Shown: piece by piece, positions 1 through 64,000 of the stretch
Numbering within the stretch: position 1 is the first letter of the stretch
Layout of the letters: the number at the start of each line of letters is the position of its first letter
Assembly (NCBI GenBank): GCA_903901045.1
Contig: CAIUPP010000100.1
Coordinates: forward strand, 1 to 64,000
From: an uncultured Planctomycetota bacterium
GTDB taxonomy: Bacteria > Planctomycetota > Brocadiia > CAIUPP01
Direction: 5' to 3'
Length of the DNA stretch: 64,000 nucleotides
Notes under the pieces: generated by a model
Database searches by the model: none
Seen by the model: the letters and a program-made list of their open reading frames with translations, nothing else
Told to the model about the DNA's origin: nothing
Position numbers and translations under genes: made by a program

Positions 1-145
1 CCCCACGACTCGCTTCGCTCGCCGTGGGCTACTGTCCATCACCCCCTGCGGGGGTTCGCGGGATGGTTTCAACAAAGGAAAGAAGAGTCATTGACGTCAT
101 GTGGAGCGAATCGAATGCGCCCAGAATGACTTCTTCAACGGGCCG

Positions 146-784
146 TCAGGCGGGGCGGTTCTTGCCGAGGGCGTAGTGGATCAGTTCGGCCATGGAGTGG
201 AGCTCGAGCTTTCTCATGATATTGGCTCGATGCCGCTCCACGGTGTGCACGCTGATGGAGAGCAGGGCGGCGACTTGCTTGTTCGCCTTCCCCTCCGCGA
301 TCAGATTCAGAATCTCCCGCTCGCGCTCGGTCAGCAGGGGGCGTTGCGCGCCGGCGCGCACCTGGCGCCAGTCGCGGACGGACTGCGCGGGAAGTTCGGC
401 GGAAACGTGCATCTGTCCCTGCCGCACCTTCTCGATGGCGGCGAAGAACTGCGTGTCCGCCTCCTTCTTGAGGCAGTATCCGTCGGCGCCCGCCGCCAGC
501 GCGCGGTAGAGAAACTCCCGGTCGTTGTGCATCGTCAATATCATCACCTTGACGTCGGGATGAATCGCTTTGATCTTGGGGAGCACCTCCAGCCCGCCCA
601 GGTCCGGCATCCCGATATCCAGAAGAATGAGGTCCGGCGTCAGCTTCTCCAGCAGTTCGAGCAACTGCAATCCGCTGGCCGCTTCGCCGATCACCTGAAG
701 ATCCGGCACCCCCGCGATCAGCATCTTGAGCCCCTGGCGGAACAGGGCATGATCATCCGCCACGATGATGTTGCAGACGGCCAT
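146..784 (-). CDS. NarL/FixJ-family response regulator
   Basis: This is a 212-aa two-component output protein. An N-terminal receiver domain (about 1-120) shows the acidic pair D10/D11, the phospho-acceptor D56 in LLDIGMPD and K106. A C-terminal LuxR-type helix-turn-helix (about 148-208) carries the TEREREILNLIAEGKANKQVA signature. Its ATG directly abuts the stop codon of the sensor kinase at 785, so the two are co-transcribed and are the obvious cognate pair. The family binds DNA as a dimer after phosphorylation. The target is not known. The nearest candidate is the divergently transcribed multicopper oxidase gene, whose upstream region holds a tandem palindromic motif (inference). Confidence 0.93.
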   Translation of the reverse strand: MAVCNIIVADDHALFRQGLKMLIAGVPDLQVIGEAASGLQLLELLEKLTPDLILLDIGMPDLGGLEVLPKIKAIHPDVKVMILTMHNDREFLYRALAAGADGYCLKKEADTQFFAAIEKVRQGQMHVSAELPAQSVRDWRQVRAGAQRPLLTEREREILNLIAEGKANKQVAALLSISVHTVERHRANIMRKLELHSMAELIHYALGKNRPA

Positions 785-2200
785 TTATGAACTCTCCTCT
801 GGCACTGGAATCGTGAAAGTCAGGCGCGTGCCCCTTTCCGGCTGGCTCCACACTTCGAGCCGGCCGCCCAGCATGCGCGCGCGCTCATCCATCGTCCTCA
901 TCCCCATCCCGCGCTCGCCGGGGTTCTCCTCCAGCAGCTTCCGTATGTCGAACCCCCGACCGTTGTCCTCCACGACCAGCATGACGGAATTCTCTTCCCT
1001 GCGGATCGTCATGGACACGCTGCGCGCATCGGAGTGCTTGGCGATGTTCGTCAGCGCCTCCTGCACAATGCGGTAGAAGACGACCTGCGTGTCGTGCGCA
1101 AAGAGGTCGTCGATGTCAGCATCCTCCAGCGTGGCCTCCACTCCGGGCAACTGCCGCGTGAAGGCATCCAACAGCCAGCGCAGAGCGCCGGAGAGTCCCA
1201 GGTCCTCCAGGACGTACGGGCTCAGGTTGCGCGACAGGCGATACACGCCGTCGATCGCCCGGTCCAGCGCCTCCCGGGCGCACTCGCATCCGGCCCGCGC
1301 CGCCTCCTGCTCCGGAGTCAACCCCTTCAGCGCCTGGCTCACCCCGATCTTCGCGGCGGCGAGCGTCCCTCCCATCTCGTCGTGAATCTCTTTGGAGATT
1401 CTTCGGCGCTCCTCCTCCTGGGCGGTCAACAGCCGGGTGGACAATTGCATCAGCCGCTGCTGCGCGCCCGACAATGCGGCCGTCCGTTCCTCCACTAGGT
1501 CCTTGAGATGCGCGCGGTGCTTCTCCAACTCCGCCGCCTGAGTCTGCAGCCGCTCGTGCGCCTCCTGCAACGCCACCTCCGCCTTGCGGCGGCGGCGTTC
1601 CCGCACGAAGATCCCGCCCACCGAGGCCAGGACGAGCGCCGCCCAGGCCGTCATGATGGCCCAGAAAAGCCGCCTCGACCGGTCGAGGTTCGCTAGTTGC
1701 CGCCGTTCAAGAGACTCTTCCACCGCGGTTGCCGCGCGCTCGAACTGACTCAGACGCGTGTGAAACTCCTGCGACGCACTCTCCTCGTCGGAGGGCTGTT
1801 CGAGCCGGTAGCGCGCGCTATCCGTGTACAGGGCCAGCTTGGCCTTGAGGTCCTCGACATCGTTGCGCAGCGCTCCGGTTCCCAGCGGCTCAAAAGATTC
1901 CCCATGGGTCGTCACGCCACCCGTCAGCGTGCTGTCCAGCAGCGACATCGCCCGATCCAACTCCTGCCAGAGAGGATCCAGATCGGTCTTGCCGTTGCCG
2001 GCAATCGCCTCCTCCAGACCGGAATGGGTCTTCACCACAATCAACTCCGCGTCCGCCACGGCCTCCCCCAGGGCGATGCTGCGCTGGTGGCTGGCGTTCA
2101 TGCCCCGAATCCCCAGCACCAGCGCCGCGCAGGAGAGCGCCAGGAGCAGCACCACCGCCGGAAGCGTATAGGATTTCAACAACGCGCGGATGCCGTACAT
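785..2200 (-). CDS. NarL-type membrane sensor histidine kinase
   Basis: This 471-aa kinase has two membrane segments (about 12-32 and 177-199) around a periplasmic loop of about 145 residues. A coiled coil follows, then a HisKA_3 dimerisation domain with the phospho-histidine H273 in EIHDEMGG. The HATPase domain has an N box (EALTNIAKHSDA) and glycine-rich lid (GRGFDI, GERGMGM). I start it at the ATG at 2200, which follows a purine-rich GGGAAGGGTGGGA. A GTG at 2254 would add 18 residues without a better ribosome site. The periplasmic ligand cannot be read from sequence. The stop codon abuts the regulator at 784. Confidence 0.92.
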   Translation of the reverse strand: MYGIRALLKSYTLPAVVLLLALSCAALVLGIRGMNASHQRSIALGEAVADAELIVVKTHSGLEEAIAGNGKTDLDPLWQELDRAMSLLDSTLTGGVTTHGESFEPLGTGALRNDVEDLKAKLALYTDSARYRLEQPSDEESASQEFHTRLSQFERAATAVEESLERRQLANLDRSRRLFWAIMTAWAALVLASVGGIFVRERRRRKAEVALQEAHERLQTQAAELEKHRAHLKDLVEERTAALSGAQQRLMQLSTRLLTAQEEERRRISKEIHDEMGGTLAAAKIGVSQALKGLTPEQEAARAGCECAREALDRAIDGVYRLSRNLSPYVLEDLGLSGALRWLLDAFTRQLPGVEATLEDADIDDLFAHDTQVVFYRIVQEALTNIAKHSDARSVSMTIRREENSVMLVVEDNGRGFDIRKLLEENPGERGMGMRTMDERARMLGGRLEVWSQPERGTRLTFTIPVPEESS

Positions 2201-2531
2201 TCCCACCCTTCCCAACCTATATGTGGCCTGGGCTGCGCGGCGCGCCGCCTTCACTGATTCTCGCCCGATTGGCGCGTGGAGTCAATATACTGGTTGCGCC
2301 GACGACGCCACTCCGCGCGGCATTCTCGTTGACACGGACAACCTCACGCAGTCTAATGGCTAATAGAACCTGTTGGATGGATGCGGAATATGCGCTTGGC
2401 AGAGCATTCAACTCCTGTGACAAAGTTTGCAGCCTTCTCGGCCCGGGGCAGGGAACGGATAGGTGCGGCTGTTCCGGGACCGGTTCGGCTGCGAGGGGAT
2501 GACGCGTGAACAGCGGGAAGCCCCCTTTAAC

Positions 2532-2575
2532 TAGGGGAAGACCCCTACGTCCGAATAGGGGAATCTTCGTAGACG
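2532..2575. promoter_or_regulatory. Tandem TAGGGGAA operator-like motif
   Basis: TAGGGGAA occurs at 2532 and again 24 bp later at 2556. The first copy is a perfect TAGGGG-AAGA-CCCCTA palindrome and the second is a degenerate version. The pair lies just upstream of a -10-like TATACT and between the divergent kinase and multicopper oxidase genes. The arrangement resembles a dimeric activator site for a LuxR-type regulator. The assignment to the regulator at 146-784 is inference. Confidence 0.4.
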
Positions 2576-2599
2576 TATATCTTCCCAATCCGATATACT
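2570..2599 (+). promoter_or_regulatory. Candidate promoter for the multicopper oxidase gene
   Basis: TAGACG (2570-2575) and TATACT (2594-2599) are spaced by 18 bp. The -10 element is strong and the -35 is weak (4 of 6), as expected for an activator-dependent promoter next to the tandem TAGGGGAA sites. It would give a leader of about 200 nt containing the CRISPR-like repeat and the 2688-2730 hairpin. Confidence 0.35.
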
Positions 2600-2622
2600 A
2601 AGAGTTACTAAATCCAATCCAA

Positions 2623-2651
2623 GTGACACGCCTGCGTGCGTGGATTGAAAT
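2623..2651 (+). repeat. Solitary CRISPR-repeat-like sequence
   Basis: The stretch ends in GCGTGGATTGAAAT, the typical 3' handle of type I-B/I-C CRISPR repeats, and contains the small palindrome CACGC-CT-GCGTG. There is no second copy nearby and no cas gene in the window, so it is not an array. It may be a remnant or a chance look-alike. Confidence 0.4.
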
Positions 2652-2687
2652 AACGGGTCTAAAGGCGATTTGCACTGTTGGGTCGAG

Positions 2688-2730
2688 GTGGGGACACAAA
2701 ACTTTCCTTTGGAAAGTATTGTGTCCCCAC
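2688..2730. repeat. REP-like hairpin, GTGGGGACAC family, copy 1
   Basis: Two 20-nt arms pair with one mismatch around a TTT loop; the outer stem is GTGGGGACACAA/TTGTGTCCCCAC. The same 43-bp element occurs at 39243-39285 and, with a TTC loop, at 59938-59980. The sequence GATGGTTTCAACAGAGC lies about 20 bp beyond the hairpin (2750-2766) and also near copy 2, in inverted orientation. Such elements are usually mobilised by RAYT (IS200-like) transposases; none is encoded here. Confidence 0.85.
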
Positions 2731-2807
2731 CGGCCCGACCTGCCGACCGGGATGGTTTCAACAGAGCGAGAGTGATCCAGTTGTCTCTTCCAATTTGGAG
2801 GCGGACC

Positions 2808-5800
2808 ATGCAGCGGCAAAGGTTATCAGTTGTTGTAGCTGTCACGGCAGCTTTGACCCTGGGAGCGATTCAGTTCCCCCTTCAAGCCCAGCAGGGTGTG
2901 CCGACGATGCGAGGCGATGCCGCAGCCGCCATCGCGGCCAGACAGCAGAGGCGCATCACTCCGGCCGATCGCGCCGCCGCTGCGCGCAAGCTCCTTCCGG
3001 GCATGTACGCGGGGCAGGCTGCGCCGGGACCCGGAGGCACGCCGAACTTCTTCGGTCCCATCGGCAACTGGGCCTTCACCCCCAGCCCCACGCTCGACCC
3101 GGTGACGGGCGTCATCTCCGGCGGTCTGCACAAGTTCGTTGACCAACTGCCCGGGCTCGGCTCCGCCAATGCGAACCTCCGCGGACAGTACATTCCCGTC
3201 GCCATCCCCGACCAGTCCACGTTCCAGAACTGCGATTACTACGAAATCGCCGTTAAGGATTACTCCGAGAAGCTGCATGCGGACCTGCCCGCCACGATGC
3301 TCCGGGGGTACTACCAGAAGAACACCAGCGACCTCACCGTGAAGACCAGCCAGTACCTCGGCCCCCTCATCGTCGCCCACAAGAACCGCCCGGTGCGAAT
3401 CAAGTTCGTCAACGAACTGGGAGTGGGGGACCTGGGCAACCTGCTCATTCCGGTGGACACCAGCGTCATGGGCGCGGGCATGGGGCCCGACGGCATGAAC
3501 CTCTTCACCCAGAACCGCGCGAACATCCATCTGCACGGCGGCAACACCCCGTGGATCAGCGACGGCACCCCGCAGCAGTGGATCACCCCCGCGAATGAGA
3601 ACACCACTATCTATACCAAGGGGGTCGGCTTCCAGAACGTTCCCGACATGGTCGGCCTCGGCAAGCTCATCCCGAATCCCACTCCCACCGACGGGGTGGG
3701 GACGTACTACTTTCCGAACCAGCAGAGCAGCCGCCTGTTGTTCTATCACGACCACTGCTATGGCACGACGCGCCTGAACGTCTACTCCGGCGAGGCCGCG
3801 GGCTACCTCGTCACCGACCAGGTCGAGGAAGACCTGATCTCCGGCACCAACGTCTCGCTCGTCAATCCGAATCTGCGCAAGGTCATTCCCGGCACACCGT
3901 TGCCGGACGTCTATCACTGGGGCATCCCGCTCATCATTCAGGATAAGACGTTCGTGGACGCCTCCCGCATCGCCTCCCAGGACCCCACTTGGAACTGGGG
4001 CACGACCCCTCCGACCCCCAACAGCGGCGACCTCTGGTTCCCGCACGTCTACATGCCGAACCAGAACCCGAACGATATCAGCGGCGCGAACTCCGTGGGG
4101 CGCTGGGACTATGGCCCCTGGTTCTGGCCTCCGCTGACCCCCGCCGCGGGGCTCATCCATGGCGAGAAGCTGCTGCCCGACGGGACCCGCACCCCCGGCA
4201 CGCCCAACCCGTCGCTCGTCCCCGAAGCGTTCATGGACACTCCGCTGGTGAACGGCTGCGCCTACCCGGTGCTGCCCGTCGCGCGCACGGCCTACCGCTT
4301 CCGCATTCTCAACGCCTGCAACGACCGCTTCCTTAATCTGCAACTCTACTATGCTGACACCGGCGGCGGCGGGTCCGGCGCGACCGGCGTCGCGACGATT
4401 ACCGGCGTCGTCAACAGCCTCACGGTGCTGACCGGCGGCGCAGGCTACACCTCCGCCCCGACGGTCACTTTCACAGGCGGCAATCCAACCACGCCCGCCA
4501 CCGCCTCGGCCATCGTTGCCGGCGGCGTTGTGACCGGCATCACCCTGACCAGCGGCGGAGCCGGATACACCTCCGCCCCGACGATCGGCTTCAACGGCGG
4601 CGGCGCGACGACCGCCGCCACGGCTGGCGCGACCATCACGAACGTCGTGAGCGCCGTCAATATCAGCGCGGGCGGCGCCAACTACCTCTCCGCGCCCAAC
4701 GTCTACTTCATCGGCGGAGGCGGTTCGGGCGCGATGGCTTCAACGACCGTCGCCGGCGGCGTTGTCACCGGCGTCACGGTGGCGTACGGCGGCAGCGGCT
4801 ACGTCGCGGCCCCCAAGGTGCTGATCGGCAGTTCGCTGGAAGTGAAGATGGTCCCCGCCGTTCCCACGCCCACCTGGCCGGCGACCTGGCCGACCGACGG
4901 CAGGGTCGGCGGCGTTCCGGACCCGGCCACTTCAGGCCCCGATATGATCCAGATCGGCACCGAGGGAGGATTCCTGCCGTTGCCGGCGATCATCCCCGCA
5001 ACCCCGGTCGGGTACGAGTACAACCGCAGGAACATCGTCGTCCTGAACGTCAGCACGCACGCCCTCTTCCTCGGCCCGGCGGAGCGCGCTGACATCATCG
5101 TGGACTTCTCCCAAGTCCCAGCCTCGGCGGATGTGACCAACATCATCCTCTACAATGACGCCCCCGCGCCGGTCCCGGCGTTCGATGGGCGCAACGACTA
5201 CTACACCGGGGATCCGGACCAATCCGTTACGGGCGATCCGGCCACGGGGGGCGGGACGGGCGGCGCGCCCTCGACGCTCCCGGGTTATGGCCCGAACACC
5301 CGCACCATTATGGAGTTCCGGGTGGTTGCCGGCGTCCCGGCCGCGACCGCATTCGACCTCCCCAGCTTGCAGACCATTCTGCCGGCTGCGTTTGCCGCAT
5401 CCCAGGATGCGCCGATCATTCCGCAGACGACGTACCCCGCTCCCTACACGGCCGCAACGGACACCTACTCGCGGATTGAAGACACCTCCCTCTCCTTCAC
5501 CGCGCCCGGGCCGCAGCCGGTCCGGAGCATTACGTTGAAGTCCGGCGGCGCAGGATATTCCTCCGCGCCGACGGTCGGCTTCACTGCCGCCGGCGGCTCC
5601 GGCGCTGCGGCGACCGCCACGATCACCGCGGTCGTCAACGCCATCCAGGTCACCAATCCCGGCTCGGGTTACATTACCACGCCGCTGGTCAGCATCGCCG
5701 GTGGCGGAGGCACGGGCGCCACGGCCACGGCGGTGATCTCCGGCGTGGTCAACGGCGTCACGATCAACAGCGGCGGAACCAACTACACCTCCGCTCCCGC

Positions 5801-8138
5801 GGTCGCTTTCGTGGGCGGTGGGGCGGCGACGGCGGCCACGGGCGTTGCCTCGCTCATAGGCCCGGTCGGCTCCATCGCCGTCAACTCGCCCGGCAGCGGC
5901 TACACCAGCGCGCCCACCGTCCGCTTCACCGGGGGCGGGGGAACCGGAGCCACGGCCACAGCCGTCATCTCCGGATCGGTCGCTTCCGTCAACGTGACGG
6001 GGGCGGGCCGCAACTACACCGGCGCCCCCACCGTCGGCTTCACAGGCGGCGGCGGATCGGGCGCGGCGGCCACGGCCGTCATCTCCGGCGGCAGGGTGAC
6101 CGCTATTAATGTGACGGCTGGCGGGACGGGTTACACCTCCTCTCCGCAGGTCAGCTTGACCGGCGGGGGCGGGTCAGGCGCGTCCGGCTCGGCGGCGATC
6201 AACCGCGGGGTGACCTCAATCACCGTCGCGCGCGGCGGCAGCGGCTACACTTCCGCGCCTGCCATCAGCTTTACGGGAGGCAACGGCTCCGGCGCGGCGG
6301 CGACGGCGGTCATCGTCGGCTCCGTCAATGCCGTCCAAGTCACCAGCGGCGGGGCCGGTTACAGTTCCGCCCCCTCCGTTCAGTTCACCGGCGGCAACGG
6401 AAGCGGCGCAGCGGCGACGGCCGCCATTTCCCCCTCCGGCGTTTCCTCCATCGCGATCACGAACCCCGGCAGCGGCTTCACTTCGGCCCCGCTGGTGGCG
6501 ATCAGCGGCGGCGGCGGGACCGGCGCGACGGCGTCGGCGACGATTCTGGGCATTGTGAAGAGCCTCACGCTGACTGCCGGCGGCTCGGGCTACACGGCCA
6601 ACCCGGCCGTCACCTTCACCGGCGGCGGCGCGACCACTCCGGCGACGGCCACCGCAACCGTTTCGCAAGTGATGGAAATGCAACCCAAGACGATCCAGGA
6701 GTTGTTCGAGTTGAATTACGGCCGAATGAACGCCACCCTCGGCGTGGAGCTTCCCTTCACGAACTTCAACACGCAGACTACCATCCCGCTGGGTTATCGC
6801 GACCCCACGACGGAGCTCCTCAAGGATGGGGAGACGCAGATATGGAAGATCACTCACAACGGGGTGGATACGCACGCGATTCACTTCCACCTGTTCAACG
6901 TGCAATTGATCAACCGCGTCGGCTGGGACGGGATGATCACCCCGCCCGAGCCGAATGAACTGGGCTGGAAGGAAACCGTCCGGATGAACCCGCTGCAGGA
7001 TGCCATTGTGGCCATGCGGGCCAATAAGCCGGATCTCCCCTGGCAGATTCCGGACAGTTGGCGCTCCCCGGACACGACGATGCCGGCCGGGGCGACCATT
7101 TCCGTGACGGACCCGGTCACCGGCAACGCCATGGACATCTCCAATGCGCCGGTTAGTTTCGGGTGGGAGTACGTCTGGCACTGCCACCTGCTGGGCCATG
7201 AAGAGAACGACATGATGCGCGCCATGAGCCTTCAGGTCAATCCTACCCCGCCGGTCTTGCTCGGGGCCCTGGGCGCGCCCGCACAGGTGGACCTGAGTTG
7301 GACGGGGACCGGAAGCAACGTGACCAGCTTCCAGGTTCGCCGCGCCCCGGTGGTGAATGGCACGGTCGGCACGTATTCCACCATCTCGTCGCCGGGCGCC
7401 GGCGTGACCAGCTATGCCGACAACAGTGTGACCCTCGGCAACATTTACAGCTACGAGGTAATCGCGGTGAACGGCCTGCCCACCTCGCACGGCTGGTACC
7501 AGTCGGCTCCCTCGAACGCCGTGCGCCTCCTCGTGGCGGTGCCCGCCGCGCCTACGAACCTGGCCGCCGTCGCGTCGGCCCTGAGCACGAACCTGCCGAC
7601 GGTGACGCTCACCTGGATTGACAACTCCGTCAACCTGACCGGTTTCACGATTCAGCGATCCACGAACGCCAACTTCACGGCGAACCTGGCGACGTTCGCG
7701 GTCGCCGCGAATATCACGACGTTCCTCGATAACACGATTGCCGTCACGCCGACAAAATATTTCTACCGGGTATGCGCTTTCAATGTGCTGGGCAACTCGG
7801 GCTGGGCCACGACGAACGTCACAACCTCCGGCCAGCTTCCGGCCGCGCCCACGAACCTGACGGTGAACCCGGCAAGCGTCACCCGGACTTCCGTCACGCT
7901 CAACTGGGTGTTCAGCGCCGTCGGCGGCGCAGCGCCCACCGGCTTCGTCATCCAGCGCGCGACGGATGCCGCCTTCACCACCGGCCTTGTGACCGCCACG
8001 GTCAACACCCCGACGCTGACCTCCTACGTGCGCAGCGGGCTGTCGCGCAGGACGACCTATTACTTCCGTGTTGCCGCGACGAACGCCTCCGGCAACAGCG
8101 CACTCAGCAATGTCGTCACGGCGACGACGCTGCCGTAA
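2808..8138 (+). CDS. Giant secreted multicopper oxidase with Gly-rich repeats and FN3 domains
   Basis: This 1776-aa protein starts at the ATG at 2808, six bases after GGAGG, and has a signal peptide ending near LQAQQG. Copper ligands are complete for a laccase-type enzyme: HLH (241-243), HDH (314-316), HxxHxH (1356-1361) and HCHxxxHxxxxM (1458-1469). The cupredoxin domains are interrupted by two blocks of about 36-residue repeats with the core GGxGYTSAPTVxFTGG: four units at about 519-674 and ten at about 904-1285. Three fibronectin type III domains follow to the end. Size and layout recall the very large oxidases linked to Mn(II) oxidation such as MofA. The substrate is inferred only. The export route beyond Sec could be the neighbouring type II system. 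Confidence 0.92.
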   Translation: MQRQRLSVVVAVTAALTLGAIQFPLQAQQGVPTMRGDAAAAIAARQQRRITPADRAAAARKLLPGMYAGQAAPGPGGTPNFFGPIGNWAFTPSPTLDPVTGVISGGLHKFVDQLPGLGSANANLRGQYIPVAIPDQSTFQNCDYYEIAVKDYSEKLHADLPATMLRGYYQKNTSDLTVKTSQYLGPLIVAHKNRPVRIKFVNELGVGDLGNLLIPVDTSVMGAGMGPDGMNLFTQNRANIHLHGGNTPWISDGTPQQWITPANENTTIYTKGVGFQNVPDMVGLGKLIPNPTPTDGVGTYYFPNQQSSRLLFYHDHCYGTTRLNVYSGEAAGYLVTDQVEEDLISGTNVSLVNPNLRKVIPGTPLPDVYHWGIPLIIQDKTFVDASRIASQDPTWNWGTTPPTPNSGDLWFPHVYMPNQNPNDISGANSVGRWDYGPWFWPPLTPAAGLIHGEKLLPDGTRTPGTPNPSLVPEAFMDTPLVNGCAYPVLPVARTAYRFRILNACNDRFLNLQLYYADTGGGGSGATGVATITGVVNSLTVLTGGAGYTSAPTVTFTGGNPTTPATASAIVAGGVVTGITLTSGGAGYTSAPTIGFNGGGATTAATAGATITNVVSAVNISAGGANYLSAPNVYFIGGGGSGAMASTTVAGGVVTGVTVAYGGSGYVAAPKVLIGSSLEVKMVPAVPTPTWPATWPTDGRVGGVPDPATSGPDMIQIGTEGGFLPLPAIIPATPVGYEYNRRNIVVLNVSTHALFLGPAERADIIVDFSQVPASADVTNIILYNDAPAPVPAFDGRNDYYTGDPDQSVTGDPATGGGTGGAPSTLPGYGPNTRTIMEFRVVAGVPAATAFDLPSLQTILPAAFAASQDAPIIPQTTYPAPYTAATDTYSRIEDTSLSFTAPGPQPVRSITLKSGGAGYSSAPTVGFTAAGGSGAAATATITAVVNAIQVTNPGSGYITTPLVSIAGGGGTGATATAVISGVVNGVTINSGGTNYTSAPAVAFVGGGAATAATGVASLIGPVGSIAVNSPGSGYTSAPTVRFTGGGGTGATATAVISGSVASVNVTGAGRNYTGAPTVGFTGGGGSGAAATAVISGGRVTAINVTAGGTGYTSSPQVSLTGGGGSGASGSAAINRGVTSITVARGGSGYTSAPAISFTGGNGSGAAATAVIVGSVNAVQVTSGGAGYSSAPSVQFTGGNGSGAAATAAISPSGVSSIAITNPGSGFTSAPLVAISGGGGTGATASATILGIVKSLTLTAGGSGYTANPAVTFTGGGATTPATATATVSQVMEMQPKTIQELFELNYGRMNATLGVELPFTNFNTQTTIPLGYRDPTTELLKDGETQIWKITHNGVDTHAIHFHLFNVQLINRVGWDGMITPPEPNELGWKETVRMNPLQDAIVAMRANKPDLPWQIPDSWRSPDTTMPAGATISVTDPVTGNAMDISNAPVSFGWEYVWHCHLLGHEENDMMRAMSLQVNPTPPVLLGALGAPAQVDLSWTGTGSNVTSFQVRRAPVVNGTVGTYSTISSPGAGVTSYADNSVTLGNIYSYEVIAVNGLPTSHGWYQSAPSNAVRLLVAVPAAPTNLAAVASALSTNLPTVTLTWIDNSVNLTGFTIQRSTNANFTANLATFAVAANITTFLDNTIAVTPTKYFYRVCAFNVLGNSGWATTNVTTSGQLPAAPTNLTVNPASVTRTSVTLNWVFSAVGGAAPTGFVIQRATDAAFTTGLVTATVNTPTLTSYVRSGLSRRTTYYFRVAATNASGNSALSNVVTATTLP
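4362..4830 (+). repeat. Protein repeat block 1 inside the multicopper oxidase
   Basis: Four tandem coding repeats centre on GGAGYTSAPTVTF, GGAGYTSAPTIGF, GGANYLSAPNVYF and GGSGYVAAPKVLI, each followed by a Gly/Ala/Thr-rich stretch and a short Val-rich strand. They sit between the HDH motif and the rest of the second cupredoxin region. Confidence 0.85.
5518..6662 (+). repeat. Protein repeat block 2 inside the multicopper oxidase
   Basis: Ten tandem coding repeats have the cores GGAGYSSAP, PGSGYITTP, GGTNYTSAP, PGSGYTSAP, AGRNYTGAP, GGTGYTSSP, GGSGYTSAP, GGAGYSSAP, PGSGFTSAP and GGSGYTANP. Each unit reads as two or three short beta strands plus a Gly-rich turn. The block ends just before the C-terminal copper-binding cupredoxin domain. 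Confidence 0.85.
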
Positions 8139-8165
8139 CGTGCGACGTTAGGACAGGACGTGCCG

Positions 8166-8195
8166 GTTCGGGGAGGGAGCGATCCCTCCCCGAAC
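8166..8195 (+). terminator. Terminator after the multicopper oxidase gene
   Basis: A perfect 13-bp stem, GTTCGGGGAGGGA with its complement around a GCGA tetraloop, lies 27 bp after the stop codon and is followed by TGTTTAAA. The T run is short, but the position and stability fit transcription termination. Confidence 0.7.
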
Positions 8196-8324
8196 TGTTT
8201 AAAGACGGTTGTCAGCGCGGGGGAATCACCGCGGAGAAACACAGAGGAGGGCGGAGAAAGCGGACGGAATGGGCGGGACGGACGCAAAATAAGAAAAGGG
8301 GCATTCGGGGCAGGCAGGGCGCAT

Positions 8325-8361
8325 CGGCTCGCGAGGGCAAGGCATGCCTTGCCCCTACAGT
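8325..8361. repeat. REP-like element, GGGCnnnnCATG family, copy 1
   Basis: A perfect 20-bp palindrome (8335-8354) is framed by GCTCGCGA on the left and CCTACA on the right. The same frame with a different but still perfectly paired core (GCAG/CTGC instead of AAGG/CCTT) occurs at 33281-33317. Compensatory change of both arms marks it as a structured repeat family. The rest of the 8139-8382 gap holds only the terminator. Confidence 0.7.
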
Positions 8362-8382
8362 CGGCGGCGAGGCAGAGGGAGT

Positions 8383-10098
8383 CTACACGGCATCCATCTG
8401 GGTGACGCGCAGCACCTCGGCGGCGGTGGTGAGGCCGGCGATGGCTTTCTGCGCCCCGTCCATGCGCAGCGTCTTCAGCCCGCGCTCGATCGCGCTGCGC
8501 TTGATCTCCGTCGCGTTGCGCCGCTCCATGATCTGGACGCGCGTCTCCTCGTCGATGGCGAACAACTCGTAGATGCCCGTCCGCCCGAAGTAGCCGGTCT
8601 GGAAGCACTCCTTGCATCCGCGCCCGCGATAGAGTACTCCATTGATCAGCTCTTCGCGCGCCACCCCCAGTTCGCGCAGCGGCTCCGCCTCCGGGATGAG
8701 CGATTCCTTGCAGTGCGGGCAGATCACGCGCACGAGGCGCTGCGCGATCACCGCGATCATCGCCGAGGCGACCAGGTACGGCTCGATCCCCAGGTCCAGC
8801 AAGCGCGTCAGCGATCCCGCCGAGTCGTTCGTGTGCAGGGTGCTGAACACCAGGTGCCCCGTGAGGGCGGCCTGGATGGCGATGCGCGCCGTCTCCAGGT
8901 CGCGCACTTCGCCCACCATGATGACGTCCGGGTCCTGCCGCAGCACCGAGCGCAGTCCGCTGGCGAAGGTCATTCCCTTCTGGTCCGTCACCTGGATCTG
9001 GCTGATGCCATGCAGGCGGTATTCGATCGGGTCCTCGATGGTGATGCAGTTGGTCTGCGAGGAGTTGATCTTGTTGAGCATCCCGTAGAGCGTCGTCGTC
9101 TTGCCCGAGCCGGTCGGGCCGGTGACGAAGATCACCCCGTGCGTGAACTGGATCACGCGCAGCAGCTTGGCCATGTCGTCGGGCAGCAGCCCTACGTCCT
9201 CCAGGCCGAACAGCCGCGTCCCCTTGTCCAGCAGCCGCAGCACGGCGCGCTCGCCGAAGCAGGCAGGGACGACCGACATGCGCAGGTCGATCTCGCGGTC
9301 GCGCAGCGTCATCGTCGCGCGACCGTCCTGGGGGGTGCGCTTCTCGGCGATGTCCATGTTCCCCATCACCTTGATGCGCGAGATCATGGAATCCTGCAGC
9401 GCCTTCGGGAAGGTCAGCCGGTCGTAAAGGATGCCATCGATGCGGAAGCGCACCAGCACATCCTCCTCGCGCGGCTGAATGTGCACGTCGCTGGCGCGCA
9501 CCTGGAACGCTTCGTACAGGATCTGCCGGACCAGTTGGATCACGGGGGCCTTGTCGCCGATGTCCAGCAGGTCCTCCGAGCCTATCGGCTGCACGGAGTT
9601 GATCTGCGGCCCCTCGTCGCTGAGTTGCTCCATCACGTTGTCGAGGATGCCCCCCAGGCGCGACTTGTTCTCATACGCGCGGTCGATCAGCGAGACGATC
9701 TGGATGGTGGGGGCCAGCACGGGCTCCACCTCGACCCCCAGCAGCATCGCGAGGTCGTCCAGGGGGTTGGTTTCGAGCGCCGCGGCGGTGGCCACCTCCA
9801 GCCGCCCGTCGCGCCGGCCGACCGCCACGACATTGTGCCGGCGGACGAAGTGAAGCGGGACGCGCTCCAGGAATTCCTGCGGCACCTCGACCCCCGCGAG
9901 GCTGTCGCGATAAGGGAGGCCCAGCGCCTGGCCCATCGCGCGCAGCAACTGCGGCTCGGTCGCCAGTTCCCGCTCCAGCAGCTCCTTCTCCAGCGGGCGC
10001 TGCGCCTCGCGCGCGGCGTGGAGCGCCGTCTCGAACTGCGCATCGCTGAGCAGCGCTTCGCCGATCAGTATCTGTTTCAGGCTCGATTCAAGGCTCAT
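8383..10098 (-). CDS. gspE: Type II secretion ATPase GspE
   Basis: This 571-aa cytoplasmic hexameric ATPase powers pseudopilus assembly. An N-terminal GspE/PilB domain (about 1-150) precedes the ATPase core. Walker A reads GPTGSGKTT (near 330), and the Walker B region includes VIMVGEVRD with ALTGHLVFSTLHTND after it. A zinc-binding cysteine tetrad (CPHC near 475 and CKEC further on, before FGRTGIYEL) is present, as in secretion ATPases of this type. The start overlaps the end of gspD by 11 nt, so the two are translationally coupled. It is the last gene of the minus-strand gspD-gspE unit. Confidence 0.96.
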   Translation of the reverse strand: MSLESSLKQILIGEALLSDAQFETALHAAREAQRPLEKELLERELATEPQLLRAMGQALGLPYRDSLAGVEVPQEFLERVPLHFVRRHNVVAVGRRDGRLEVATAAALETNPLDDLAMLLGVEVEPVLAPTIQIVSLIDRAYENKSRLGGILDNVMEQLSDEGPQINSVQPIGSEDLLDIGDKAPVIQLVRQILYEAFQVRASDVHIQPREEDVLVRFRIDGILYDRLTFPKALQDSMISRIKVMGNMDIAEKRTPQDGRATMTLRDREIDLRMSVVPACFGERAVLRLLDKGTRLFGLEDVGLLPDDMAKLLRVIQFTHGVIFVTGPTGSGKTTTLYGMLNKINSSQTNCITIEDPIEYRLHGISQIQVTDQKGMTFASGLRSVLRQDPDVIMVGEVRDLETARIAIQAALTGHLVFSTLHTNDSAGSLTRLLDLGIEPYLVASAMIAVIAQRLVRVICPHCKESLIPEAEPLRELGVAREELINGVLYRGRGCKECFQTGYFGRTGIYELFAIDEETRVQIMERRNATEIKRSAIERGLKTLRMDGAQKAIAGLTTAAEVLRVTQMDAV

Positions 10099-12310
10099 GG
10101 ATTCCCGCTCCGGAGGCGGCCGGGCTTTCGAACAAGTCCTGCTTCACCGGCAACTGCTTGTACTCCGGCCGCGTCAGGTTCTCTTCGGTGATCACCTGGC
10201 GGGAGGCGGCGCTGCTGAGACCTTTCAGGTCCGAGAAATCCTCCGCGCGAGCGATGCGCGTCTTGATGAAGACATACAGCGTCGCCTGGCTGGCGTCGCT
10301 GGTGTCGCGGCGGAAGAGCTGGCCCAGCAGCGGGATGCTCCCCAGGATCGGCACCTGCGAGCGGCTGTTGCTGTTGTCCGCCCGGTTCAGGCCGCCGATC
10401 AGCACGGTGGAGTTGTCCGGGATCGTCACCTTGGAGGTGACTTCGTCGGTGTGGCGCGCCGGCGGGGCGCTGTCGGAGGCGGCGGTCCCCGTGAAGGCCG
10501 AGAGCTTCACGTGAATATCCAGTTGCAGGTAATCCGCCTCGCTGATGTGCGGCGTGACATCCAGATAGGTGCCCGCCGTTTCATACCCGCCGAAGGAACT
10601 CGTGGTGGTGTTCGAGCCGACCGCGTTGATCTGCGTGTAAGGCTCCTCCGCCTCGCTCACGAAACTGGCCGCTTCATTGTCGTTGACCAGCGCGCGCGGG
10701 CGCGAGACGATCCGGCCGTTCCCCTTCTGCTCCATGAGCTTCACGATGGCCTGAATGTCGCCTCCCTTGATCACGAAGCCGGTCAGACCGCTGGATGCCG
10801 ATACGGCCGCCGTCTTGGCCGCGAAGTCGATCTTGCTCAGGCCGAAGTTCGTCCCCCCGCGCACCGCGCCGCGCTGGAGGTTCAGCAACTCCACCCCGAT
10901 GTCCAAGGCCTGCGAGCGGCTCACCTCGACCACCAGCGCCTCGATCATCACCTGCGGGCGGCGCATGTCGAGCTGTTCGATAATCGCCGCCAGCAACGCC
11001 TGCTCGCGCGGCGGACCCACCAGGATCAGCGAGTTGGTATGCTTATTCGCGATGGCCTGCACCTGGCTGCCCACCAGGCCGGTCATCGTCCCGCCGCCGG
11101 CGGCCGCGATTGCGGCGGACGAATCCGTCGCCGCAGCGGCGGTTGCAGGCGCTGCCGCGGCATAGGCGGGCGTCCCCGTGGTCGCGCGCGGTGTCGTTCC
11201 GCTCGGGGCGGGGGTGGAGGTGCTGGGGTGGCCGGAAGCCGTCGTCGTCTCCATCCCGCCGCCCATGATCTGCTGGACCGTCGCCAGCATGTCCTCGGCC
11301 TTGGTGTTCTTCAGCCGGATGATGCGGTAGGGGCGCTCCGCCTCCGGCACCGGCACGTCCAACTGCTCCGCCAGCGAAGCGATAGCCTCCATGTCGGCAG
11401 GCAGCGCCACCACCACCAGCGCGTTCAGCCGCGCGTCGCTATCGATGGCAAACCCCGCGCGCCCCTGCGCCGACGAGTCCATGCCGCTGCGCGCCCGCAG
11501 ATAAGCGGTGATCTTCGGCGCATACTCATCGGCGCGGATGTACTTGAGCGGGATGAGCTTCAGCGGCGGCTGATCCGCCGTCACGTCCAGCACCTCGATC
11601 ATCTTCAGCATGCGCGCGACGTTCGGCGCGTAATCGGTCAGCACCAGCATCCGCTGCCCGGGCACGGCGAAGATTCTTGACCCGGCCGCCAGTCCGGCCC
11701 CGCCCGCGGCGGGACGTCCCGGTTGCGCCGCGCGCGGCGCCGCCACGCCGGACATGATTCCCTGAAGCGAGTTCATCACCGTCGCGGCGTCCGTGTTCTT
11801 CAGCGCCACCACCTGCGTGACGATCACATCGCGGTCCGGCAGCTTGGCCGTCTCGTTCGGACCGTAGAACGGCGTGGGCTTCGTTCCCGCGACGCTGGCC
11901 GACACCACCTTGACGAACCCCTCCGGCGAGGGGGAGAGCGCCCACCCCTTGAATTCCAGGATGGACTCCAGAATGCTCTGGAGCGCCGTCACTGAAACTT
12001 CCTTCGGCGCGCGCAGGCTCACTGTCCCGGTGAGCGTTTCGTCGTAAATGTAATTCGTCTTCGTCCGAGCCGCCACATAGTCCACGATCAGCTTGATATC
12101 CACCTGATCGCCGAAATTCAAAATAACTTTCTGGTCACCCGACGCGGCCGGAACGACGGGTGCGGCGGGGGGCTTCATATCCTTTTGGAGCGGTGGGGCC
12201 GCTGCGGGCGGCTCCTGCGCCGGTGCCGCGCCCGCGAACAGTCCGAAGATCAATATTGTGTAGAGGATATGAACCAACGCGCTGCTGAAGCGATTCCCAA
12301 GGATCATCAT
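10088..12310 (-). CDS. gspD: Type II secretion secretin GspD
   Basis: This 740-aa outer-membrane secretin forms the exit channel. It begins with a hydrophobic signal peptide ending near GAAPAQ. A short Pro/Ala linker, an N0 domain (VDIKLIVDYVAARTKTNYIYD) and several N1-N3 ring domains with the LKNTxAxxM pattern follow. The N3 region contains a low-complexity Ala/Thr/Pro insertion (about 375-420). The C-terminal secretin core has VPILGSIPLLGQLFRR and VFIKTRI. I start at the double ATG at 12310/12307 behind GGGAG. The upstream in-frame ATG at 12346 lacks a ribosome site. The gene diverges from gspC. Confidence 0.95.
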   Translation of the reverse strand: MMILGNRFSSALVHILYTILIFGLFAGAAPAQEPPAAAPPLQKDMKPPAAPVVPAASGDQKVILNFGDQVDIKLIVDYVAARTKTNYIYDETLTGTVSLRAPKEVSVTALQSILESILEFKGWALSPSPEGFVKVVSASVAGTKPTPFYGPNETAKLPDRDVIVTQVVALKNTDAATVMNSLQGIMSGVAAPRAAQPGRPAAGGAGLAAGSRIFAVPGQRMLVLTDYAPNVARMLKMIEVLDVTADQPPLKLIPLKYIRADEYAPKITAYLRARSGMDSSAQGRAGFAIDSDARLNALVVVALPADMEAIASLAEQLDVPVPEAERPYRIIRLKNTKAEDMLATVQQIMGGGMETTTASGHPSTSTPAPSGTTPRATTGTPAYAAAAPATAAAATDSSAAIAAAGGGTMTGLVGSQVQAIANKHTNSLILVGPPREQALLAAIIEQLDMRRPQVMIEALVVEVSRSQALDIGVELLNLQRGAVRGGTNFGLSKIDFAAKTAAVSASSGLTGFVIKGGDIQAIVKLMEQKGNGRIVSRPRALVNDNEAASFVSEAEEPYTQINAVGSNTTTSSFGGYETAGTYLDVTPHISEADYLQLDIHVKLSAFTGTAASDSAPPARHTDEVTSKVTIPDNSTVLIGGLNRADNSNSRSQVPILGSIPLLGQLFRRDTSDASQATLYVFIKTRIARAEDFSDLKGLSSAASRQVITEENLTRPEYKQLPVKQDLFESPAASGAGIHEP

Positions 12311-12341
12311 TCCACTCCCACGGTTCGCCAGGTGCCCAGTT

Positions 12342-12452
12342 TTCACCTATTCGAATATAGGCTGGAATGCGGATGGTGTCAACCACTTATATCGACTGGA
12401 AATACGGAAGGGGGACTTGATTGCCGAGGCGGCAGGTTGTCTAATAGGTGAA
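12342..12452. promoter_or_regulatory. Divergent gspD/gspC control region with 10-bp inverted repeat
   Basis: TTCACCTATT at 12342-12351 is exactly repeated in inverse orientation at 12443-12452. The two copies flank the 166-bp region between the divergent gspD and gspC starts, one close to each gene. This symmetry is what a shared regulator binding both promoters would need. No regulator is identified. Confidence 0.4.
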
Positions 12453-12476
12453 GAGGAATTGCCTCAGGAGTCACGG

Positions 12477-13418
12477 ATGAGAATTGAGTCACTTCGACGC
12501 CCGCTGTGGGTTGCCGGCGCGCTGACGTTTGCCGCGGTGGCGCTGCTGCCGACGCTCTACCTTGTCGAAGGGTGGCGGCACGTGGAAACGCCCGCAGTGC
12601 TCGGGGACGACCTGAGCCGCTTGCAGAGGGCGCAGGCCGTTGCGCTTTTGCGCCCCTCCGACGACGCCGTGATCTGGCGGCGTCTGGGCGGGCGGATCAC
12701 CGTCGCCGCCGTCAAGACCCTTGCCGTCGGCGGCAACGCGGGACTGGAGACGCTGGCCACTTTCTACGAGGAGGACCAGCAGTTCTGCGGCGCGATCCTG
12801 CGCGACCGCGCTCGCCGGCAGTATCTCGTGAAGGTGGGTGAGACGATCCAGGGATGGCGGGTGGCGCGCATCACCACGGAAGGGGTCGCGATCAGCCAGG
12901 GCGGCGCTGAATTCTTCATCAAACTGCCCAGCGCCGCGGTGATGGCCGTGGCCGCGGTGTTGGCGGAGAACCCCGTGGCCGCCGCTCCCGCGCCGCAGGC
13001 CCGCGCTGACGCCGATACTTCTGCGCGCATTCCCGCTGCCGCTCCGCTGGTCGCTTCGCAGAGCGCCGCGCCCGAGGCTCCCCAGGCCGCCGACCCGAAT
13101 GTCGTCAGCCGCGTGCAACTGCAACTCTACGTGAGGCGTCTCGGCAGCATCCTGGCGCAGGGGCAACTCGCGCCGGAACACAACGCGGCGGGAGAAGTGG
13201 TGGGGCTGCGCGTCGCCAAGCTGGATGACAACGCCGTGGCGGCCGCGCGCGGGTTCAAGCAGGGAGACCTCATCCGCGAGGTCTATTCCACCAAGCTGAC
13301 CGACGTTTCCCAGCTACCCATTCTGGCCCGCCAGATATGGGCGGAGAATCCCCCCACGATAACCGTTCTCGTGAACCGCGACGGACAGGATCAGCAGGTC
13401 GTCTACCGGCTTCAATAA
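12477..13418 (+). CDS. gspC: Type II secretion inner-membrane protein GspC
   Basis: This 313-aa protein links the inner-membrane platform to the secretin. One N-terminal membrane helix (about 10-30) precedes the homology region, about 60-150, with the GspC-like pattern GAILRDRARRQYLVKVGETIQGWRV. An Ala/Pro linker and a C-terminal PDZ-like domain follow (about 205-313, GLRVAKLDDNAVAAARGFKQGDLIREV). The start at 12477 follows AGGAG by six bases; an earlier in-frame ATG at 12417 has no site. The orientation is opposite to all other gsp genes here: it converges on gspM and diverges from gspD. Confidence 0.88.
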   Translation: MRIESLRRPLWVAGALTFAAVALLPTLYLVEGWRHVETPAVLGDDLSRLQRAQAVALLRPSDDAVIWRRLGGRITVAAVKTLAVGGNAGLETLATFYEEDQQFCGAILRDRARRQYLVKVGETIQGWRVARITTEGVAISQGGAEFFIKLPSAAVMAVAAVLAENPVAAAPAPQARADADTSARIPAAAPLVASQSAAPEAPQAADPNVVSRVQLQLYVRRLGSILAQGQLAPEHNAAGEVVGLRVAKLDDNAVAAARGFKQGDLIREVYSTKLTDVSQLPILARQIWAENPPTITVLVNRDGQDQQVVYRLQ

Positions 13419-13457
13419 GGCCCCGCAGCGCGGCTTCTCAGATCAGGGATATTCGGC

Positions 13458-13985
13458 CTACTGACCCGAAGCGCGCCGCACCGACAGCATCACCCTCGCC
13501 GACCACCCCTTTCCCTCCCCCAGGGGGGACATCACGATCTCCCGTACCTTCAAGCCGGGGAACTCCCGCTCCGCTGAGGAAAGCATCTCCGTCAACCCCT
13601 GCGAAGAGACCTCCTTCAGGGTGAGCCGCGTTTCCTGCTCGATCAGGTCGGGCCGGTCGGCGGCCGGGTGCGGGTTGTCCATATTGATGCTCAGCGTCTC
13701 TTTGGACATCCCCGCCTTCGAGGCGGCCGCCTCCAGGAACGTGATCAAGTCCTGCGGCGGCTGACTCGTTCCGCGCCCGATCCCCAGGCTGGCGCGCAGC
13801 GTCAGCACGCTCTCCGCGGCGGCGATCTCGCGCGACACCGCATCCGCGTGGCGCGAGAGCGCCAGCTCGGCGCGTTGCAGGCGGCTCCACGCCGCCCACG
13901 TCCAGACCGTCGCCACGAGCGCGGCGGCTCCCAGCAGCAGGGGCCACTTGGCGCTCGGGTCTATCTTCAGCGGCTCACCGGCCAT
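13458..13985 (-). CDS. gspM: GspM-like type II secretion protein
   Basis: This 175-aa bitopic protein has one membrane helix (about 15-36), a coiled-coil stretch rich in Ala/Glu/Arg, and a ferredoxin-like periplasmic tail. Sequence identity to classical GspM is not obvious; the call rests on topology and on position as the last gene of the gspF-to-M run, right after the GspL-like gene. The start at 13985 overlaps the end of that gene by 11 nt, the same overlap length as gspD/gspE. PilO is the alternative name by analogy to type IV pili. The pairing with the GspL-like protein is inferred. Confidence 0.7.
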   Translation of the reverse strand: MAGEPLKIDPSAKWPLLLGAAALVATVWTWAAWSRLQRAELALSRHADAVSREIAAAESVLTLRASLGIGRGTSQPPQDLITFLEAAASKAGMSKETLSINMDNPHPAADRPDLIEQETRLTLKEVSSQGLTEMLSSAEREFPGLKVREIVMSPLGEGKGWSARVMLSVRRASGQ

Positions 13986-15426
13986 AGGGGGCATCCTTTT
14001 TCGGGGTCGCTTCCAGTTCAAAGACCGACTGTCCCCCCTCGTAGCGCAGGTTCCGGGGCGAAACGTTCAGCCCTGTCTGTGCCGCGACGGCGCGGACGAT
14101 CGTCGACGCATCGGAGTGCGACTTCGCGGCCATCTCGATCCGCGCCTGGTCCGGGAGGATTGTCACGGAGCGAATCGTCACCTCGATGGTCGGCGGAATC
14201 GCCCCGAGGATGGTGCGCAGCGTCACCAGCGCCGAGGCGTTCTGCCCCGTCGTCGCCGCGCCGCTGCGCAGGCGGTTCGTCTCCCCGGCCAGCCAGGATT
14301 CCATCTCCGAAGGCATGGACTTCCCAGGCTCGACCTTCTGCCAGACCGATTGCTCCTTGCCGAACAGCGCGTCATCCTGCTGGCGCTCATCCGCGGCGCG
14401 CCACATCATCCCCGTCGTGCCGAGCGCCATCAGGAGCGTCCAGCCCGCCAGGCAGAAGATCAGCGGCGCGCGGATGTGCTCGATCTTCGGGCGGTAACGG
14501 TACTCACCCGAGCGCATGTTCACCGGGAACTGCGCCGATTGAAGGAGCGGCAGCGCCAGCCCCAGCGCCGTCATCCCGTCGCGCAGGAACTCCGGCGTCA
14601 GGTCGCCTTTCAGCTTGTTTCCCTCGCCGGGCGCGAAGGGGGCCGCCGGAATCTCCAGCGCCTTGCCGATCTCTCCGGCCAATTCCGGGCGCGCGTTTCC
14701 GCCGAACAACAACGCGCGTGTGCCCGCGGACGCGTGGGGCGCTGCCGCCAGGAAAAGCCGCAACTCGCGCGCCAGCTTCTCGCTGTAGCGAGCGCGCTGC
14801 TCCGGGGTTGCCTCCGGCAAGTCCGCACCGAACCGCAGAATGCGCGCCGTCACCGGACGCGCGTACTCCACCCAGAGCGCCTTGGCCGAACCGCCTCCCA
14901 GGTCCAGCAGCAGCGTGGGCGTTTCGGGGAGGTTCCCCGTCGCGCTCAGCCCCTCCAGCAGCGCCATGGGTTCCACGCCGAGGCGGTGCGGGGCCACCCC
15001 GGCCTCCTCCAACTGCCGGAGCCATTCCTCCAGCGACGCCTTGCGCGACGCGAACGCCATCACGGTCGTCCCCTCCGTGCTGCTGCGCAAGGGGAAATAT
15101 TCCAGCGCCGCCTCCTCGATGGGGAAGGGGAGGAAGTTCTCCGCCTCGAAGCGCACCACCTTGGCGAGTTGCTCCGGGTTGGTGAACGGCACGGTGATCT
15201 CCCGAACCGCCGTCTCCTGCGCCGGGAGAGCCGCCGCGATCGGCTCCGAGCGCCACCCCGCCCGCGCTAGCAGCCCCGGCAGGAAGCTGAACTGCGCGGC
15301 CCCCTCCGCGTCGCGCGGGATCGCCTCAACGGCGAAGCCCGCCAGCGCGAGGCCGCGCGACGTGCGCTCGACCACCACCGCCTTGGCGAATTTCGTCCCG
15401 ATGTCCAGTCCCGCTGCTCGGCTCAC
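13975..15426 (-). CDS. gspL: GspL/PilM-like inner-membrane platform protein
   Basis: This 483-aa protein combines an actin-like cytoplasmic domain (about 1-315; MSRAAGLDIGTKFAKAVVV at the start and LLLDLGGGSAKALW near 170) with one membrane helix (about 325-345, APLIFCLAGWTLLMALGTTG). A periplasmic ferredoxin-like domain (about 370-483) follows. This is the fold order of GspL or of a PilM-PilN fusion. It normally recruits GspE to the membrane and pairs with GspM. The start is 12 nt from the gspK stop, and its 3' end overlaps gspM. Confidence 0.85.
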   Translation of the reverse strand: MSRAAGLDIGTKFAKAVVVERTSRGLALAGFAVEAIPRDAEGAAQFSFLPGLLARAGWRSEPIAAALPAQETAVREITVPFTNPEQLAKVVRFEAENFLPFPIEEAALEYFPLRSSTEGTTVMAFASRKASLEEWLRQLEEAGVAPHRLGVEPMALLEGLSATGNLPETPTLLLDLGGGSAKALWVEYARPVTARILRFGADLPEATPEQRARYSEKLARELRLFLAAAPHASAGTRALLFGGNARPELAGEIGKALEIPAAPFAPGEGNKLKGDLTPEFLRDGMTALGLALPLLQSAQFPVNMRSGEYRYRPKIEHIRAPLIFCLAGWTLLMALGTTGMMWRAADERQQDDALFGKEQSVWQKVEPGKSMPSEMESWLAGETNRLRSGAATTGQNASALVTLRTILGAIPPTIEVTIRSVTILPDQARIEMAAKSHSDASTIVRAVAAQTGLNVSPRNLRYEGGQSVFELEATPKKDAPYGR

Positions 15427-15438
15427 GCTCGGCTTCTC

Positions 15439-16374
15439 CTATGGCGACCGCCTGCAGAGGCGGATAATCCCTTTCCCGTCGCTTCCCGGGTCCACGACCG
15501 CGTGCGTCACCAGCCGCGATGGCCCGCTGCGCGTCGTCACCGTCACCTGGACGATGCCTCCCGTGAAGGTGAGGCGGCCCGCCAGCGGCTCCGCCGCGGG
15601 CCCGTCCAGGCCGAGCACCTGCACCACCTCGGCGATCGATTCGAACTCCTTCGCCGTCCGGTACTTGATCAGCACGTCCGCTTTGCCCGGCGCCACGTCC
15701 GCCAGCACCGCATCGAGCACCTCGACCGGCGCTGTGTTCACGTTGACGCCGCCGCTCCCCCAGCAGGTAACGTACCCGGAAAGCCCCTGCGATTCCACTC
15801 CTGCCGCGCCCGCGCCGCCGTAAAGCAGCGCATCCGTCACCCCCTCCACCTCGCGCAACTCCTCCAGCAGCGTGATCGCCTGCGGAACATCTCCAGCGCC
15901 TCCCGTCCCGGAGCGCGTCGCGATGAAGTCCGCTATCGACGTCGCGAGGGCCTCATCGACCTTCAGCGCCGACGCCAGGGCAGTCCAAGCCTGGCGCGTC
16001 CAGTCCTGGGTCGCCGCGTTGGGCGACGCCAATCCGTTAAGGTTCAGCTTGCCGCTCTCATCCTCGAACAACGCATCCGTCAGCCCATCCCCCAGCGCCA
16101 GACCGCGCACCCCCTCGGCCAGCAACTGCTTGCGCTCCGTCTCGGTGAACTCCTTCGACGAAAGCCGCGCGCAGACCACCCGCAGAATTCCATCGGTCGC
16201 CGCCACATGCTGCGCGTCGCCGCTGAAGTTCAGCGAAGCGCGCTGCGCGTACCAGGAGTACATCGCCAGGTCTCCCACCACCAGCCCCAGCAGCGCCACC
16301 ACCAGCAGCACGATGATCAGCGCGAACCCGCGCCTTGCCGCCCTGTGCCTGAATCCATGGAGAAAGCGCTTCAT
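15439..16374 (-). CDS. gspK: Minor pseudopilin GspK
   Basis: This 311-aa protein is the largest minor pseudopilin of the tip complex. The prepilin site reads RRG-FALIIVLLVVALLG. The Glu normally at position 5 is replaced by a hydrophobic residue, as is typical of GspK. A long globular domain follows, with the KLNLNGL motif near 130 and VNVNTAPVEVL near 230 that are characteristic of the family. The ATG at 16374 overlaps the gspJ stop as ATGA. A longer frame reaching 16515 lies inside gspJ and is rejected. Confidence 0.92.
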   Translation of the reverse strand: MKRFLHGFRHRAARRGFALIIVLLVVALLGLVVGDLAMYSWYAQRASLNFSGDAQHVAATDGILRVVCARLSSKEFTETERKQLLAEGVRGLALGDGLTDALFEDESGKLNLNGLASPNAATQDWTRQAWTALASALKVDEALATSIADFIATRSGTGGAGDVPQAITLLEELREVEGVTDALLYGGAGAAGVESQGLSGYVTCWGSGGVNVNTAPVEVLDAVLADVAPGKADVLIKYRTAKEFESIAEVVQVLGLDGPAAEPLAGRLTFTGGIVQVTVTTRSGPSRLVTHAVVDPGSDGKGIIRLCRRSP

Positions 16375-17006
16375 TGGCCCCCTCCGGTTCCCTGGTTCAT
16401 GGAGGCGGGAATCCAGACCGTCGCCTGCACCGGTTCGGATGCGGCCCCTTCCACCGGGGCCAGTTCCAGCGTGAAGCGCACCCCCTGGGCGACCTGCCCC
16501 TGCGACTCCGGCCACTCCGTCGCCCAGACGGCGCCGTTGAAGAACGCCACCCGGCAGGAGCGCAGCCGCCGAAAGACCGGCTCAAAGACAGGCTCTTCCT
16601 GCGTTCCGTTGGACCAGGGCGTCTGCGAGCGCATCAAATCCACCAGGTCGCGCTCCTCCGCGTTCGGGTCCAGCCGATAGCTGACCTGGAAAATGCCTCC
16701 TCCCTCGCTGCGCGCGAGCGGATTCGATACGGTGACGAAGGTGAGCAACGCGCCCTCCGGCGGCGGGAGGGCTGTGCCGGTGAAGACGCCCGCCGCTTCG
16801 CCCGTCACCAGCGTTCCGCGCAGTTCCTCCCGCAGCAGCCAGGCGAGCGATTGAGCCGAGGCGGTCGCATCGCTCACGGCCTCGACGTGCTCTCGCGCGG
16901 AGATCGTGGAGAAGAGCATTGCATACGCCGCCGTGAACAGCGCCGAGAGAATCGCCAGCGCCAGCAGCACCTCCAGCAGCGTGAATCCCGCGCGGCGCTC
17001 TCTCAT
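16371..17006 (-). CDS. gspJ: Minor pseudopilin GspJ
   Basis: This 211-aa protein has a class III prepilin leader, MRERRAG-FTLLEVLLALAILSALF, with Gly at -1 and Glu at +5. A beta-rich globular domain of GspJ size follows. GspJ forms the pseudopilus tip with GspI and GspK. It overlaps gspI upstream and gspK downstream by 4 nt each (ATGA), showing tight translational coupling. Confidence 0.9.
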   Translation of the reverse strand: MRERRAGFTLLEVLLALAILSALFTAAYAMLFSTISAREHVEAVSDATASAQSLAWLLREELRGTLVTGEAAGVFTGTALPPPEGALLTFVTVSNPLARSEGGGIFQVSYRLDPNAEERDLVDLMRSQTPWSNGTQEEPVFEPVFRRLRSCRVAFFNGAVWATEWPESQGQVAQGVRFTLELAPVEGAASEPVQATVWIPASMNQGTGGGQ

Positions 17007-17392
17007 GGCCTGCCCCCCGGCGCGAGGAGCGTCTCCACGGCCAGCGTCTCATCTCCGGTGGAAGCCGACGCCCCGGCGGGAAAGCGCATTTCAACGCGGA
17101 CGCGGCGCGCCAGTCCCAGCGGCCCCAGCGGGGTCTGCGTCAGGACGTAGCGGCATGTGAAACCGGGATAGGCATCATAGTGGCGCTGTATCGGCAGGGA
17201 GACGTCGGGGTTCAGCGCCAACTCCGCCAGCGCCTCGGAGGCGAGCATCGTGGCGATTTGCCGGTTGCGCGCGGTCGTGGCGTTGCGCACCGCGTTGGAG
17301 CGGATCGCCAGCAGCGTCGCCGCCGCGCCGGCCAGGATAGCCAGCGCCAGCAGCGTCTCGATCAGCGTGAAGCCGTCACGGCGTCGCCGCAT
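17003..17392 (-). CDS. gspI: Minor pseudopilin GspI
   Basis: This 129-aa protein starts with MRRRRDG-FTLIETLLALAILAGAA, a canonical prepilin cleavage site with Glu+5. A short globular domain typical of GspI follows, including NRQIATMLASEALAEL just after the helix. Its start lies 17 nt inside the gspH coding region. It is placed as the second tip-complex pseudopilin in the usual H-I-J-K order. Confidence 0.9.
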   Translation of the reverse strand: MRRRRDGFTLIETLLALAILAGAAATLLAIRSNAVRNATTARNRQIATMLASEALAELALNPDVSLPIQRHYDAYPGFTCRYVLTQTPLGPLGLARRVRVEMRFPAGASASTGDETLAVETLLAPGGRP

Positions 17393-17933
17393 GGGGCGGC
17401 TCCTTCCGCGAATCGTACAGGTTCACCTGCGCGCCCAGCGGCATCACCTCCACCGTCATCTCCGCTCCATCGGCGTCGCTCAGGTGGATCCAGTGTCCTT
17501 CGCACGCCCCCAGGTACGTGAAGGGGATCGTCGCCGTCGGCGCGCCGGCGCTCTGGCCGTTCAGGAACGACACATCCTGAAAACGCACCCCGTCCGGCAG
17601 CGACTGCATTCGGAAGCGCTCCGCGGGGGGCTCCAGGCGCGCCGGGATCGCCCCGGCGCCGTTCGCCGTCACCACCCAGTATTGCCCCTGATCCACATCG
17701 TAGCGGATCGCCATCGGCCGGCCCGCGCCGACGCTCTCGCTGCGCACCCAGGCGACGGTGGAGGCCAGTTCGCGCGCCGCCGCCTTGATGCGGAAGGAGG
17801 GGAGCATCGTGTCCAGCCTCGCCGAGACCAGCGCCGCCATCAGCCCCAGGATGCCCAGCACCAGCAGCACCTCCAGCAGCGTGAAGCCGGCCGGCTCAGG
17901 GCGCGCTCGTGCGGTAATTCGTGATGTCGGCAT
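17376..17933 (-). CDS. gspH: Minor pseudopilin GspH
   Basis: This 185-aa protein has a prepilin leader that is longer than usual: MPTSRITARARPEPAG before FTLLEVLLVLGILGLMAAL. I choose the ATG at 17933, five bases after GAGGA, which makes the gene overlap the gspG 3' end by 38 nt. Extending to 18035 would read through gspG out of frame and gives an implausible leader. The globular part contains VDQGQYWVV and VRFQDVSFL, in keeping with GspH/FimT-type minor pseudopilins. Confidence 0.85.
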   Translation of the reverse strand: MPTSRITARARPEPAGFTLLEVLLVLGILGLMAALVSARLDTMLPSFRIKAAARELASTVAWVRSESVGAGRPMAIRYDVDQGQYWVVTANGAGAIPARLEPPAERFRMQSLPDGVRFQDVSFLNGQSAGAPTATIPFTYLGACEGHWIHLSDADGAEMTVEVMPLGAQVNLYDSRKEPPHAATP

Positions 17934-18312
17934 TCTCATCCTCGCCGCCCGGGCGGCCATCCGCGCCGAATGACCGGAGTTCGTACGACTGCCGCGCGCC
18001 GGGCATGACGTACTCGAAATCATTCCCCCAGCCATCCTTCGGCACGTCCTTCAGGTAGCCGTCCCGGGGCCACTTCTTGATGTTTGCCGGCTGGGTCACC
18101 AGGTCTTCCATGCGCGCCGGGTAGAAGCCGTTGTCCATCTTGAACATGTCCACCGCGTTCTCGAGTTCGCGCATCTGCATCTTGGTGGTCTTGATGCGCG
18201 CCTCATCCATGCGGTTCATGATCTGAGGCACCACCAGCGCCGCGATCAACCCGATGATGGCGATCACCACCAGCATTTCGACGAGCGTAAAAGCCCTGCG
18301 ATGTCTGTTCAT
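17896..18312 (-). CDS. gspG: Major pseudopilin GspG
   Basis: This 138-aa protein is the main pseudopilus subunit. The leader is MNRHRRA-FTLVEMLVVIAIIG: position -1 is Ala rather than the usual Gly, while Glu+5 is kept. The C-terminal half has the GspG hallmarks PKDGWGNDFEYVMPG and a calcium-site-like GADGRPGGEDENADI. The processing peptidase GspO is not in this window. It is the second gene of the operon, 10 nt after gspF. Confidence 0.95.
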   Translation of the reverse strand: MNRHRRAFTLVEMLVVIAIIGLIAALVVPQIMNRMDEARIKTTKMQMRELENAVDMFKMDNGFYPARMEDLVTQPANIKKWPRDGYLKDVPKDGWGNDFEYVMPGARQSYELRSFGADGRPGGEDENADITNYRTSAP

Positions 18313-18322
18313 GCGTTCATCC

Positions 18323-19546
18323 TTAAAACGTTATCTGGCTCAGTGCGAGGATCGGCAGCAGGATGGCCGCTACGATGAAGGCCACCACTCCCGCCATGCA
18401 TACCACAATGGCCGGCTCCAGCACCGCCACCAGCTTCTGCAGCGAGATGCCGATTTCGCGCTCGTACGAATCGGCGATCATTCGGAGCATCTCCTCCAGC
18501 CGTCCGCTCTTCTCTCCCACGGCGATCATGTAGCTCACCAGGGGCGGGAAGACCTGCCCCTTCTGCAGCGTCGAGGCGATGTCGCGCCCGGCGCGGATTT
18601 CCGAATGGAGCGACTCCACCGAGGCGGTCAGCACGCGGTTGCGCATCACGCCCTTGGCGATCAGCAGCGCCTCGGAGACGCGGATGCCGCTGCCCAGCAG
18701 CGTCGCCAGCGTCGTGCAGAACTGTGCGATGAACTGCTTGCGCATCAACTCGCCCATCAGCGGCAACCGCAGCACCAGCCGGTCCATCCGCCAGCGGAAA
18801 CTCTCCCGGCGCATCAGGAGGCGGAACAGCGCCACCGCGCCCGCAATCGCCAGCAGCAGCACCCACCACTCCGAGCGCAGAAAATGGCTGACCCCCATCA
18901 GCAGCGCCGTCGGCAGCGGCAGTCCGCGGTGCGACTTCTCCAGCAGCCCCGCGAACTTGGGGACCACGAAAGTCACCAGGAACGTGACCACCAGCACGCC
19001 GGCTGCGGCCAGGATCGCCGGGTAGATCAGCGCGGCGACCACTTTCCCCTTGAGCGCCGCGCGCCGCTCGCTGTGCGCCGCCAGCGAATCGAAAATCGTC
19101 CCCAGCTTGCCGCTCGCCTCGCCGGCGCGGACCATGCAGATGTACGTGTCGTTGAAGCAATCCGAGTGCAGCGCCAGCGCGTCGGCCAGCGAACTGCCGC
19201 GCGTCACGCGCTCGCGCACGTCCATCAGCATCACCTGCAGCGCGCGGTCGCCCACCTGCTGGATCATCACCGAGAGCGCTTCCACCAGCGGCACCCCGGC
19301 GCCCACCAGCGTCGCGAACTGCCGCGTCACCAGCGCCACCTTCTCCGCGCGCCCGCGCCCCAGCCGCACCCGCGGCAGCGACATCATCTTGGCCGGTTCC
19401 TCGGCCGTCGCGGTCTCCGTCACCTCCGTGACGAACACCCCCGCCGCGCGCAGCTTCTGGCGAGCGTCGCGTCCGGTGTCCGCGTCGATCAGACCGCGGA
19501 CCTCCTCCCCCGTCTTGGCAATCGCCTGGTAGCTGAATACTGGCAC
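18323..19546 (-). CDS. gspF: Type II secretion inner-membrane platform protein GspF
   Basis: This 407-aa polytopic protein has two repeated GspF domains, each followed by membrane helices, ending with VVAFIVAAILLPILALSQI. The first gene of the gsp run, it has no ATG at a suitable place. The GTG at 19546, five bases after GGGAGG, gives VPVFSYQAIAKTGEEVRG, the classic GspF N-terminus, and the usual family length. The open frame upstream of this point looks non-coding. Confidence 0.94.
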   Translation of the reverse strand: MPVFSYQAIAKTGEEVRGLIDADTGRDARQKLRAAGVFVTEVTETATAEEPAKMMSLPRVRLGRGRAEKVALVTRQFATLVGAGVPLVEALSVMIQQVGDRALQVMLMDVRERVTRGSSLADALALHSDCFNDTYICMVRAGEASGKLGTIFDSLAAHSERRAALKGKVVAALIYPAILAAAGVLVVTFLVTFVVPKFAGLLEKSHRGLPLPTALLMGVSHFLRSEWWVLLLAIAGAVALFRLLMRRESFRWRMDRLVLRLPLMGELMRKQFIAQFCTTLATLLGSGIRVSEALLIAKGVMRNRVLTASVESLHSEIRAGRDIASTLQKGQVFPPLVSYMIAVGEKSGRLEEMLRMIADSYEREIGISLQKLVAVLEPAIVVCMAGVVAFIVAAILLPILALSQITF

Positions 19547-20028
19547 GCAGTCCCTCCCAAGGCTCACATGGTCGCCTACCCCTATGGTAGCATGGGAGTT
19601 GTGCCGCCTCAAGCGGGGAGGAAGGCGGAATGAAGATGGCGGAACGCGGGGTGCAATGCGCGGCAGCTCAGCAGCCGCGACCTCCTGTTTTTTCCCGCGT
19701 GACAATCTCTCTCCGGATTGATACAATGCCGCCGAAAATGGGAGGGGGCCTGTTGGGTTGGCCCGAAGTGGCAAAGGGGAGGGCGACGTCTGAGGAAATC
19801 AATCCCTGCGATCGTTTCAGCCGGCAGGAATTCATACTGCGCGATGAACTGGCGATCGACCGGACCATCCTGCCGATATTCGGGATAGGGCGCGCCGTGG
19901 TAATTCAACGCCGCATTCGCGGCTGCAAGGCGCATGGTTGAAGAGGTGGCAAAGCGTTCATCGTAGGGGCCGAACCGCATAACATTGTGCGCGACGGGGC
20001 AAAGGAAGAACCATTGGAGGGAAATGGC
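19547..20028. other. Gap between divergent gspF and protease genes
   Basis: This 482-bp stretch separates two divergent genes. It contains the candidate gspF promoter and a minus-strand frame (19609-19980) whose first 65 codons, from MRFGPYDERF to AGIDFLR, have protein-like composition before it degenerates. That frame has no convincing ribosome site, so it is at best a gene remnant. I see no RNA gene. Confidence 0.4.
19584..19612 (-). promoter_or_regulatory. Candidate promoter of the gspF-to-M operon
   Basis: On the minus strand TTGAGG and TACCAT are separated by 17 bp, about 40 nt upstream of the gspF GTG. Both hexamers match the consensus at four of six positions, so support is moderate. 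Confidence 0.3.
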
Positions 20029-23000
20029 ATGTACGCAAGGGGACACGTCATCGCAGCGTTGTTCGTGCTGTTCGTCGTTGCCGCTGGCCCGCTTTTCGCG
20101 GCGCCGTTCGACCGTCAGATCTCCTTCCGGCAGCCGGGGGGAACCACTGTGCAACTCCACGGCTGGGGGGATGAGTTCTACGCCTTCTTCGAGAGCCTCG
20201 ACGGCTACACGGTGGTCTTCGACCCTGCCGCCAAGGCGTATTATTACGCGTCGCTCTCTCCGGATCAGCAGCGGCTGCTTCCCACCAAGCTCCAGGTCGG
20301 CAAGGGCAATCCCGCCAAACTGGGGATCGCGAAGCACCTGCGCATCAGCGCCGAAGCCCGAAAGGCGCAGGCGGAGGAGCGCCGTCTCCGTTGGGAGGAG
20401 GGGACGCACAACGCCGAGCGCTGGGCGCAGCAGAAGGCGCTCCGCCGCGCCCCGGCCCCGCCGCCGGGCGGTCCCGCCGCTGCACCGCCGGCCGACCCCA
20501 CCACCGGAACCAAGGTCGGCCTCTGCATTCTCATCGATTTCAGCGACGCCGTCGCCACGATCCCGAAGGGGAACATCGATTCCTTCTGCAACGGCGACAC
20601 CTACACCGGCTACGGCAACAACGGCTCGGTGAAGCAGTACTATCACGATGTCTCGAACGGTCTGCTGACCTACACGAACGTCGTCACCGCCTACGTGCGC
20701 GTTCCGAACCCGAAGAGTTACTACAACGACACCACCAAGGATTGCGGCATACAGGGCAATCTGCTGATCAAGGACGCCATCGCCGCCATGCGGGCGCTGC
20801 CGAATTACGAGGCCGAAATACTCCCCACCTTCGCCGATCTGACCGTGGACGCCAGCAGCGACGTGGTCGCCTGCAACGTCTTCTATGCGGGGGATGACGG
20901 CGGCGTTTGGGGAGGCGGACTCTGGCCGCACTCCTGGTCGCTCTGGAGCGTCGGCGCCCAGGAACTCTCCTCCGGTGGCGCCAAAGTGTGGGACTACGAG
21001 ATCAGCAACATCGGCTCCTCGCTGGCATTGGGCACTTTCTGCCACGAGAACGGCCATATGCTCTGCAACTTCCCCGACCTCTACGACTACGATTATGATT
21101 CGGTAGGGGGGGCGGGGGACTTCTGCCTGATGTCCTACGGCTCCTCCGGGACGAACCCGGCGCAGGTGTGCGCGTATCTGAAGTACGCCGCCGGCTGGAC
21201 CACCATCACCGAGCTGACCAGCGCCTCCGAATCGACACTCCACATCGCCTCCTCCGGGACGGACTTCAACCATTTCTACCGTTACGCCAAACCCGGCGTC
21301 CCCACGGAGTACTACCTCCTGGAGAATCGCCAGAAGTCAGGGCGCGACGCCGGTCTGCCCGCGGCCGGCATCGCCGTCTGGCACGTGGACGAACAGGGGA
21401 ACAGGGACAACCAGAGCCTCGTGTACAACAGCTCTCACGCGAACTACGAACTGACCCTCGTCCAGGCGGACAACCTCTGGCACTTCGAGAATAACTTGCC
21501 CTATACGCAGTACTGCGGCGATGCGAATGACCTCTATTACTCCGGAAACACCGCCGCCGCTTATCTCAACCTGCTCACCGACTACTCCATGCCCAAGGGA
21601 CGCTGGTGGGACGGCACGAACTCCGGCCTCGTGCTTCAGCACTTCAGCGCCAATGCCGTCACAATGACCGTTGACCTCGGCGGCGAGCCCCCGCTTCCCC
21701 TGACCATCACCACCGCCAGCCTCCCCAGCGGCAACACCAACGAGGCCTACTCCGCGACGCTCGCAGCTACGGGCGGCACGCCTCCGTATTCCTGGTGGAT
21801 GGCTCCCGAGGAATCCCTCTCCTCCCATATCTCTCCATCCGGCGGCACGGCCCAGGGCTGGCACGGCGACGAGACCTCCTGGACCTACACCCTTCCCTTC
21901 GCTTTCCCTTACATGGGAAAGAGCTACACCTCCGTTTATGTCTGCGCCAACGGCTGCCTCGATTTCGCCAATTCGACCGCCGACTATGTGAACAGCGACG
22001 CCAAGCTTCGCTCCAACGTCCGAATCGCCCCCTTCTGGTACGACCTGATCACCAACGGCTATAACCAGACGGGGGAGGATATCTACATCCGCCGGCCCGA
22101 CGCCGATACCGTGGTGTTCCGATGGGTGGCGGAAGTATGGAACGACGGCGACCCCGTGAACTTCGACGTGCTCCTGCGCAGGAACGGCGGCATTGAATTC
22201 CATTACGGCAGCGGCAATACCGGGCTGTCTCCCACCATCGGCCTCGGCAGCGGCGATCCTTCCGGCATCTATCGCCTCTCCACGCTCGACGGCTCCGGCT
22301 CACTCGCCAACGCGCAGACCGTCGTCTACCAGGTCCCGATCGAGAGTGGGCTATCCCTCGACGCCGCGACCGGCCAGATCAGCGGAACCCCCACGGCCGG
22401 CGGCTCGCCGACCATCACCTTTGTCTGCCGCAGCAGCATCGGCGAGCAGGCCACGAAGGACCTGACGCTGCAGATTCTGACGCCCCCGCGGTCGCTCGAC
22501 GTCGCTTCCACTCCGTTCGACGGCGTTGTCATCTCTTCGACCACCGGCCACAATGGGACGACCGGTTATCACCTCGACGTGAACGACTCCACCACCGTCA
22601 CGCTCACGGCGCCCTCCTTCAAGAGCGTCGAGTCCGTGAATTACCACTTCGTGAATTGGACCGGCGCGCCGCAGGGCGCCTCCTTCTCCAACGGCGGACG
22701 GACGATCAGCTTCGCCATCAGGGGCGGTACGAGCCTCACGGCCAATTACGCCATCAATTCCTGGACGCTGAGCGTCAACTCGACGCCGATCAGCGGTGTC
22801 GTCATCTCCTCGACCACCGGCCACAATGGAACCACCCATTATGAGAAGACCGTCGCCGACTACGCGGCGGTCGAACTCATGGCCCCGCTCTCCGCGGGGG
22901 GGCAGTACTTCGTATGCTGGCAGAACAACCAGGGAACGGTGCTTTCGTACGGCCCTGAATGGAGCGGCATCGTCACGGCCAATGTCACCCTGGTGGCGGT

Positions 23001-23628
23001 CTACGGCTCCCTGCGACTGATCATTCCCTCCGACGACGGACTCGCGCTCCGATGGGGGCAGCCGGTCAACATCCAGTGGGCCTCCTCGCTCTCCAGCAAG
23101 ACCCTGGTGAAACTCACGCTCTGGGACTCCGGCGGCTCTCACTGGGACCTGGTCCCCTCGACGGCGAACAAGGGGGTTTATACCTGGACGGTCGGGAGTT
23201 GGAAATCGAAGACACAAACCTGCTATCCGCAGGGGACGGGCTACCGCCTTTGCGTCAGCACCGTCCTGGATGGCACGGTCCAGGATACCAGCGATTATCC
23301 CTTCTCGATCGGCAGCGTCACCGCCCTCGCTGTCACGGGGGCGAATGTCGCCACCCCCGCGCCGGCGACGGTCTCCCAGAACAGCTCCACGCAGTTCACC
23401 TGCAAAGGGACCATGAACTACGGCGCGCCGGTGGATGTGACGGGGCAGACGGTCTGGAAGATCACCGACCCGGCCGGCAAGTCCCTCAAGTGCGCCAAGA
23501 TGGGCAAGACGGGGCTGCTGACCACCCTGGCCGTCACGGGGAACACTCCCTGCCTCATCACGGCAACCAGCGGGAAGGGGACCGGGGCTCTCACGGCCAC
23601 CACGACGATTACGATAACGAAACCGTAA
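20029..23628 (+). CDS. Secreted M6-family metalloprotease with Ig-like and repeat domains
   Basis: This 1199-aa exoprotein starts at 20029 behind GGAGG. The signal peptide ends near PLFAAPF. A propeptide-like region (about 25-150) is followed by the M6 catalytic domain with the zinc motif HENGH (339-343) and the downstream NFPDLYDYD. After about 560 there is an Ig-like He_PIG domain split by an inserted domain of about 180 residues. Two matching repeats follow (LDVASTPFDGVVISSTTGHN and the similar LSVNSTPISGVVISSTTGHN), then C-terminal beta domains. It faces away from the gsp operon and is a likely type II secretion substrate (inference). Close relatives are the immune-inhibitor-A proteases. 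Confidence 0.9.
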   Translation: MYARGHVIAALFVLFVVAAGPLFAAPFDRQISFRQPGGTTVQLHGWGDEFYAFFESLDGYTVVFDPAAKAYYYASLSPDQQRLLPTKLQVGKGNPAKLGIAKHLRISAEARKAQAEERRLRWEEGTHNAERWAQQKALRRAPAPPPGGPAAAPPADPTTGTKVGLCILIDFSDAVATIPKGNIDSFCNGDTYTGYGNNGSVKQYYHDVSNGLLTYTNVVTAYVRVPNPKSYYNDTTKDCGIQGNLLIKDAIAAMRALPNYEAEILPTFADLTVDASSDVVACNVFYAGDDGGVWGGGLWPHSWSLWSVGAQELSSGGAKVWDYEISNIGSSLALGTFCHENGHMLCNFPDLYDYDYDSVGGAGDFCLMSYGSSGTNPAQVCAYLKYAAGWTTITELTSASESTLHIASSGTDFNHFYRYAKPGVPTEYYLLENRQKSGRDAGLPAAGIAVWHVDEQGNRDNQSLVYNSSHANYELTLVQADNLWHFENNLPYTQYCGDANDLYYSGNTAAAYLNLLTDYSMPKGRWWDGTNSGLVLQHFSANAVTMTVDLGGEPPLPLTITTASLPSGNTNEAYSATLAATGGTPPYSWWMAPEESLSSHISPSGGTAQGWHGDETSWTYTLPFAFPYMGKSYTSVYVCANGCLDFANSTADYVNSDAKLRSNVRIAPFWYDLITNGYNQTGEDIYIRRPDADTVVFRWVAEVWNDGDPVNFDVLLRRNGGIEFHYGSGNTGLSPTIGLGSGDPSGIYRLSTLDGSGSLANAQTVVYQVPIESGLSLDAATGQISGTPTAGGSPTITFVCRSSIGEQATKDLTLQILTPPRSLDVASTPFDGVVISSTTGHNGTTGYHLDVNDSTTVTLTAPSFKSVESVNYHFVNWTGAPQGASFSNGGRTISFAIRGGTSLTANYAINSWTLSVNSTPISGVVISSTTGHNGTTHYEKTVADYAAVELMAPLSAGGQYFVCWQNNQGTVLSYGPEWSGIVTANVTLVAVYGSLRLIIPSDDGLALRWGQPVNIQWASSLSSKTLVKLTLWDSGGSHWDLVPSTANKGVYTWTVGSWKSKTQTCYPQGTGYRLCVSTVLDGTVQDTSDYPFSIGSVTALAVTGANVATPAPATVSQNSSTQFTCKGTMNYGAPVDVTGQTVWKITDPAGKSLKCAKMGKTGLLTTLAVTGNTPCLITATSGKGTGALTATTTITITKP

Positions 23629-23681
23629 GAAGTCCGGCGGAGGCGGGCCATGTTACGCCGACGGGGGCAGTCCTCTCGCCG

Positions 23682-25283
23682 CTACACCGCTTGTTTCTCG
23701 CGGATGGCGGCGATGAGGCTGTCGGAGGGGCCTCCCTTGGTCAGGTAGGCGATGGCTCCGGCCTCGCGCATGGCCGCGGCCATGTCCCCTTCGGCGTGCA
23801 TGGAAAGCGCAATGACCTTCGTATCCGGAAGCTCCGCGAGGATCGTGCGCGTCGCCTCCAGCCCGTTTATGCGCGGCATGCTCACGTCCATAATCACCAC
23901 GTCCGGGCGGAGCCGGCGCGCCAGTTCCACCGCCTCCTGGCCGTCGGCCGCTTCGCCGACAACCTCGATATCCTCCTCCATCTGCAGCAGCGCGGCCAAT
24001 CCCTGGCGAAGGATCTTGTGATCGTCGGCCAGGAGAAGGCGAATGCGGGTCGTCTGCGCGGAAGGGCGCGCCCTGGGACTGCGCGGCTCCGGAGACACCT
24101 TCCTTGCGGCAGGGAGGGGCGTATCCGCTTCGGCCAGCGGAACCGGCGAGGGGGGCGGCATCAGGATAGCAATCCGCGTCCCGCGCCCCGCCGCCGTATC
24201 GACGTCCACCCGCCCCCCCATGTGCCTCAGCCGCTGCTGGATGCTGAACAGCCCGAAGCCCCCGTGCTCGGCGCTGGCGCTGACCATCCCCGGGTCGAAA
24301 CCGCTCCCCTCATCCTCCACCACCAACTGCGTCCATCCCCCGGCGGCGCGCGTCAGCAGCACCTTGGCGCGCCGCACGCCGGAATGTTTCAGAACGTTGA
24401 GCAGCAATTCGCGCGCGCAATCGAACAGGTGCAGCGCCACAATCTCGTTCTGCGGCTCCGCCTCAGGGTCGGCCTCGACTTGCACTTCGAGCTGGCTCTG
24501 ACGCCCCATGCGGGTGGCCAGCCATGCCAGCCCCGCCCCGAGTCCGGCTTGCTGCAGCACCGGCGGGCTCAGTTCCACCGTCAGAGAGCGGCACGCCTCG
24601 ATGGACTCCTGCACGAGCGCGCTGACCCGCTCAATCGACTGGTCCCGGGTGGCCTCGTCCCGCAGCTTGGCGGTGATCCCCAACTGGATCTTGCTGGCGA
24701 CGAGCAACTGCTGAATGTGGTCGTGAAGCACCTGCGCCAGGCGCTGGCGTTCGATCTGCTCCGCCTGGGTCAAGTCCACCGCCAGCGCGCGCAGTTGTGC
24801 GGCCTGGCGATGAATCTCGCTGGTGCGTTCGGCGACGCGCTGCTCCAGCGTTTCGTTCAATTCGCGCAGCGCCCGTTCGCCGCGCTTGCGCTCGATGGAA
24901 TAACGGATGGCCCGCGTGACGGTCCGGCTGTCCGCCTTCCCTTTGACCAGGTAATCCTGCACGCCCAGGCGGATCGCCTCGACCCCGTCGGCGTCGTCGT
25001 CCGCGCCGGTCATGACGACGATGGGCAGTTGCGGGAATTCCATCTGGACGCGCGTGAAGGTCTCAATCCCCGTCGTGTCGGGCAACCCCAGGTCCAGAAG
25101 GACCACGTCGAACCGTTCCAGCCGGAGTTTTGCCAGCGCCACATCCAGCCGCTCGGCCACGACCAGTTCAAAGGCGACCCCCTGGGCATGGCTCAAGCCA
25201 TGCCGGATGAGCCGCGCATCGGAGGGACTGTCTTCGACCAGCAGCACCCGCGTCGCATCGTTGTTCTGACCGTTTGTCGTCAT
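23682..25283 (-). CDS. Receiver-kinase-receiver hybrid histidine kinase
   Basis: This 533-aa soluble protein has no membrane segment. It starts with a receiver (about 10-130, DVVLLDLGLPD). A coiled coil and a HisKA_3 domain with phospho-His in AQVLHDHIQQLL (near 190) follow, then a HATPase (NVLKHSG, EGSGFDPG), a Pro/Arg-rich linker and a second receiver (about 415-533, VVIMDVSMPRINGLEA). The last receiver looks like a NarL regulator whose DNA-binding domain is missing, as if a kinase had fused to a truncated regulator. Output must therefore be by phosphotransfer or protein contact. It lies 16 nt after the single-receiver gene in one operon. Confidence 0.88.
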   Translation of the reverse strand: MTTNGQNNDATRVLLVEDSPSDARLIRHGLSHAQGVAFELVVAERLDVALAKLRLERFDVVLLDLGLPDTTGIETFTRVQMEFPQLPIVVMTGADDDADGVEAIRLGVQDYLVKGKADSRTVTRAIRYSIERKRGERALRELNETLEQRVAERTSEIHRQAAQLRALAVDLTQAEQIERQRLAQVLHDHIQQLLVASKIQLGITAKLRDEATRDQSIERVSALVQESIEACRSLTVELSPPVLQQAGLGAGLAWLATRMGRQSQLEVQVEADPEAEPQNEIVALHLFDCARELLLNVLKHSGVRRAKVLLTRAAGGWTQLVVEDEGSGFDPGMVSASAEHGGFGLFSIQQRLRHMGGRVDVDTAAGRGTRIAILMPPPSPVPLAEADTPLPAARKVSPEPRSPRARPSAQTTRIRLLLADDHKILRQGLAALLQMEEDIEVVGEAADGQEAVELARRLRPDVVIMDVSMPRINGLEATRTILAELPDTKVIALSMHAEGDMAAAMREAGAIAYLTKGGPSDSLIAAIREKQAV

Positions 25284-25299
25284 GAGTTTGCCCGTTCCC

Positions 25300-25742
25300 T
25301 CACGTCTTTCCCGGCAGTTCTACCACGGTAAGCCAGAAGTTCTCGATGGACTGGACGATTTCCAGGAAACGCTCGAAATTGACCGGCTTGGTGACGTAGC
25401 AATTGGCGTGAAGCTGGTAAGAGCGGATGATGTCCTGCTCCGCCTGGGAGGTCGTCAGCACCACCACGGGGATCAGCGCGAGGTCCGGGTCTCCCTTCAT
25501 CTCCTGGAGCACTTCGCGCCCATCCTTGCGCGGGAGGTTCAGGTCCAGAAGCACCAGGTCCGGACGCGGCGCCATCGCGTACTCCCCCTTGCGCCGGAGG
25601 AAATCCATCGCCTGCACTCCATCCTCCACGTGGCTGACCTTGTTGGCCACCTTGGCGCGCTTCAGGGCGGTCATGGTCAGCTTCACATCGCTGGGGCTGT
25701 CCTCAACCAGGAGGATCTGAATAGGTCGGACGTTCGTCGGCG

Positions 25743-25746
<4 letters not shown>
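25300..25746 (-). CDS. Rcp1-like single-domain response regulator
   Basis: This 148-aa protein is only a receiver domain, with VEDSPSD acidic residues, the phospho-Asp in LVLLDLNLPRKDGREVL, and a conserved TS and K (LTTSQAEQ, YVTKPVNFERF). The C-terminal SIENFWLTVV helix is typical of the Rcp1 type that partners PAS or phytochrome kinases. Its ATG overlaps the kinase stop at 25743 as ATGA, which makes the kinase its likely partner. It probably relays phosphate to the next gene product, a hybrid kinase (inference). Confidence 0.92.
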
Positions 25747-28127
<2,381 letters not shown>

Positions 28128-28242
28128 GGCGCGTTCCTCGTCTTGACCCTGTGCGGCCGCAGTTCACGGAGTACGTCGGCTTGGCTGGAAATGCGTTCGG
28201 CTATCATATCACCCCCGGGGAGCCTAATCATCCCAATTAATG

Positions 28243-28394
28243 GTCATTGCGAGGAGTCCCGCCGGGGCGGGACGACGCGGCAATCTTCCTTATTTCCGTG
28301 GGCTGTTCCCTTGCCGCAACGGACGGCAACGGAAAACTTGAAGATTGCCACGGCCATCCCCTTCGACTTCGCTCAGGGTCGGCCTCGCAATGAC
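28243..28394. mobile_element. MITE-like element with GTCATTGCGAGG terminal repeats
   Basis: A 152-bp element is bounded by perfect 12-bp inverted ends GTCATTGCGAGG and CCTCGCAATGAC. An inner inverted pair GGCAATCTT (28279) and AAGATTGCC (28341) gives the whole unit a nested hairpin form. It has no coding capacity. It ends seven bases from the stop of the aminotransferase gene and could act as its terminator. The end sequence is familiar from dispersed non-autonomous repeats in many environmental genomes. Confidence 0.75.
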
Positions 28395-28401
28395 GAATAA
28401 T

Positions 28402-29727
28402 TCACACCTCGCGCAGGACTTTGTTGATCCCCGCGGCAATCCCCCTGCAATCGGCCGCCGAGTAGGACCATTTCACGTCGACCAGAATCGCGCGCGACAG
28501 GTAATCCAGCGTCCTCGGGCACATCTCCGGCCTGTACCGGGGCAACTCGCTCTTCGGCACGCCGCTCCATGGCAGGCCGTCGGGCGCGACGGCCTTGCGC
28601 TCCATCACATGCTCCCAGTATCGGTAGATGTGCCAGTCCTTCACCTCGGAATCGTACACGCCCCCCGCGGGCACCCCCTCGGCCTTCAGCGCTTTCAGCG
28701 CCCATTGCGTCCGCTCGACGTCGGGGAGGAAGAGCACGATGCAAACCCCCGTATCTCCCGCCGGATCGGCCAGCCGCCGCAGCGCGACCCCTTCGGGCAA
28801 CCGCAGCGCGGTCAGAATGCGGTCGCGGTTGGCGCGGTACCCTTTCAGGAACTTTCCCGCCTTGCGTATCTGCGCCAGCGCCACGGCCCCCTGCAACTCG
28901 CTCATCCGGTAGTTCTCGCCGCAGAACAGCTCCCCCTCGCGGCGTTCGGAGGCGTAGCGGTTGGGGCGCCAGCAGGCGGCGGTGTCGTGCCAGCTCTGCG
29001 CGCGCGTGTAGAGCCACTCCCGGTTCGTCGTCACGAAACCGCCTTCGCCGCAGTTGAGTATCTTGTAGAAATCGAAGCTGAAGCAGCCCGTCGATCCGAT
29101 GGCGCCGAGCATCCGCCCCTTGTAGGAGCCGCCGCACGCCTGCGCCACATCCTCCACCACCGCCAGTTTATGGCGGCGCGCGAGCTTCATGATTTCATCC
29201 ATCTGCGCCGGCGCGCCGCGCATGTGCACCACCGCAATCGCTTTGGTGCGCTTCGTGATCTTCCGCTCGACGTCCTTCGGGTCGAGCGTCAGCGTGTCAT
29301 CCACGTCGGCGATGACGGGGATGGCGTTGCAGGCGCAGACGGTGGCGGCGGTGGCGAAGAAGGTGTACCCCGGCACGATCACCTCGTCCCCCATGCCGAT
29401 CCCCAGCGCGCGGAAACTGGCGATGAGCGCGGAGGTGCAGGAGTTCACCGCCAGCGTGTGCTCAACGCCGATGAACTTTGCGAACAACCGCTCCGCCGCA
29501 AGCACCTTGCTCGGTCTCGGATTGTAGTAGCGGAAGAGGTGCGGGCCGTGCAGGTTCTTCTCGCTCCAGAGAATCGCCAGGAGCTTTCGGCGATTTGCCG
29601 GGCTGAACGCCCACAAGTCGATCAGTTCCGCCAACTCCTCGCGCCCGAGCTTGGTGGGGCCCGGCTTCAGCGCGCGCACAGCCCTTGGCCCGCCATTCAT
29701 CGCCAGCGATGCATTCTTCAAATTCAT
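28402..29727 (-). CDS. DegT/DnrJ/EryC1-family PLP aminotransferase
   Basis: This 441-aa enzyme is a fold-type I PLP protein. The cofactor lysine is K222 in FSFDFYKILNCGEGGF, with the Asp of VVEDVAQACGG at 193 holding the pyridine nitrogen. The family usually transaminates nucleotide-linked keto-sugars, or forms amino-cyclitols or AHBA in secondary metabolism. The strong CGEGGFVTTN and RMSELQGAVAL motifs are preserved. It diverges from the radical SAM and polyketide synthase genes, with a 150-bp gap between. Its role with them is possible but not shown. Confidence 0.92.
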   Translation of the reverse strand: MNLKNASLAMNGGPRAVRALKPGPTKLGREELAELIDLWAFSPANRRKLLAILWSEKNLHGPHLFRYYNPRPSKVLAAERLFAKFIGVEHTLAVNSCTSALIASFRALGIGMGDEVIVPGYTFFATAATVCACNAIPVIADVDDTLTLDPKDVERKITKRTKAIAVVHMRGAPAQMDEIMKLARRHKLAVVEDVAQACGGSYKGRMLGAIGSTGCFSFDFYKILNCGEGGFVTTNREWLYTRAQSWHDTAACWRPNRYASERREGELFCGENYRMSELQGAVALAQIRKAGKFLKGYRANRDRILTALRLPEGVALRRLADPAGDTGVCIVLFLPDVERTQWALKALKAEGVPAGGVYDSEVKDWHIYRYWEHVMERKAVAPDGLPWSGVPKSELPRYRPEMCPRTLDYLSRAILVDVKWSYSAADCRGIAAGINKVLREV

Positions 29728-29877
29728 TCCTCCCGGCGTATGTTGTAGTCAAAATGTGACCCATTGGCAAGGGGGTTGACCCGCTCACGGGCCGCCAGTA
29801 GCATCAAGATAGCAGTAGTTATTCATCTCGGACGACGGGCGGCTATGAGATTCCGCGCGCTGCGGCGAAGGAATGTG

Positions 29878-31305
29878 ATGAACGCTCTGGTCGTTTGCGC
29901 CAATCGGTACCGCAACCCATTGCCGGTGATGCCGCTTGGCGCATGCCTGGCGGCGGAGGCGGCGGAGCGCGCGGGGCACCGCGTCTCGCTGCTCGACCTC
30001 ATGTTCGTTCCGCGCCCGGCGGAGGCGCTGAAGTCGGCGTTGGAGGCGGCGCGCCCGGATTTGGTAGGCTTCTCCGTGCGCAACATCGACAATCAGGACA
30101 GCCAGTCGCCGCAATCCTTCTACCCCGACTTGCAGTCCCTCATCGGCGTCGTGCGGCGTCATACGCGCGCGCCGGTTCTTCTGGGCGGCGCGGCGATGGG
30201 GGTGATGCCCGAGCAGTTGCTCCGCTGCACCGGCGCGGACTGGGCCGCCCTGGGCGATGGCGAGTCGGTCTTTCCCGGGGTGCTGAACGCGCTGGCCGAT
30301 GGAAGCGGCGCGCGCGCCGTACCCGGGGTCGGCTGGCTGGAAGGGAAGAAATTCCTGCGCGCGGAACCCTGCTGCCAGAGGCCGCTGAGCGCCTGCCCCG
30401 CGCCCGACTTCCCCCGCTGGCTGGACGTGCGCGCCTATCGCTCGCAACTCACCCCCGTTCCCGTGCAGACCAAGCGCGGCTGCCCTTTTCGCTGCGTCTA
30501 TTGCACCTATTCCGGGCTGGGAGGAAGCTCGTACCGGCTTGCGCCCCCCGGGAGTGTGGCGGAGGCGGTGACGCGGTACGCCGCCGCCGGTATGCCGCAC
30601 ATTGAGTTCGTGGACAGCGTCTTCAATGCCCCATATGACCACGCGATGGCCATCTGCGAATGTCTCGCGAGAGTCCAACATGGCGCGCTGCTGCAAAGCC
30701 TCGAACTCTCCCCGGCCACGGTGGATGATTCTCTGCTGGACGCCATGGAGCGCGCCGGCTTCAACGCCATCGGCATCACCGCCGAGAGCGCTGCGGAGCC
30801 GGTGTTGCGGGGAATGCGCAAGGGGTTCTCCGCGCAGGAGGTTCATCGCGCGGCGGATGCCGTGCGCCGCCGCCGGCTGCCCTGCCTCTGGATCTTCCTC
30901 TTCGGCGGGCCGGGCGAGACTCCCGACACCGTGCGCGAAACGCTGCGCTTCGCGAGCGAAGAGGTGCGCCCCGGGGATGTCCTCTTCTATAATGTGGGGG
31001 TGCGGATCTACCCCGGGACGGAGTTGGAGCGCATGGCGCGCGCCGAAGGGCGGCTGAGCCTGCCGGCCGACGATATGCTCGCGCCGGTCACGTACCTCTC
31101 GCCTGCCCTGGACGCGCAGTGGCTCGCCGCCACGCTGCGCGAGTTCGGGAGCCGGCATTTGAACTGCATCAACGTGGACTCGCTGGCGCTCAGCTTCGTC
31201 CCGGCGCTGCACCGCCTGGCCGCGCGCGTGGGAGTCCGCCCGCCGCTCTGGCGTCACACGCGATTGCTGCGAAGCGTCTTGAGAATCTTCAACCGGCGTT
31301 ATTGA
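29878..31305 (+). CDS. B12-binding-domain radical SAM enzyme
   Basis: This 475-aa protein has an N-terminal cobalamin-binding-like Rossmann domain (about 1-140). The radical SAM core has the iron-sulfur motif CPFRCVYC (C202, C206, C209), with preceding KRG, and later IFLFGGPGET. The DxHxxG cobalamin lower-ligand motif is not visible, so B12 may bind base-off or not at all. The start at 29878 follows AAGGA by six bases; in-frame ATGs at 29845 and earlier are not preceded by a site. The next gene, a type III polyketide synthase, begins 20 nt after its stop. A methylation or rearrangement of the polyketide product is plausible (inference). Confidence 0.88.
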   Translation: MNALVVCANRYRNPLPVMPLGACLAAEAAERAGHRVSLLDLMFVPRPAEALKSALEAARPDLVGFSVRNIDNQDSQSPQSFYPDLQSLIGVVRRHTRAPVLLGGAAMGVMPEQLLRCTGADWAALGDGESVFPGVLNALADGSGARAVPGVGWLEGKKFLRAEPCCQRPLSACPAPDFPRWLDVRAYRSQLTPVPVQTKRGCPFRCVYCTYSGLGGSSYRLAPPGSVAEAVTRYAAAGMPHIEFVDSVFNAPYDHAMAICECLARVQHGALLQSLELSPATVDDSLLDAMERAGFNAIGITAESAAEPVLRGMRKGFSAQEVHRAADAVRRRRLPCLWIFLFGGPGETPDTVRETLRFASEEVRPGDVLFYNVGVRIYPGTELERMARAEGRLSLPADDMLAPVTYLSPALDAQWLAATLREFGSRHLNCINVDSLALSFVPALHRLAARVGVRPPLWRHTRLLRSVLRIFNRRY

Positions 31306-31324
31306 CACGCCCAGGGGGCACCGC

Positions 31325-32389
31325 TTGTCCGCATTGGATTCAACCGTCCGCATCGCCGCGATAGGTCTGGCCACGCCCCCGGGGCCGGTGGAGCAGAGCG
31401 AAGCGCTCCGCCTCCTCGAAGCCCGGTACGGTCCCGAACTGACCCCCTCCAGCCGCTCGGCGATGCGCAAAATCTTCGCCCACCCCAGCGTCCAGCGCCG
31501 GCGGTTCGCGATTGAACAGCCCCGCGACCTCTTCGGGGAGAATCCGGACGCTCGCGTCGGGCGATACACCGCCTGGGCTGTCCGGCTGGCCGATGAGGCC
31601 GCGCGCGGGGCGATGCGCGAGGCGGGCGTGACGCCCGCCGAAGTCTCCGCCCTCGTCGTCAACACCTGCACGGGCTACATCTGCCCCGGTCTTTCGACAT
31701 ACCTGTTGGAGAGCCTGGGCTTGCCGCGGTCGGTCCGCGCCTACGACCTTGCGGGGGGCGGATGCGGCGGCGCGCTGGCGAACCTTCAGGCCGCCGAGGC
31801 GCTGCAGCGGAGCGCGCCCGAGGGGGTCACCCTCAGCGTCGCCGTCGAAATCTGCAGCGCGACCTTCCAGATGGGAAACGACTTGAGCCTGATCCTCTCG
31901 AACGCGCTCTTCTCCGACGGCGCGTCCGCGGCCGTTCTGTGGAATCGGCCGCGCGGGTTGGAACTGACCGCCTCCGGCAGCCTCTTCGCGCCGGAGTACC
32001 GCGAACATATCCGCTACGTGCATCGCGAAGGGCAACTTCACAACCAACTCAGCCTGCAACTGCCCGGGATCGTCCGCAGCTCCGCGGCGAAGCTGACGGC
32101 AGACCTGCTTTCCCCGCGCGGCCTGACCGCGCGCGACGTGCCGCACTGGGCGCTCCATCCCGGCGGGGAAAAGATCCTCGCGGCGCTGGGGGAGGAACTG
32201 GGCCTCACAGCGGCGCAACTTGCCCCCGCGCGCGCCGTCCTGGCGGAGTACGGCAACATCTCCTCCCCCACGGTCTTGTTCGTGCTTCGGCGCATCATGG
32301 AGGAGTCGGCGTCACCGGGCGCATGGACCGTCCTGCTCGCCTTTGGCGCTGGATTCTCCGCGCACGCCTGGCTGGTGAAAATGGGTTAG
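31325..32389 (+). CDS. Type III polyketide synthase (chalcone/stilbene synthase fold)
   Basis: This 354-aa thiolase-fold enzyme has the catalytic triad Cys147 (GGGCGGAL), His278 (WALHPGGE) and Asn311 (EYGNISSP). Type III synthases extend acyl-CoA starters with malonyl-CoA and cyclise to resorcinols or pyrones. Length fits bacterial members. The start is a TTG at 31325 preceded by AGGGGG. The region before the nucleophile is GGG rather than the common GCxA context with bulky residues, so the active-site pocket may differ. It is the second gene of a two-gene unit with the radical SAM enzyme. The starter cannot be predicted. Confidence 0.9.
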   Translation: MSALDSTVRIAAIGLATPPGPVEQSEALRLLEARYGPELTPSSRSAMRKIFAHPSVQRRRFAIEQPRDLFGENPDARVGRYTAWAVRLADEAARGAMREAGVTPAEVSALVVNTCTGYICPGLSTYLLESLGLPRSVRAYDLAGGGCGGALANLQAAEALQRSAPEGVTLSVAVEICSATFQMGNDLSLILSNALFSDGASAAVLWNRPRGLELTASGSLFAPEYREHIRYVHREGQLHNQLSLQLPGIVRSSAAKLTADLLSPRGLTARDVPHWALHPGGEKILAALGEELGLTAAQLAPARAVLAEYGNISSPTVLFVLRRIMEESASPGAWTVLLAFGAGFSAHAWLVKMG

Positions 32390-32436
32390 CGCACAGGCCC
32401 CGCGCCTGATCGACTCCGTCGAAGCTCTCCCCAGCG

Positions 32437-32465
32437 TTGACCGGAATTCTTCAATACGGTACCCT
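32437..32465 (+). promoter_or_regulatory. Weak candidate promoter for the permease operon
   Basis: TTGACC and TACCCT are separated by 17 bp and lie 30 nt before the first start codon of the operon. The -10 matches only half of the consensus. Confidence 0.25.
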
Positions 32466-32494
32466 ACCCTCGCTTTTACTCCAAGGAGAAACCT

Positions 32495-32788
32495 TTGGCT
32501 GATGCGCCTGAGAGTGTCGAGGAGAAACGCGTTGCGGGCATGTATCGTCAGGACTGCGGAATCATCATCCTGTCGGTCGTCGTCGTGTGGTCCGCGCTGG
32601 CATGCGTCCTTCACGCCGCCGCGCCGTTGACCGACGACGCGCGCGTCAAGCTCATTCTCGTCGCTTCCGCCGTCGCGGTGGGGGTCTTTGCCACCGCCGC
32701 GCTGACCGCCGTCCTCGCGCACCTCAGGCGCAACCGCTCGGCGCTTTATCGCGAGGACCTGGCGCACCTGAAGGACCGCCATGAATAA
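32495..32788 (+). CDS. Small two-helix membrane protein, permease operon
   Basis: This 97-aa protein of unknown family has two predicted membrane helices (about 22-42 and 51-74) and charged ends; the C-terminus is ALYREDLAHLKDRHE. It starts with TTG at 32495, six bases after AAGGAG. It overlaps the next gene by 8 nt. Small helical proteins encoded with transporters are often accessory subunits; that role here is inference from the operon only. Confidence 0.7.
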   Translation: MADAPESVEEKRVAGMYRQDCGIIILSVVVVWSALACVLHAAAPLTDDARVKLILVASAVAVGVFATAALTAVLAHLRRNRSALYREDLAHLKDRHE

Positions 32789-33143
32789 TGAGGAGGCTTC
32801 CTCTGTGACCCCCAAGCCGGACATCGCGCCGAAGAAGCGCGTTCACCCCGTCGTCCACTGGTTCGACGTTCTTTTCATCATGGCGCTCTGCTTCGTGACG
32901 CTCCTGGGCACCATGCTCCTGCGCGGCAAGGTGCTGGTCGGCGAGGGGGAGGCCTCCGGGCTGGACTACTCCGTTGGCCTGGGCTCCAGCATCCTCGTGG
33001 CGCTGGTGTTCGTTGCGTACTTCCGGTACATGCTGGTCCATTCGGAGCGCGAACTGAAGGATATGGTGAACCACGTCTACGGGGAGAAGCCGCAGGCGGA
33101 GCCCTCCGCGGAGCCGGCCAAGCCGGGGAAGGGGGGCGAATGA
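32781..33143 (+). CDS. Small two-helix membrane protein, permease operon
   Basis: This 120-aa protein has two hydrophobic helices (about 30-50 and 70-92). The N-terminus is basic with HPVVHWFDVLF, and the cytosolic tail is Glu/Pro/Lys-rich. I do not recognise a family. It overlaps the genes before and after it (8 nt and ATGA), so it belongs to a single translation-coupled unit with the permease. Confidence 0.7.
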   Translation: MNNEEASSVTPKPDIAPKKRVHPVVHWFDVLFIMALCFVTLLGTMLLRGKVLVGEGEASGLDYSVGLGSSILVALVFVAYFRYMLVHSERELKDMVNHVYGEKPQAEPSAEPAKPGKGGE

Positions 33144-33373
33144 ACTTCTGGACCGTCATGAACGGGGTGGCGTGGGCGCTCTCGGGCGGGCTGTTCCTCC
33201 TGATTCTGTGGGACTTTATCAAGGTCGAGCGGGCGCGCCGCGCGGAAAGCCGCGCCGTTGACGCCGCCGATTGCGCCGCCGCTCGCGAGGGCGCAGCATG
33301 CTGCGCCCCTACAACGGCCTCCGCTTTCCGCGATGGAACGGCTGAGCCTGCCGCCGGGGAGGAGGAGCGATGA
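33140..33373 (+). CDS. One-helix membrane protein with REP-encoded tail
   Basis: This 77-aa protein has one hydrophobic helix (about 8-27, GVAWALSGGLFLLILWDFI) followed by a basic stretch. From about residue 48 the sequence (AREGAACCAPTTA) is simply the translation of the REP-like element at 33281-33317. The tail is therefore probably not under the original constraint. The frame still ends as ATGA on the permease start, so coupling survived the insertion. The family is unknown. Confidence 0.6.
   Translation: MNFWTVMNGVAWALSGGLFLLILWDFIKVERARRAESRAVDAADCAAAREGAACCAPTTASAFRDGTAEPAAGEEER
33281..33317. repeat. REP-like element, GGGCnnnnCATG family, copy 2
   Basis: The perfect 20-bp palindrome GGGCGCAGCATGCTGCGCCC (33289-33308) is flanked by GCTCGCGA and CCTACA exactly as at 8325-8361. 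Relative to copy 1, both arms have changed in a paired manner. It lies in frame inside a small membrane-protein gene. Confidence 0.7.
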
Positions 33374-34764
33374 GCCAGGAAGCAGCCTCCGCAGCCGCCC
33401 CCGAATCCAAACCGCACCTGATGAAGGTGCTCGGGCCGATGCACATCTGGGCGCTGGGCGTCGGCATCGTGCTGGTGGGCGAATTCATGGGGTGGAACTT
33501 CGCCGTCGCCAAGGGCGGGTCGCTCGGCGCGATCATCGCCTGCTGGGTCATCGGCCTTCTCTACACCGCGCTGGTCATGGTGAATACGGAGATCGGCTCG
33601 GTCATCCCCGAGGCGGGGGGGCAGTACGCGATGGCCAAGTACCTGCTCGGGCCGCTGGCGGCGTTCAACGTCGGCCTGATGCTGGTCTTCGAGTACGTCA
33701 TGCTGGAGGCGGCCGACGCCCTTGTGATCGGCGAACTGCTCAAGACGCTGAACCCGGCCATCCGCAGCCTCCCGTACGTCATCCTCACGCTGATGTTCTT
33801 CACCTACTTGAATTACCGCGGCGTCTTTGCGACGCTCACCGTGAACTTCATCATCACCGCGCTGGCGTTCATCACGATCTTCATCCTGCTCTTCGCCACG
33901 AAGTTCTATCATCCCTCGCAGAGCCTGCTCCAGTTGAAGCAGATGACCAACGGCCTGCCGTACGGGCTGATCGGCATCATCGCCGCCTTCCAGTTCGGGG
34001 TCTGGTTCTTCCTGGGGATTGAGGGAACGGCGCTGGCGGCGGAGGAGTGCCGCTCCATCGGGCGCGCGCTGCCGGTGGGGGCGCTGGTGGGGATGGCCAC
34101 GCTGCTGATCGGCGCGACGATCACCTGGTACGTCTGCTCCGGCCTGGTCCCCTCGGCCCATCTGGGCGAGTCAGTCTATCCGCTGTTCGATGCCGCGCTG
34201 GCGACCCACATGCCCTGGGTCGTCGCGGCGCTGTTCGCCGGCACGCTGCTTTCCTGCATGGCCAGCGCCAACGGCTGCATCACCGATTCCAGCCGCGCCT
34301 GGTTCTCCATGTCGCGTGATACGCTCATCCCCGGCGCTTTCGCCGCCGTGCATCCGCGCTACAAGACGCCGTACCGCGCCATCCTCTTCCTGCTCCCCAT
34401 CGCCATGGTCTTCGGGTTCACCGGGCTGCTCGACCAGGTCATCACTTTTTCCATTTTCTCCGCGCTGCTGGTGTACCTGCTCTGCGGCTACATGATGTTC
34501 AAATTCCGCGCGATGTACCCGCTGGGCTCCATGAAGCGCGGCTACGTCGCCCCCTGGCATCCCTTCACCGCAATCCTGCTGATTACTCTGGCGCTGGCGA
34601 CGCTGGCGGGGATGTACTTCGGCTACTGGATCAACCTGCTCGCCGGGTTCCTCTTCTACTTCATCGCCTCCTTCTGGTTCGCCTTCCACCGCTACAAGTA
34701 CGTGGACTACAAGACGCTCATCAAGGCGGGGGCTGTCCACTGGCCGCGCCCGAAGGGATATTAG
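33370..34764 (+). CDS. APC-family amino acid/amine permease
   Basis: This 464-aa integral membrane protein has about twelve helices and the APC-family signature near the start, VLVGEFMGWNFAVAKGGSLGA, followed by PEAGGQYAMAKYLLGP. The first helix region resembles ethanolamine permeases more than classical amino acid exchangers, but the substrate remains open. Helix 6 to 8 contains ASANGCITDSSRAWFSMSRD, a conserved APC loop. It is translation-coupled to three small membrane proteins upstream and followed after 2 nt by a fourth. Confidence 0.9.
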   Translation: MSQEAASAAAPESKPHLMKVLGPMHIWALGVGIVLVGEFMGWNFAVAKGGSLGAIIACWVIGLLYTALVMVNTEIGSVIPEAGGQYAMAKYLLGPLAAFNVGLMLVFEYVMLEAADALVIGELLKTLNPAIRSLPYVILTLMFFTYLNYRGVFATLTVNFIITALAFITIFILLFATKFYHPSQSLLQLKQMTNGLPYGLIGIIAAFQFGVWFFLGIEGTALAAEECRSIGRALPVGALVGMATLLIGATITWYVCSGLVPSAHLGESVYPLFDAALATHMPWVVAALFAGTLLSCMASANGCITDSSRAWFSMSRDTLIPGAFAAVHPRYKTPYRAILFLLPIAMVFGFTGLLDQVITFSIFSALLVYLLCGYMMFKFRAMYPLGSMKRGYVAPWHPFTAILLITLALATLAGMYFGYWINLLAGFLFYFIASFWFAFHRYKYVDYKTLIKAGAVHWPRPKGY

Positions 34765-34766
34765 CC

Positions 34767-35006
34767 GTGAAGCCCTGGATGGCGATAGCGGCGGCGCTGG
34801 TGGTGCCCGGCTCAGGCCACGTTTTGCTGGGCCGCCCCATGCGCGGGCTGATGCTCTGCTTCTGGATGATCCTCTTCGCGGTGATCACCTGGCATCTCAC
34901 CCCCGAGCATATCTCGCGCGTGGGGCGGCTCTCCGGGGGCATTGCGGTGTGGGTGATCTCCGTGGTGGAGGTGGCGCGGCTGGCGGCGCGGCGGCCGGCG
35001 AAGTGA
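34767..35006 (+). CDS. Small membrane protein, TM2-like
   Basis: This 79-aa protein starts with GTG at 34767, two bases after the permease stop. Its first helix contains PGSGHVLLGRPMRGLMLCFWMILF, which resembles TM2/DUF5683-type small membrane proteins with a PG-GHxxxG pattern. A second helix covers about 50-70. Function is unknown. It ends the operon before two REP-like elements. Confidence 0.65.
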   Translation: MKPWMAIAAALVVPGSGHVLLGRPMRGLMLCFWMILFAVITWHLTPEHISRVGRLSGGIAVWVISVVEVARLAARRPAK

Positions 35007-35017
35007 CGGGGTGCGCG

Positions 35018-35070
35018 TAGGCACGGGCTTCAGCTCGTGCACATGTGGCGGGCTAAAGCCCGCCCTACAC
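35018..35070. repeat. Composite hairpin repeat, GGCGGGCTAAAGCCCGCC type
   Basis: Two adjacent hairpins are enclosed by GTAGG and CCTAC: GCACGGGCT-TC-AGCTCGTGC (35021-35040) and the perfect GGCGGGCT-AA-AGCCCGCC (35047-35064). This twin-hairpin layout is typical of REPIN-like repeats. It follows the permease operon and may also stop transcription. Confidence 0.65.
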
Positions 35071-35090
35071 GCGGCAATGGCTAACGGGCG

Positions 35091-35142
35091 AAAAGGGGTC
35101 AGGCTGCTTTTCGCCGTCGCGAAAAGATGCCTGACCCCTTTT
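35091..35142. repeat. REP-like hairpin, AAAAGGGGTCAGGC family
   Basis: Two 24-nt arms with two mismatches surround a CGTC loop, and each end reads AAAAGGGGTCAGGC. The motif is familiar from repeats linked to REP-associated tyrosine transposases. Only one copy is present in the window. Together with the composite repeat at 35018-35070 it fills the 166-bp space between convergent genes. Confidence 0.75.
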
Positions 35143-35172
35143 CCCTCCCCAGCGCGCCTGCTTGCTTCCCCC

Positions 35173-36363
35173 TCACCCCCTGGGGAATTGGACCCACTTC
35201 GCCCCCAGCCGGGCGGAGCGCACGACGGCGTCGATGAACTGCATCCCCCGCACGCCATCCTCGACGGTCGGGAAATCGAGCGCCAGGGGATCAGGCTTCA
35301 CCCCGGCGATGGAGGCGCGCATCGTTTCGGCGGCGTTGACGTAGATGTTGGCGAACGCCTCGATGAACCCCTCCGGGTGCCCGAAGGGGATGCGCGTGGC
35401 GCGCGCCGCAGCGGGGCTCTTCGCGCCGATGTACCCGTTCCCGCGACGCCAGATCTCCCGCGGGCCGTCCGGCTTCTTCACCAGCAGGTCGTTCGGGTTC
35501 TCCTGATGCCATTCCAGCGACGCCTTGTCGCCGTACACCCAGATCGCCAGGTCGTTCTCCTCGCCGATGGAGATCTGGCTGGCGAAAAGGAGTCCCTTCA
35601 CCCCTTTCTCCCAGTGGACGAGGCAGTTGCCGTCGTCGTCGAGCTTCCGTCCCTTGACGAAGCTGCTCAGGTCGGCGCAGAGTTCCCTGATGCGCAGCCC
35701 GGTGACGTACTCCGCCAGGTTCTCGGCGTGGGTGCCGATGTCCCCCATGCAGCCCGCCGCGCCGGAGGTGCGCGGGTCGGTGCGCCAGACCGCCTGCTTC
35801 GCGCCGCTGCGCTCCAGCGCGTTGTGCAGCCAGCCCTGCGGATACTGAACCTTGATCTTGCGCAGGGCGCCCAGGTCGCCCGAGCGCACCATGTCGCGCG
35901 CCAGCTTCACCATCGGATAGCCGGTGTAGTTGTGGGTGAGGGCGAAGACCCGGCCGGACTGCTTCACTGTGCGGCGCAACGCCAGCGCCTCCTTCAGGTT
36001 CAGCGTCATCGGCTTGTCGCAGACAACGTGGAATCCCGCGCGGAGGAATGCCGTGGCGACCGGGAAGTGCACGTGGTTCGGGGTGACGATGGAGACGAAA
36101 TCGATGCGTTCCCCCTCCGGCAGGCGCGCTTCCCCGGCGATCATCCGCTCCCAACTGCCGTAGACGCGCCCGGCGTCGAGGCACTGCTCGCGGCCGGTCT
36201 GGCGGGACTTCTCCGGATCGCTGCTGAACGCCCCGGCGACCAGTTCGATCTGCCCGTCCATCCGCGCCGCCTTCAAGTGCACCGGCCCGATGAACGATCC
36301 CGGCCCTCCCCCGACCATCCCCATCCTGAGCTTGCGACTGAATACCGGATGTTGACGCGCCAT
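35173..36363 (-). CDS. Gfo/Idh/MocA-family NAD(P)-dependent oxidoreductase
   Basis: This 396-aa enzyme has an N-terminal Rossmann domain with MGMVGGGPGSFIG and the family motif DKP (VVCDKPMTLNL, in place of the common EKP). The C-terminal alpha/beta domain includes GAAGCMGDIGTHAENLAEY, where the His is the usual catalytic residue. Members oxidise or reduce sugars, inositols and related polyols; the exact substrate is unknown. The ATG at 36363 follows GGGAG. A longer start at 36405 is not supported. It is a single gene, divergent from the histidine kinase at 36550. Confidence 0.92.
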   Translation of the reverse strand: MARQHPVFSRKLRMGMVGGGPGSFIGPVHLKAARMDGQIELVAGAFSSDPEKSRQTGREQCLDAGRVYGSWERMIAGEARLPEGERIDFVSIVTPNHVHFPVATAFLRAGFHVVCDKPMTLNLKEALALRRTVKQSGRVFALTHNYTGYPMVKLARDMVRSGDLGALRKIKVQYPQGWLHNALERSGAKQAVWRTDPRTSGAAGCMGDIGTHAENLAEYVTGLRIRELCADLSSFVKGRKLDDDGNCLVHWEKGVKGLLFASQISIGEENDLAIWVYGDKASLEWHQENPNDLLVKKPDGPREIWRRGNGYIGAKSPAAARATRIPFGHPEGFIEAFANIYVNAAETMRASIAGVKPDPLALDFPTVEDGVRGMQFIDAVVRSARLGAKWVQFPRG

Positions 36364-36549
36364 AGCCGCTCCCTTCGATGACAGAACCATCCCGATTCGC
36401 ACCACCGGACGCCGGTTCGTATTCTATCATTCCTTTTTCTCGCGCGCCGCAAAAACGTCAATCAAAAAAGATGGTAGAATACCGCCGTCGCCTTCGTCGC
36501 CGCGCTCGTCCGCCCACGCGCTTGTCTGACATTGTTGAGAGGGACGGTC

Positions 36550-38514
36550 ATGTCCAGGACAAGAAAGCCGAAAGCCGGGCCGGCCTTTAAACCGGTGAAG
36601 CGGGCGAAAGCGCCGGCCGTGCCGGAACGGCGCGCGGCCCCGCGCAGGAAGGAAGACCGGACGCTGCGCGAAGAGGAGGCCTTCTTCCGGGGCATCTTCG
36701 AGACGGCCGAGGACTGCATCTTCGTCAAGGACAAGGCGCTCCGGTACGTCAGCGTCAATCCCATGATGGAAGAGTTCTTGGGCATTCCCGCGGCCAGGCT
36801 GATCAACCGAACCGACGCCCAACTTTTCGGCAGGCCCTCCGCCAGGCAGGTCCGCGATCATGACCGGCGCGTTCTCCGGGGTGAAACGGTGAAGGCCGAG
36901 GAGACCGTGGCGGTGCCGGGGGGCGCTCCCAGAATCTTCCACGTCATCAAAATCCCGAAGCGCAACGATGCCGGAAAAATCATCGGCCTGTACGGCGTGG
37001 CGCGCGATATCACCGAGATCAAGCAAATCGAGGAGGCGCTGCGCGAAAGCGAGGAGCGCTACCGCGCTATCGTGGAAGGCCAGACGGAAGTCATCTGCCG
37101 GTTCAAGGCCAATGGGGCGTATACCTTCGCCAACAAGGTCTATTGCCGGTTCTTCGGAAAGACCAGCCGGGAGTTGATGGGGAAGAAATGGCAACCGCAG
37201 GTCGTGGCCGAAGACCTGCCGGTGGTCGAGAGGCGCCTGCGAATGCTCTCCCGCGCCAACCCGGTCGTGGTCATCGAGAACCGCGTCTATTCCGGCAGCG
37301 GGGAAGTGCGCTGGATGCAGTTTGTCAACCGCGCCTTCTTCAATGCCGCGGGCCGTTTGGTTGAGACACAAGCCGTCGGTCGCGATATTACCGAACGCAA
37401 GAAGCTGGAGAGCGGCCTGGCCCTCCGTGAGCAGCAACTGAACGCCTTCTTCAGCGGAGCCACCGTCGGGTTGGCGCTGCTGGACAGAGACATCCGCTAC
37501 CTCCGGATCAACGACACTTTGGCCGAGATGAACGGCCTGCCCGTCATGGAGCACATTGGCAGGACCGTCCGCGAAGTGGTGCCCCAGTTGGCGCCCGCGA
37601 TCGAGCCGATATTCCGGAAAGTCCTCCTCACCGGCGAGCCCGTCCTGCACATCGAAATGTCGGGGGAAACGCCGCGCGATCCGGGCGTCGTGCGGCATTG
37701 GGTGGAGTCCTTCTTTCCGGTGACCTCCGTGGCCGGGCGCGTGGAAAGCGCCGGCGCCGTCGTCGTGGAAATCACCGAACTCAAGCGGACGCAGGAGACG
37801 CTGCTGCGTTCGCGGGAGGATATGCGCCTGCTCGCCGCGCGCCTGGCGGAGATTGACGAGGCGGAGCGCAAGCGGCTCTCCCGCGAACTCCATGATCGCG
37901 TCGGTCAGACGCTCACGGCGCTGGGGATCAACCTGGCCCACGTGCTCGAAGAGGTGGCCCCGAGCCTTCGGCCCGGAGTGTTGAGCCGCCTGAAAGAGGC
38001 GTGTTCACAGGCCGAGGCGCTGGCGGACAACATCCGCGGCGTGATGGGGGAATTGCGCCCGGCCGTGCTGGACGATTACGGCCTCGTCGCGGCCCTGCGC
38101 GGGTACGGACAGCAGGTCGCGCGCCGGAGCGGGTTGGCGGTGACGGTCGAGGAGGAGGGGGACATCGGCCGGCTGTCGCCGGAAATCGAGACCGCCCTCT
38201 TCCGCATCGTCCAGGAGGCGGTCACCAACTCGCTGCGCCACGCGCATGCGACGGGCGTGTGCATTACGTGCGAGAAGAACGCGAATCAATGCCGGCTGGT
38301 CGTTGCGGACAACGGCATCGGATTTGACGCGGCCGCCGCGAACGCGCGCAAGACCAATTGGGGACTGGCCATCATGCGGGAACGCGCGCGCGCCGTCGGC
38401 GCTGAACTCTCGGTTCACTCGCGCGCGGGCCGCGGAACCACCCTCGTCGTGTATTTTCCCGCCCCAAACGCGGCGGCGCCGGACGCCTGCGCTATCTTCG
38501 GGAGGCCCTCATGA
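36550..38514 (+). CDS. Soluble triple-PAS NarL-type histidine kinase
   Basis: This 654-aa protein has no membrane helix. A basic N-terminus precedes three PAS domains (about 40-160, 165-285 and 290-420), the first two ending in GVARDITEI- and AVGRDITER-type PAC motifs. HisKA_3 carries its phospho-His in SRELHDRVGQTL (near 447). The HATPase domain shows QEAVTNSLRHAHA and DNGIGFD. The ATG at 36550 follows AGAGGG. Its stop overlaps the start of the LuxR-type regulator as ATGA, so they are a cognate pair sensing a cytosolic or redox-like signal (inference). Confidence 0.92.
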   Translation: MSRTRKPKAGPAFKPVKRAKAPAVPERRAAPRRKEDRTLREEEAFFRGIFETAEDCIFVKDKALRYVSVNPMMEEFLGIPAARLINRTDAQLFGRPSARQVRDHDRRVLRGETVKAEETVAVPGGAPRIFHVIKIPKRNDAGKIIGLYGVARDITEIKQIEEALRESEERYRAIVEGQTEVICRFKANGAYTFANKVYCRFFGKTSRELMGKKWQPQVVAEDLPVVERRLRMLSRANPVVVIENRVYSGSGEVRWMQFVNRAFFNAAGRLVETQAVGRDITERKKLESGLALREQQLNAFFSGATVGLALLDRDIRYLRINDTLAEMNGLPVMEHIGRTVREVVPQLAPAIEPIFRKVLLTGEPVLHIEMSGETPRDPGVVRHWVESFFPVTSVAGRVESAGAVVVEITELKRTQETLLRSREDMRLLAARLAEIDEAERKRLSRELHDRVGQTLTALGINLAHVLEEVAPSLRPGVLSRLKEACSQAEALADNIRGVMGELRPAVLDDYGLVAALRGYGQQVARRSGLAVTVEEEGDIGRLSPEIETALFRIVQEAVTNSLRHAHATGVCITCEKNANQCRLVVADNGIGFDAAAANARKTNWGLAIMRERARAVGAELSVHSRAGRGTTLVVYFPAPNAAAPDACAIFGRPS

Positions 38515-39164
38515 CAATTAAAGTGTTCCTGGCCGACGACCACGCCCTGGTCTCCGAGGGCTTGCGACTCATTCTGGAAAAGCAGAAGGACATCGAGGTC
38601 GTCGGAGTCGCCGCGGACGGACGCGAAGCCGTGCGTCGCGTGCGCGAACTGCATCCCGACGTGGCCATCCTGGACATCGCCATGCCGGAGATGAACGGCG
38701 TGGAGGCCGCGCGGCACCTGGCGGAGCACTGCCCGCGCACGCGGACGCTCATTCTCTCCATGCACTCCACCTCCGAGCACATCTCGCGCGCCCTGTCCGC
38801 CGGCGCCTGCGGCTACGTGCTGAAGGAGTCCGCCGGCTCCGAAGTGGTCGCCGCCGTGCGCGCCGCCAGCGAAGGCAAGCGCTACCTCAGCGCCAAGGTG
38901 GCCGACACCGTCTTCCAGGACTACGCGCAGATGAAGCGCGACGGCGGCAAGAGCAGCCCGATCGAGAAGCTCAGCTTCCGCGAGCGCGAAGTGCTGCAAC
39001 TGGTCGTCGAGGGGAAGTCCAGCAAGCAGATTGCCGAGGTCATCCATCTCTCCCCCAAGACCGTGGAGAGCTACCGCAGCCGCCTGATGGGCAAACTCGG
39101 GGTCAGGGATGTCGCCGGCCTGGTGAAATTCGCCATCGCCAACGGCATAACCACCGAAGCGTAA
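38511..39164 (+). CDS. LuxR/NarL-family response regulator
   Basis: This 217-aa protein has a receiver domain (DDHALVSEGL, phospho-Asp in VAILDIAMPEMNG, Lys in YVLKES). A C-terminal helix-turn-helix (FREREVLQLVVEGKSSKQIA, VESYRSRLMGKLGV) follows. It is translation-coupled to the kinase before it. DNA targets are unknown. The hairpin repeat at 39243 follows its stop by about 80 nt. Confidence 0.94.
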   Translation: MTIKVFLADDHALVSEGLRLILEKQKDIEVVGVAADGREAVRRVRELHPDVAILDIAMPEMNGVEAARHLAEHCPRTRTLILSMHSTSEHISRALSAGACGYVLKESAGSEVVAAVRAASEGKRYLSAKVADTVFQDYAQMKRDGGKSSPIEKLSFREREVLQLVVEGKSSKQIAEVIHLSPKTVESYRSRLMGKLGVRDVAGLVKFAIANGITTEA

Positions 39165-39192
39165 CAGGCGGCTGCGATGGCCGGAAGCTGTC

Positions 39193-39285
39193 TTGCTCTG
39201 TTGAAACCATCGTGACAGCGTGTCGTTCTTCCCGTGGTCGAGGTGGGGACACAAAACTTTCCTTTGGAAAGTATTGTGTCCCCAC
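39193..39285. repeat. REP-like hairpin, GTGGGGACAC family, copy 2
   Basis: The 43-bp hairpin at 39243-39285 is identical to copy 1 (2688-2730), including the preceding GGTCGAG. The companion sequence GATGGTTTCAACAGAGC is also present, here on the minus strand at about 39195-39211, on the other side of the hairpin. Both parts moving together suggests the full unit is larger than the hairpin. Confidence 0.8.
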
Positions 39286-39459
39286 TGGCTCCAGGTTGCA
39301 TGGTTTCCCCACGCGAAGTCGCACACTCTCCCTGCATACTCCCGCCGCAGCACGGGCTACACTCTGTACGCAAGCCGAGTGCTTTCAGGAAGCGAGAAAG
39401 CCGTGGCGCGATCAATACGCAAGGGAAAAAGCGATCCATCGAAACCGTGTCGCCGTGCC

Positions 39460-39861
39460 ATGCAGGCCGGAGGGGGCTCCGGGAAGTCCAAAGCGCGCCG
39501 GAAAATTCTCATCGTGGATGACAACCCGGAAGTCCGACAACCGCTGGCCGCCTGGCTGGTGGCAAAGTTTACGGAGCATTCCGTGATTGAAGCGGAAAAC
39601 GGTGAGTCCTGTTTGAAGCTGGCTGCGCTTCATCATCCGCAAGTTGTGGTGATGGACGTGCGGCTTCCGGGCATGAGCGGCATTGAGGCGGCGCGGCGCA
39701 TCTCGGCAACCATGCCCGACATCGGGATCATCATGCTCTCCGCACACGACGATCAAGCCTATCGCAGGGACGCGGAGTCCGCCGGAGCCAGGAAGTATGT
39801 GCTCAAGGGACGGGCTCACCGGGAACTGCTGCCGGCGATTCGGGACGCGCTGACCCCTTGA
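39460..39861 (+). CDS. Stand-alone receiver-domain protein
   Basis: This 133-aa protein has a short Gly/Lys-rich start and one receiver domain (VDDNPEVRQPL, phospho-Asp in VVVMDVRLPGMSGIEA, MLSAHD, Lys in YVLKGRA). No output domain follows. I start it at the ATG at 39460, although no strong ribosome site is visible; a GTG at 39403 is an alternative. It lies between the NarL-type pair and the chemosensory operon and could serve either. Confidence 0.8.
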   Translation: MQAGGGSGKSKARRKILIVDDNPEVRQPLAAWLVAKFTEHSVIEAENGESCLKLAALHHPQVVVMDVRLPGMSGIEAARRISATMPDIGIIMLSAHDDQAYRRDAESAGARKYVLKGRAHRELLPAIRDALTP

Positions 39862-39898
39862 GTGGCTCCTCCGCCGGGGACAACGGAGGAGCCGCCAC
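39862..39898 (+). terminator. Hairpin terminator after the receiver gene
   Basis: GTGGCTCCTCCG (39862-39873) pairs with CGGAGGAGCC..CCAC (39884-39898) with a 3-nt bulge, directly after the stop codon. There is no T run, so intrinsic termination is uncertain. Confidence 0.45.
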
Positions 39899-40091
39899 TA
39901 TCTGCCGGCGCCGAAAGCGCTCTGCGCAAGAAGTGCAAAGCCGAATGAAGAGGCCGAAATAGCGAAATGCGCCGGTCAAGCCCCGTGCGCGTAAGTGATA
40001 GGATAGCTGTGTGGCAGGACGGGGCCTGCGGCGAAGGCTTTCGGTTGAAGCGGCTCGCATTCCATTCTTCATTCCGACAACGGGCGGTCGA

Positions 40092-40550
40092 ATGGCCGGA
40101 ACCATGCACATCCTGGCGTACCGCGTGGAAGACCGCTTCTGCGGCCTGCCCCTGTCTGAGGTGGAAAGAGTTGTTCCCGCGGTCGAGGTGATCCCGCTGA
40201 TCGACGCGCCTCCGGCGGTCCTGGGGGTCATCAATGTCGCCGGGGGAGTCCTCCCCGTCGTGAGTGTGCGAAGAGTCCTTGGATTGCCCGAACGGCCGAT
40301 GGAGTTAAGCGACCGCCTCATCATCGCCCGATGGTCCTCGCGCCGGGTGGCGTTGCTCGCGGACTCCGTGGAGGGCGTTCTGGAGAGGAGCGAAAGCGAG
40401 GTGGTTCGGGCCGACCGCATCGTCGACGGCCCATCGCACCTCGACGGCGTCCTCAAGCTCCGGGATGGACTGCTGCTCATTCACGATCTCGAGATGTTTC
40501 TCTCGCTGATCCCGACGGGGGAGTTGCATGAGCCAGCCGCTTGTCAGTGA
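40092..40550 (+). CDS. cheW: CheW-like coupling protein (Wsp-type, first)
   Basis: This 152-aa SH3-like scaffold has the CheW pattern FCGLPLSEVERVVPAVEVIPL and VLGVINVAGGVLPVVSVRRVLGL. It would link the receptor at 42697 to the CheA at 44743. It corresponds in position to WspB. The start at 40092 has a poor ribosome site; 40104 is an alternative. Its last 23 nt overlap cheR. Confidence 0.88.
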   Translation: MAGTMHILAYRVEDRFCGLPLSEVERVVPAVEVIPLIDAPPAVLGVINVAGGVLPVVSVRRVLGLPERPMELSDRLIIARWSSRRVALLADSVEGVLERSESEVVRADRIVDGPSHLDGVLKLRDGLLLIHDLEMFLSLIPTGELHEPAACQ

Positions 40551-41958
40551 CCGTCCGCGCTCGGCCGAAGGGCAAACGGAAGCCCTTCTGCAGGAGTTGG
40601 GCGCTGCCGTGGAGGCGCGGACCGGGCTGCACTTCCCGCAGGAGCGGCGGGGCGATTTGGCGCGCGCCTTGCGCGAGGTCTCCCGGGAACTCGGCTTCGA
40701 AAGCGCTGAGCGGTGTGTTGCGCATCTGCTCAAATGCCGGACGGCGGACCGGGAATTTGAGGCGCTGCTGGGACATCTGACGAACGGCGAGACTTTCTTC
40801 TTCCGCCACATGGAAGCGTTCGACCTCCTGGAGCAGCGCCTCTTGCCGGAGTTGATTCACGCGCGACGCCACGGCGGCAAGCGCTTGCGGATTTGGTGCG
40901 CGGGCTGCTGCACCGGCGAGGAGCCCTACTCCGTCGCCATCCTGCTGGACCGCCTCATTCCCGACCGCCGGAATTGGGACATCTCCCTCCTGGCCACCGA
41001 CGTCAATGCGCGCTTCCTGCAACGAGCGCGGGAAGGCGTCTATACGGAATGGTCCTTCCGCGGCGCGCCGCTCTGGGTGCAACGGCAGTGCTTCGACACT
41101 CTGGGACGCAACCGGTTCGCGATCCGGCCGTATCTGAAGGAGATGGTCACTTTCGCCCGGCACAACCTGGCCGAGGACACGCCTCCCACGTTCCCCGGCA
41201 GCGCCCAAGGGGTGGACCTGCTCTTCTGCCGGAATGTGCTCATTTACTTCGCCCGCGACCGCGCCCGGCAAGTGCTGGGGAACCTTCACAGCCTCCTTGC
41301 GGAGGACGGCCTGCTGGTGGTGGGGCCGAGCGATATGCTGCTCCTGCGCGAAACCTCCTTTACCTCGCTGGACAGCGGCGTCTCCGTTCTCTACCGGAAA
41401 ACCCCGCTCGCTCCAGCGGACTGCCCTCTGTTCCCCGCCGGGGACGTGGCTGGCAGCGCCCCCAAGCTTTCCGGCTGTGCCGAAGCGCAGCACCTCCTCG
41501 GCGAAGCGGCGCGGAAGCCGGCGGCGCGCCGGGCTGAGGCTCCCGTCGCGCCGGACTCGCAGGAAATGCTCCTTCTGGCGCGCCGGTGCGCGAACGAGGG
41601 GGCGCATGACGAGGCGCTTGATCTGTGCCGCAAGGCCATTGCCGCCGACGCGACAAACCCGGTCGCCCATTATTTCCAGGGGACCATCCTCATGGAACGC
41701 GGCGAGCTCGCTGCCGCCGGCATCTGCTTGAGGCGGGCGCTCTTCCTGGAACAGGGGTTTGTGATGGCGCATTTCACGCTGGGCCATATCGCTCGCGCGC
41801 AAGGGAAGCCGAAGGCCGCCGGGAAACATTTCGTCAATGCGCTCGAATGGACCCTCCGCTATCGTCCGGACGATCCCCTGCCCGAGGCCGACGGCATGAC
41901 GGCGGGCCGCCTTGCGGAAATTCTGGCCCCCCTGGCTGAAAGGGAGGAGGAACGATGA
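40528..41958 (+). CDS. cheR: CheR-type receptor methyltransferase with TPR tail
   Basis: This 476-aa protein has an N-terminal CheR helical domain, then the SAM-binding motif IWCAGCCTGEEPYS (near 122-135) and VDLLFCRNVLIYF. A long C-terminal part contains tetratricopeptide-like repeats (AHDEALDLCRKAIAADATNPVAHY). This fusion is the WspC layout. It methylates receptor glutamates for adaptation. The ATG at 40528 follows GGGGGAG inside the preceding cheW. Confidence 0.94.
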   Translation: MSQPLVSDRPRSAEGQTEALLQELGAAVEARTGLHFPQERRGDLARALREVSRELGFESAERCVAHLLKCRTADREFEALLGHLTNGETFFFRHMEAFDLLEQRLLPELIHARRHGGKRLRIWCAGCCTGEEPYSVAILLDRLIPDRRNWDISLLATDVNARFLQRAREGVYTEWSFRGAPLWVQRQCFDTLGRNRFAIRPYLKEMVTFARHNLAEDTPPTFPGSAQGVDLLFCRNVLIYFARDRARQVLGNLHSLLAEDGLLVVGPSDMLLLRETSFTSLDSGVSVLYRKTPLAPADCPLFPAGDVAGSAPKLSGCAEAQHLLGEAARKPAARRAEAPVAPDSQEMLLLARRCANEGAHDEALDLCRKAIAADATNPVAHYFQGTILMERGELAAAGICLRRALFLEQGFVMAHFTLGHIARAQGKPKAAGKHFVNALEWTLRYRPDDPLPEADGMTAGRLAEILAPLAEREEER

Positions 41959-42659
41959 ACCCGTCCGATTCATCCGCCAACCCCGGCCCTGACCAGCCGC
42001 TCGCGTATGCCCCGGCGGGTGCTGCGCGATGGGACGCAATTCGCGCGCGCATGGAGGCGGTTCGCCTGCGCGCCGAGCGCGGCTGGGACCCGAGCTCTTC
42101 CGAAGCGAAGGAGATGTTGCGAACCCGCGCGCGCCGGCTTGCCACGCCCCCCAAGCCGGATGAAGACCAGGCGCGGATTGGAGTCGTCCTGTTCCATCTG
42201 GCCGGCGAGACGTATGCCGTCGAGTCCCTCTACGTCCGGGGGGTGCACCCGCTCAAGACCCTCACGCCCCTTCCGGGCGCGCCGGCGTTCGTCCTGGGAA
42301 TCACCAACCTGCGCGGGGAAATCCTCTCCGTCATAGACCTCAAGAAATTCTTCGGCCTGCCGGAGAAGGGGCTGACCGACCTGAGCACGGTGATCGTCCT
42401 CCAGTCCGATGTCATGCAGTTCGGCATTCTGGCCGATGAAGTGGTTGCAGCGCAGGTCATTCCGGTCAGCCGCATCCAGCCGGCGCTGCCCACCCTGACG
42501 GGCGTTCGCGAGAAGTATCTCAGGGGGGTCACCGAAGAGCGCGTGGTCATTCTGGACGCGTCCGCGCTGCTGGCGGATGACACTCTGATCGTCTGCGACG
42601 AGGTGGAGGGCCGGCCGGGATCCGGCGTGGCGCAAGCCTCCTCGCCTGGGCAGGATTAG
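41955..42659 (+). CDS. cheW: CheW-like coupling protein (Wsp-type, second)
   Basis: This 234-aa protein has a charged N-terminal extension of about 70 residues and then a CheW domain (VVLFHLAGETYAVESLYVRGVHPL, FVLGITNLRGEILSVIDLKKFFGL). It matches WspD in position, and the presence of two different CheW proteins is a Wsp hallmark. The start overlaps cheR as ATGA. The long N-terminal extension may select a different partner from the first CheW (inference). Confidence 0.9.
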   Translation: MNPSDSSANPGPDQPLAYAPAGAARWDAIRARMEAVRLRAERGWDPSSSEAKEMLRTRARRLATPPKPDEDQARIGVVLFHLAGETYAVESLYVRGVHPLKTLTPLPGAPAFVLGITNLRGEILSVIDLKKFFGLPEKGLTDLSTVIVLQSDVMQFGILADEVVAAQVIPVSRIQPALPTLTGVREKYLRGVTEERVVILDASALLADDTLIVCDEVEGRPGSGVAQASSPGQD

Positions 42660-42696
42660 CTCAAATCCGTATTCCACACGTTCAAAGGAGGAGACC

Positions 42697-44661
42697 ATGC
42701 CGAACTTGTTTGCCAGAAGCCTGATGAACAAATTGGTGCTGGCGTTCGTGCTGGCCGCCCTAGTCCCGATGGCCGTCGTGGGGTACTGGAGCTACTCGAG
42801 CGGCAAGGCGACGCTGGGGGAGCACGCCCGGATCGAGATGGAAGCGATTGCCGACGCCCGCGAGGCCGCCATCATCGCGTATCTGAGCCGCGTCCGCGCG
42901 CGCGTCATGGACTTTTCCAGCGACAGCCGCCTGCGAGATGACCTTGAAAAGATGAGCGCGCGACCCGCCGAAGCCGCTCAAATCGGTCGCGAGTTGGGGG
43001 AGTACCTGAAGCTGGACAAAATGCCCCTCACTTCCAACGGCTACGAAATGCAGGTCCTGGATTTGACCGGCAAAGTGGTCGCCTCCACCAACGGCGCTTC
43101 GATCGGCAAGGACAAGTCCGAGGAGCCGTGCTTTGCGTCGACCGCGGCAAGGGGCGCGCACATCGAGGACCTGTTCATGTCGGAAGCCACCGGCAAGCCC
43201 ACCCTGCTCACCGCCTCGCCGATACAGAGCTGGCCGGCCAAAAAAGAACTCGGCGTCCTGGTCTACCTGCTGGACACCGTCGCCTTGAATGCCGTCACCA
43301 CCGATGATACCGGAATGGGCCAGACCGGGGAGGTTTATATCGTCAACCGCGATGGGCTCATGATCACGGACTCGCGGCACGTCAAGGAGGCTGCGTTCAA
43401 ACAGAAAGTGAACACTCCGCCGGTCCGGCTGATGCTGGACGAGCAGAAGACGATGGTAGGCACCTACACGGGATACCGGGGAACTCGCGTGTTCGGGGCG
43501 TCGCGCGGCGACGGCATCGACAAGGCCTATGGCCTTCCCTGGGTGCTTATCGCCACCATCGAGGAAGGCGAGGCTGTTGCGCCATCGCGCGCCCTGGGGA
43601 TGCAGGTCGTCTGGGCCGGGCTGGTCATGGCCATCCTCGCCGCGCTCTTCGCCCTGTTCATGGCGCGCGGCATCTCCCTGCCGATTCGCAACACCGCCGC
43701 GCAGACGGCGCGCATTGCGCAAGGGGACCTGACCGCGCCGATGAGCGGCGCCAAACGCGCCGATGAGATCGGCTTGCTGACGGACTCTTTCGGCCGGATG
43801 GTGTCGAGCCTTTCCCAGCAGACACGGGATATCACGCAAGCGGTCAACGTGCTGGCCACCTCGGCGACGGAGATTTCCGCGACCGTTTCGCAACTGGCGG
43901 CCGGCTCGGCGGAAACCGCCGCATCGGTGACTCAGACCACCGCGACCATCGAGGAACTGAAGCAGACGGCGGACCTTTCCGCGCAGAAGGCAAGGGAAGT
44001 CTCCGACAGCGCCCTGCGCACCGCCCAAGTCTCCCAGACCGGCGAGGCGGCGGTGGCCGCCGCCTCCGAAAGCATGCGCGGCATCCGCGACCAGATGGAA
44101 GCCGTCGCCGAAAGCGTCGTGAAGCTCAGCGAGCAAAGCCAGGCCATCGGGCAGATCGTGGCCACGGTGGACGATCTCGCCGAGCAATCGAACCTTCTCT
44201 CGGTCAACGCCGCCATCGAAGCGGCCAAGGCGGGGGAGCAGGGCAAGGGGTTCGGCGTCGTTGCGCAGGAGGTCAAGAACCTGGCGGAACAGTCCAAGCA
44301 GGCGACGGCCCAGATACGCGGAATCCTCAACGACATTCAGAAGGCCACCAGCGGCGCGGTGATGGCGACCGAACAGGCCGGCAAGGCGGTGGCGCTCGGG
44401 GAGGGGCAGTCGGTGAAGGCGGGGGAGGCGATTCAGACGCTGGCGCAGAGTATTCGGGAGGCCTCCCAGGCCGCGGCGCAGATCGCCGCCTCCAGCCGCC
44501 AGCAACTGACTGGCGTCGAGCAAGTGACCACGGCCATGGAGAGCATCAAGGAAGCCAGCAACCAGTACGTCACCGGCACCCAGCAACTGGAGTCGGCGGC
44601 CCGGAACATCGACGATCTGGGCAAGCGGCTGCAAGGATTGGTGGCGCACTACAAAGTGTAG
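42697..44661 (+). CDS. Methyl-accepting chemotaxis protein (WspA-like)
   Basis: This 654-aa receptor has a membrane helix at about 12-32 and a large periplasmic double-Cache domain (about 35-300). A second helix (about 303-325), a HAMP domain (ARGISLPIRNTAAQTARIAQGDL) and a long signalling coiled coil follow. The hairpin tip reads DDLAEQSNLLSVNAAIEAAKAGEQG-, close to the universal consensus but with Asp/Ser changes. No C-terminal CheR-binding pentapeptide is present. A clear GGAG site precedes the ATG. Confidence 0.93.
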   Translation: MPNLFARSLMNKLVLAFVLAALVPMAVVGYWSYSSGKATLGEHARIEMEAIADAREAAIIAYLSRVRARVMDFSSDSRLRDDLEKMSARPAEAAQIGRELGEYLKLDKMPLTSNGYEMQVLDLTGKVVASTNGASIGKDKSEEPCFASTAARGAHIEDLFMSEATGKPTLLTASPIQSWPAKKELGVLVYLLDTVALNAVTTDDTGMGQTGEVYIVNRDGLMITDSRHVKEAAFKQKVNTPPVRLMLDEQKTMVGTYTGYRGTRVFGASRGDGIDKAYGLPWVLIATIEEGEAVAPSRALGMQVVWAGLVMAILAALFALFMARGISLPIRNTAAQTARIAQGDLTAPMSGAKRADEIGLLTDSFGRMVSSLSQQTRDITQAVNVLATSATEISATVSQLAAGSAETAASVTQTTATIEELKQTADLSAQKAREVSDSALRTAQVSQTGEAAVAAASESMRGIRDQMEAVAESVVKLSEQSQAIGQIVATVDDLAEQSNLLSVNAAIEAAKAGEQGKGFGVVAQEVKNLAEQSKQATAQIRGILNDIQKATSGAVMATEQAGKAVALGEGQSVKAGEAIQTLAQSIREASQAAAQIAASSRQQLTGVEQVTTAMESIKEASNQYVTGTQQLESAARNIDDLGKRLQGLVAHYKV

Positions 44662-44742
44662 AAGCTGTCCGGAACGGCGGAGCGCGTGATCCGACCCGCG
44701 CCACATTCCGGGTGCTGCAACAGCTTCCAGAAGGAAGAGCCG

Positions 44743-47091
44743 ATGGCGAGGAAGGATGACTTCCTGGAGAAACTGCTTTCCACGTTCAGGGTGGAGGCGG
44801 CCGAGCACGTCAGCGCGCTTTCGTCGGGGCTGCTCGAACTGGAGCGCACGGCGGACGCGGCGGCGCGCGCCCCCGTCGTGGAGCGCATCTACCGGGAAGC
44901 GCACAGCCTGAAAGGGGCGGCCCGCGCCGTGGACCTGGGCGACGTGGAGGCGGTCTGCCAATCGCTCGAAAGCGTCTTTGCCCGCTGGAAGGCAGGCCGG
45001 CTCGCCCCGGACGCTCCCATGTTCGAATTGCTCCACCGGACGGTGGACCTCGCGGCGCGGCTCGTCGAATCCTCCGGCAAAGTGGGGACCGGTCAGGTCA
45101 GCGAACTCCTCGGTAAATTGGCCGAAGCAGTGCGCGATGCCCCCGCGGAAGGCAAATCAGCCGAGGGTTGCTCGCCCGTGGGGGCGCGGCAGCCTGCGTC
45201 CACGGCCGAGGAGAAGGCATGCCCCGCCCCTGCAGCGAATCCCGTCAGCCAGGCGGCGGAGACGCCGTCCGAGGCTGCGTCCCCCGAGCGCTCCACTGGC
45301 GCACCGCGGCGGACGGACTCGGCTGAAACGATCCGCGTCTCCGCAACGCGGCTGGACTCCCTTCTCTTTCAAACCGAGGAAATGCTCTCCGCGAAGCTCA
45401 CCGTAGCTCAGCGCGCCTCGGAACTGGCTGAACTGCGCGCTGGTTTCGGGGAGTGGAAGAAGGAATGGGCCCGGCTTGCCCCCCATTTGCGGGAGGTCGC
45501 GGACCCCCGGGGGAAACGCAGTTCCGGGGGTGTGAAGGATTCGCTTCCCAAGGTCGTGGAGTTCCTTCAGTGGAACCGCGCGCACGTCGCGGGGCTGGAA
45601 ACGAAGCTGGCCGCCCTGGCGACCGCTACGCGAAACGACGCCCGTTCGGTCGGCGCCATGGTGGACAACCTGCTCGGGGACATGAAGAAGGTGCTCATGC
45701 TTCCTTTCGCGCTCCTGCTGGAGCCTTTCCCCCGGATGGTTCGCGAGCTTTCCCGCGACCAGGGCAAGGAAGTGGAATTGGAGGCGCAGGGGGCCGGCGT
45801 GGAGGTGGACAAGCGCATTCTGGAGGAACTCAAGGACCCCCTCATGCACCTTGTGCGCAACAGCGTCGACCACGGGATCGAGCGGCCGGAGGAGCGGACT
45901 CGGCTTGGGAAGCCGGGCCGCGGCACGATCCGCATCGCCGTCGCGCAAGTTGAGACCAACCTGGTCGATATACTGATCTCCGACGATGGGGCGGGGATCG
46001 ACCTGGAGAAGGTCAAGGAAAAAGCGGTTCAGATGGGCCTGCTCTCGGCGGCGGAAGCCGCCACGGCGGACGAGGCGTCGGCGTACTCGCTGATCTACCA
46101 GTCCGGCGTTTCCACCAGCCCCATCATCACGGACCTCTCCGGTCGGGGGCTGGGCCTCGCCATCGTGCGGGAGAAAGTGGACAAACTGGGCGGCCGCGTC
46201 TCCGTGCAGAGCGCGCCGGGCGCCGGGACCACCTTCCGGCTCCTCCTGCCGCTCACGCTGGCCACGTTCCGCGGCGCTTTCGTCGAAGCGGGGGGGCAGA
46301 GTTTCGTCATCCCCACCAGCCACGTGGAGCGCGTGGTCAGGGTGCGCGCGGAGGATATCGGGACGATGGAGAACCGCGAGGCGATCACCCTGAATGGGCG
46401 AGCCGTTTCACTGGTGCATCTGGGCGATGTATTGGGGCTGCGCCGCCCTCCCTCCAACGAGCCGCTCCACTTCCAGCAGGTTCTCGTGCTCTGGGCGGGG
46501 GAGAAGCGCATTGCGTTTGCCGTGGACCGCGTCCTGAACGAGCAGGAAGTCCTCGTCAAGGGGCTCGGCAGGCAGCTCAAGCGCGTGCGGAACATCGGCG
46601 GGGCGGCCCTCCTGGGATCGGGGCAGGTGGTTCCCATCCTCAACGTGCCCGATTTGCTGAAGTCCGCCGTCGGAGTCATGGGGGTTCCCGCGGCCTCGCT
46701 GGCTGAGCCGGCGCACCGGCCCAAAGCGAACGCCGCCATCCTGATCGCCGAAGATTCCATCACCTCCCGCATGCTGCTCAAGAACATTTTGGAGTCTTCC
46801 GGCTACCGCGTCAGGACCGCCATGGACGGCGCGGAGGCTTTCACGGCGCTCAAGACCGAGCCGTTCGACCTGGTCGTTTCGGATATCGACATGCCGAAGA
46901 TGAGCGGATTCGAGCTGACCGAGAGAATCCGCGCCGACAAGCAGTTGACGGACCTCCCGGTCGTGCTGGTCACCGGCCTGGGTTCCAGGGAACATCGCGA
47001 GCGAGGCGTCGCGGCCGGCGCCAACGCCTATATCGTCAAGAGCAGTTTCGACCAGAGCAATCTGCTCGAAACGGTCCGAAGGCTTCTCTAA
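44743..47091 (+). CDS. cheA: CheA hybrid histidine kinase with receiver (WspE-like)
   Basis: This 782-aa kinase starts at 44743, behind AAGGA. The Hpt domain has its phospho-His at H54 (YREAHSLKGAARAV). An Ala/Pro-rich linker (about 125-205), dimerisation and HATPase domains (HLVRNSVDHGIE, DDGAGI, GRGLGLAIV), a CheW-like regulatory domain and a C-terminal receiver (VVSDIDMPKMSGFEL) follow. P2 is not recognisable. The terminal receiver matches WspE and probably competes for phosphate. Part of the linker (45212-45235) resembles a decayed GGGCnnnnCATG repeat. Confidence 0.94.
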   Translation: MARKDDFLEKLLSTFRVEAAEHVSALSSGLLELERTADAAARAPVVERIYREAHSLKGAARAVDLGDVEAVCQSLESVFARWKAGRLAPDAPMFELLHRTVDLAARLVESSGKVGTGQVSELLGKLAEAVRDAPAEGKSAEGCSPVGARQPASTAEEKACPAPAANPVSQAAETPSEAASPERSTGAPRRTDSAETIRVSATRLDSLLFQTEEMLSAKLTVAQRASELAELRAGFGEWKKEWARLAPHLREVADPRGKRSSGGVKDSLPKVVEFLQWNRAHVAGLETKLAALATATRNDARSVGAMVDNLLGDMKKVLMLPFALLLEPFPRMVRELSRDQGKEVELEAQGAGVEVDKRILEELKDPLMHLVRNSVDHGIERPEERTRLGKPGRGTIRIAVAQVETNLVDILISDDGAGIDLEKVKEKAVQMGLLSAAEAATADEASAYSLIYQSGVSTSPIITDLSGRGLGLAIVREKVDKLGGRVSVQSAPGAGTTFRLLLPLTLATFRGAFVEAGGQSFVIPTSHVERVVRVRAEDIGTMENREAITLNGRAVSLVHLGDVLGLRRPPSNEPLHFQQVLVLWAGEKRIAFAVDRVLNEQEVLVKGLGRQLKRVRNIGGAALLGSGQVVPILNVPDLLKSAVGVMGVPAASLAEPAHRPKANAAILIAEDSITSRMLLKNILESSGYRVRTAMDGAEAFTALKTEPFDLVVSDIDMPKMSGFELTERIRADKQLTDLPVVLVTGLGSREHRERGVAAGANAYIVKSSFDQSNLLETVRRLL

Positions 47092-47109
47092 CGCGGAAAG
47101 CGGCGCAGA

Positions 47110-48165
47110 ATGGTGCGAGTCCTGATCGTGGACGACTCCCTCGTTGCGCGGACGCATTTGATGCAGTTGCTGCGCTCGGACGGTGCCATCGCCGTCGCGG
47201 GCGAGGCGGTCAATGGCGCAGAAGCCATCGAGTTCGTCCAGCGCGAGAAAGTGGACGTTGTCCTCATGGACATGTACATGCCCACGGTGGACGGATACGA
47301 AGCGACGCGCACCATCATGGAAAGAACGCCGCTCCCCATCATCATCCTGACGTCGAGTTGGGACCCTCAGGACGTGGACAACACCTTCCGCGCGCTGGAA
47401 GCGGGGGCCGTGGCCGTTCTGGCAAAGCCCAGAAGCCTGGCGCATCCCGATGGGAAGGACCAGGCGGCGAAGGTCATTGAGACCGTCAAACTGATGTCGG
47501 AGGTGCGCGTCATCAAGCGTTGGCCGAAACGACTCATACCCTCGGCCCCTCTCGGGAACTTTCAGGCAGGTCCGGCGTCGGGGCGCGCCGGGGTGGAGGT
47601 GGTCGCCGTTGGCGCTTCCACCGGGGGACCGCCCGCGCTTCGCGCGATTCTCTCGGGGCTTCCGGCGGACTGCCGCACTCCCGTACTGATCGTGCAGCAC
47701 ATCGCCAAGGGATTCCTCCCCGGGTTGGTGCGCTGGCTGGGCGGGGCGACGCCGCTGCCCGTCCGAATCCCCGGCGAGGGAGACCGCATGGAACTGGGGC
47801 ATATCTACCTGGCGCCCGACGGCGTGCACATGGGAGTTACCCGCGCCGGCATCATCGTCCTGAGCGGCGCGCCGCCGGAGTACGGGTCGCGCCCCGCAGT
47901 CGCTCACCTCTTTCGCTCGGTGGCGCAGGAATTCGGCCGCAACTCCGCCGCGGTGCTCCTGACGGGAATGGGGCGCGACGGCGCCGCCGAACTCGCGGCG
48001 ATCAAGCGCGCCGGCGGCGTGACTTTTGCGCAGGACAAGTTCAGTTCCGTTGTTCACGGCATGCCCGGGGAGGCGATCAGCCTCGGGGCGGTCGGCTACG
48101 TGCTCACGCCGCCGGAAATCGCCAAAGCATTGGCGTCGCTGGTTGCCACGGGAGGCGCGGCGTGA
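47110..48165 (+). CDS. cheB: CheB-type receptor methylesterase (WspF-like)
   Basis: This 351-aa protein has a receiver domain (D8, D9, D54 in VLMDMYMP) and a C-terminal methylesterase. Its catalytic Ser-His-Asp are in VGASTGGPPALRAIL, VQHIAKGFLPG and LTGMGRDGAAEL. It removes methyl groups (or deamidates) on the receptor and opposes CheR, which gives adaptation. It follows cheA by 18 nt. In Wsp systems loss of this protein locks the pathway on. Confidence 0.94.
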   Translation: MVRVLIVDDSLVARTHLMQLLRSDGAIAVAGEAVNGAEAIEFVQREKVDVVLMDMYMPTVDGYEATRTIMERTPLPIIILTSSWDPQDVDNTFRALEAGAVAVLAKPRSLAHPDGKDQAAKVIETVKLMSEVRVIKRWPKRLIPSAPLGNFQAGPASGRAGVEVVAVGASTGGPPALRAILSGLPADCRTPVLIVQHIAKGFLPGLVRWLGGATPLPVRIPGEGDRMELGHIYLAPDGVHMGVTRAGIIVLSGAPPEYGSRPAVAHLFRSVAQEFGRNSAAVLLTGMGRDGAAELAAIKRAGGVTFAQDKFSSVVHGMPGEAISLGAVGYVLTPPEIAKALASLVATGGAA

Positions 48166-48191
48166 ATCCCCAGGGAGATGGAGGGCTAACC

Positions 48192-50726
48192 ATGTCACAC
48201 GCCAAAGAGATCCTGATCGCCGAGGACAGCCCGACGCAGGCCGAGCGGCTCAAACACAGCCTGGAAACGCACGGCTGCGCCGTTTCGGTCGCCGTCAACG
48301 GAAAGAAAGCCCTTGAGGCGATGCGCCTGCGAAAACCGGCGCTGGTGATCAGCGACGTCATGATGCCGGAAATGGATGGCTACGAACTCTGCCGGCAGGT
48401 CAGAAAGGATGAGAACCTCGCGGACGTTCCCGTCATTCTGCTCACCTCCCTGGGGGACGTCAAGGATGTGCTCCAGAGCCTGGAATGCGGCGCGCACCAT
48501 TTCATCACCAAGCCCTACGACGAGGCGGAGCTCTTCTCGCGCATCGAGTACGTCCTTTCGAATAAGCAGTTTCGCAGGAACAAGCGGGTGGACGTTGGCC
48601 TGGAGATATACTTCGGCGGGCAGAAGTATTTCATCAGCTCGGAACATATGCAGATACTCGACCTGCTCCTCTCGACCTACGAGGCGGCGGTGAAGAAGAA
48701 CCAGGTCGCCACCAGGGCGACGGATGAACTTCGGTCGCTCAACGAGCAGTTGGAGGATAAAGTCAAAGCGCGCACAGCCGCCCTCACGATGGAAATCGCC
48801 GAGCGCGAGCATGCGGAGAAGGAACTGCAATTCAGGAACGTCATTCTGTCCACTCAGCAGGAAGCCTCGCTGGACGGGATTCTCGTGGTCGACGAGAACG
48901 CCCGGATCGTCTCCTACAACCGCCGGTTCATCGAAATGTGGGGCATTCCTTCCGAACTGGTCGAGAAGAAGGATGACGAACCCGTCCTGCGGTTGGTAGC
49001 CGACAAGGTGGCCGATGCCCGGTCATTCATTGAGCGCGTTCAGTACCTCTACGAGCACCGGCAGGAGTCCTGCGGGGACGAAGTCCGTCTGAAGAGCGGC
49101 AGCGTCTTCGACCGCTACTCCGCCCCGATGCTTGGAACGAACGGTCAGTATTTCGGACGCGTCTGGTATTTCCGTGACATCACCGAGCGCAAGCAAGCGG
49201 AGTTGGCGCTGCGGAGGGTCAACCGCGCCCTGAAAGTCACCAGCGACTGCAACCAGGTGCTTATTCGCGCCACCGAAGAGACGGCGCTGCTCAATGACGT
49301 CTGCCGGGTCCTCGTGTCCGTGGGGGGGTACGACTTTGCGTGGGTCGGCTACGTGGAGCAGAACCCTGATCGGCTGAGTTCCCCGGTGGCGTATGCGGGG
49401 CGGAGCAGGGAACTGGCCATGTTCGCTGCGGGCGCGATGGACGCGGAGGAAGCCAAGAGCCGCCCCGCGAATGTCGCCATCCGCACGCGCAAACCCTGCG
49501 TGATGCAGTGCGCGGATAACCGGCCTGACCTGAGTTCCTGGCAGCTTCAAATGCGCAAGGCCGGCTACGCCTCGGCGGCGGCTTTTCCCCTCTTCATTCA
49601 GGGGCGCGTACTGGGGGTGCTCAGCATGTATGCGGCAAACCCGGAGACCTTCGCCGGGGATGAAATGAGGCTCCTCTCCGAAATGGCCGACGACCTCGCT
49701 TTCGGCGTCCAGACCATCCGCCAGCGCGTCGAGCATGCCAAGGCCGCCGAGACGCTGCGGGAGAACGAGGAACGCTATCACCATCTCTTTGAGAGCCTCT
49801 ACGACGCGGCCTTCCTGGCCGACGGGAAGACGGGGATCATCCTCGACGCGAATCGCCAGGCGGAGGTTCTCCTGGGGAAGAGCCGCGTCGAAATCGTCGG
49901 CGCGCACCAGTCCGAACTTCACCCGCCGCAGCAGGAGGCAGAGATACGGGAGGGGTTCCGCGCGGCCGCTGCGCACAACAGCACCATCCACGAACGCGAG
50001 GTAATCCGAAAGGATGGAACGGTCGTCCCGGTGAGCATCAGCGCTTCACGGCTGACGATCGGCGGGAACAGCCTCGTCCTCGGGTTGTTCCGGGACATCA
50101 CGGGAGTCCGGCGGGCGGAGATGAACCTGAAGGACAGCGCCGCGAAGTTGCAGCAGATGATGGAGGGAAGCATCAAGGCGATGGGCTCGGCGCTGGAGGC
50201 CCGCGACCCCTACACCGCCGGCCACGAGCGCCGCGTGTCGCAACTTGCCTTCGCCATCGCCGGCCGGATGGGGCTGGACGAGGGAACGCGCGAGGGCATC
50301 CGCATCACCGGTTATGTCCACGACATCGGCAAGATCGCCGTCCCCGCGGAGATTCTCTCCAAGCCGGGCAAAATCAGCGATTTCGAGTTCGGCATCATCC
50401 GCACCCATCCCCAGTCCGGCTACGATATTCTCAAAGAGATTGACTTCCTCTGGCCCGTCGCCGCCGCCACGCTGCAACACCACGAGCGGCTCGACGGTTC
50501 CGGCTATCCGCAGGGGCTCCGGGGGGATCAGATCATCATCGAGGCCAGAATCCTGGCGGTGGCCGACGTCGTGGAAGCCATGTCCTCGCACCGTCCCTAC
50601 CGCGCCGCCCTCGGCATCGCCAAGGCGTTGGATGAAATTACGCAGAAGAAAGGAACGCTTTACGACTCGTCGGCCGTGGACGCCTGCGTGAAGCTGTTCC
50701 AAGAGGAGGGATTCAAGTTCGGCTGA
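48192..50726 (+). CDS. Receiver-PAS-GAF-PAS-HD-GYP phosphodiesterase
   Basis: This 844-aa protein starts at 48192, six bases after GGAGGG. In order it has a receiver (D55 in VISDVMMPEMDG), a coiled coil (about 150-215), a PAS domain (about 220-335), a GAF domain (about 345-510), a second PAS (about 525-640) and an HD-GYP domain. HD is at 710-711 in GYVHDIGKIAVP, HHERLDGSGYP is near 763-773, and ADVVEAM follows. HD-GYP enzymes hydrolyse c-di-GMP. It sits where Wsp systems have the diguanylate cyclase WspR, so the expected output is c-di-GMP breakdown rather than synthesis. No GGDEF motif is present. Confidence 0.92.
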   Translation: MSHAKEILIAEDSPTQAERLKHSLETHGCAVSVAVNGKKALEAMRLRKPALVISDVMMPEMDGYELCRQVRKDENLADVPVILLTSLGDVKDVLQSLECGAHHFITKPYDEAELFSRIEYVLSNKQFRRNKRVDVGLEIYFGGQKYFISSEHMQILDLLLSTYEAAVKKNQVATRATDELRSLNEQLEDKVKARTAALTMEIAEREHAEKELQFRNVILSTQQEASLDGILVVDENARIVSYNRRFIEMWGIPSELVEKKDDEPVLRLVADKVADARSFIERVQYLYEHRQESCGDEVRLKSGSVFDRYSAPMLGTNGQYFGRVWYFRDITERKQAELALRRVNRALKVTSDCNQVLIRATEETALLNDVCRVLVSVGGYDFAWVGYVEQNPDRLSSPVAYAGRSRELAMFAAGAMDAEEAKSRPANVAIRTRKPCVMQCADNRPDLSSWQLQMRKAGYASAAAFPLFIQGRVLGVLSMYAANPETFAGDEMRLLSEMADDLAFGVQTIRQRVEHAKAAETLRENEERYHHLFESLYDAAFLADGKTGIILDANRQAEVLLGKSRVEIVGAHQSELHPPQQEAEIREGFRAAAAHNSTIHEREVIRKDGTVVPVSISASRLTIGGNSLVLGLFRDITGVRRAEMNLKDSAAKLQQMMEGSIKAMGSALEARDPYTAGHERRVSQLAFAIAGRMGLDEGTREGIRITGYVHDIGKIAVPAEILSKPGKISDFEFGIIRTHPQSGYDILKEIDFLWPVAAATLQHHERLDGSGYPQGLRGDQIIIEARILAVADVVEAMSSHRPYRAALGIAKALDEITQKKGTLYDSSAVDACVKLFQEEGFKFG

Positions 50727-50735
50727 TCCGCGCGG

Positions 50736-51206
50736 CTACGCCTTCGGCAGGTCGTAGAACCCGTGGCCGATGTAGCGCAGCTTCCCCTGGCGCACCAGTT
50801 CCTGCCAGACCGGCTCCGGCCACTCGCGCGGCGGCACAATCCCCGCGATGTTCGACTTGGCCCCCTTGGTCATGGGGTTGCGTCCCAGCTTCGATTCCTC
50901 ATCCAATACGGTGAGTTCCAGACGCTTGCGGAACGCCAGCAGCGCCTTGGCGCAGACCTCGCCGCTCGGGGCGTCGGGGAGCGGAGCGGCCACGGTGGGG
51001 TTCTTGAGTTCATCGAGCAGGCTCGCCAGCCCTTCCACGTCGCGCATCCCCACCACGTTGGCCACGAGGTCGGCGGAAAGCGATCTCTTCTGAAGCAGCC
51101 GGAACGCCTGCTGCCATTCCTCCCTCGCCCGGCGCGGGTCGGCGGAGGCGCGCAGGGTCGCCAGGAGTTTATCGAGCGCTGCCAGGGCCGCCGGGTCGGT
51201 GGGCAT
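50736..51206 (-). CDS. Uncharacterised 156-aa protein
   Basis: I do not recognise this family. The first 70 residues are Leu/Ala/Arg-rich and probably helical. The C-terminal part (REWPEPVWQELVRQGKLRYIGHGFYDLPKA) has the look of a small winged or globular domain. No signal peptide or membrane helix is seen. It converges on the HD-GYP gene with 9 nt between the stops and is alone in its transcription unit. Confidence 0.7.
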   Translation of the reverse strand: MPTDPAALAALDKLLATLRASADPRRAREEWQQAFRLLQKRSLSADLVANVVGMRDVEGLASLLDELKNPTVAAPLPDAPSGEVCAKALLAFRKRLELTVLDEESKLGRNPMTKGAKSNIAGIVPPREWPEPVWQELVRQGKLRYIGHGFYDLPKA

Positions 51207-51283
51207 GAGGAGATTCCCATTCTGTTATAGAAGCGATGAAACATACCGCGCTGTGAATGTCATGGATCGTCCGCCGGCGCGCT

Positions 51284-52783
51284 TTACGGCGTCCCGGCCA
51301 TGAAAGCTTCCACGTCGTCATGCAGCTTCTTTCGCGAAGCGGAGTCCGTGTAGAGCTGATGCCCGGAGGGGTACGTCTGGAAAGTCAGATTCTTTCGGCG
51401 GCTCGGGTCGAGCCCCATATGCTCCAGGACGTACTTCTGGCCTAGGTACGGCGTGGTCAGGTCATATTGCCCCGCGGCGGAGAAGACGCGGAAATGTTCG
51501 TCGCGCGCCATCGCCTGCGCCAGGTCCCTGGCCGTGTAGACATAGCCCTGCCCGTGCTGCGGCGTCCACTCCCACGCGCGTCCCACCTCCGACGAGAGGA
51601 ATTCATACGGCAGGTTCGTCTCAAAACCCAGATCACGCCGCAGGTAATCGTTCAAGGTGGCCACGAAGGGGCCGGTCGCGACGAAAAGCCCGGGGTCGTA
51701 CCGCGTCTCTTCGCCCCAGGGAACCTCATCCACGCTCGCGACCCGTCCGTCCATCAGGCCGGTAATGCGCCCCTCCGCGCTGAGCAGCTCCTTGATGAAC
51801 TGCGTGGGGCTCACGCGCAGCCGCCGCCGCTCGAGGTACCCCGCCGGCAGGCCGGTGTATTCCGACAGTTTCTTCGCGACGCGTCCGCGCTCCTCCGGCG
51901 AGAGCGCATCCCCTTTGGCCAGCGCGGAGACGTAATCCCCCAGCGCCCACTGCTCGACCTGGGCGAGGTCGGAGGATGCCTTCTTGTGATACGCCGCCGT
52001 CGCCGCGAAAGTGGGGATGGCCAGGACGTAAGCGATATCGTTGTCCGAGGCGCATGAGAACGCCTGGAAGCTCAGGGCGGAGGAGATCAGAACCACCCCG
52101 TTGATGTTCATGCCCGCCGCCTCCTGAAGGTACCCTGCCAGCCCGGCGGCGCGGGTCGTGCCGTAACTCTCCCCGGCCACGTATTTCGGCGACAGCCAGC
52201 GTCCCGAGCGCGTCACATAAAGTCGGATGAACTGCGCGGCGGTTTCGATATCCTTCTCCGTGGAGTAGAAGCGCTTCGCCTCCACTCCCTCCGCCGCTCG
52301 GCTGTAGCCGGTGCCGACCGGGTCCACGAAAACCAGGTCGGTGAAGCTCAACCAGGTATCGCCGTTGTCCACCAGGCGGAACGTCTGCGGCAACTCGGTC
52401 CCATCCCCTGCGAGCACCGACCGCCTCGGGCCGAGCGCGCCCATGTGCAGCCAGATGGAGGAGGAGCCGGGCCCGCCGTTGAAAGCGAAGGTGATGGGCC
52501 GGCTGGAGAGTTGCGTTTCTCCCGCCAGCGAGTAGGCCACGAAGAAGATATTGGCCTGAAGATGCCCCGCCTCGTCCTTCAGCGGAAGATAGCCGGCGGT
52601 GGCCGTATAGCTGAGCGTGCGCCCGCCCATGGAGATCGAGTGGCGCGTCGTAACGGGCGACTCCTCGGCCGCCGCTTCCTTCGCCGGGGGCGGCGCAACC
52701 GCCGGCGGCGGTTCGGCGGCCAGGCAGGCCAGCGCCGTCAACATCGCCCCGCACAGTGCGCCGATCATCGGTCGAATTCTCAT
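51284..52783 (-). CDS. Secreted S10-family serine carboxypeptidase
   Basis: This 499-aa alpha/beta-hydrolase has an N-terminal signal peptide (about 1-23, ending ACLAAEPP) and a Pro/Ala/Glu spacer. The family hallmarks are NGGPGSSSIWLHMGALGP, the nucleophile Ser206 in VAGESYGTTRAAG, Asp441 in QYDLTTPY and His475 in YPSGHQLY. Bacterial S10 peptidases trim C-terminal residues in the periplasm or outside. The ATG at 52783 follows GGAGGGG. It could process peptides released by the M6 protease (inference). Confidence 0.93.
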   Translation of the reverse strand: MRIRPMIGALCGAMLTALACLAAEPPPAVAPPPAKEAAAEESPVTTRHSISMGGRTLSYTATAGYLPLKDEAGHLQANIFFVAYSLAGETQLSSRPITFAFNGGPGSSSIWLHMGALGPRRSVLAGDGTELPQTFRLVDNGDTWLSFTDLVFVDPVGTGYSRAAEGVEAKRFYSTEKDIETAAQFIRLYVTRSGRWLSPKYVAGESYGTTRAAGLAGYLQEAAGMNINGVVLISSALSFQAFSCASDNDIAYVLAIPTFAATAAYHKKASSDLAQVEQWALGDYVSALAKGDALSPEERGRVAKKLSEYTGLPAGYLERRRLRVSPTQFIKELLSAEGRITGLMDGRVASVDEVPWGEETRYDPGLFVATGPFVATLNDYLRRDLGFETNLPYEFLSSEVGRAWEWTPQHGQGYVYTARDLAQAMARDEHFRVFSAAGQYDLTTPYLGQKYVLEHMGLDPSRRKNLTFQTYPSGHQLYTDSASRKKLHDDVEAFMAGTP

Positions 52784-53206
52784 AGTGTCCCCTCCACGCA
52801 ATGGCATCTCCGTATTGGCCCTGCAAGGTTCCCCGAATTGCCCGGCGATGAACCGTTGCGCCTTCGTTTCTTCAAGCCGGCCAGTCCAATGTTAGGGCGG
52901 CGGCCCGCCCAAGTCAAGGAACGCGAGGCGCTTCGGACCTGGCGGCGCGCGAGGGGGACAGCCTCCCCCGGCCCCGCAGATGTTCCCTGGCCAAACATCG
53001 GCCAAAGCGGTAAACTATTCTTCGCTGCCCGCGCCATCGAATGAACGGCAGTCGGGCAAAGGAGATACATTTTCAATACCGGCGAGATGAACCCGCGCGA
53101 CGTCCCGGTTGAAAACATGCATGCCATGATCCGCGGCGGCCGGCGGTGGGCCGCCTGCCCGGGACGCCGGCACGGGCGCTGCAACCGTGCTCGGCCCATT
53201 GAAGGC
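52784..53206. other. Gene-free stretch between S10 peptidase and rpmH
   Basis: About 420 bp upstream of two divergent genes show no credible coding frame. It contains a short GGGCGG-CGGC-CCGCCC hairpin near 52900. I see no tRNA, riboswitch or second repeat copy. Confidence 0.4.
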
Positions 53207-53235
53207 TTGAAGGGCCAACGCCGTTATGGTACTAT
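53207..53235 (+). promoter_or_regulatory. Promoter of rpmH
   Basis: TTGAAG and TACTAT are spaced by exactly 17 bp and end 36 nt before the rpmH start codon. The two hexamers each match the consensus at four positions. Confidence 0.45.
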
Positions 53236-53271
53236 TCGAAGCTCAATGAGTTACCGAAGGGAGAATGCGTC

Positions 53272-53409
53272 ATGAAAGTCCGTATCCGCAAGAGCAATAT
53301 CAAGAAGATCCGCAAGAGCGGCTTCCGCGCCCGCATGGCCACCAAGGGTGGACGCAAGGTGCTGAGCCGCCGCCGTTTTCAGGGCAAGAAGCGCTTGACG
53401 AACATCTGA
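53272..53409 (+). CDS. rpmH: Ribosomal protein L34
   Basis: This 45-aa basic protein of the large ribosomal subunit carries the L34 core [19 protein letters not shown] followed by FQGKKRL. The N-terminus, [16 protein letters not shown], is more basic than the common MKRTYQPS form. A GAAGGGAGA ribosome site precedes the ATG. In most bacteria rpmH is followed by rnpA and yidC near the origin. Here it stands alone and is followed at once by a large hairpin. Confidence 0.95.
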
Positions 53410-53435
53410 CCGTCTCGGGCGATGTTCCCCTGACG

Positions 53436-53519
53436 AATGACGAAGCCCGAATGACCGAGGGATACCCAATTCCGGACTTGATGCGTTGGGCATCCCCTGG
53501 TCATTCGGGCTTCGTTATT
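53436..53519. repeat. Long hairpin between convergent genes
   Basis: Two 34-nt arms match at 30 positions around a 16-nt loop; the core is ACGAAGCCCGAATGACC. It fills the space between the ends of rpmH and the PilZ gene, so it can serve as a terminator for both. The GACGAAGCCCGAATGAC core resembles a dispersed repeat seen in other environmental bacteria. Confidence 0.75.
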
Positions 53520-53525
53520 CCACGC

Positions 53526-54266
53526 CTAAATTATCTCCGCTCCCAGCCCCGGAATCTTGGCCGACAGTTTCTGCGAAAGGTATGCGGCCAGCCGGCGGGA
53601 CATCTCCGGTTCCAGTTGCATGAAACGCACCGAGGTCAGCGGCACGCTGGGGGTTTCGTGCGGCGGGTGGCTGTCCACCACGATGGCCGAGGCATGCCAG
53701 GGCTTCTCGCCGTGATCGTCCAGGTGGATGCGCAGGGAGATCTCCGTGGAGACCTCCAGCCGCTGATCGGTGTGGACGGCCGCGCCGCCCATGGAAACGT
53801 CGCGCGTATGCGCCCCTCGCCAGCGCGCTAGCAACTTGTGCGACGGGCGATATTCCACCAGCAACTCCCGCGACAAGCGGACGTGCTTGCGCCGTTCCAG
53901 CCCGTCGCCGTGCCCCAGCAGCGCCAGCACGTTGCGCCGCTGCTCCTGATCGAGCCCCACGAAGCAGATGCCGCATTCGTGGTGCCCTGATCCCGGGTTG
54001 AACTCCGTCCACGCCACCCGCCCGTGCAGCCGGAACTCCACTCCTTCGCTCAGGCAGGTGCGCATGTCCAGCAGCGCGCCGAGGGCCAGCGCCTTGCGCG
54101 TGGCCAGCAGCAGGCCGCCGGTGCCGAGATTCCGGATGGGAATCTGGTGGTCCTGCTCCGGCATGGCCAGAACGCGGCAGGAGAGCTTCACTTCGTGGCG
54201 GATCCGGACGAACTGCCGGCGTTCCTCCAGAGGAAACTTCGAGTTGTTCTCGCTTTCCGCCTCCAT
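53526..54266 (-). CDS. Tandem PilZ-domain protein
   Basis: This 246-aa soluble protein has two PilZ domains. The first (about 15-115) has ERRQFVRIR but the second motif is changed to IRNLGTGG. The second (about 120-240) has the full ERRKHVRLS and TRDVSMGG, as needed to bind c-di-GMP. One domain probably binds the nucleotide while the other is structural (inference). The start at 54266 follows GGGGAGAA. It lies 26 nt after the epimerase gene and likely shares its transcript. Confidence 0.88.
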   Translation of the reverse strand: MEAESENNSKFPLEERRQFVRIRHEVKLSCRVLAMPEQDHQIPIRNLGTGGLLLATRKALALGALLDMRTCLSEGVEFRLHGRVAWTEFNPGSGHHECGICFVGLDQEQRRNVLALLGHGDGLERRKHVRLSRELLVEYRPSHKLLARWRGAHTRDVSMGGAAVHTDQRLEVSTEISLRIHLDDHGEKPWHASAIVVDSHPPHETPSVPLTSVRFMQLEPEMSRRLAAYLSQKLSAKIPGLGAEII

Positions 54267-54292
54267 AGGCTTCTCCCCAATGTGGGCCGCGC

Positions 54293-55213
54293 TCAACGTC
54301 GTTCGCGATACCATGCCGCCGTCTTCGCCATCCCCTCTTCGAAACTCACCATCGGCTTCCAGCCCAATTCGCGGCGCAGGCGGGAGGCGTCCAGCGCGAT
54401 GTGACGCACCTCCCCCTTGCGGAAATCGGTGTGGACCGCTTCAGCCTTCGCCGCGAGCGCGTCGCGGATGGTTCGGTACACCTCGTCGTCGGTCACCTGC
54501 CGGCCCGTCCCCACATTATAAATCCGGCCGTCCCCGCCGGCCAGCGCCAGGGCGTTGGCTTCCACAATGTCCTGGACGAAGACGTAATCGCGCGTCTTAC
54601 TGCCGTCGCCGAAAATCTGGGGACTGCGCCCGGCCAGCAGCAACTGGCTGAACACGGCCACGACGCCGGCCTCGCCGTGCGGATCCTGGCGCGGGCCGTA
54701 GACGTTCGCATAGCGCAGGATGGTCGTTCGCATGCCATAGAGGCTGCCGAACAGTTCGAGATATTTTTCGGCGGCGTACTTGGATGCGCCGTAGGGGCAG
54801 AGGGGGCGCACCGGGGTCTCTTCGTTGGCGGGGATGCGCTCAGGGTCGCCGTAGCATGCGCCGCCGCTGGAGATGTAGATCAGCTTGCCGCAGTGCGCCT
54901 TCGCGGCGGCCTGGAACAGGCGGATGGATCCCAGCACGTTCATCTCGGCGTCGAAGACGGGGTCCTCAACCGACCGGCGCACGTTCACCTGCGCGGCGTG
55001 GTGGGAGATGACTTCCGGCGCGAATTGGAGCACCGTCTCCTCCAGGCGCGGGTCCATCAGGCTCATTTCGTAGAACCGGCATTTCGGGTTCAGGTTGGCC
55101 CGCTGTCCGGTGGAGAGATTGTCCAGCACCGCCACCTCGTGGCCGAGCGCCACGTAACGGTCCGCGACATGACTTCCGATAAATCCTGCGCCGCCTGTGA
55201 CGAGTATCCTCAC
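54293..55213 (-). CDS. NAD-dependent sugar-nucleotide epimerase (GalE-like)
   Basis: This 306-aa short-chain dehydrogenase/reductase of the extended type has the NAD motif TGGAGFIG at the start, active-site Ser in YISSGGACYG and Tyr141/Lys145 in PYGASKYAAEKY. The start is GTG at 55213 behind GGGAG with eight bases between; a longer frame upstream is not supported. Members convert UDP-glucose to UDP-galactose or act on related sugars for surface polysaccharide. Position next to PilZ fits a link of c-di-GMP with polysaccharide (inference). Confidence 0.9.
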   Translation of the reverse strand: MRILVTGGAGFIGSHVADRYVALGHEVAVLDNLSTGQRANLNPKCRFYEMSLMDPRLEETVLQFAPEVISHHAAQVNVRRSVEDPVFDAEMNVLGSIRLFQAAAKAHCGKLIYISSGGACYGDPERIPANEETPVRPLCPYGASKYAAEKYLELFGSLYGMRTTILRYANVYGPRQDPHGEAGVVAVFSQLLLAGRSPQIFGDGSKTRDYVFVQDIVEANALALAGGDGRIYNVGTGRQVTDDEVYRTIRDALAAKAEAVHTDFRKGEVRHIALDASRLRRELGWKPMVSFEEGMAKTAAWYRERR

Positions 55214-55364
55214 GCTATGCGCTCCCAAACAATTCTGCCGCGCTGGAGGGCGGCGCCCGCTGGTATGATTGACCGTGAGAAGTATATCACGATGCCCACC
55301 GGACGCCAATCCCTGGCGGGGCGACTGTGCCGCATGCGGCGTCTATCGTTGCCCTGGAAATACG

Positions 55365-55392
55365 GAAGGCAGGAGGGGGGCCTCCTGCCTTC
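55365..55392 (-). terminator. Terminator of the secreted-protein gene
   Basis: A perfect 12-bp stem, GAAGGCAGGAGG and its complement around a four-base loop, lies 24 nt after the stop codon at 55417. No long U tract follows on the minus strand. Confidence 0.6.
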
Positions 55393-55416
55393 TGAACGCT
55401 CGGTGCGAATGAAACG

Positions 55417-56127
55417 CTACTTGGCCTTGGGCTTCGCCTTCGGAGCGGTCGTTGTGGTAGCCGGCTGCGCGGGAGCGGGGTTCACCGTCAGGGCGTGGGT
55501 GAACTTGCCCGCCTTGATCTCGCCGGTCGCCTGGGGCGAAGTGAGCGTCAGCTTGATCAGGAGTCCGTCGGTCGCGCCGACGACTCCCGCCTTCCAGGCC
55601 ACGGTGGAGGGGTCGCCGCTGGAGATGAGTTCATCCTGGCCGGAACCTGCCCCCGGGCCGCTGCTCTTCTTTGCGGTGGCGGCTTTGCCGGCGGTCTTTC
55701 CCCCCTCGGGGACGTTCAGCTTGTGCGAGGTGCCGTCGTCGAACGCGAACTTCCTCACCACTTCCGCCGTGCCGCCGGTCACCTTCACGTAGCCATCCCA
55801 GTTGGAGTACTTATCCTTGCCGCCCTTCTGTATCAAATTGTTCAAATCGCCCCAGTCCAGGAAGACGTAGGCGACGTACTTGTCGCCGGCCGGCTTGGAG
55901 GAGGTCGTGAAACCCTTCACCATGTCCTGGTCGCTGTTCTTGAACTCGAAGGTGTCGGCTTGCGTAGCCTTCAACTGCTTCATCAACTTCGCTCTTCCCT
56001 CGGTTGCCGACAACTTGCTGGTTGCGGCCTGCGCCGTCGCGAAGGAGGCGGCCATCAGAATTCCGGCGACTGCGATTCCCTTGAGCGCTCCCGTCACGAA
56101 TCTTGAACCTGTCATCGTTTTCTCCAT
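55417..56127 (-). CDS. Secreted protein of unknown function, ECF-controlled
   Basis: This 236-aa protein has a signal peptide (cleavage near AQAATSK). A mature domain of about 110 residues has Trp/Tyr-rich strands (YVAYVFLDWGDLNNL, YSNWDGYVKV), a Gly/Ser/Lys linker, a second beta segment and an Ala/Pro/Lys-rich end. No family is recognised. The likely start is the ATG at 56127 behind AAGGA; 56115 is possible. A promoter with ECF-type hexamers and a leader hairpin identical in spacing to the gene at 57693 precedes it, so both are probably under the same sigma factor. Confidence 0.8.
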   Translation of the reverse strand: MEKTMTGSRFVTGALKGIAVAGILMAASFATAQAATSKLSATEGRAKLMKQLKATQADTFEFKNSDQDMVKGFTTSSKPAGDKYVAYVFLDWGDLNNLIQKGGKDKYSNWDGYVKVTGGTAEVVRKFAFDDGTSHKLNVPEGGKTAGKAATAKKSSGPGAGSGQDELISSGDPSTVAWKAGVVGATDGLLIKLTLTSPQATGEIKAGKFTHALTVNPAPAQPATTTTAPKAKPKAK

Positions 56128-56149
56128 TCTCTTTTCCTTCGTACTCGTC

Positions 56150-56163
56150 GCGGGACGCCCCGC
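56150..56163 (-). promoter_or_regulatory. Leader hairpin of the secreted-protein mRNA
   Basis: GCGGG and CCCGC form a 5-bp stem with a four-base loop, 16 nt downstream of the GCACTA element. The same hairpin at the same distance is found at 58276-58289. It may stabilise the 5' end of the transcript. Confidence 0.55.
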
Positions 56164-56179
56164 ACACGGCTCAACCTGC

Positions 56180-56207
56180 TAGTGCTTGCGTGTCATGAAA
56201 AGGTTAC
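56180..56207 (-). promoter_or_regulatory. ECF-type promoter GTAACC-N16-GCACTA, copy 1
   Basis: On the minus strand GTAACC (56202-56207) and GCACTA (56180-56185) are separated by 16 bp. An AAC in the -35 element is typical of ECF sigma promoters. The identical pair with the same spacing occurs at 58306-58333. Confidence 0.7.
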
Positions 56208-56235
56208 ATGGCTGACGCGATACCTGCGTCCGATT

Positions 56236-56754
56236 CTAATCCTGCGCCGCATCAGGGGTGGTTGGGGCGGGACGTTCGCGCTCGCGTTCACGGCGCGGCG
56301 GCCTTGCCTGATCCGGTTCCTGAGCGCCGGCAGGGGCCCAGCGTCGCCGCAAGTCCGACGCCGTCTCGTGCCACTTCTTCTGCTGCTTCGGGGTCAGCAC
56401 CGCCGAAATATCCTTCTCCGTCTGGTCGAACTGAGCTTGAGCCTCCGGCAATATTTCCTGCCGCAGGCGGGCCATGGCGTGCGCCTGATCCTGCAGAATC
56501 CGGTGCACTTTGCTCTTCTGATCGGCCGTCAGGTCCAGGCGGCGGGACAGCCAGCGCGTTCCCTGCTCGGCGCGCAATTCCGGACTGCGCACGGCGGCCT
56601 GCGTCTGGCGCAGCACGTGCGACAGCATCAGCCCCGCGCCGCAGACGACGCCGCTCAGGAACACCACGACAAGGAGCGCCCACATCAGCCAGCGCCGGCG
56701 TTTGGGCGCGGGGGCCAGGTGCGTCGCTTCCTGCGTTGTGACGGGCTCGCTCAT
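56236..56754 (-). CDS. CnrX/Spy-like periplasmic metal-sensor protein
   Basis: This 172-aa protein is anchored by one N-terminal helix (about 22-45). The periplasmic part is helical with two LTxxQ-type motifs (LDLTADQKSKVHRIL and VLTPKQQKKWHE), and the tail is Arg/Pro/Glu-rich. These are the features of the Metal_resist/CpxP-Spy group. It is the third gene of the sigma operon, and the ATG at 56754 overlaps the stop of the preceding gene as ATGA. By analogy to CnrYXH it would sense a metal and control release of the sigma factor (inference). Confidence 0.78.
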   Translation of the reverse strand: MSEPVTTQEATHLAPAPKRRRWLMWALLVVVFLSGVVCGAGLMLSHVLRQTQAAVRSPELRAEQGTRWLSRRLDLTADQKSKVHRILQDQAHAMARLRQEILPEAQAQFDQTEKDISAVLTPKQQKKWHETASDLRRRWAPAGAQEPDQARPPRRERERERPAPTTPDAAQD

Positions 56755-57017
56755 AGGACCCCCCATCCCGAAAGCTCATGCAGCCATCCCTGCCATGGCT
56801 CGGCCAGTTCTATCCAGGCGACATACCCCACCCATGCGCAGATCAGCGCCGCGGCGGCCGTGGCGGCGGCGAATCCGACAAACCACCCGTTCGCCGGCGC
56901 CGGAGCCTGCTGCGCCCCCTGGAGCCGGCGCAGGACGCACGCGGAGACATCAGGCGTCGGCGCCGCTTCCCAGCGCGCTCTCTCGGCCCATCGGTCGAAT
57001 TGTCTCATCATATCCAT
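56751..57017 (-). CDS. Small membrane protein, probable anti-sigma factor
   Basis: This 88-aa protein has a cytosolic N-terminal half of about 45 residues (MRQFDRWAERARWE, VSACVLRRLQG) and one membrane helix (about 46-68). No zinc-binding anti-sigma motif is visible. The call rests on position: one base after the sigma gene stop and overlapping the sensor gene. This matches the CnrY place in CnrYXH-type systems. It could start at internal ATGs at 57011 or 57008. Confidence 0.6.
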   Translation of the reverse strand: MDMMRQFDRWAERARWEAAPTPDVSACVLRRLQGAQQAPAPANGWFVGFAAATAAAALICAWVGYVAWIELAEPWQGWLHELSGWGVL

Positions 57018-57018
57018 C

Positions 57019-57609
57019 TTATTCCGCGCCTCGACTTCCGAATTCCGCGATCTGTTCCAGCGCCTTCTTCAGGCGCGCTCGCGCCCGCCAGGCCTGGACT
57101 TTCACCATCGTCGCGCTCCATCCCGTGCTGCCGGCGACCTCCGCCACGCTCTGGCCCTCCAGGTGCATTAGCGTCAGCACCAGCCGGTCGCGGGGGGCCA
57201 GCGTTGCCAGCGCCCGGTGCACCAACTCGCCCGCCTCCCCCGCGCTGTAGCCGGTCGGCTCCTCCGCCATGCGCGCGGCGAAGCTCTCATCCAGCGGCTT
57301 GATTTCCTGCCGTTTGCGGCCGGCGCGCCAGAAGGCCAGCCCGGTGCGCATGGCGATCTTTCGCAGCCAGTGCTCGAACGGACCCGTCCCGCGGTAGCCG
57401 CGCAGGCTCAGATACGAGGCGACGAAAACCTCCTCCACCAGTTCCGCATGCGCCGAGGCGTCGCGCGTGAAGCGCCACATCTGCCGGGCGACGGCCCCCT
57501 GGTGCCGGTGCACCAGCCGGGCGTAGGCGACGCCGTCCCCGTCCTGCGCGAGGCGCACGTCCTGCCGGTCTTCCACGGCCGGAGAAGTTTCTTGAGTTGC
57601 GTGGTTCAT
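57019..57609 (-). CDS. ECF-type RNA polymerase sigma factor
   Basis: This 196-aa protein has region 2 (AYARLVHRHQGAVARQMWRFT, ELVEEVFVASYLSLRGYRG) and region 4 (LAPRDRLVLTLMHLEGQSVAEVAGSTGWSATMVKVQAWRARARLKKAL). No region 1 or 3 is present, as usual for the group. I start at 57609; an upstream in-frame extension is not supported. It leads the operon with the small membrane protein and the sensor. The GTAACC-N16-GCACTA promoters nearby are its best candidate targets. Confidence 0.93.
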   Translation of the reverse strand: MNHATQETSPAVEDRQDVRLAQDGDGVAYARLVHRHQGAVARQMWRFTRDASAHAELVEEVFVASYLSLRGYRGTGPFEHWLRKIAMRTGLAFWRAGRKRQEIKPLDESFAARMAEEPTGYSAGEAGELVHRALATLAPRDRLVLTLMHLEGQSVAEVAGSTGWSATMVKVQAWRARARLKKALEQIAEFGSRGAE

Positions 57610-57692
57610 GGCCCCACAGTATAGACGCGCCGCCCCGCTGATGAAAGGCGTCACCAGCGGGGCAGGGGCGTCACAACTCAAGAATGCCGAGA

Positions 57693-58235
57693 TCACTTGC
57701 CGCCCATCTCACCCACGGCTTCGTCCTTGTTCTGCTGCATCGCGTCGAGCGCTTCGTCGATCTGCGTGCGCTGCTCGGGGGTCAGGATCGCCATCACTTC
57801 CTGGCGGACCTTGGCGCGCAGCACGGAGGCGTTGCCGATGGCGGTGCCCATCGCGGCGGAGGCTGTCTTGATCGCCGTCTCATCCACCTTGTCGGCGCGC
57901 ACGGCGGCCAACAGCGCCTTGTGCGTGTCGTTGAGGCTCGTCAGCGCGGACGCGATCTCATCCTTGTGCGTCTGAAGCACCGCGTGAATCTTCTGCGTCT
58001 GGTCATCGGTCAGCTTGAGCTTTTCCTTCAACTGGCGGCGGATCGCTAGGTTGTCGAAGAAACAGTGGAACAGCGGGCCTTCCCCCGCAGCCAGCTTCTG
58101 GCCGACCTTGGGCGTCGCGGCATCGGCCTTGGCCGGCTTATTCGCCTTCTGCGCGAACGCCTCGCCGGCCAGGAGTACGCCGCCGACCAGAACGGCCGTC
58201 ATTGCCAAACCTGCGATAAACCTTGACTTGCTCAT
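57693..58235 (-). CDS. Spy/CpxP-like secreted protein, ECF-controlled
   Basis: This 180-aa protein has a signal peptide ending near GEAFAQKAN. The mature part is all-helical, with LKLTDDQTQKIHAVLQTH and MAILTPEQRTQIDEAL, the paired LTxxQ motifs of Spy/CpxP/ZraP proteins. The short FHCFFDNL segment before the first helix could contact metal. The ATG at 58235 follows GGAGAG. It lies upstream of the sigma gene and has its own ECF-type promoter with leader hairpin, so it may be an effector of the envelope or metal response. Confidence 0.85.
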   Translation of the reverse strand: MSKSRFIAGLAMTAVLVGGVLLAGEAFAQKANKPAKADAATPKVGQKLAAGEGPLFHCFFDNLAIRRQLKEKLKLTDDQTQKIHAVLQTHKDEIASALTSLNDTHKALLAAVRADKVDETAIKTASAAMGTAIGNASVLRAKVRQEVMAILTPEQRTQIDEALDAMQQNKDEAVGEMGGK

Positions 58236-58275
58236 TGCTCTCTCCAAATATGGTCCCTTCATACGACTTCTCAGC

Positions 58276-58289
58276 GCGGGACACCCCGC
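58276..58289 (-). promoter_or_regulatory. Leader hairpin of the Spy-like mRNA
   Basis: This is the same GCGGG/CCCGC stem as at 56150-56163, again 16 nt after the GCACTA element. Only loop bases differ. Confidence 0.55.
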
Positions 58290-58305
58290 GGACTGTTCAA
58301 AATGG

Positions 58306-58333
58306 TAGTGCGCGGCGGGGAGGGGCAGGTTAC
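58306..58333 (-). promoter_or_regulatory. ECF-type promoter GTAACC-N16-GCACTA, copy 2
   Basis: On the minus strand GTAACC (58328-58333) and GCACTA (58306-58311) are again 16 bp apart. The spacer sequence differs from copy 1, so the two hexamers are conserved above background. Confidence 0.7.
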
Positions 58334-58403
58334 AGGGGGATAATTGATAATTGAGGATCGATGAGTGATGGTTGATGATTGAGGCGTCGGGACCGCGCCT
58401 CCC

Positions 58404-59855
58404 TCAGCGCGCGTCCATTTCCTTCAGGAACCGGTTGATCTCGAATTCCAGCCAGTCTTTCTCGGCCTGATCCAGCTCCGTACCGAAGCTCACCTTGGTT
58501 CCCATGAAGGAGAGCTTGTACACCGGGCTTTCGTTCTGCTTGTACGAGACGACCTGCGTCACGAATTGCCCCGCCGTGCGGTCGGCGGAGGCGTCCTTGT
58601 TGCGGTTCATGAAGGTGGTGCGCAGCACCACGCGGTCGCGCTCAATGGAGAGGTACTTCTTCGAGCGCGCTCCCCTGAGGGCGAAATAGAACATCACCAC
58701 GCCGATGCCGACGAACAGGATGCCCATGGGGATCACCGGCCAAGCACCCCGGTCAAGGGAACCTTTGCGGATCATCTGGAACGCGAAGATACCGAAGACG
58801 GTGAAGCTGATCGCCGACCAGAGGAGGCTGAAGAAGAGCATGGCGCCCGGCGTGCCCTTGAATCCATGAGGGGGGCAGAAGACCGCCATGAGCTCCGGGT
58901 GAGGACGCTCGATGACAATCCGGGTCTTCTCCGGAGGCGGCACCACGCGCGTCGCCTCCGCTTCGGCCGCCTCCAGTTCCGGCGGAACGACTTCCTGCGC
59001 GCGCTCGAAGAGCAGCGGGGCGCTCTTGCCGCAGCGCGGGCAGTCCAGGCGCATCTCGCGAGTGGAGATCGCCGCGGGCCCCAGATCCGCCGTGCAGAAG
59101 GGGCACGCCGCCCGGCGCGGCACTTCGCGGCGCGGGATGATCAGCGCACCGGGCTGATTGTTCGACCGGTCCAGGAAGTCGTTGATGACGCCGGCCACCG
59201 TGCTTCGCCGCTCCGGCGCGACCATCGCTCCAAATCCCAGCGAGCCGCCGTTGCGCGAGCGCAGTTCCATCGGCGGACGGAGCGCCGGCTTCTGCCCCAT
59301 GCGGGCGTTGCTCGCGTTGGTGATGACCGGGAACTCATGCCAATGGCAGATCGTTGTTTCATCCAGCATGGCCCCGCGGGTGTACCCGAACGGCCCGACC
59401 GACCAGCGCCGCTCCGCCTTCGCCGGCTCGATGATCACCTTGACGCGCCCGAACAGGATGAACAGCGCGAGCGATAGTTCCAATATCCCCACGACCCAGA
59501 AGGGGAGGCTGAACAGCAGACTGAAGAGCCGGAAGAAGCCGTGTTCTCCGCTTCTGCCGAAATCGAAGTAGATCAGGAAGCCCCACCAGACGGCGGCAAA
59601 GATGAGCAGAAAGATGCCGATAGGGGCGGTCTGCTTCGAGCGAACCGAGTACTTCAGCGTCAGGCGGCTTTCCTCCACGCTCAGCGAATAGCCTTGGGGC
59701 GGGGAATCGGAGGGCAACTGGGGGCCGGCGGCGCGTTCAGGCGCGGGCAAGCAGCGCCAGAGCGTTCCGCAACTCTGGCAGCAGGCCACGCCGGAGTCGG
59801 GGTTGATCCGCTCCTCGGAGATCGGATTGTCGCAGGCGCGGCAGGTGAGTGGCAT
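58404..59855 (-). CDS. Zinc-ribbon membrane protein of unknown function
   Basis: This 483-aa protein starts with a zinc ribbon (CRACDNPI ... CCQSCGTLWRC). Two membrane helices follow (about 78-100 and 113-137), then a cytosolic domain with PH-like strands and a second ribbon (CPFCTADL ... CPRCGK, about 255-285). Two more helices (about 337-360 and 373-395) and a C-terminal beta domain complete it. The two halves look like a duplication of ribbon, helix pair and beta domain. No catalytic motif is seen. It is a single gene 82 nt before a REP-like hairpin. Confidence 0.8.
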   Translation of the reverse strand: MPLTCRACDNPISEERINPDSGVACCQSCGTLWRCLPAPERAAGPQLPSDSPPQGYSLSVEESRLTLKYSVRSKQTAPIGIFLLIFAAVWWGFLIYFDFGRSGEHGFFRLFSLLFSLPFWVVGILELSLALFILFGRVKVIIEPAKAERRWSVGPFGYTRGAMLDETTICHWHEFPVITNASNARMGQKPALRPPMELRSRNGGSLGFGAMVAPERRSTVAGVINDFLDRSNNQPGALIIPRREVPRRAACPFCTADLGPAAISTREMRLDCPRCGKSAPLLFERAQEVVPPELEAAEAEATRVVPPPEKTRIVIERPHPELMAVFCPPHGFKGTPGAMLFFSLLWSAISFTVFGIFAFQMIRKGSLDRGAWPVIPMGILFVGIGVVMFYFALRGARSKKYLSIERDRVVLRTTFMNRNKDASADRTAGQFVTQVVSYKQNESPVYKLSFMGTKVSFGTELDQAEKDWLEFEINRFLKEMDAR

Positions 59856-59937
59856 TAGTCGGCCAATGTCTTCTGAATTCCCGCGCTATGTCAACGTGGG
59901 CGCGGGCTTTGGCCCATGCTGGGGGAGGTGGAGTGAA

Positions 59938-59996
59938 GTGGGGACACAAAACTTTCCTTCGGAAAGTATTGTGTCCCCACTTTCCTGTGTCCCCAC
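59938..59996. repeat. REP-like hairpin, GTGGGGACAC family, copy 3
   Basis: The 43-bp hairpin at 59938-59980 matches copies 1 and 2 apart from a TTC loop. It is followed by a second partial right arm (GTGTCCCCACTTTCC at 59987). The unit ends five bases before the clpX stop codon on the opposite side, where it can act as a clpX terminator. Confidence 0.85.
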
Positions 59997-60000
59997 TTTC

Positions 60001-61296
60001 CTACGCTGCGCTTTCGCCGGCGCGCGGCTTGCGCACTTTGTTGCGCAGCGGGAGGAAGTTCGTGAGCAGGTCCTTCTCGCCGCGGACGACTTCGGGGGTG
60101 ACCACGAACTTCCCGGTCTTGCTCAGCGAGGGCAACTGGAACATGGATTCCAGCATCAGTGATTCGAAGATGGCGCGCAGGGCGCGCGCGCCGGTGTCCC
60201 GCTTCAACGCTTTCTCGGCGATCAGCGTCAGCGCCTCGGGGGTGAACTCCAGTTCGCAATCCTCCAGCCGGAAGTACTCCTGGTACTGCTGGATCAGGGC
60301 GTTGCGCGGCTCGGTGATAATGCGCACCAGGTCGCTGGCCGTCAGCGGCATGAGCGGGGCGATGATCGGCAGGCGCCCGACGAACTCCGGGATCATCCCG
60401 AACTCGATCAGGTCATCCTCGCTCACCTGAGCCAGGAGGTCGGCGAGTTGCTGCTGGTCATCCTTGCCGATGGCGTGCGGGTCGAAGCCCACGGCTTTGC
60501 GCCCGGTGCGATTGGCGACGATCTGATCGATGCCCGTGAAGGTCCCGCCGCAGATGAAGAGGATGTGCGTGGTGTTCACCTGGATGTAGGACTGCTCGGG
60601 GTGCTTGCGTCCGCCCTTGGGAGGGACATTCGCGACGGTTCCCTCCAGCATCTTCAGCAGCGCCTGTTGCACGCCCTCGCCGGAGACGTCGCGCGTGATC
60701 GAGACGTTCATCATCGTCTTGCCGATCTTGTCGATCTCGTCAATGTAGATGATCCCCTGCTCGGCGCGCGGGACGCTCATGTCGGCGTTCTGCAGGAGCT
60801 TGAGGATCACATTCTCCACATCCTCGCCCACGTAGCCGGCCTCGGTGAGGGTGGTGGCGTCGGCGATGGCGAAGGGGACGTGCAGCACTTTGGCCAGGAT
60901 GCGCGCCAGGAGCGTCTTGCCGCAGCCGGTGGGGCCCATCAGGAGGATGTTGGACTTCTCCAACTCCACCCCGCCCTTTTCGATGTCGCGCTGGATGCGC
61001 TTGTAGTGGTTGTGGACCGCGACGGCCAGGACGCGCTTGGCTTTTTCCTGCCCGATGACGTACTCGTCAAGCTGGCGCTTGATCTCGACCGGCGGGGGAA
61101 CTTCGCGCACGATGGGCGCGCCATCCGTGCGGCGGCGCGACTCGGCGGTGAGCACTTCCTGGCAGCGGTCGACGCAGTCGTTGCAGATGAACAGCCCGTC
61201 CGGTCCGCGGACGAGCCCCATCACCATGGCCGGTCCGCGGCCGCAGAAGGAACAGACGTCCGTGCCGGACTTGCGGCTCTTACCTTTGTCGGTCAT
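60001..61296 (-). CDS. clpX: ATP-dependent Clp protease ATPase subunit ClpX
   Basis: This 431-aa AAA+ unfoldase feeds tagged proteins to ClpP. The N-terminal C4 zinc finger (CSFCGRG ... ICNDCVDRC), Walker A ([12 protein letters not shown]), Walker B ([12 protein letters not shown]) and sensor region are intact. The IGF-type loop that docks on ClpP is replaced here by a short VGFDPHAIG-containing segment (near 265); otherwise the length is standard. The ATG at 61296 is chosen over a GTG at 61311. It lies 79 nt after clpP in the tig-clpP-clpX order. Confidence 0.97.
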
Positions 61297-61375
61297 TGTT
61301 TGTTTCACCACAAAGTCGAGGAACAGCCGGGAGAAACCGTCGCTTCAGAAGGTAAGGGCCGCGCCGCGTCCCGAC

Positions 61376-62026
61376 TTACGGCAACTGGCGCACCTTCAGG
61401 GAGGTCAGCACTTCGTCCACGAGTCCGTACTGGCGCGCTTCTTCGGCTCCCATGAAGAAGTCCCGGTCGCTGTCCGCCTCGACGCGCTCGATGGGCTGCC
61501 CGGTATGCTTGGCAAGCACCTCGTTGAGCTCGTGCTTCAGGCGAACAATCTCTTCGGCCTGGATGCTGATGTCGGCGGCGGTGCCGCGGGTGCCGCCTGA
61601 GGGCTGGTGCAGGAGCACGCGGCAGTGGGGGAGGGCGTAGCGCTTCCCCTTGGTCCCGGCGGCCAGCAGAATCGCCGCCATGCTGGCGGCCTGCCCGATG
61701 GCGTAGGTGGCCACGTCGCACTGGACGAACTGCATCGTGTCATAGATGGCCAGACCGGCGGTCACCGAGCCGCCGCCGCTGTTGAGGTAGAAGCTGATCT
61801 CGGCGTTCTTGTTCTCGTTCTGAAGGAACAGCATCTGGGCGATGATCAGGTTCGCGTCGATATCGTCGATCACCGACCCGATGAAGATAATGCGGTCCTT
61901 CAGCAGCCGGCTGAAAATGTCGTACATGCGCTCGCCGCGTCCGGTGCGCTCCACCACGGTCGGCACCAGGCCGCCCAGGGCGGTCTCGCGCTCGGCGCGT
62001 TCGTTGAGGATCCGTTCGATGTTCAT
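61376..62026 (-). CDS. clpP: ATP-dependent Clp protease proteolytic subunit ClpP
   Basis: This 216-aa serine protease has its catalytic triad in [13 protein letters not shown] (Ser), [13 protein letters not shown] (His) and DRDFFM (Asp). It is slightly longer than the Escherichia enzyme. The start at 62026 shares one base with the tig stop (TAATG) behind AGGAG, so clpP is translationally coupled to tig. A long open frame continuing upstream in this phase lies inside tig and is not part of the protein. Confidence 0.97.
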
Positions 62027-63321
62027 TACTTCTCCTGCTTCACATTCACATTTTTCAGAAGGAACTCGGTGACCTTGTCCTCGCGCATCCCGGCGCGCAA
62101 CTCGGAAAGCGAATTCTCTTCTTCCATCTGTGCGCGCATCTTCTCCACGCTGACGCGGTGCTGCGCGGCCAGGGCCGCGATGCGGGCGTCCACCTCGGTC
62201 TCGGTCACGAAGATCTTCTCCTTCTCCCCGATCTTCTTGAGGATGAAGTAGGTCTTCAGGTTCCGGCCGGCCGCCTCTTCCGAGGCGTTGCGAAGCTCTT
62301 CGAGGTGCTTCTCGATCTCTTCCTCGGGGATGCCGCGCTGGCGCAGCCGGTACTGCTGGCGCATCATGATGTTGCGCGCCTGGGCCTTCAGCACTCCCTG
62401 CGGCAGTTCGAAGGGCATCAACTCCACCAGCTTGTCGAACAACTGCTGCTCGACTTCCAGCTGCACCTCGCGCTCCTTGTTGGCCGCCATGCTCTGTTCG
62501 ACCGCCTTGTTCAGCGCCTCGACCGAGTCGAAGTCCAGCGACTTGGCGAACTCCTCGTTCACCGCGGGCGGGACGGGGCGGCGGATCTCCTTGACCTTGA
62601 CCGTCACGGTCGCATCCTTGCCGCGCCACTTCTCGATGGGGTAGTTATCCAGCACCTTCCCCTTGAGCTCGCGCGCGTCGCCGAATTTGGCGCCCTTGAG
62701 CGCCTCGGCGAGGTCCTGCTCGAACTCGAGGCCGCCGGAGCGCTTGCCGAACACGAACAACTCCGCGTCCTTCTGATCGGCCACGGTCTCGCTCTCGGCT
62801 TTCACTTCCCAATCGCAAACGATCAGGTCGCCCGCGTCGATGGCGGTCTTTTGGTCCATCAACTCCAGCTTCGCGCGCTGGCGGGAAAGATTCTCAAGCC
62901 CCTTGGCCAGCTCGTCGGCGGTCACGGCGGCGGATTTCTTCGTCAGCGAGATTCCCTTGGTGTCGACCAGATCGAACTCCGGCTCGACCTCCAGGGTCAC
63001 CTCGAATTCGCAGTCCTTGTTCTCTTCGAACGCGACATTGTCGAAGGAGGGCTCCCCGATCGGCTTGAGCCCCTTCTCCTCGATCGCCTTCTCGGAGGCG
63101 TCGGCCAGAAGATTCTGCTTCACCTCTTCGAGGACTTCCTCGCCGAAGCGGCGCACCAGGAGCTTGCGCGGAACGTGCCCCTTGCGGAAGCCGGAGATGA
63201 CGGCGGAAGCGCCGAGCTTGGCGTACCCTTCCTCCACCTTGGCCTGCACGTCCGCCTGCGGGATGATGATCTTAAGGTGTTTCTTGCACGGTCCCACATC
63301 TTCAACGGTGACGTTGACCAA
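62026..63321 (-). CDS. tig: Trigger factor
   Basis: This 431-aa ribosome-bound chaperone has the ribosome-binding tail in the N-domain ([16 protein letters not shown], near 44-60). The peptidyl-prolyl isomerase-like domain is at about 160-240, where the typical GEF loop is rearranged. A long helical C-domain follows. It heads the tig-clpP-clpX unit, 44 nt after the tRNA-Gly gene. It is probably transcribed with the tRNA from one promoter. Confidence 0.96.
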
Positions 63322-63363
63322 CTGAACTCTCCTTCGGGAAAATCACGCGGGTTTTGGAGAAAA

Positions 63364-63440
<77 letters not shown>

Positions 63441-63458
63441 TCGTTGCGCCAGTTCCAT

Positions 63459-63487
63459 ATTATGGCGGCGCAGGGCGATTTAAGCAA
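63459..63487 (-). promoter_or_regulatory. Promoter for tRNA-Gly-tig-clpP-clpX
   Basis: On the minus strand TTGCTT and CATAAT are 17 bp apart, and the -10 matches five of six consensus positions. Transcription would start about ten bases before the tRNA 5' end. Confidence 0.55.
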
Positions 63488-63585
63488 GTCACCTTCCAGT
63501 CCGCCAGCCCGGCCGCCGACGAAAAGGGCCGGCCTGACGGTCCGTTGTGAAGGAAGATGGAAAATAATCGGAACGGAGGAAAAAG

Positions 63586-63941
63586 TCAAGGAGAGCGCTG
63601 GGCGCTCGAATCAGGAAGAATTCGTTCCAGCAGTTTGATCAATGGGGGAAGGTCAAGCGAGATGGTTTTCCAGACCACATCAAGGTTGACATCGAAATAG
63701 CCATGAATAAGGCGGTCGCGCATGGCGGACATCTCCCGCCAGGGAATCTGAGGATGCTGCCGCGAAACTCCGGCGAAATGCCCCGGGCGGCCTCCCCAAT
63801 GATCTCCAGCAGGCGAGTGAGACCGAGGACGAGCAAGCGGTCCTTATCCAAATCGGCGCGTGGTCGGCTTCGCGTGAGCGCAACCGCTTCGCGGGCCGCG
63901 TCCGGGATGTGGCTTGCTCGCACTTGGTCAGCCAGAGGCAT
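63586..63941 (-). pseudogene. hepT: HepT-type toxin gene with a one-base frameshift
   Basis: The start at 63941, behind GAGGTG, reads MPLADQVRAS to AARGISPEFRGS. The frame then shifts near 63755, and in the next phase PQIPWREMSAMRDRLIHGYFDVNLD continues to a TGA at 63586. Together they give a full HepT-like RNase/AMPylation-target protein of about 118 aa, with the Rx4-6H motif (RDRLIHGYF). One missing base (expected CAT, found AT) restores the frame. Either the gene is broken or the base was lost in sequencing. It overlaps mntA by 14 nt. Confidence 0.8.
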
Positions 63942-63999
63942 ACTGCACCTCTGCGCTGGCGACCACCTCATCGCGGAAATAGCGGCTGAGGTCTTGTGG
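63928..63999 (-). CDS. mntA: MntA-type nucleotidyltransferase antitoxin, 3' end only
   Basis: The last 23 codons, ending YFRDEVVASAEVQYASG, match the usual C-terminus of MNT-domain proteins that pair with HepT. The rest lies beyond the window. The stop overlaps the hepT start, as in other MntA/HepT loci. The antitoxin adenylylates HepT to silence it (family knowledge). Confidence 0.6.
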   Translation of the reverse strand, partial: PQDLSRYFRDEVVASAEVQYASG

Positions 64000-64000
64000 T

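Follow-up and report, generated by a model that had tools for sequence, protein, structure and literature searches.

We refer to the whole 64,000-nt stretch of DNA analysed here, from an uncultured Planctomycetota bacterium, as the window. It carries at positions 2808 to 8138 a gene for a large multicopper oxidase, which in the ORF listing is a single open frame without breaks from an ATG at 2808 to a stop codon at 8138. The oxidase, its copper motifs and repeat blocks, and the type II secretion genes beside it are as follows.

2808..8138, + strand: probably secreted multicopper oxidase, 1,776 aa (ORF; Pfam Cu-oxidase_2, Cu-oxidase_3 and fn3; best PDB sequence matches of the core, CotA laccases, E 1e-33)
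2808..2891, + strand: signal-peptide-like N-terminus MQRQRLSVVVAVTAALTLGAIQFPLQAQ (judged by eye from the sequence, no predictor)
3528..3539, + strand: copper motif 1, HLHG (H241, H243; sequence and CotA alignment)
3747..3755, + strand: copper motif 2, HDH (H314, H316; sequence)
4359..4832, + strand: repeat block 1, 4 units, residues 518-675, in place of a beta-turn in cupredoxin domain 2
5502..6674, + strand: repeat block 2, 10 units, residues about 899-1289, in place of a beta-turn at the start of cupredoxin domain 3
6873..6890, + strand: copper motif 3, HAIHFH (H1356, H1359, H1361; sequence)
7179..7214, + strand: copper motif 4, HCHLLGHEENDM (H1458, C1459, H1460, H1464, M1469; sequence)
7242..8135, + strand: fibronectin type III (FN3) tail (Pfam fn3, E 2e-15; tandem-FN3 PDB matches over residues 1589-1771)
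8383..10098, - strand: GspE-like type II secretion ATPase (Pfam T2SSE; TIGR02533 just below cut-off)
10088..12346, - strand: GspD-like secretin (Pfam Secretin; TIGR02517 just below cut-off)
12417..13418, + strand: GspC-like protein (NF041515, E 8e-14, under cut-off)
13975..15426, - strand: GspL/PilM-like protein (profile matches)
15439..18035, - strand: minor pseudopilins GspK, GspJ and GspH (15439-16515, 16371-17006 and 17376-18035; NCBIfam, below cut-off)

All 12 ligands of a blue multicopper oxidase were found in the usual order, with M1469 as the axial type 1 ligand. The full laccase-type ligand set claimed by the original prediction is thus present in the sequence, and the FN3 domains that it placed after the oxidase were found by Pfam at the C-terminus, where one domain is clear and there are probably three altogether. 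The same genome encodes a paralog (L004:862-5202) in whose arrays 2 and 4 units were detected. In this paralog the axial type 1 position is occupied by Phe instead of Met (HCHMLSHEENDFM); in other laccases an axial Phe accompanies a higher redox potential.

The type II secretion genes start 245 bp downstream of the oxidase gene and are convergent to it, and from this gene neighbourhood the oxidase is probably exported by the adjacent system. Just upstream, on the opposite strand, positions 146-2254 encode a LuxR type response regulator and a histidine kinase, a pair whose position makes it a possible regulator of the oxidase.

Two repeat blocks inside the oxidase

The glycine-rich repeat, which we call the GY repeat, has a unit length of 38-40 aa in both blocks, and the 4 and 10 units counted previously were both upheld. 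A tandem-repeat scan of the window DNA gave no match in the blocks, which indicates that the units have diverged. None of the 549 array residues of the window protein is D, E, H or C, and in the 47 repeat-bearing relatives described below D and E make up 2.2% of the arrays vs 9.0% of the cores. The lack of these residues and the low charge of the arrays make it less likely that the arrays coordinate metal or bind minerals through carboxylates; carboxylate binding of minerals or Ca was rejected, since the 549 residues hold neither D nor E.

Relatives and insert sites

A genome scan gave 79 loci from many bacterial and archaeal phyla, and 89 core sequences were compared, including the window protein, its paralog L004 and two tandem genes of another genome of the same phylum (G086). 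Repeats were present in 47 of the 89 and absent from 42. The layout is thus family-wide and no peculiarity of this one protein, and the proposed search for the same repeat inside other enzymes found it in these 47 oxidases. Relatives from Geobacteraceae (L025, L035) and Burkholderiales (L038) could be aligned across the entire core.

Inserts occur at few positions. One is the N-terminal region, two lie in domain 2 (site 1 within it and another at its end), and the fourth, site 2, lies where domain 3 begins. L029, the closest relative in sequence (70% core identity), is array-free. At site 1 it reads NLQLYYVDPNDPNATEV, vs NLQLYYAD-array-LEV in the window protein, and at site 2 it reads TFTPTGGTPITVQMLPKAIQELF, vs SFTAPG-array-MEMQPKTIQELF; since it has short turns exactly where the window protein has arrays, we concluded that the arrays replace beta-turns. 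Short turns are found at both sites in array-free relatives generally. The earlier claim that the blocks lie inside the oxidase fold was thus borne out, and the sites were narrowed to beta-turns in domains 2 and 3. The tree has 13 switches in array presence for site 1 and 7 for site 2.

That the gene could be an assembly artefact or chimera had been named at the outset as what would overturn the finding. The source genome is indeed a draft of 154 contigs; however, the frame is unbroken, GC3 is equal in the repeat blocks and the core, a relative from a different phylum (L020) has an identical 4+10 layout, and the arrays of the other repeat-bearing relatives lie in many cases at matching sites. 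We regard an artefact as having practically no chance of being correct, the array-bearing relatives having excluded it.

The oxidase family is scarce in Planctomycetota (3 of 392 genomes), which suggests that it has spread horizontally. No plasmid carriage of the family was found, and viral contigs yielded one distant oxidase, free of array-length inserts, plus repeat matches only.

Predicted structure

The AlphaFold2 model of a relative with 4+4 units (L022) had a pLDDT of 75.6 and a pTM of 0.74, with most of the site 2 array at 82-91. Superposed on CotA, it gave a Z score of 29.6 and a deviation of 2.2 A over 467 of 496 residues. The match means that the copper core is able to assemble with both blocks outside it. 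Structure prediction, the check first proposed for this protein, hence placed the blocks outside the cupredoxin core of this relative, and by extension from its model the window protein would likewise assemble three cupredoxins with the blocks looped out.

The 10-unit block of the window protein modelled alone reached only low confidence (pLDDT 61). A Foldseek search with this model gave no significant match (best E 0.77, viral 0.04), and VIA-align matched it to parallel beta-helix proteins such as SRRP (Z 15.8, 3.9 A, 275 residues); given the low confidence of the model, this resemblance may reflect merely a common arrangement. Sequence search found no solved structure for the GY repeat. BurrH was considered as its structural match and rejected: it was a match by profile only, to a helical repeat, and was deemed spurious.

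Even numbers of repeat units

Of the 64 unit totals counted per site, 61 were 2, 4, 6, 8 or 10. Among the three odd totals, two show a decayed second unit, and the third, in L038, is badly diverged. The binomial p for evenness is 5e-15, a figure that ignores common descent; the rule was noticed and counted in one and the same data set. The tree requires a minimum of 20 changes in array size for site 1 and 10 for site 2, so evenness has been reached repeatedly. Pairs as old fixed units were rejected, as units of the same parity are not more alike (14 of 29 arrays, p = 1). With no sequence alternation between units, the even rule is based on counts alone.

A closed two-unit module with adjacent ends would account for even totals at several oxidase sites. 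We therefore put forward, tentatively and at rather less than even odds, that the GY repeat is such a module, pairs of which could be inserted into any host beta-turn without disturbance, and that nature uses it as a general insertion cassette to display enzymes on cell surfaces or anchor them there; it would be akin to the repeats of cyanophage virions.

The repeat outside this oxidase

Pfam has no family for the GY repeat. PHROGs profiles matched it to cyanophage structural proteins (701, 708, 19630 and 460; E down to 6e-82), and tblastn also found it in cyanophages. By profile, the repeat regions of T4-like cyanophages consist of the same repeat as the oxidase arrays. They differ in belonging to virion structural proteins and in having 1, 2, 4, 5 or 7 detected units, with no clear even rule. 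Strong repeat matches in the genome of the window are confined to the two oxidase paralogs; across the phylum they occur in 9 of 294 genomes, where they lie in oxidases and in large proteins that in some cases have Calx-beta or cadherin-like domains.

Other modules at the insert sites

In a relative from Coriobacteriia (L067), three CWB2 domains (PF04122; Pfam E 1e-45) replace the repeat at site 1, and its sisters L064, L086 and L094 carry three CWB2 domains at the C-terminus. CWB2 motifs are cell-wall anchors that bind the polymer PSII (PMC8881574). This shows that site 1 tolerates an attachment module and is used in that way in one lineage. The CWB2 module shares its position in the core with the repeat arrays but is unrelated to the GY repeat and absent from the window protein.

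Further arrangements were seen among the relatives. The oxidase at L067:7043-8137 is fused at its C-terminus to a di-haem cytochrome c peroxidase (MauG-like) domain. At L091:4669-6009, about four DUF5719-like repeat copies occupy the N-terminal site and represent a third kind of module. The tandem oxidase pair at L019:5187-13309 has a sorting-signal-like tail, consisting of Cys-Gly-Leu-Leu-Gly followed by hydrophobic and basic stretches, which is missing from the window protein.

Possible role of the arrays

The reading that we prefer, with a probability of roughly 0.55, is that the window protein is an extracellular oxidase with the CotA fold and of the OmpB/MofA type, exported by the adjacent type II system, and that its arrays and FN3 tail act jointly to hold the enzyme at the cell envelope or matrix or to space it there. 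The three-cupredoxin core would form the type 1 site and the trinuclear cluster, and two outer beta-turns would carry even-numbered GY arrays folded outside the core. Once the protein is outside the cell and held or spaced in this way, its core would transfer electrons to O2 from a reductant, whether Fe(II), Mn(II) or organic. Since both ends of an array are joined to a single hairpin turn, units could be gained or lost, seemingly in pairs, with the copper sites undisturbed.

By analogy with the CWB2 domains of L067, the GY repeat could likewise be an attachment module. The original prediction had proposed tethering to minerals or a matrix. Attachment is backed by the three CWB2 domains in the same loop of L067, but the mineral part is opposed by the residue composition of the arrays.

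The arrays might instead be inert spacers or surface shields, that is, neutral glycine-rich beta modules that have no partner and serve for protease protection or for distance from the envelope. Consistent with this, the arrays are less charged than the cores in 47 of 47 repeat-bearing proteins and almost uncharged in all of them, they vary freely in number and position and are dispensed with by 42 of the 89 relatives, and the same repeat occurs on giant cyanophage structural proteins. On the other hand, the inserts recur at few places and not at every surface loop, and in L067 a genuine cell-wall anchor occupies the site 1 loop, although that is one relative and CWB2 is unrelated to the repeat. 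On balance, we consider a purely passive role somewhat unlikely.

It is still less probable, in our judgement, that the arrays shape substrate access, with the block 2 hairpin bordering the type 1 copper and gating large or solid substrates such as minerals. Site 2 belongs to the first hairpin of domain 3 and precedes CotA residue 393 in the alignment; this hairpin is presumably near the CotA substrate pocket. However, 71 of the 89 relatives lack an array there, and arrays are also found at the N-terminus and other places.

Array trimming could tell whether cell-surface position governs activity on solids. Protein engineers could also make use of a repeat that has no known fold and enters enzymes in even numbers.

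Comparison with known oxidases

The best core match by both sequence and structure is the CotA laccase of Bacillus, with which the window protein shares its ligand set. CotA differs in being a spore-coat protein of about 510 aa in which both insert sites are short turns. Some Mn(II)-oxidase activity is seen with the purified enzyme (PMC3618234). MnxG has its copper motifs in reversed order (PMC3618234); the motifs of the window protein are not reversed, and identity with MnxG was rejected.

Classed by published descriptions, the window protein agrees in part with the extracellular multicopper oxidases of the OmpB/MofA type. OmpB of Geobacter sulfurreducens is reported to be an outer-membrane multicopper protein that is required for reducing insoluble Fe(III) oxides, is exported by an atypical type II system and is a homologue of MofA (PMC5566968); in MofA, copper motifs A and B are N-terminal and C and D are C-terminal (PMC3618234). 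The window protein shares with both the character of a large, in its case probably secreted, oxidase in which motifs A and B precede C and D. Its C-terminal FN3 matches that of OmpB, and type II secretion genes adjoin its gene. EXXE motifs of the OmpB type occur at residues 1298 (ELFE) and 1381 (EPNE), a kind of motif that commonly occurs by chance.

In Leptothrix discophora, mofA adjoins the prolyl isomerase gene mofB, and in the genome of the window an FKBP prolyl isomerase gene adjoins the paralog L004; none is found among the immediate neighbours of the window gene. A mofB-like gene is missing from the Geobacter ompB cluster (PMC5566968), so it does not define the family. FKBP genes were found close to 11 homologs with arrays and 3 without (Fisher p 0.04), but a link between prolyl isomerase and arrays was rejected, as the association was gone under tree control.

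The papers searched contain no description of internal repeat arrays in OmpB or MofA, although the 1,661 aa of MofA leave room for them, and the open-access literature searched describes neither even-numbered arrays at hairpins nor their exchange for a cell-wall anchor. The enzyme itself is thus of a known kind, and the modular array design appears undescribed. OmpB and MofA are large extracellular multicopper oxidases and candidates for metal redox cycling; in the window protein, much of the mass beyond the copper domains consists of interchangeable surface modules that occupy fixed hairpins in a laccase core which is itself intact.

What the first reader, a model, noticed from the sequence alone, without database searches (positions are those of the whole stretch)
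40092..50726. Wsp-like chemosensory cluster whose output is an HD-GYP phosphodiesterase
Gene content (two CheW, CheR-TPR, MCP, CheA with receiver, CheB) matches Wsp, which normally ends in the diguanylate cyclase WspR. Here the receiver protein at the end is REC-PAS-GAF-PAS-HD-GYP with no GGDEF. The logical sign of the pathway would be reversed: receptor activation leads to loss of c-di-GMP. The extra PAS and GAF domains add further inputs.
Basis: partly seen in the sequence, partly recalled or inferred. Interest (0 to 1): 0.7.

Follow-up and report, generated by a model that had tools for sequence, protein, structure and literature searches.

The report
Chemosensory cluster ending in HD-GYP phosphodiesterase
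A flagellum-less planctomycete carries one complete bacterial "chemosensory" signalling cluster whose output is probably an enzyme that destroys a cyclic-dinucleotide messenger; the cluster belongs to a widespread known class in which this output position is exchanged between enzyme types.

Summary
40092-50726 is one compact operon, CheW / CheR-TPR / CheW / dCache receptor / CheA-REC / CheB / REC-PAS-GAF-PAS-HD-GYP, with no GGDEF. In this 94%-complete Brocadiia (Planctomycetota) genome it is the only CheA, CheR and receptor found. No FliG or EAL was found; there are nine GGDEF and about nine HD-GYP proteins. The 'Wsp with reversed sign' reading is only partly supported. Gene order is rotated relative to Wsp, CheA falls outside an R-type Wsp kinase, and the receptor has a dCache domain. 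The cluster belongs to a broad ACF lineage (80 named loci, over a dozen phyla) with a conserved order and a terminal slot after CheB. Slot regulators share REC plus an unnamed linker (70 of 73 slot proteins, 9 of 102 others); the output is swapped: mostly histidine kinase, also GGDEF, degenerate-GGDEF-EAL, SpoIIE and, only here, HD-GYP. PDE-type output in this slot is thus not unique, and HD-domain outputs in CheR-TPR clusters were listed in 2012. The HD-GYP keeps seven of eight PmGH metal ligands (E185 is Tyr). The sign cannot be read from sequence: in the REC-HD-GYP AsrR, dephosphorylation activates the enzyme.

The parts
40092..40550 (+). CheW adaptor 1 (ATG at 40092 or 40104)
   Evidence: PF01584 2.5e-23; starts
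40528..41958 (+). CheR methyltransferase with C-terminal TPR
   Evidence: PF01739 2.2e-48, TPR_2 9.7e-08; only CheR found in the genome
41955..42659 (+). CheW adaptor 2
   Evidence: PF01584 2.8e-30
42697..44661 (+). Chemoreceptor: dCache_1, HAMP, MCP signalling domain
   Evidence: only MCPsignal match in the genome
44743..47091 (+). CheA: Hpt (phospho-His 54), HATPase, CheW, C-terminal REC; no H-kinase_dim (PF02895) or P2 match
   Evidence: invariant HSLKGA, N/G boxes; only CheA found in the genome
47110..48165 (+). CheB: REC + methylesterase
   Evidence: PF01339 1.3e-55
48192..50726 (+). Slot response regulator, 844 aa: REC-LINK-PAS-GAF-PAS-HD-GYP
48213..48548 (+). REC domain of the slot regulator; phospho-Asp 55, with D12, T85, K107 kept
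   Evidence: invariant in 51 slot regulators
48549..48890 (+). LINK: helix, beta-hairpin and long signalling helix between REC and the first PAS; no Pfam family
   Evidence: 70/73 slot RRs vs 9/102 other REC proteins; no Pfam; AF2 model pLDDT 87.7, hairpin 136-147, helix 151-233
50187..50672 (+). HD-GYP domain (HD_5): HDIGK, HHERLDGSGYP; Tyr at the E185 position of PmGH
   Evidence: PF13487 2.6e-37; PDB alignments; ligand list PMC4159591
39460..39861 (+). Stand-alone REC protein just upstream of the operon; possible second phosphoacceptor (membership uncertain)
   Evidence: PF00072 3.8e-25; similar upstream single RECs in several survey loci

Best explanation
An ACF-class (non-motility) chemosensory pathway whose dedicated output is degradation of a cyclic dinucleotide. 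Stimulus at the dCache receptor changes CheA autophosphorylation through the two CheW proteins; CheR-TPR and CheB set adaptation (inferred from the families). CheA-P passes its phosphate to its own REC, to CheB and to the REC of the slot regulator (inferred from synteny and from the lineage-specific REC-LINK). Phosphorylation alters the dimer through the hairpin and long signalling helix, and, together with the PAS/GAF/PAS inputs, gates the HD-GYP, which hydrolyses c-di-GMP (most likely to pGpG, as a presumed binuclear enzyme) or 3'3'-cGAMP. The regulator is a domain chimera: a slot-type REC-LINK joined to a PAS-HD-GYP module common in Planctomycetota. Shown: gene content, order, domains, conserved catalytic residues, the chimera pattern. 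Inferred: phosphotransfer, activity, substrate. Undetermined: whether phosphorylation raises or lowers the activity.
For: Domains and compact operon. Sole CheA, CheR and MCP found in the genome and no FliG, so the operon appears self-contained and is not driving a flagellum. Nine GGDEF proteins, all with GG[DE]EF motifs, none a plain REC-GGDEF, and no EAL: c-di-GMP is probably made, and HD-GYPs are the only c-di-GMP PDE class found. Slot position and LINK tie the regulator to CheA across phyla; the nearest relatives by REC-LINK (L084, L086) are also among the nearest by CheA. The C-terminal PAS-HD-GYP is 40-48% and the HD-GYP 50-60% identical to LINK-less Planctomycetota proteins, and the HD-GYP 53% identical to a paralog in the same genome. 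Seven of eight metal ligands plus D183 and K225 equivalents are kept.
Against: No biochemistry. E185 to Tyr and D308 to Glu differ from PmGH. The best PDB hit is a cGAMP phosphodiesterase. A stand-alone REC lies just upstream and CheA has its own REC, so other phosphoacceptors exist. HD-GYP immediately after CheB was seen in no other locus of the survey, so conservation does not vouch for this particular pairing. The genome is 154 contigs, 94% complete, so absences are provisional.
Confidence: 0.72

Rival explanations
1. One reading: a Wsp system with reversed sign; receptor activation phosphorylates and switches on the PDE, so c-di-GMP falls.
For: Same gene set as Wsp, HD-GYP instead of GGDEF.
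Against: Different gene order and CheA clade. In AsrR, phosphorylation goes with low PDE activity and a dCache ligand lowers kinase activity, so kinase activation could preserve c-di-GMP, as in Wsp.
Confidence: 0.35
2. The substrate is mainly 3'3'-cGAMP or pGpG rather than c-di-GMP.
For: The top PDB match by sequence is a 3'3'-cGAMP-specific phosphodiesterase, which has the same Tyr-type motif ('PYTAGH').
Against: Nine GGDEF proteins with intact motifs and no EAL make c-di-GMP turnover by HD-GYPs the expected function; some V. cholerae HD-GYPs cleave both (PMC8177086).
Confidence: 0.2
3. The main target of CheA is another receiver (the upstream REC at 39460-39861, the HK/LuxR pair at 36532-39164, or an unlinked GGDEF protein), and the HD-GYP regulator is secondary.
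For: Upstream REC proteins occur in several survey loci; the window has one 230 bp upstream.
Against: The slot after CheB is the conserved position, with lineage-specific REC-LINK; no REC-GGDEF of WspR type in the genome; the LuxR regulator sits next to its own HisKA_3 kinase.
Confidence: 0.15
4. The HD-GYP is catalytically silent and serves as a binding or interaction module.
For: E185 is Tyr and D308 is Glu; D308A impaired PmGH.
Against: E185A in PmGH kept some activity; a Y/F subfamily is large and contains active enzymes such as the cGAMP phosphodiesterase; D to E is conservative and shared by many relatives.
Confidence: 0.12

Closest known systems
ACF-class chemosensory pathways with CheR-TPR (Garcia-Fontana et al. 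2012, PMC3447774)
   Same: CheR-TPR, multidomain response regulator, no flagellar link; that survey lists HK, GGDEF, EAL and 'metal-dependent phosphatase cd00077' (which I recognise as the HD-domain family) as outputs, often with PAS/GAF.
   Different: The individual cluster and its REC-LINK-PAS-GAF-PAS-HD-GYP are not described there; the supplementary table could not be read.
Wsp R-system (WspA-F, WspR)
   Same: Same protein set; CheA with C-terminal REC; CheR-TPR; two CheW.
   Different: Order rotated, receptor dCache not 4HB, output HD-GYP not GGDEF, LINK present, about 33% CheA identity to the Azoarcus R-type kinase.
Burkholderia Wsp H-system (WspH hybrid histidine kinase)
   Same: Precedent for swapping the output behind the Wsp core (PMC8552884).
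   Different: Output is a kinase and its gene lies 5' of the cluster.
Beta/gammaproteobacterial slot regulators REC-LINK-GAF-GAF-degenerate GGDEF-EAL (Nitrosospira, Sideroxydans, Sulfuriferula, Methylobacter)
   Same: Same gene order and slot, same LINK, predicted PDE output.
   Different: EAL instead of HD-GYP; a separate clade of CheA.
AsrK-AsrR of Vibrio furnissii and RpfC-RpfG
   Same: REC-HD-GYP regulator driven by phosphorylation; AsrK senses through a periplasmic dCache_1.
   Different: A simple two-component pair, not a CheA array.
Lysobacter Wsp with the WspR-RpfG complex (PMC9758175)
   Same: A Wsp system coupled to an HD-GYP protein (title and abstract).
   Different: Coupled through WspR and RpfG interaction, not an HD-GYP in the cluster.

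Membership tests
Wsp R-system | Gene set MCP, two CheW, CheR-TPR, CheA-REC, CheB, response regulator | tested here: met
Wsp R-system | Gene order MCP-CheW-CheR-CheW-CheA-CheB-RR | tested here: not met
   Window order CheW-CheR-CheW-MCP-CheA-CheB-RR; R-type order seen in Azoarcus L174
Wsp R-system | Output REC-GGDEF | tested here: not met
   No GGDEF by Pfam
Wsp R-system | CheA groups with R-type WspE | tested here: not met
   FastTree of 87 CheA: Azoarcus R-type kinase outside the 84-row 98* clade; one WspE only, long branch, survey centred on the window
Wsp R-system | WspA-like receptor (4HB_MCP_1) | tested here: not met
   dCache_1 4.5e-13; 4HB in WspA per PMC8846402
ACF chemosensory class with CheR-TPR | CheR-TPR plus multidomain response regulator in one cluster | tested here: met
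   definition in PMC3447774
ACF chemosensory class with CheR-TPR | Not tied to flagella | tested here: met
   No FliG_N in the 94%-complete genome; type IV pili not tested
ACF chemosensory class with CheR-TPR | Assignment by the published class-specific CheA profile | not tested
   Class profiles are not among the libraries here
HD-GYP phosphodiesterases | HD, HHE and GYP motifs | tested here: met
   HDIGK, HHERLDGSGYP; PF13487 2.6e-37
HD-GYP phosphodiesterases | All eight ligands of the trinuclear (E/D-T-G) subfamily | tested here: not met
   Tyr at E185: belongs with the Y/F, presumed binuclear subfamily
HD-GYP phosphodiesterases | Hydrolysis of a cyclic dinucleotide | not testable with these tools
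   needs purified protein

The most novel reading that the evidence does not exclude
A chemosensory lineage spread over many phyla uses a standard 'socket', REC plus hairpin and signalling helix after CheB, into which different enzymes (histidine kinase, diguanylate cyclase, EAL or HD-GYP phosphodiesterase, SpoIIE phosphatase) have been exchanged. The window is a natural HD-GYP swap that turns the sole array of a flagellum-less bacterium into a dedicated cyclic-dinucleotide degradation pathway, possibly with sign opposite to Wsp.
Probability: 0.4. Interest if true: 0.6.

Novelty: new member of a known kind. Interest (0 to 1): 0.38.

Why it matters
It shows that the output of a chemosensory array can be exchanged while receptor, kinase and adaptation genes stay fixed, and gives a case where an array is predicted to destroy rather than make a second messenger. 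The shared REC-LINK gives a testable hypothesis for how one CheA lineage drives different enzymes. It also corrects the label 'Wsp' for a common cluster type.

Tried and rejected
Searched 392 Planctomycetota genomes with the whole regulator (only two candidates per genome were scored): strong matches covered only PAS/GAF-HD-GYP parts; annotation of those loci found no LINK. Three attempts at a phylum-wide CheA search failed on the server, and named loci could not serve as centres, so the frequency of HD-GYP in the slot rests on the 84-locus survey. Considered a WspR-like REC-GGDEF elsewhere as the true target: none found. Considered a flagellar CheY-type role: no FliG. LINK matches no Pfam family, and the fold search of REC-LINK found only receiver-containing structures among the best 50. 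No paper describing an HD-GYP in a Wsp-type cluster by name was found; full text of subscription journals is not searched.

Full report
WHAT IS THERE. Seven genes on the + strand, 40092-50726, overlap or lie within 81 bp of each other. Pfam gives CheW, CheR-TPR, CheW, dCache_1-HAMP-MCPsignal, Hpt-HATPase-CheW-REC, REC-CheB and REC-PAS-GAF-PAS-HD_5. No GGDEF or EAL is in the last protein.

GENOME. The window lies on contig C100 of a 4.77-Mb, 154-contig genome, 94.1% complete. It has one CheR, one MCP, one CheA, no FliG_N, nine GGDEF matches, ten HD_5 matches in about nine proteins and no EAL. All nine GGDEF carry GG[DE]EF; none is a simple REC-GGDEF. So the operon is the only array found, the cell is probably not flagellated, and HD-GYP is the only c-di-GMP PDE class found.

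THE LINEAGE. A CheA alignment recovered 80 named loci; with class relatives added and duplicates removed, 84 were classified. The order CheW-CheR-CheW-MCP-CheA-CheB-response regulator is conserved over more than a dozen phyla by record title. The gene after CheB carries a histidine kinase in 47 loci, GGDEF-EAL in 10, GGDEF in 4, HD-GYP in 1 (the window), other or unclassified in 12, and is cut or absent in 10. The ten GGDEF-EAL regulators have eroded GGDEF motifs in most cases (S/AD.F type) and largely complete EAL signatures, so they are predicted PDEs. L139 has REC-SpoIIE. Several loci have REC-HD-GYP proteins further downstream (L085, L092, L112, L118, L122). On the CheA tree at least five changes of output class are needed, and the window is one of them.

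SLOT-SPECIFIC LINKER. A stretch after REC with no Pfam family is found in 70 of 73 slot regulators but 9 of 102 other REC proteins in the same loci, most of those nine being extra copies near the slot. The profile was seeded with the window, so this is a homology statement, not an independent test. AlphaFold2 on 51 sequences (mean pLDDT 87.7) predicts a beta-hairpin and then one long helix. Identity of CheA (without REC) and of REC-LINK correlate across 51 loci (rho 0.49; pairs are not independent), and the window's nearest neighbours overlap.

CHIMERA. REC-LINK of the window is up to 58% identical to slot regulators but about 35% to the REC of other REC-HD-GYP proteins. Its PAS-HD-GYP part is 40-48% identical, and its HD-GYP alone 50-60% identical, to Planctomycetota proteins that lack LINK; the HD-GYP is 53% identical to a paralog (L074) in the same genome. 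The simplest account is exchange of the output module behind an old REC-LINK.

CATALYSIS. Against PmGH the metal ligands H189, H221, D222, H250, H276, H277 and D305 are kept, as are D183 and K225; E185 is Tyr and D308 is Glu (alignment, residues from PMC4159591). This puts it in the Y/F subfamily presumed binuclear. The nearest solved relative is a 3'3'-cGAMP phosphodiesterase. Activity is likely, substrate not settled.

SIGN. The claim that receptor activation lowers c-di-GMP needs two facts not in the sequence: the effect of stimulus on CheA, and of phosphorylation on the PDE. AsrR of V. furnissii, REC-HD-GYP under a dCache kinase, is activated when dephosphorylated (PMC11796354). The sign is open.

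IS IT WSP? It works like Wsp in outline (array to cyclic-dinucleotide enzyme), but three tested features fail: gene order, receptor domain and output; and the Azoarcus R-type kinase falls outside its CheA clade. It fits the ACF class with CheR-TPR, whose published output list already includes EAL and an HD-family 'metal-dependent phosphatase' (cd00077; that this is the HD family is my knowledge). Hence new member of a known kind.

Noticed in passing
L033 7671-8627, L034 10797-11753 (class relatives G026, G021): In two Brocadiia relatives a REC-less 318-aa HD-GYP-type protein sits between CheW and CheA, while two tandem REC-LINK-GGDEF proteins follow CheB: maker and breaker in one cluster.
   Followed up: partly
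L088, L090, L094, L104, L114, L121, L126, L151, L152, L162 (slot regulators): Beta/gammaproteobacterial slot regulators have mostly eroded GGDEF motifs and intact EAL signatures, so PDE-type output is common in this slot there.
   Followed up: yes
L139 9140-10366: Slot regulator is REC-SpoIIE (PP2C-type phosphatase), in the CheA clade nearest the window.
   Followed up: partly
window 36532-39861: Three-PAS HisKA_3 kinase, LuxR-type regulator and a stand-alone REC protein directly upstream of the operon, same strand.
   Followed up: partly
G000:C112:12169-13281 (L077/L082): One protein of the window's genome carries two HD-GYP-like domains in tandem.
   Followed up: no
L126 and L142: MAG records titled Klebsiella pneumoniae and Akkermansia muciniphila carry this cluster with CheA sequences grouping elsewhere; the record titles or bins are probably wrong.
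   Followed up: no
L084, L086, L155 (archaeal MAGs); L128, L135 (Chlamydiae MAGs): The same cluster appears in MAGs labelled Methanosarcinales, ANME-2, Methanomicrobiales and Chlamydiae; transfer or binning error not resolved.
   Followed up: no
window 2670-8138: 1822-aa ORF with a multicopper-oxidase match and a C-terminal fibronectin type III domain.
   Followed up: no

Follow-up and report, generated by a model that had tools for sequence, protein, structure and literature searches.

Two matching promoters and leader hairpins at a probable ECF sigma factor regulon of an uncultured planctomycete

In an uncultured Planctomycetota bacterium, an envelope-stress switch comprised of a sigma factor, a membrane inhibitor and a periplasmic sensor very probably activates itself and two genes for exported proteins through two matching promoters. 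The DNA analysed, here called the window, is positions 1-64,000 of contig CAIUPP010000100.1 (GCA_903901045.1); the genome around it spans 4.77 Mb in 154 contigs, and all genome counts come from pattern searches of it. We read the locus as a small, positively autoregulated ECF sigma regulon, CnrYXH-like in its working, with two promoters and with leaders that carry an RNA hairpin, and we assign this reading as a whole a probability of about 0.8.

The gene cluster and its proteins

Five genes lie together on the minus strand in the order Spy-like protein, ECF sigma factor, 88-aa anti-sigma candidate, membrane-anchored sensor and secreted protein. These genes, and the gap that follows the first of them, are as follows.

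57693..58235, minus strand: putative first target gene, a Spy/CpxP-like (LTXXQ) exported protein (PF07813 and PF13801; CpxP/Spy structures)
57611..57692, minus strand: intercistronic gap from the Spy-like gene to the sigma gene, containing a stem-loop of 13 bp, GCCCCGCUGGUGA-CGCCUU-UCAUCAGCGGGGC (folding)
57019..57612, minus strand: ECF sigma factor, 197 aa as read from the ATG at 57610 (Sigma70_r2, Sigma70_r4_2, TIGR02937)
56751..57017, minus strand: single-TM anti-sigma candidate, 88 aa, CnrY-like in size and topology (conserved small ORF)
56236..56751, minus strand: membrane-anchored Spy/CnrX-like sensor (read from 56751; the frame is open as far as 56766)
55417..56127, minus strand: putative second target gene, a 236-aa protein with an N-terminal signal peptide (ORF)

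An earlier note on this DNA described the two targets as flanking the sigma operon; they do form one cluster with it, but the arrangement is not symmetric.

The Spy-like protein belongs to the LTXXQ family (PF07813, 4e-11, 44.0 bits against a cutoff of 24.3), also exceeds the cutoff of PF13801 (5e-9), and matches the CpxP and Spy structures in a profile search; its signal peptide was recognised by reading the sequence rather than by a predictor. The sigma factor features regions 2 and 4 and lacks regions 1 and 3, as defines the ECF class (sigma-70 group IV), with Sigma70_r2 (2.7e-8), Sigma70_r4_2 (6e-11) and TIGR02937 all above cutoff. The 88-aa single-TM protein has no match in a Pfam search and, from its sequence and position, is a candidate anti-sigma of the neighbouring sigma factor.

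The sensor is recognised by a family profile built across homologous loci, and a search with the sensor profile matched Spy structures, with CnrX absent among the matches. All of its Pfam matches fall below cutoff, including PF13801 (Metal_resist) at E 0.025, and of eight sensor family members, two reach PF13801 with an E of 0.01 or less. The structure model is all-helical with an N-terminal hydrophobic helix; a structural search with it returned no matches at E up to 0.001. The secreted 236-aa protein has no Pfam match above cutoff and no NCBIfam match. Its homologues are partial (36-44% over parts) and occur in three other genomes of the 392 searched in the phylum; the shared promoter was not found upstream of the homologues at loci L189-L191.

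The sigma gene follows the Spy-like gene after 82 nt, and the promoter upstream of the latter probably drives both. The gap between them is strongly folded (MFE -43 kcal/mol, z -4.3); a terminator-like T-run was looked for after its stem-loop and not found. This stem-loop might make the Spy message more stable or reduce expression of the sigma factor.

Promoters in the window and at homologous operons

The two promoters and the transcription starts predicted for them are listed here.

56180..56207, minus strand: ECF promoter 1, GTAACC-N16-GCACTA, an exact match to the family motif (boxes GTAACC 56207-56202 and GCACTA 56185-56180)
58306..58333, minus strand: ECF promoter 2, GTAACC-N16-GCACTA, an exact match to the family motif (boxes GTAACC 58333-58328 and GCACTA 58311-58306)
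56172, minus strand: predicted transcription start 1, T at -1 and G at +1 (family-wide initiator 7/8 nt past the -10 box)
58298, minus strand: predicted transcription start 2, T at -1 and G at +1 (family-wide initiator)

The sensor and secreted-protein genes are separated by a gap that contains promoter 1. Each promoter is part of a longer composite on the minus strand, GTAACC-N16-GCACTA-N16-GCGGG(G[C/T]GT)CCCGC, at 56207-56150 and 58333-58276, and the earlier note, which placed it before the secreted-protein and Spy-like genes, described it correctly to the base. Its remark that equal spacings go with differing spacer sequence is also accurate, as the -35/-10 spacers share 5 of 16 bases, as expected by chance. 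Agreement is 9/16 in the 16-nt gaps and 13/14 in the hairpins; the TTGA common to both gaps is mostly due to the start signature described below. The predicted leaders measure 45 nt (from 56172) and 63 nt (from 58298).

The exact pair GTAACC-N16-GCACTA occurs twice in the 4.77-Mb genome, both times at this locus, with a hairpin 16 nt downstream and an exported-protein gene next; roughly 0.3 occurrences are expected by chance, as estimated from base composition. Within the window the zero-mismatch sites are distinct, and the 17 sites with two or three mismatches bring the total to what shuffles give. A relaxed search of the genome for further targets yielded six sites, a number that its reversed control also reached, and both boxes are exact at the window sites only.

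Homologues of the sigma factor are present in 40 of the 392 genomes sampled across Planctomycetota (~10%), and most of their loci keep both the sensor gene and, between it and the sigma gene, the small single-TM ORF. Homologous operons were found in MAGs labelled Planctomycetota, Phycisphaerales or Armatimonadetes, and many loci have a Spy-like gene just 5' of the sigma gene, as the window does. Another genome of the same family has no close homologue of either the sigma factor or the Spy-like protein at the threshold used.

Upstream of the sigma gene, within 1.3 kb, 11 of 63 loci carry an exact GT[A/T]ACC-N15/16-NCACTA, against a mean of 0.045 and a maximum of 1 among some 200 pairs of permuted boxes. 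The spacing is tight at 15/16, with no matches at 12-14 or 18 and one at 17. Throughout the remaining 1.2 Mb of strand-sequence of these loci, the exact motif recurs only as the second promoter of the window (56207-56180) and as a divergent promoter at locus L040. With a weight matrix built from the 11 exact sites, about 45-46 of the 63 loci have a site scoring over 11 bits, some of these sites being long-range or doubtful, and some homologous operons have no convincing site. On the opposite strand the matrix gives six matches above 11 bits, the three strong ones of which (L040, L120 and L111) are candidate divergent promoters. The closest sigma relative, at L037 (55% identity), keeps GTAACC, and its CACTA box is not clear. 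After the -10 box, the aligned sites feature T at position 7 (70%) and a purine at position 8 (90%), which has the form of a normal start-site signature; both window sites fit it.

The motif is thus conserved at homologous Planctomycetota operons and near-absent elsewhere in the genome, which strongly supports the proposal of the earlier note that it is the signature of the sigma factor's regulon; at the level of sequence, this promoter-regulon claim is well supported. A conserved promoter upstream of the factor's own operon likewise points to the autoregulation expected of an ECF factor. GT[A/T]ACC-N15/16-NCACTA with a T/purine start gives a widespread planctomycete ECF clade a clear, testable promoter, and a limited literature search found no experimental study of this clade. 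The present locus also ties it to a Spy/CpxP-like envelope chaperone.

Two of the opposite-strand sites have neighbours of their own. At L040, GTTACC-N15-CCACTA lies 291 nt upstream of the sigma gene, before a gene for a 190-aa Gly/Arg-rich exported protein that may be a second target in another genome. At L120, GTAACG-N16-CCACTA immediately follows the sensor gene, an arrangement also found in the window, and stands 1538 nt past the start of the sigma gene; CGCCG-CGGAA-CGGCG follows 16 nt past CCACTA, and the first long ORF downstream resembles an AraC-type regulator.

The leader hairpins

Both predicted leaders carry nearly the same stem-loop.

56150..56163, minus strand: leader hairpin 1, GCGGG-GCGT-CCCGC, GCGGGGCGTCCCGC, at about +10 to +23 from predicted start 1
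58276..58289, minus strand: leader hairpin 2, GCGGG-GTGT-CCCGC, GCGGGGTGTCCCGC, at about +10 to +23 from predicted start 2

The dyad GCGGGGNGTCCCGC occurs exactly twice in the 4.77-Mb genome, both times here. The looser GCGGG-N4-CCCGC is found in 27 places, so the dyad by itself is ordinary and its placement is what matters: that two of the 27 stand at equal offset behind the sole two exact promoters of the genome is not ordinary. Unrelated leader pairs reach at most 11 identical bases, against 13 of 14 for the window pair. Folded from the predicted starts, both leaders give the GCGGG/CCCGC stem-loop from about +10, with some nine bases before it. Neither whole leader is more stable than its shuffles (z -1.3 and +0.2), and an Rfam search of 54800-59500 gave no match at the gathering score.

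Beyond the window, the hairpin does not accompany the promoter. Leaders of the family have a mean fold z of -0.34 in the first 45 nt and -0.15 in the next 45. With the window left out and loci chosen by promoter score alone, strong leader stems number 3 of 41 against 2.3 expected in shuffles (p 0.40), or 6 of 51 against 3.3 once weak promoters are included (p 0.09). Stems outside the window are therefore at chance, and the hairpin is not a regulon-wide element of this sigma class. An early count in favour of such an element (9 of 48 against 3.3 expected) included loci added for their visible hairpins, and the recount removed the excess. L037 instead carries CGAGC-GAGG-GCTCG as its stem, at 17 nt; no clear leader stem was found by eye in its family relatives L199 and L200.

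The one close look-alike comes from two species of a distant genus (L156 and L157), where GTAACC-N16-CGATTG-N13-GCGGG-AGCGT-CCCGC precedes the same operon. This hairpin, GCGGGAGCGTCCCGC, stands behind the GTAACC box, some 680 nt ahead of the sigma gene, and its stem and loop core nearly equal those of the window. Between the two species the hairpin is identical and the downstream leader highly conserved, and the promoter spacer has diverged. The likeness is suggestive only, because it was noticed post hoc among about 60 leaders at a locus of ~73% G+C. The earlier note's view of the hairpin as an additional conserved element is thus supported for the two window promoters and this look-alike, but not for the promoter class; the hairpin is a real, shared element specific to the locus.

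As to function, the hairpin most likely works at the level of the RNA, by way of stability or as a shared post-transcriptional handle, and not in sigma recognition. Alternatively, it could be a DNA dyad, the operator of a second regulator just past the start site, which we regard as possible but on the unlikely side. At +10 to +23, such a dyad could plausibly serve a repressor or act as a roadblock, and the near-identity of the two copies, loop included, at identical distance would suit an operator, as would the almost identical sequence in the distant genus; the cluster, however, shows no regulator gene. The short 3-bp lower helix also differs on both sides between the leaders (CGU/ACG and CAG/CUG), which weakly favours RNA structure, as there are only two leaders and the register slips by one base.

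A further possibility, which we consider unlikely, is that the promoter-leader blocks are copies left by a duplication and that the hairpin has no function. The blocks lie 2.1 kb apart within one cluster, and most homologous promoters have no hairpin, yet the spacers agree no better than stated above, the flanks are unalike, and a near-identical hairpin precedes the same operon in the distant genus. Given the diverged spacers and flanks, any such copy would be old, with the hairpin kept while neutral bases diverged.

Within the preferred reading of an RNA element, a more specific version is that both messages carry a sequence-specific 5' hairpin for a dedicated RNA-binding factor or small RNA, with the hairpin of L156/L157 being the same element, kept or acquired. 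We hold this to be decidedly unlikely; if true, an ECF regulon would have a second layer, a post-transcriptional one. Finally, that promoter and hairpin are coincidental matches and the genes use other promoters is highly improbable: matches with up to three mismatches in all are as numerous as in shuffles, but the promoter is conserved across the family and unique in the genome.

Proposed mechanism and known systems

We propose that the membrane-anchored periplasmic Spy/CnrX-like sensor and the 88-aa single-TM anti-sigma keep the ECF sigma factor inactive until an envelope signal, presumably misfolded protein or metal, releases it. The freed sigma factor would then transcribe the Spy-like chaperone gene, followed by the sigma, anti-sigma and sensor genes, from one GTAACC-N16-GCACTA, and the adjoining secreted-protein gene from the second. 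Transcripts would begin about 8 nt past the -10 box, and each leader, of 45 or 63 nt, would present about nine bases and then the GCGGG-N4-CCCGC stem-loop. Should the hairpin be functional, the locus would offer a case in which a promoter and an RNA element are both common to one regulon.

Stem-loops of the ompA type at the 5' end stabilise mRNA (reviewed in PMC7509114). Like these, the window has a leader stem-loop on messages for exported proteins, but the roughly nine bases predicted before the main stem would weaken such an effect.

The first target resembles the envelope-stress chaperones Spy and CpxP, both in its LTXXQ domain (PF07813) and in the CpxP and Spy structures that it matches. 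Those chaperones are under CpxRA/BaeSR control, whereas an ECF sigma factor would take that role at the window locus.

Among characterised ECF factors, sigmaF of Caulobacter crescentus uses promoters of the form GTAACC-N16-CGAA and governs a small regulon to which the promoter of its own gene belongs (PMC3511200). The -35 hexamer and the 16-nt spacing are identical to those of the window; the -10 element (GCACTA here, CGAA there), the phylum and the response genes differ.

The window and CnrYXH both encode together an ECF sigma factor, a small membrane-bound anti-sigma (a candidate in the window) and a periplasmic sensor. A single-TM anti-sigma candidate of this kind sits beside the sigma gene in most of the homologous loci. 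Because the relation of the sensor to CnrX falls below cutoffs, the window system is a possible member of the CnrYXH family. The gene order in the window is sigma-Y-X, and the putative targets are a Spy-like protein and an exported protein of no known family rather than an efflux pump. CnrYXH of Cupriavidus metallidurans, which responds to nickel and cobalt, has sigma-dependent promoters before its regulatory genes and adjoining targets (PMC9045368), and the window likewise places its promoters before the regulatory operon and before an adjoining target gene.
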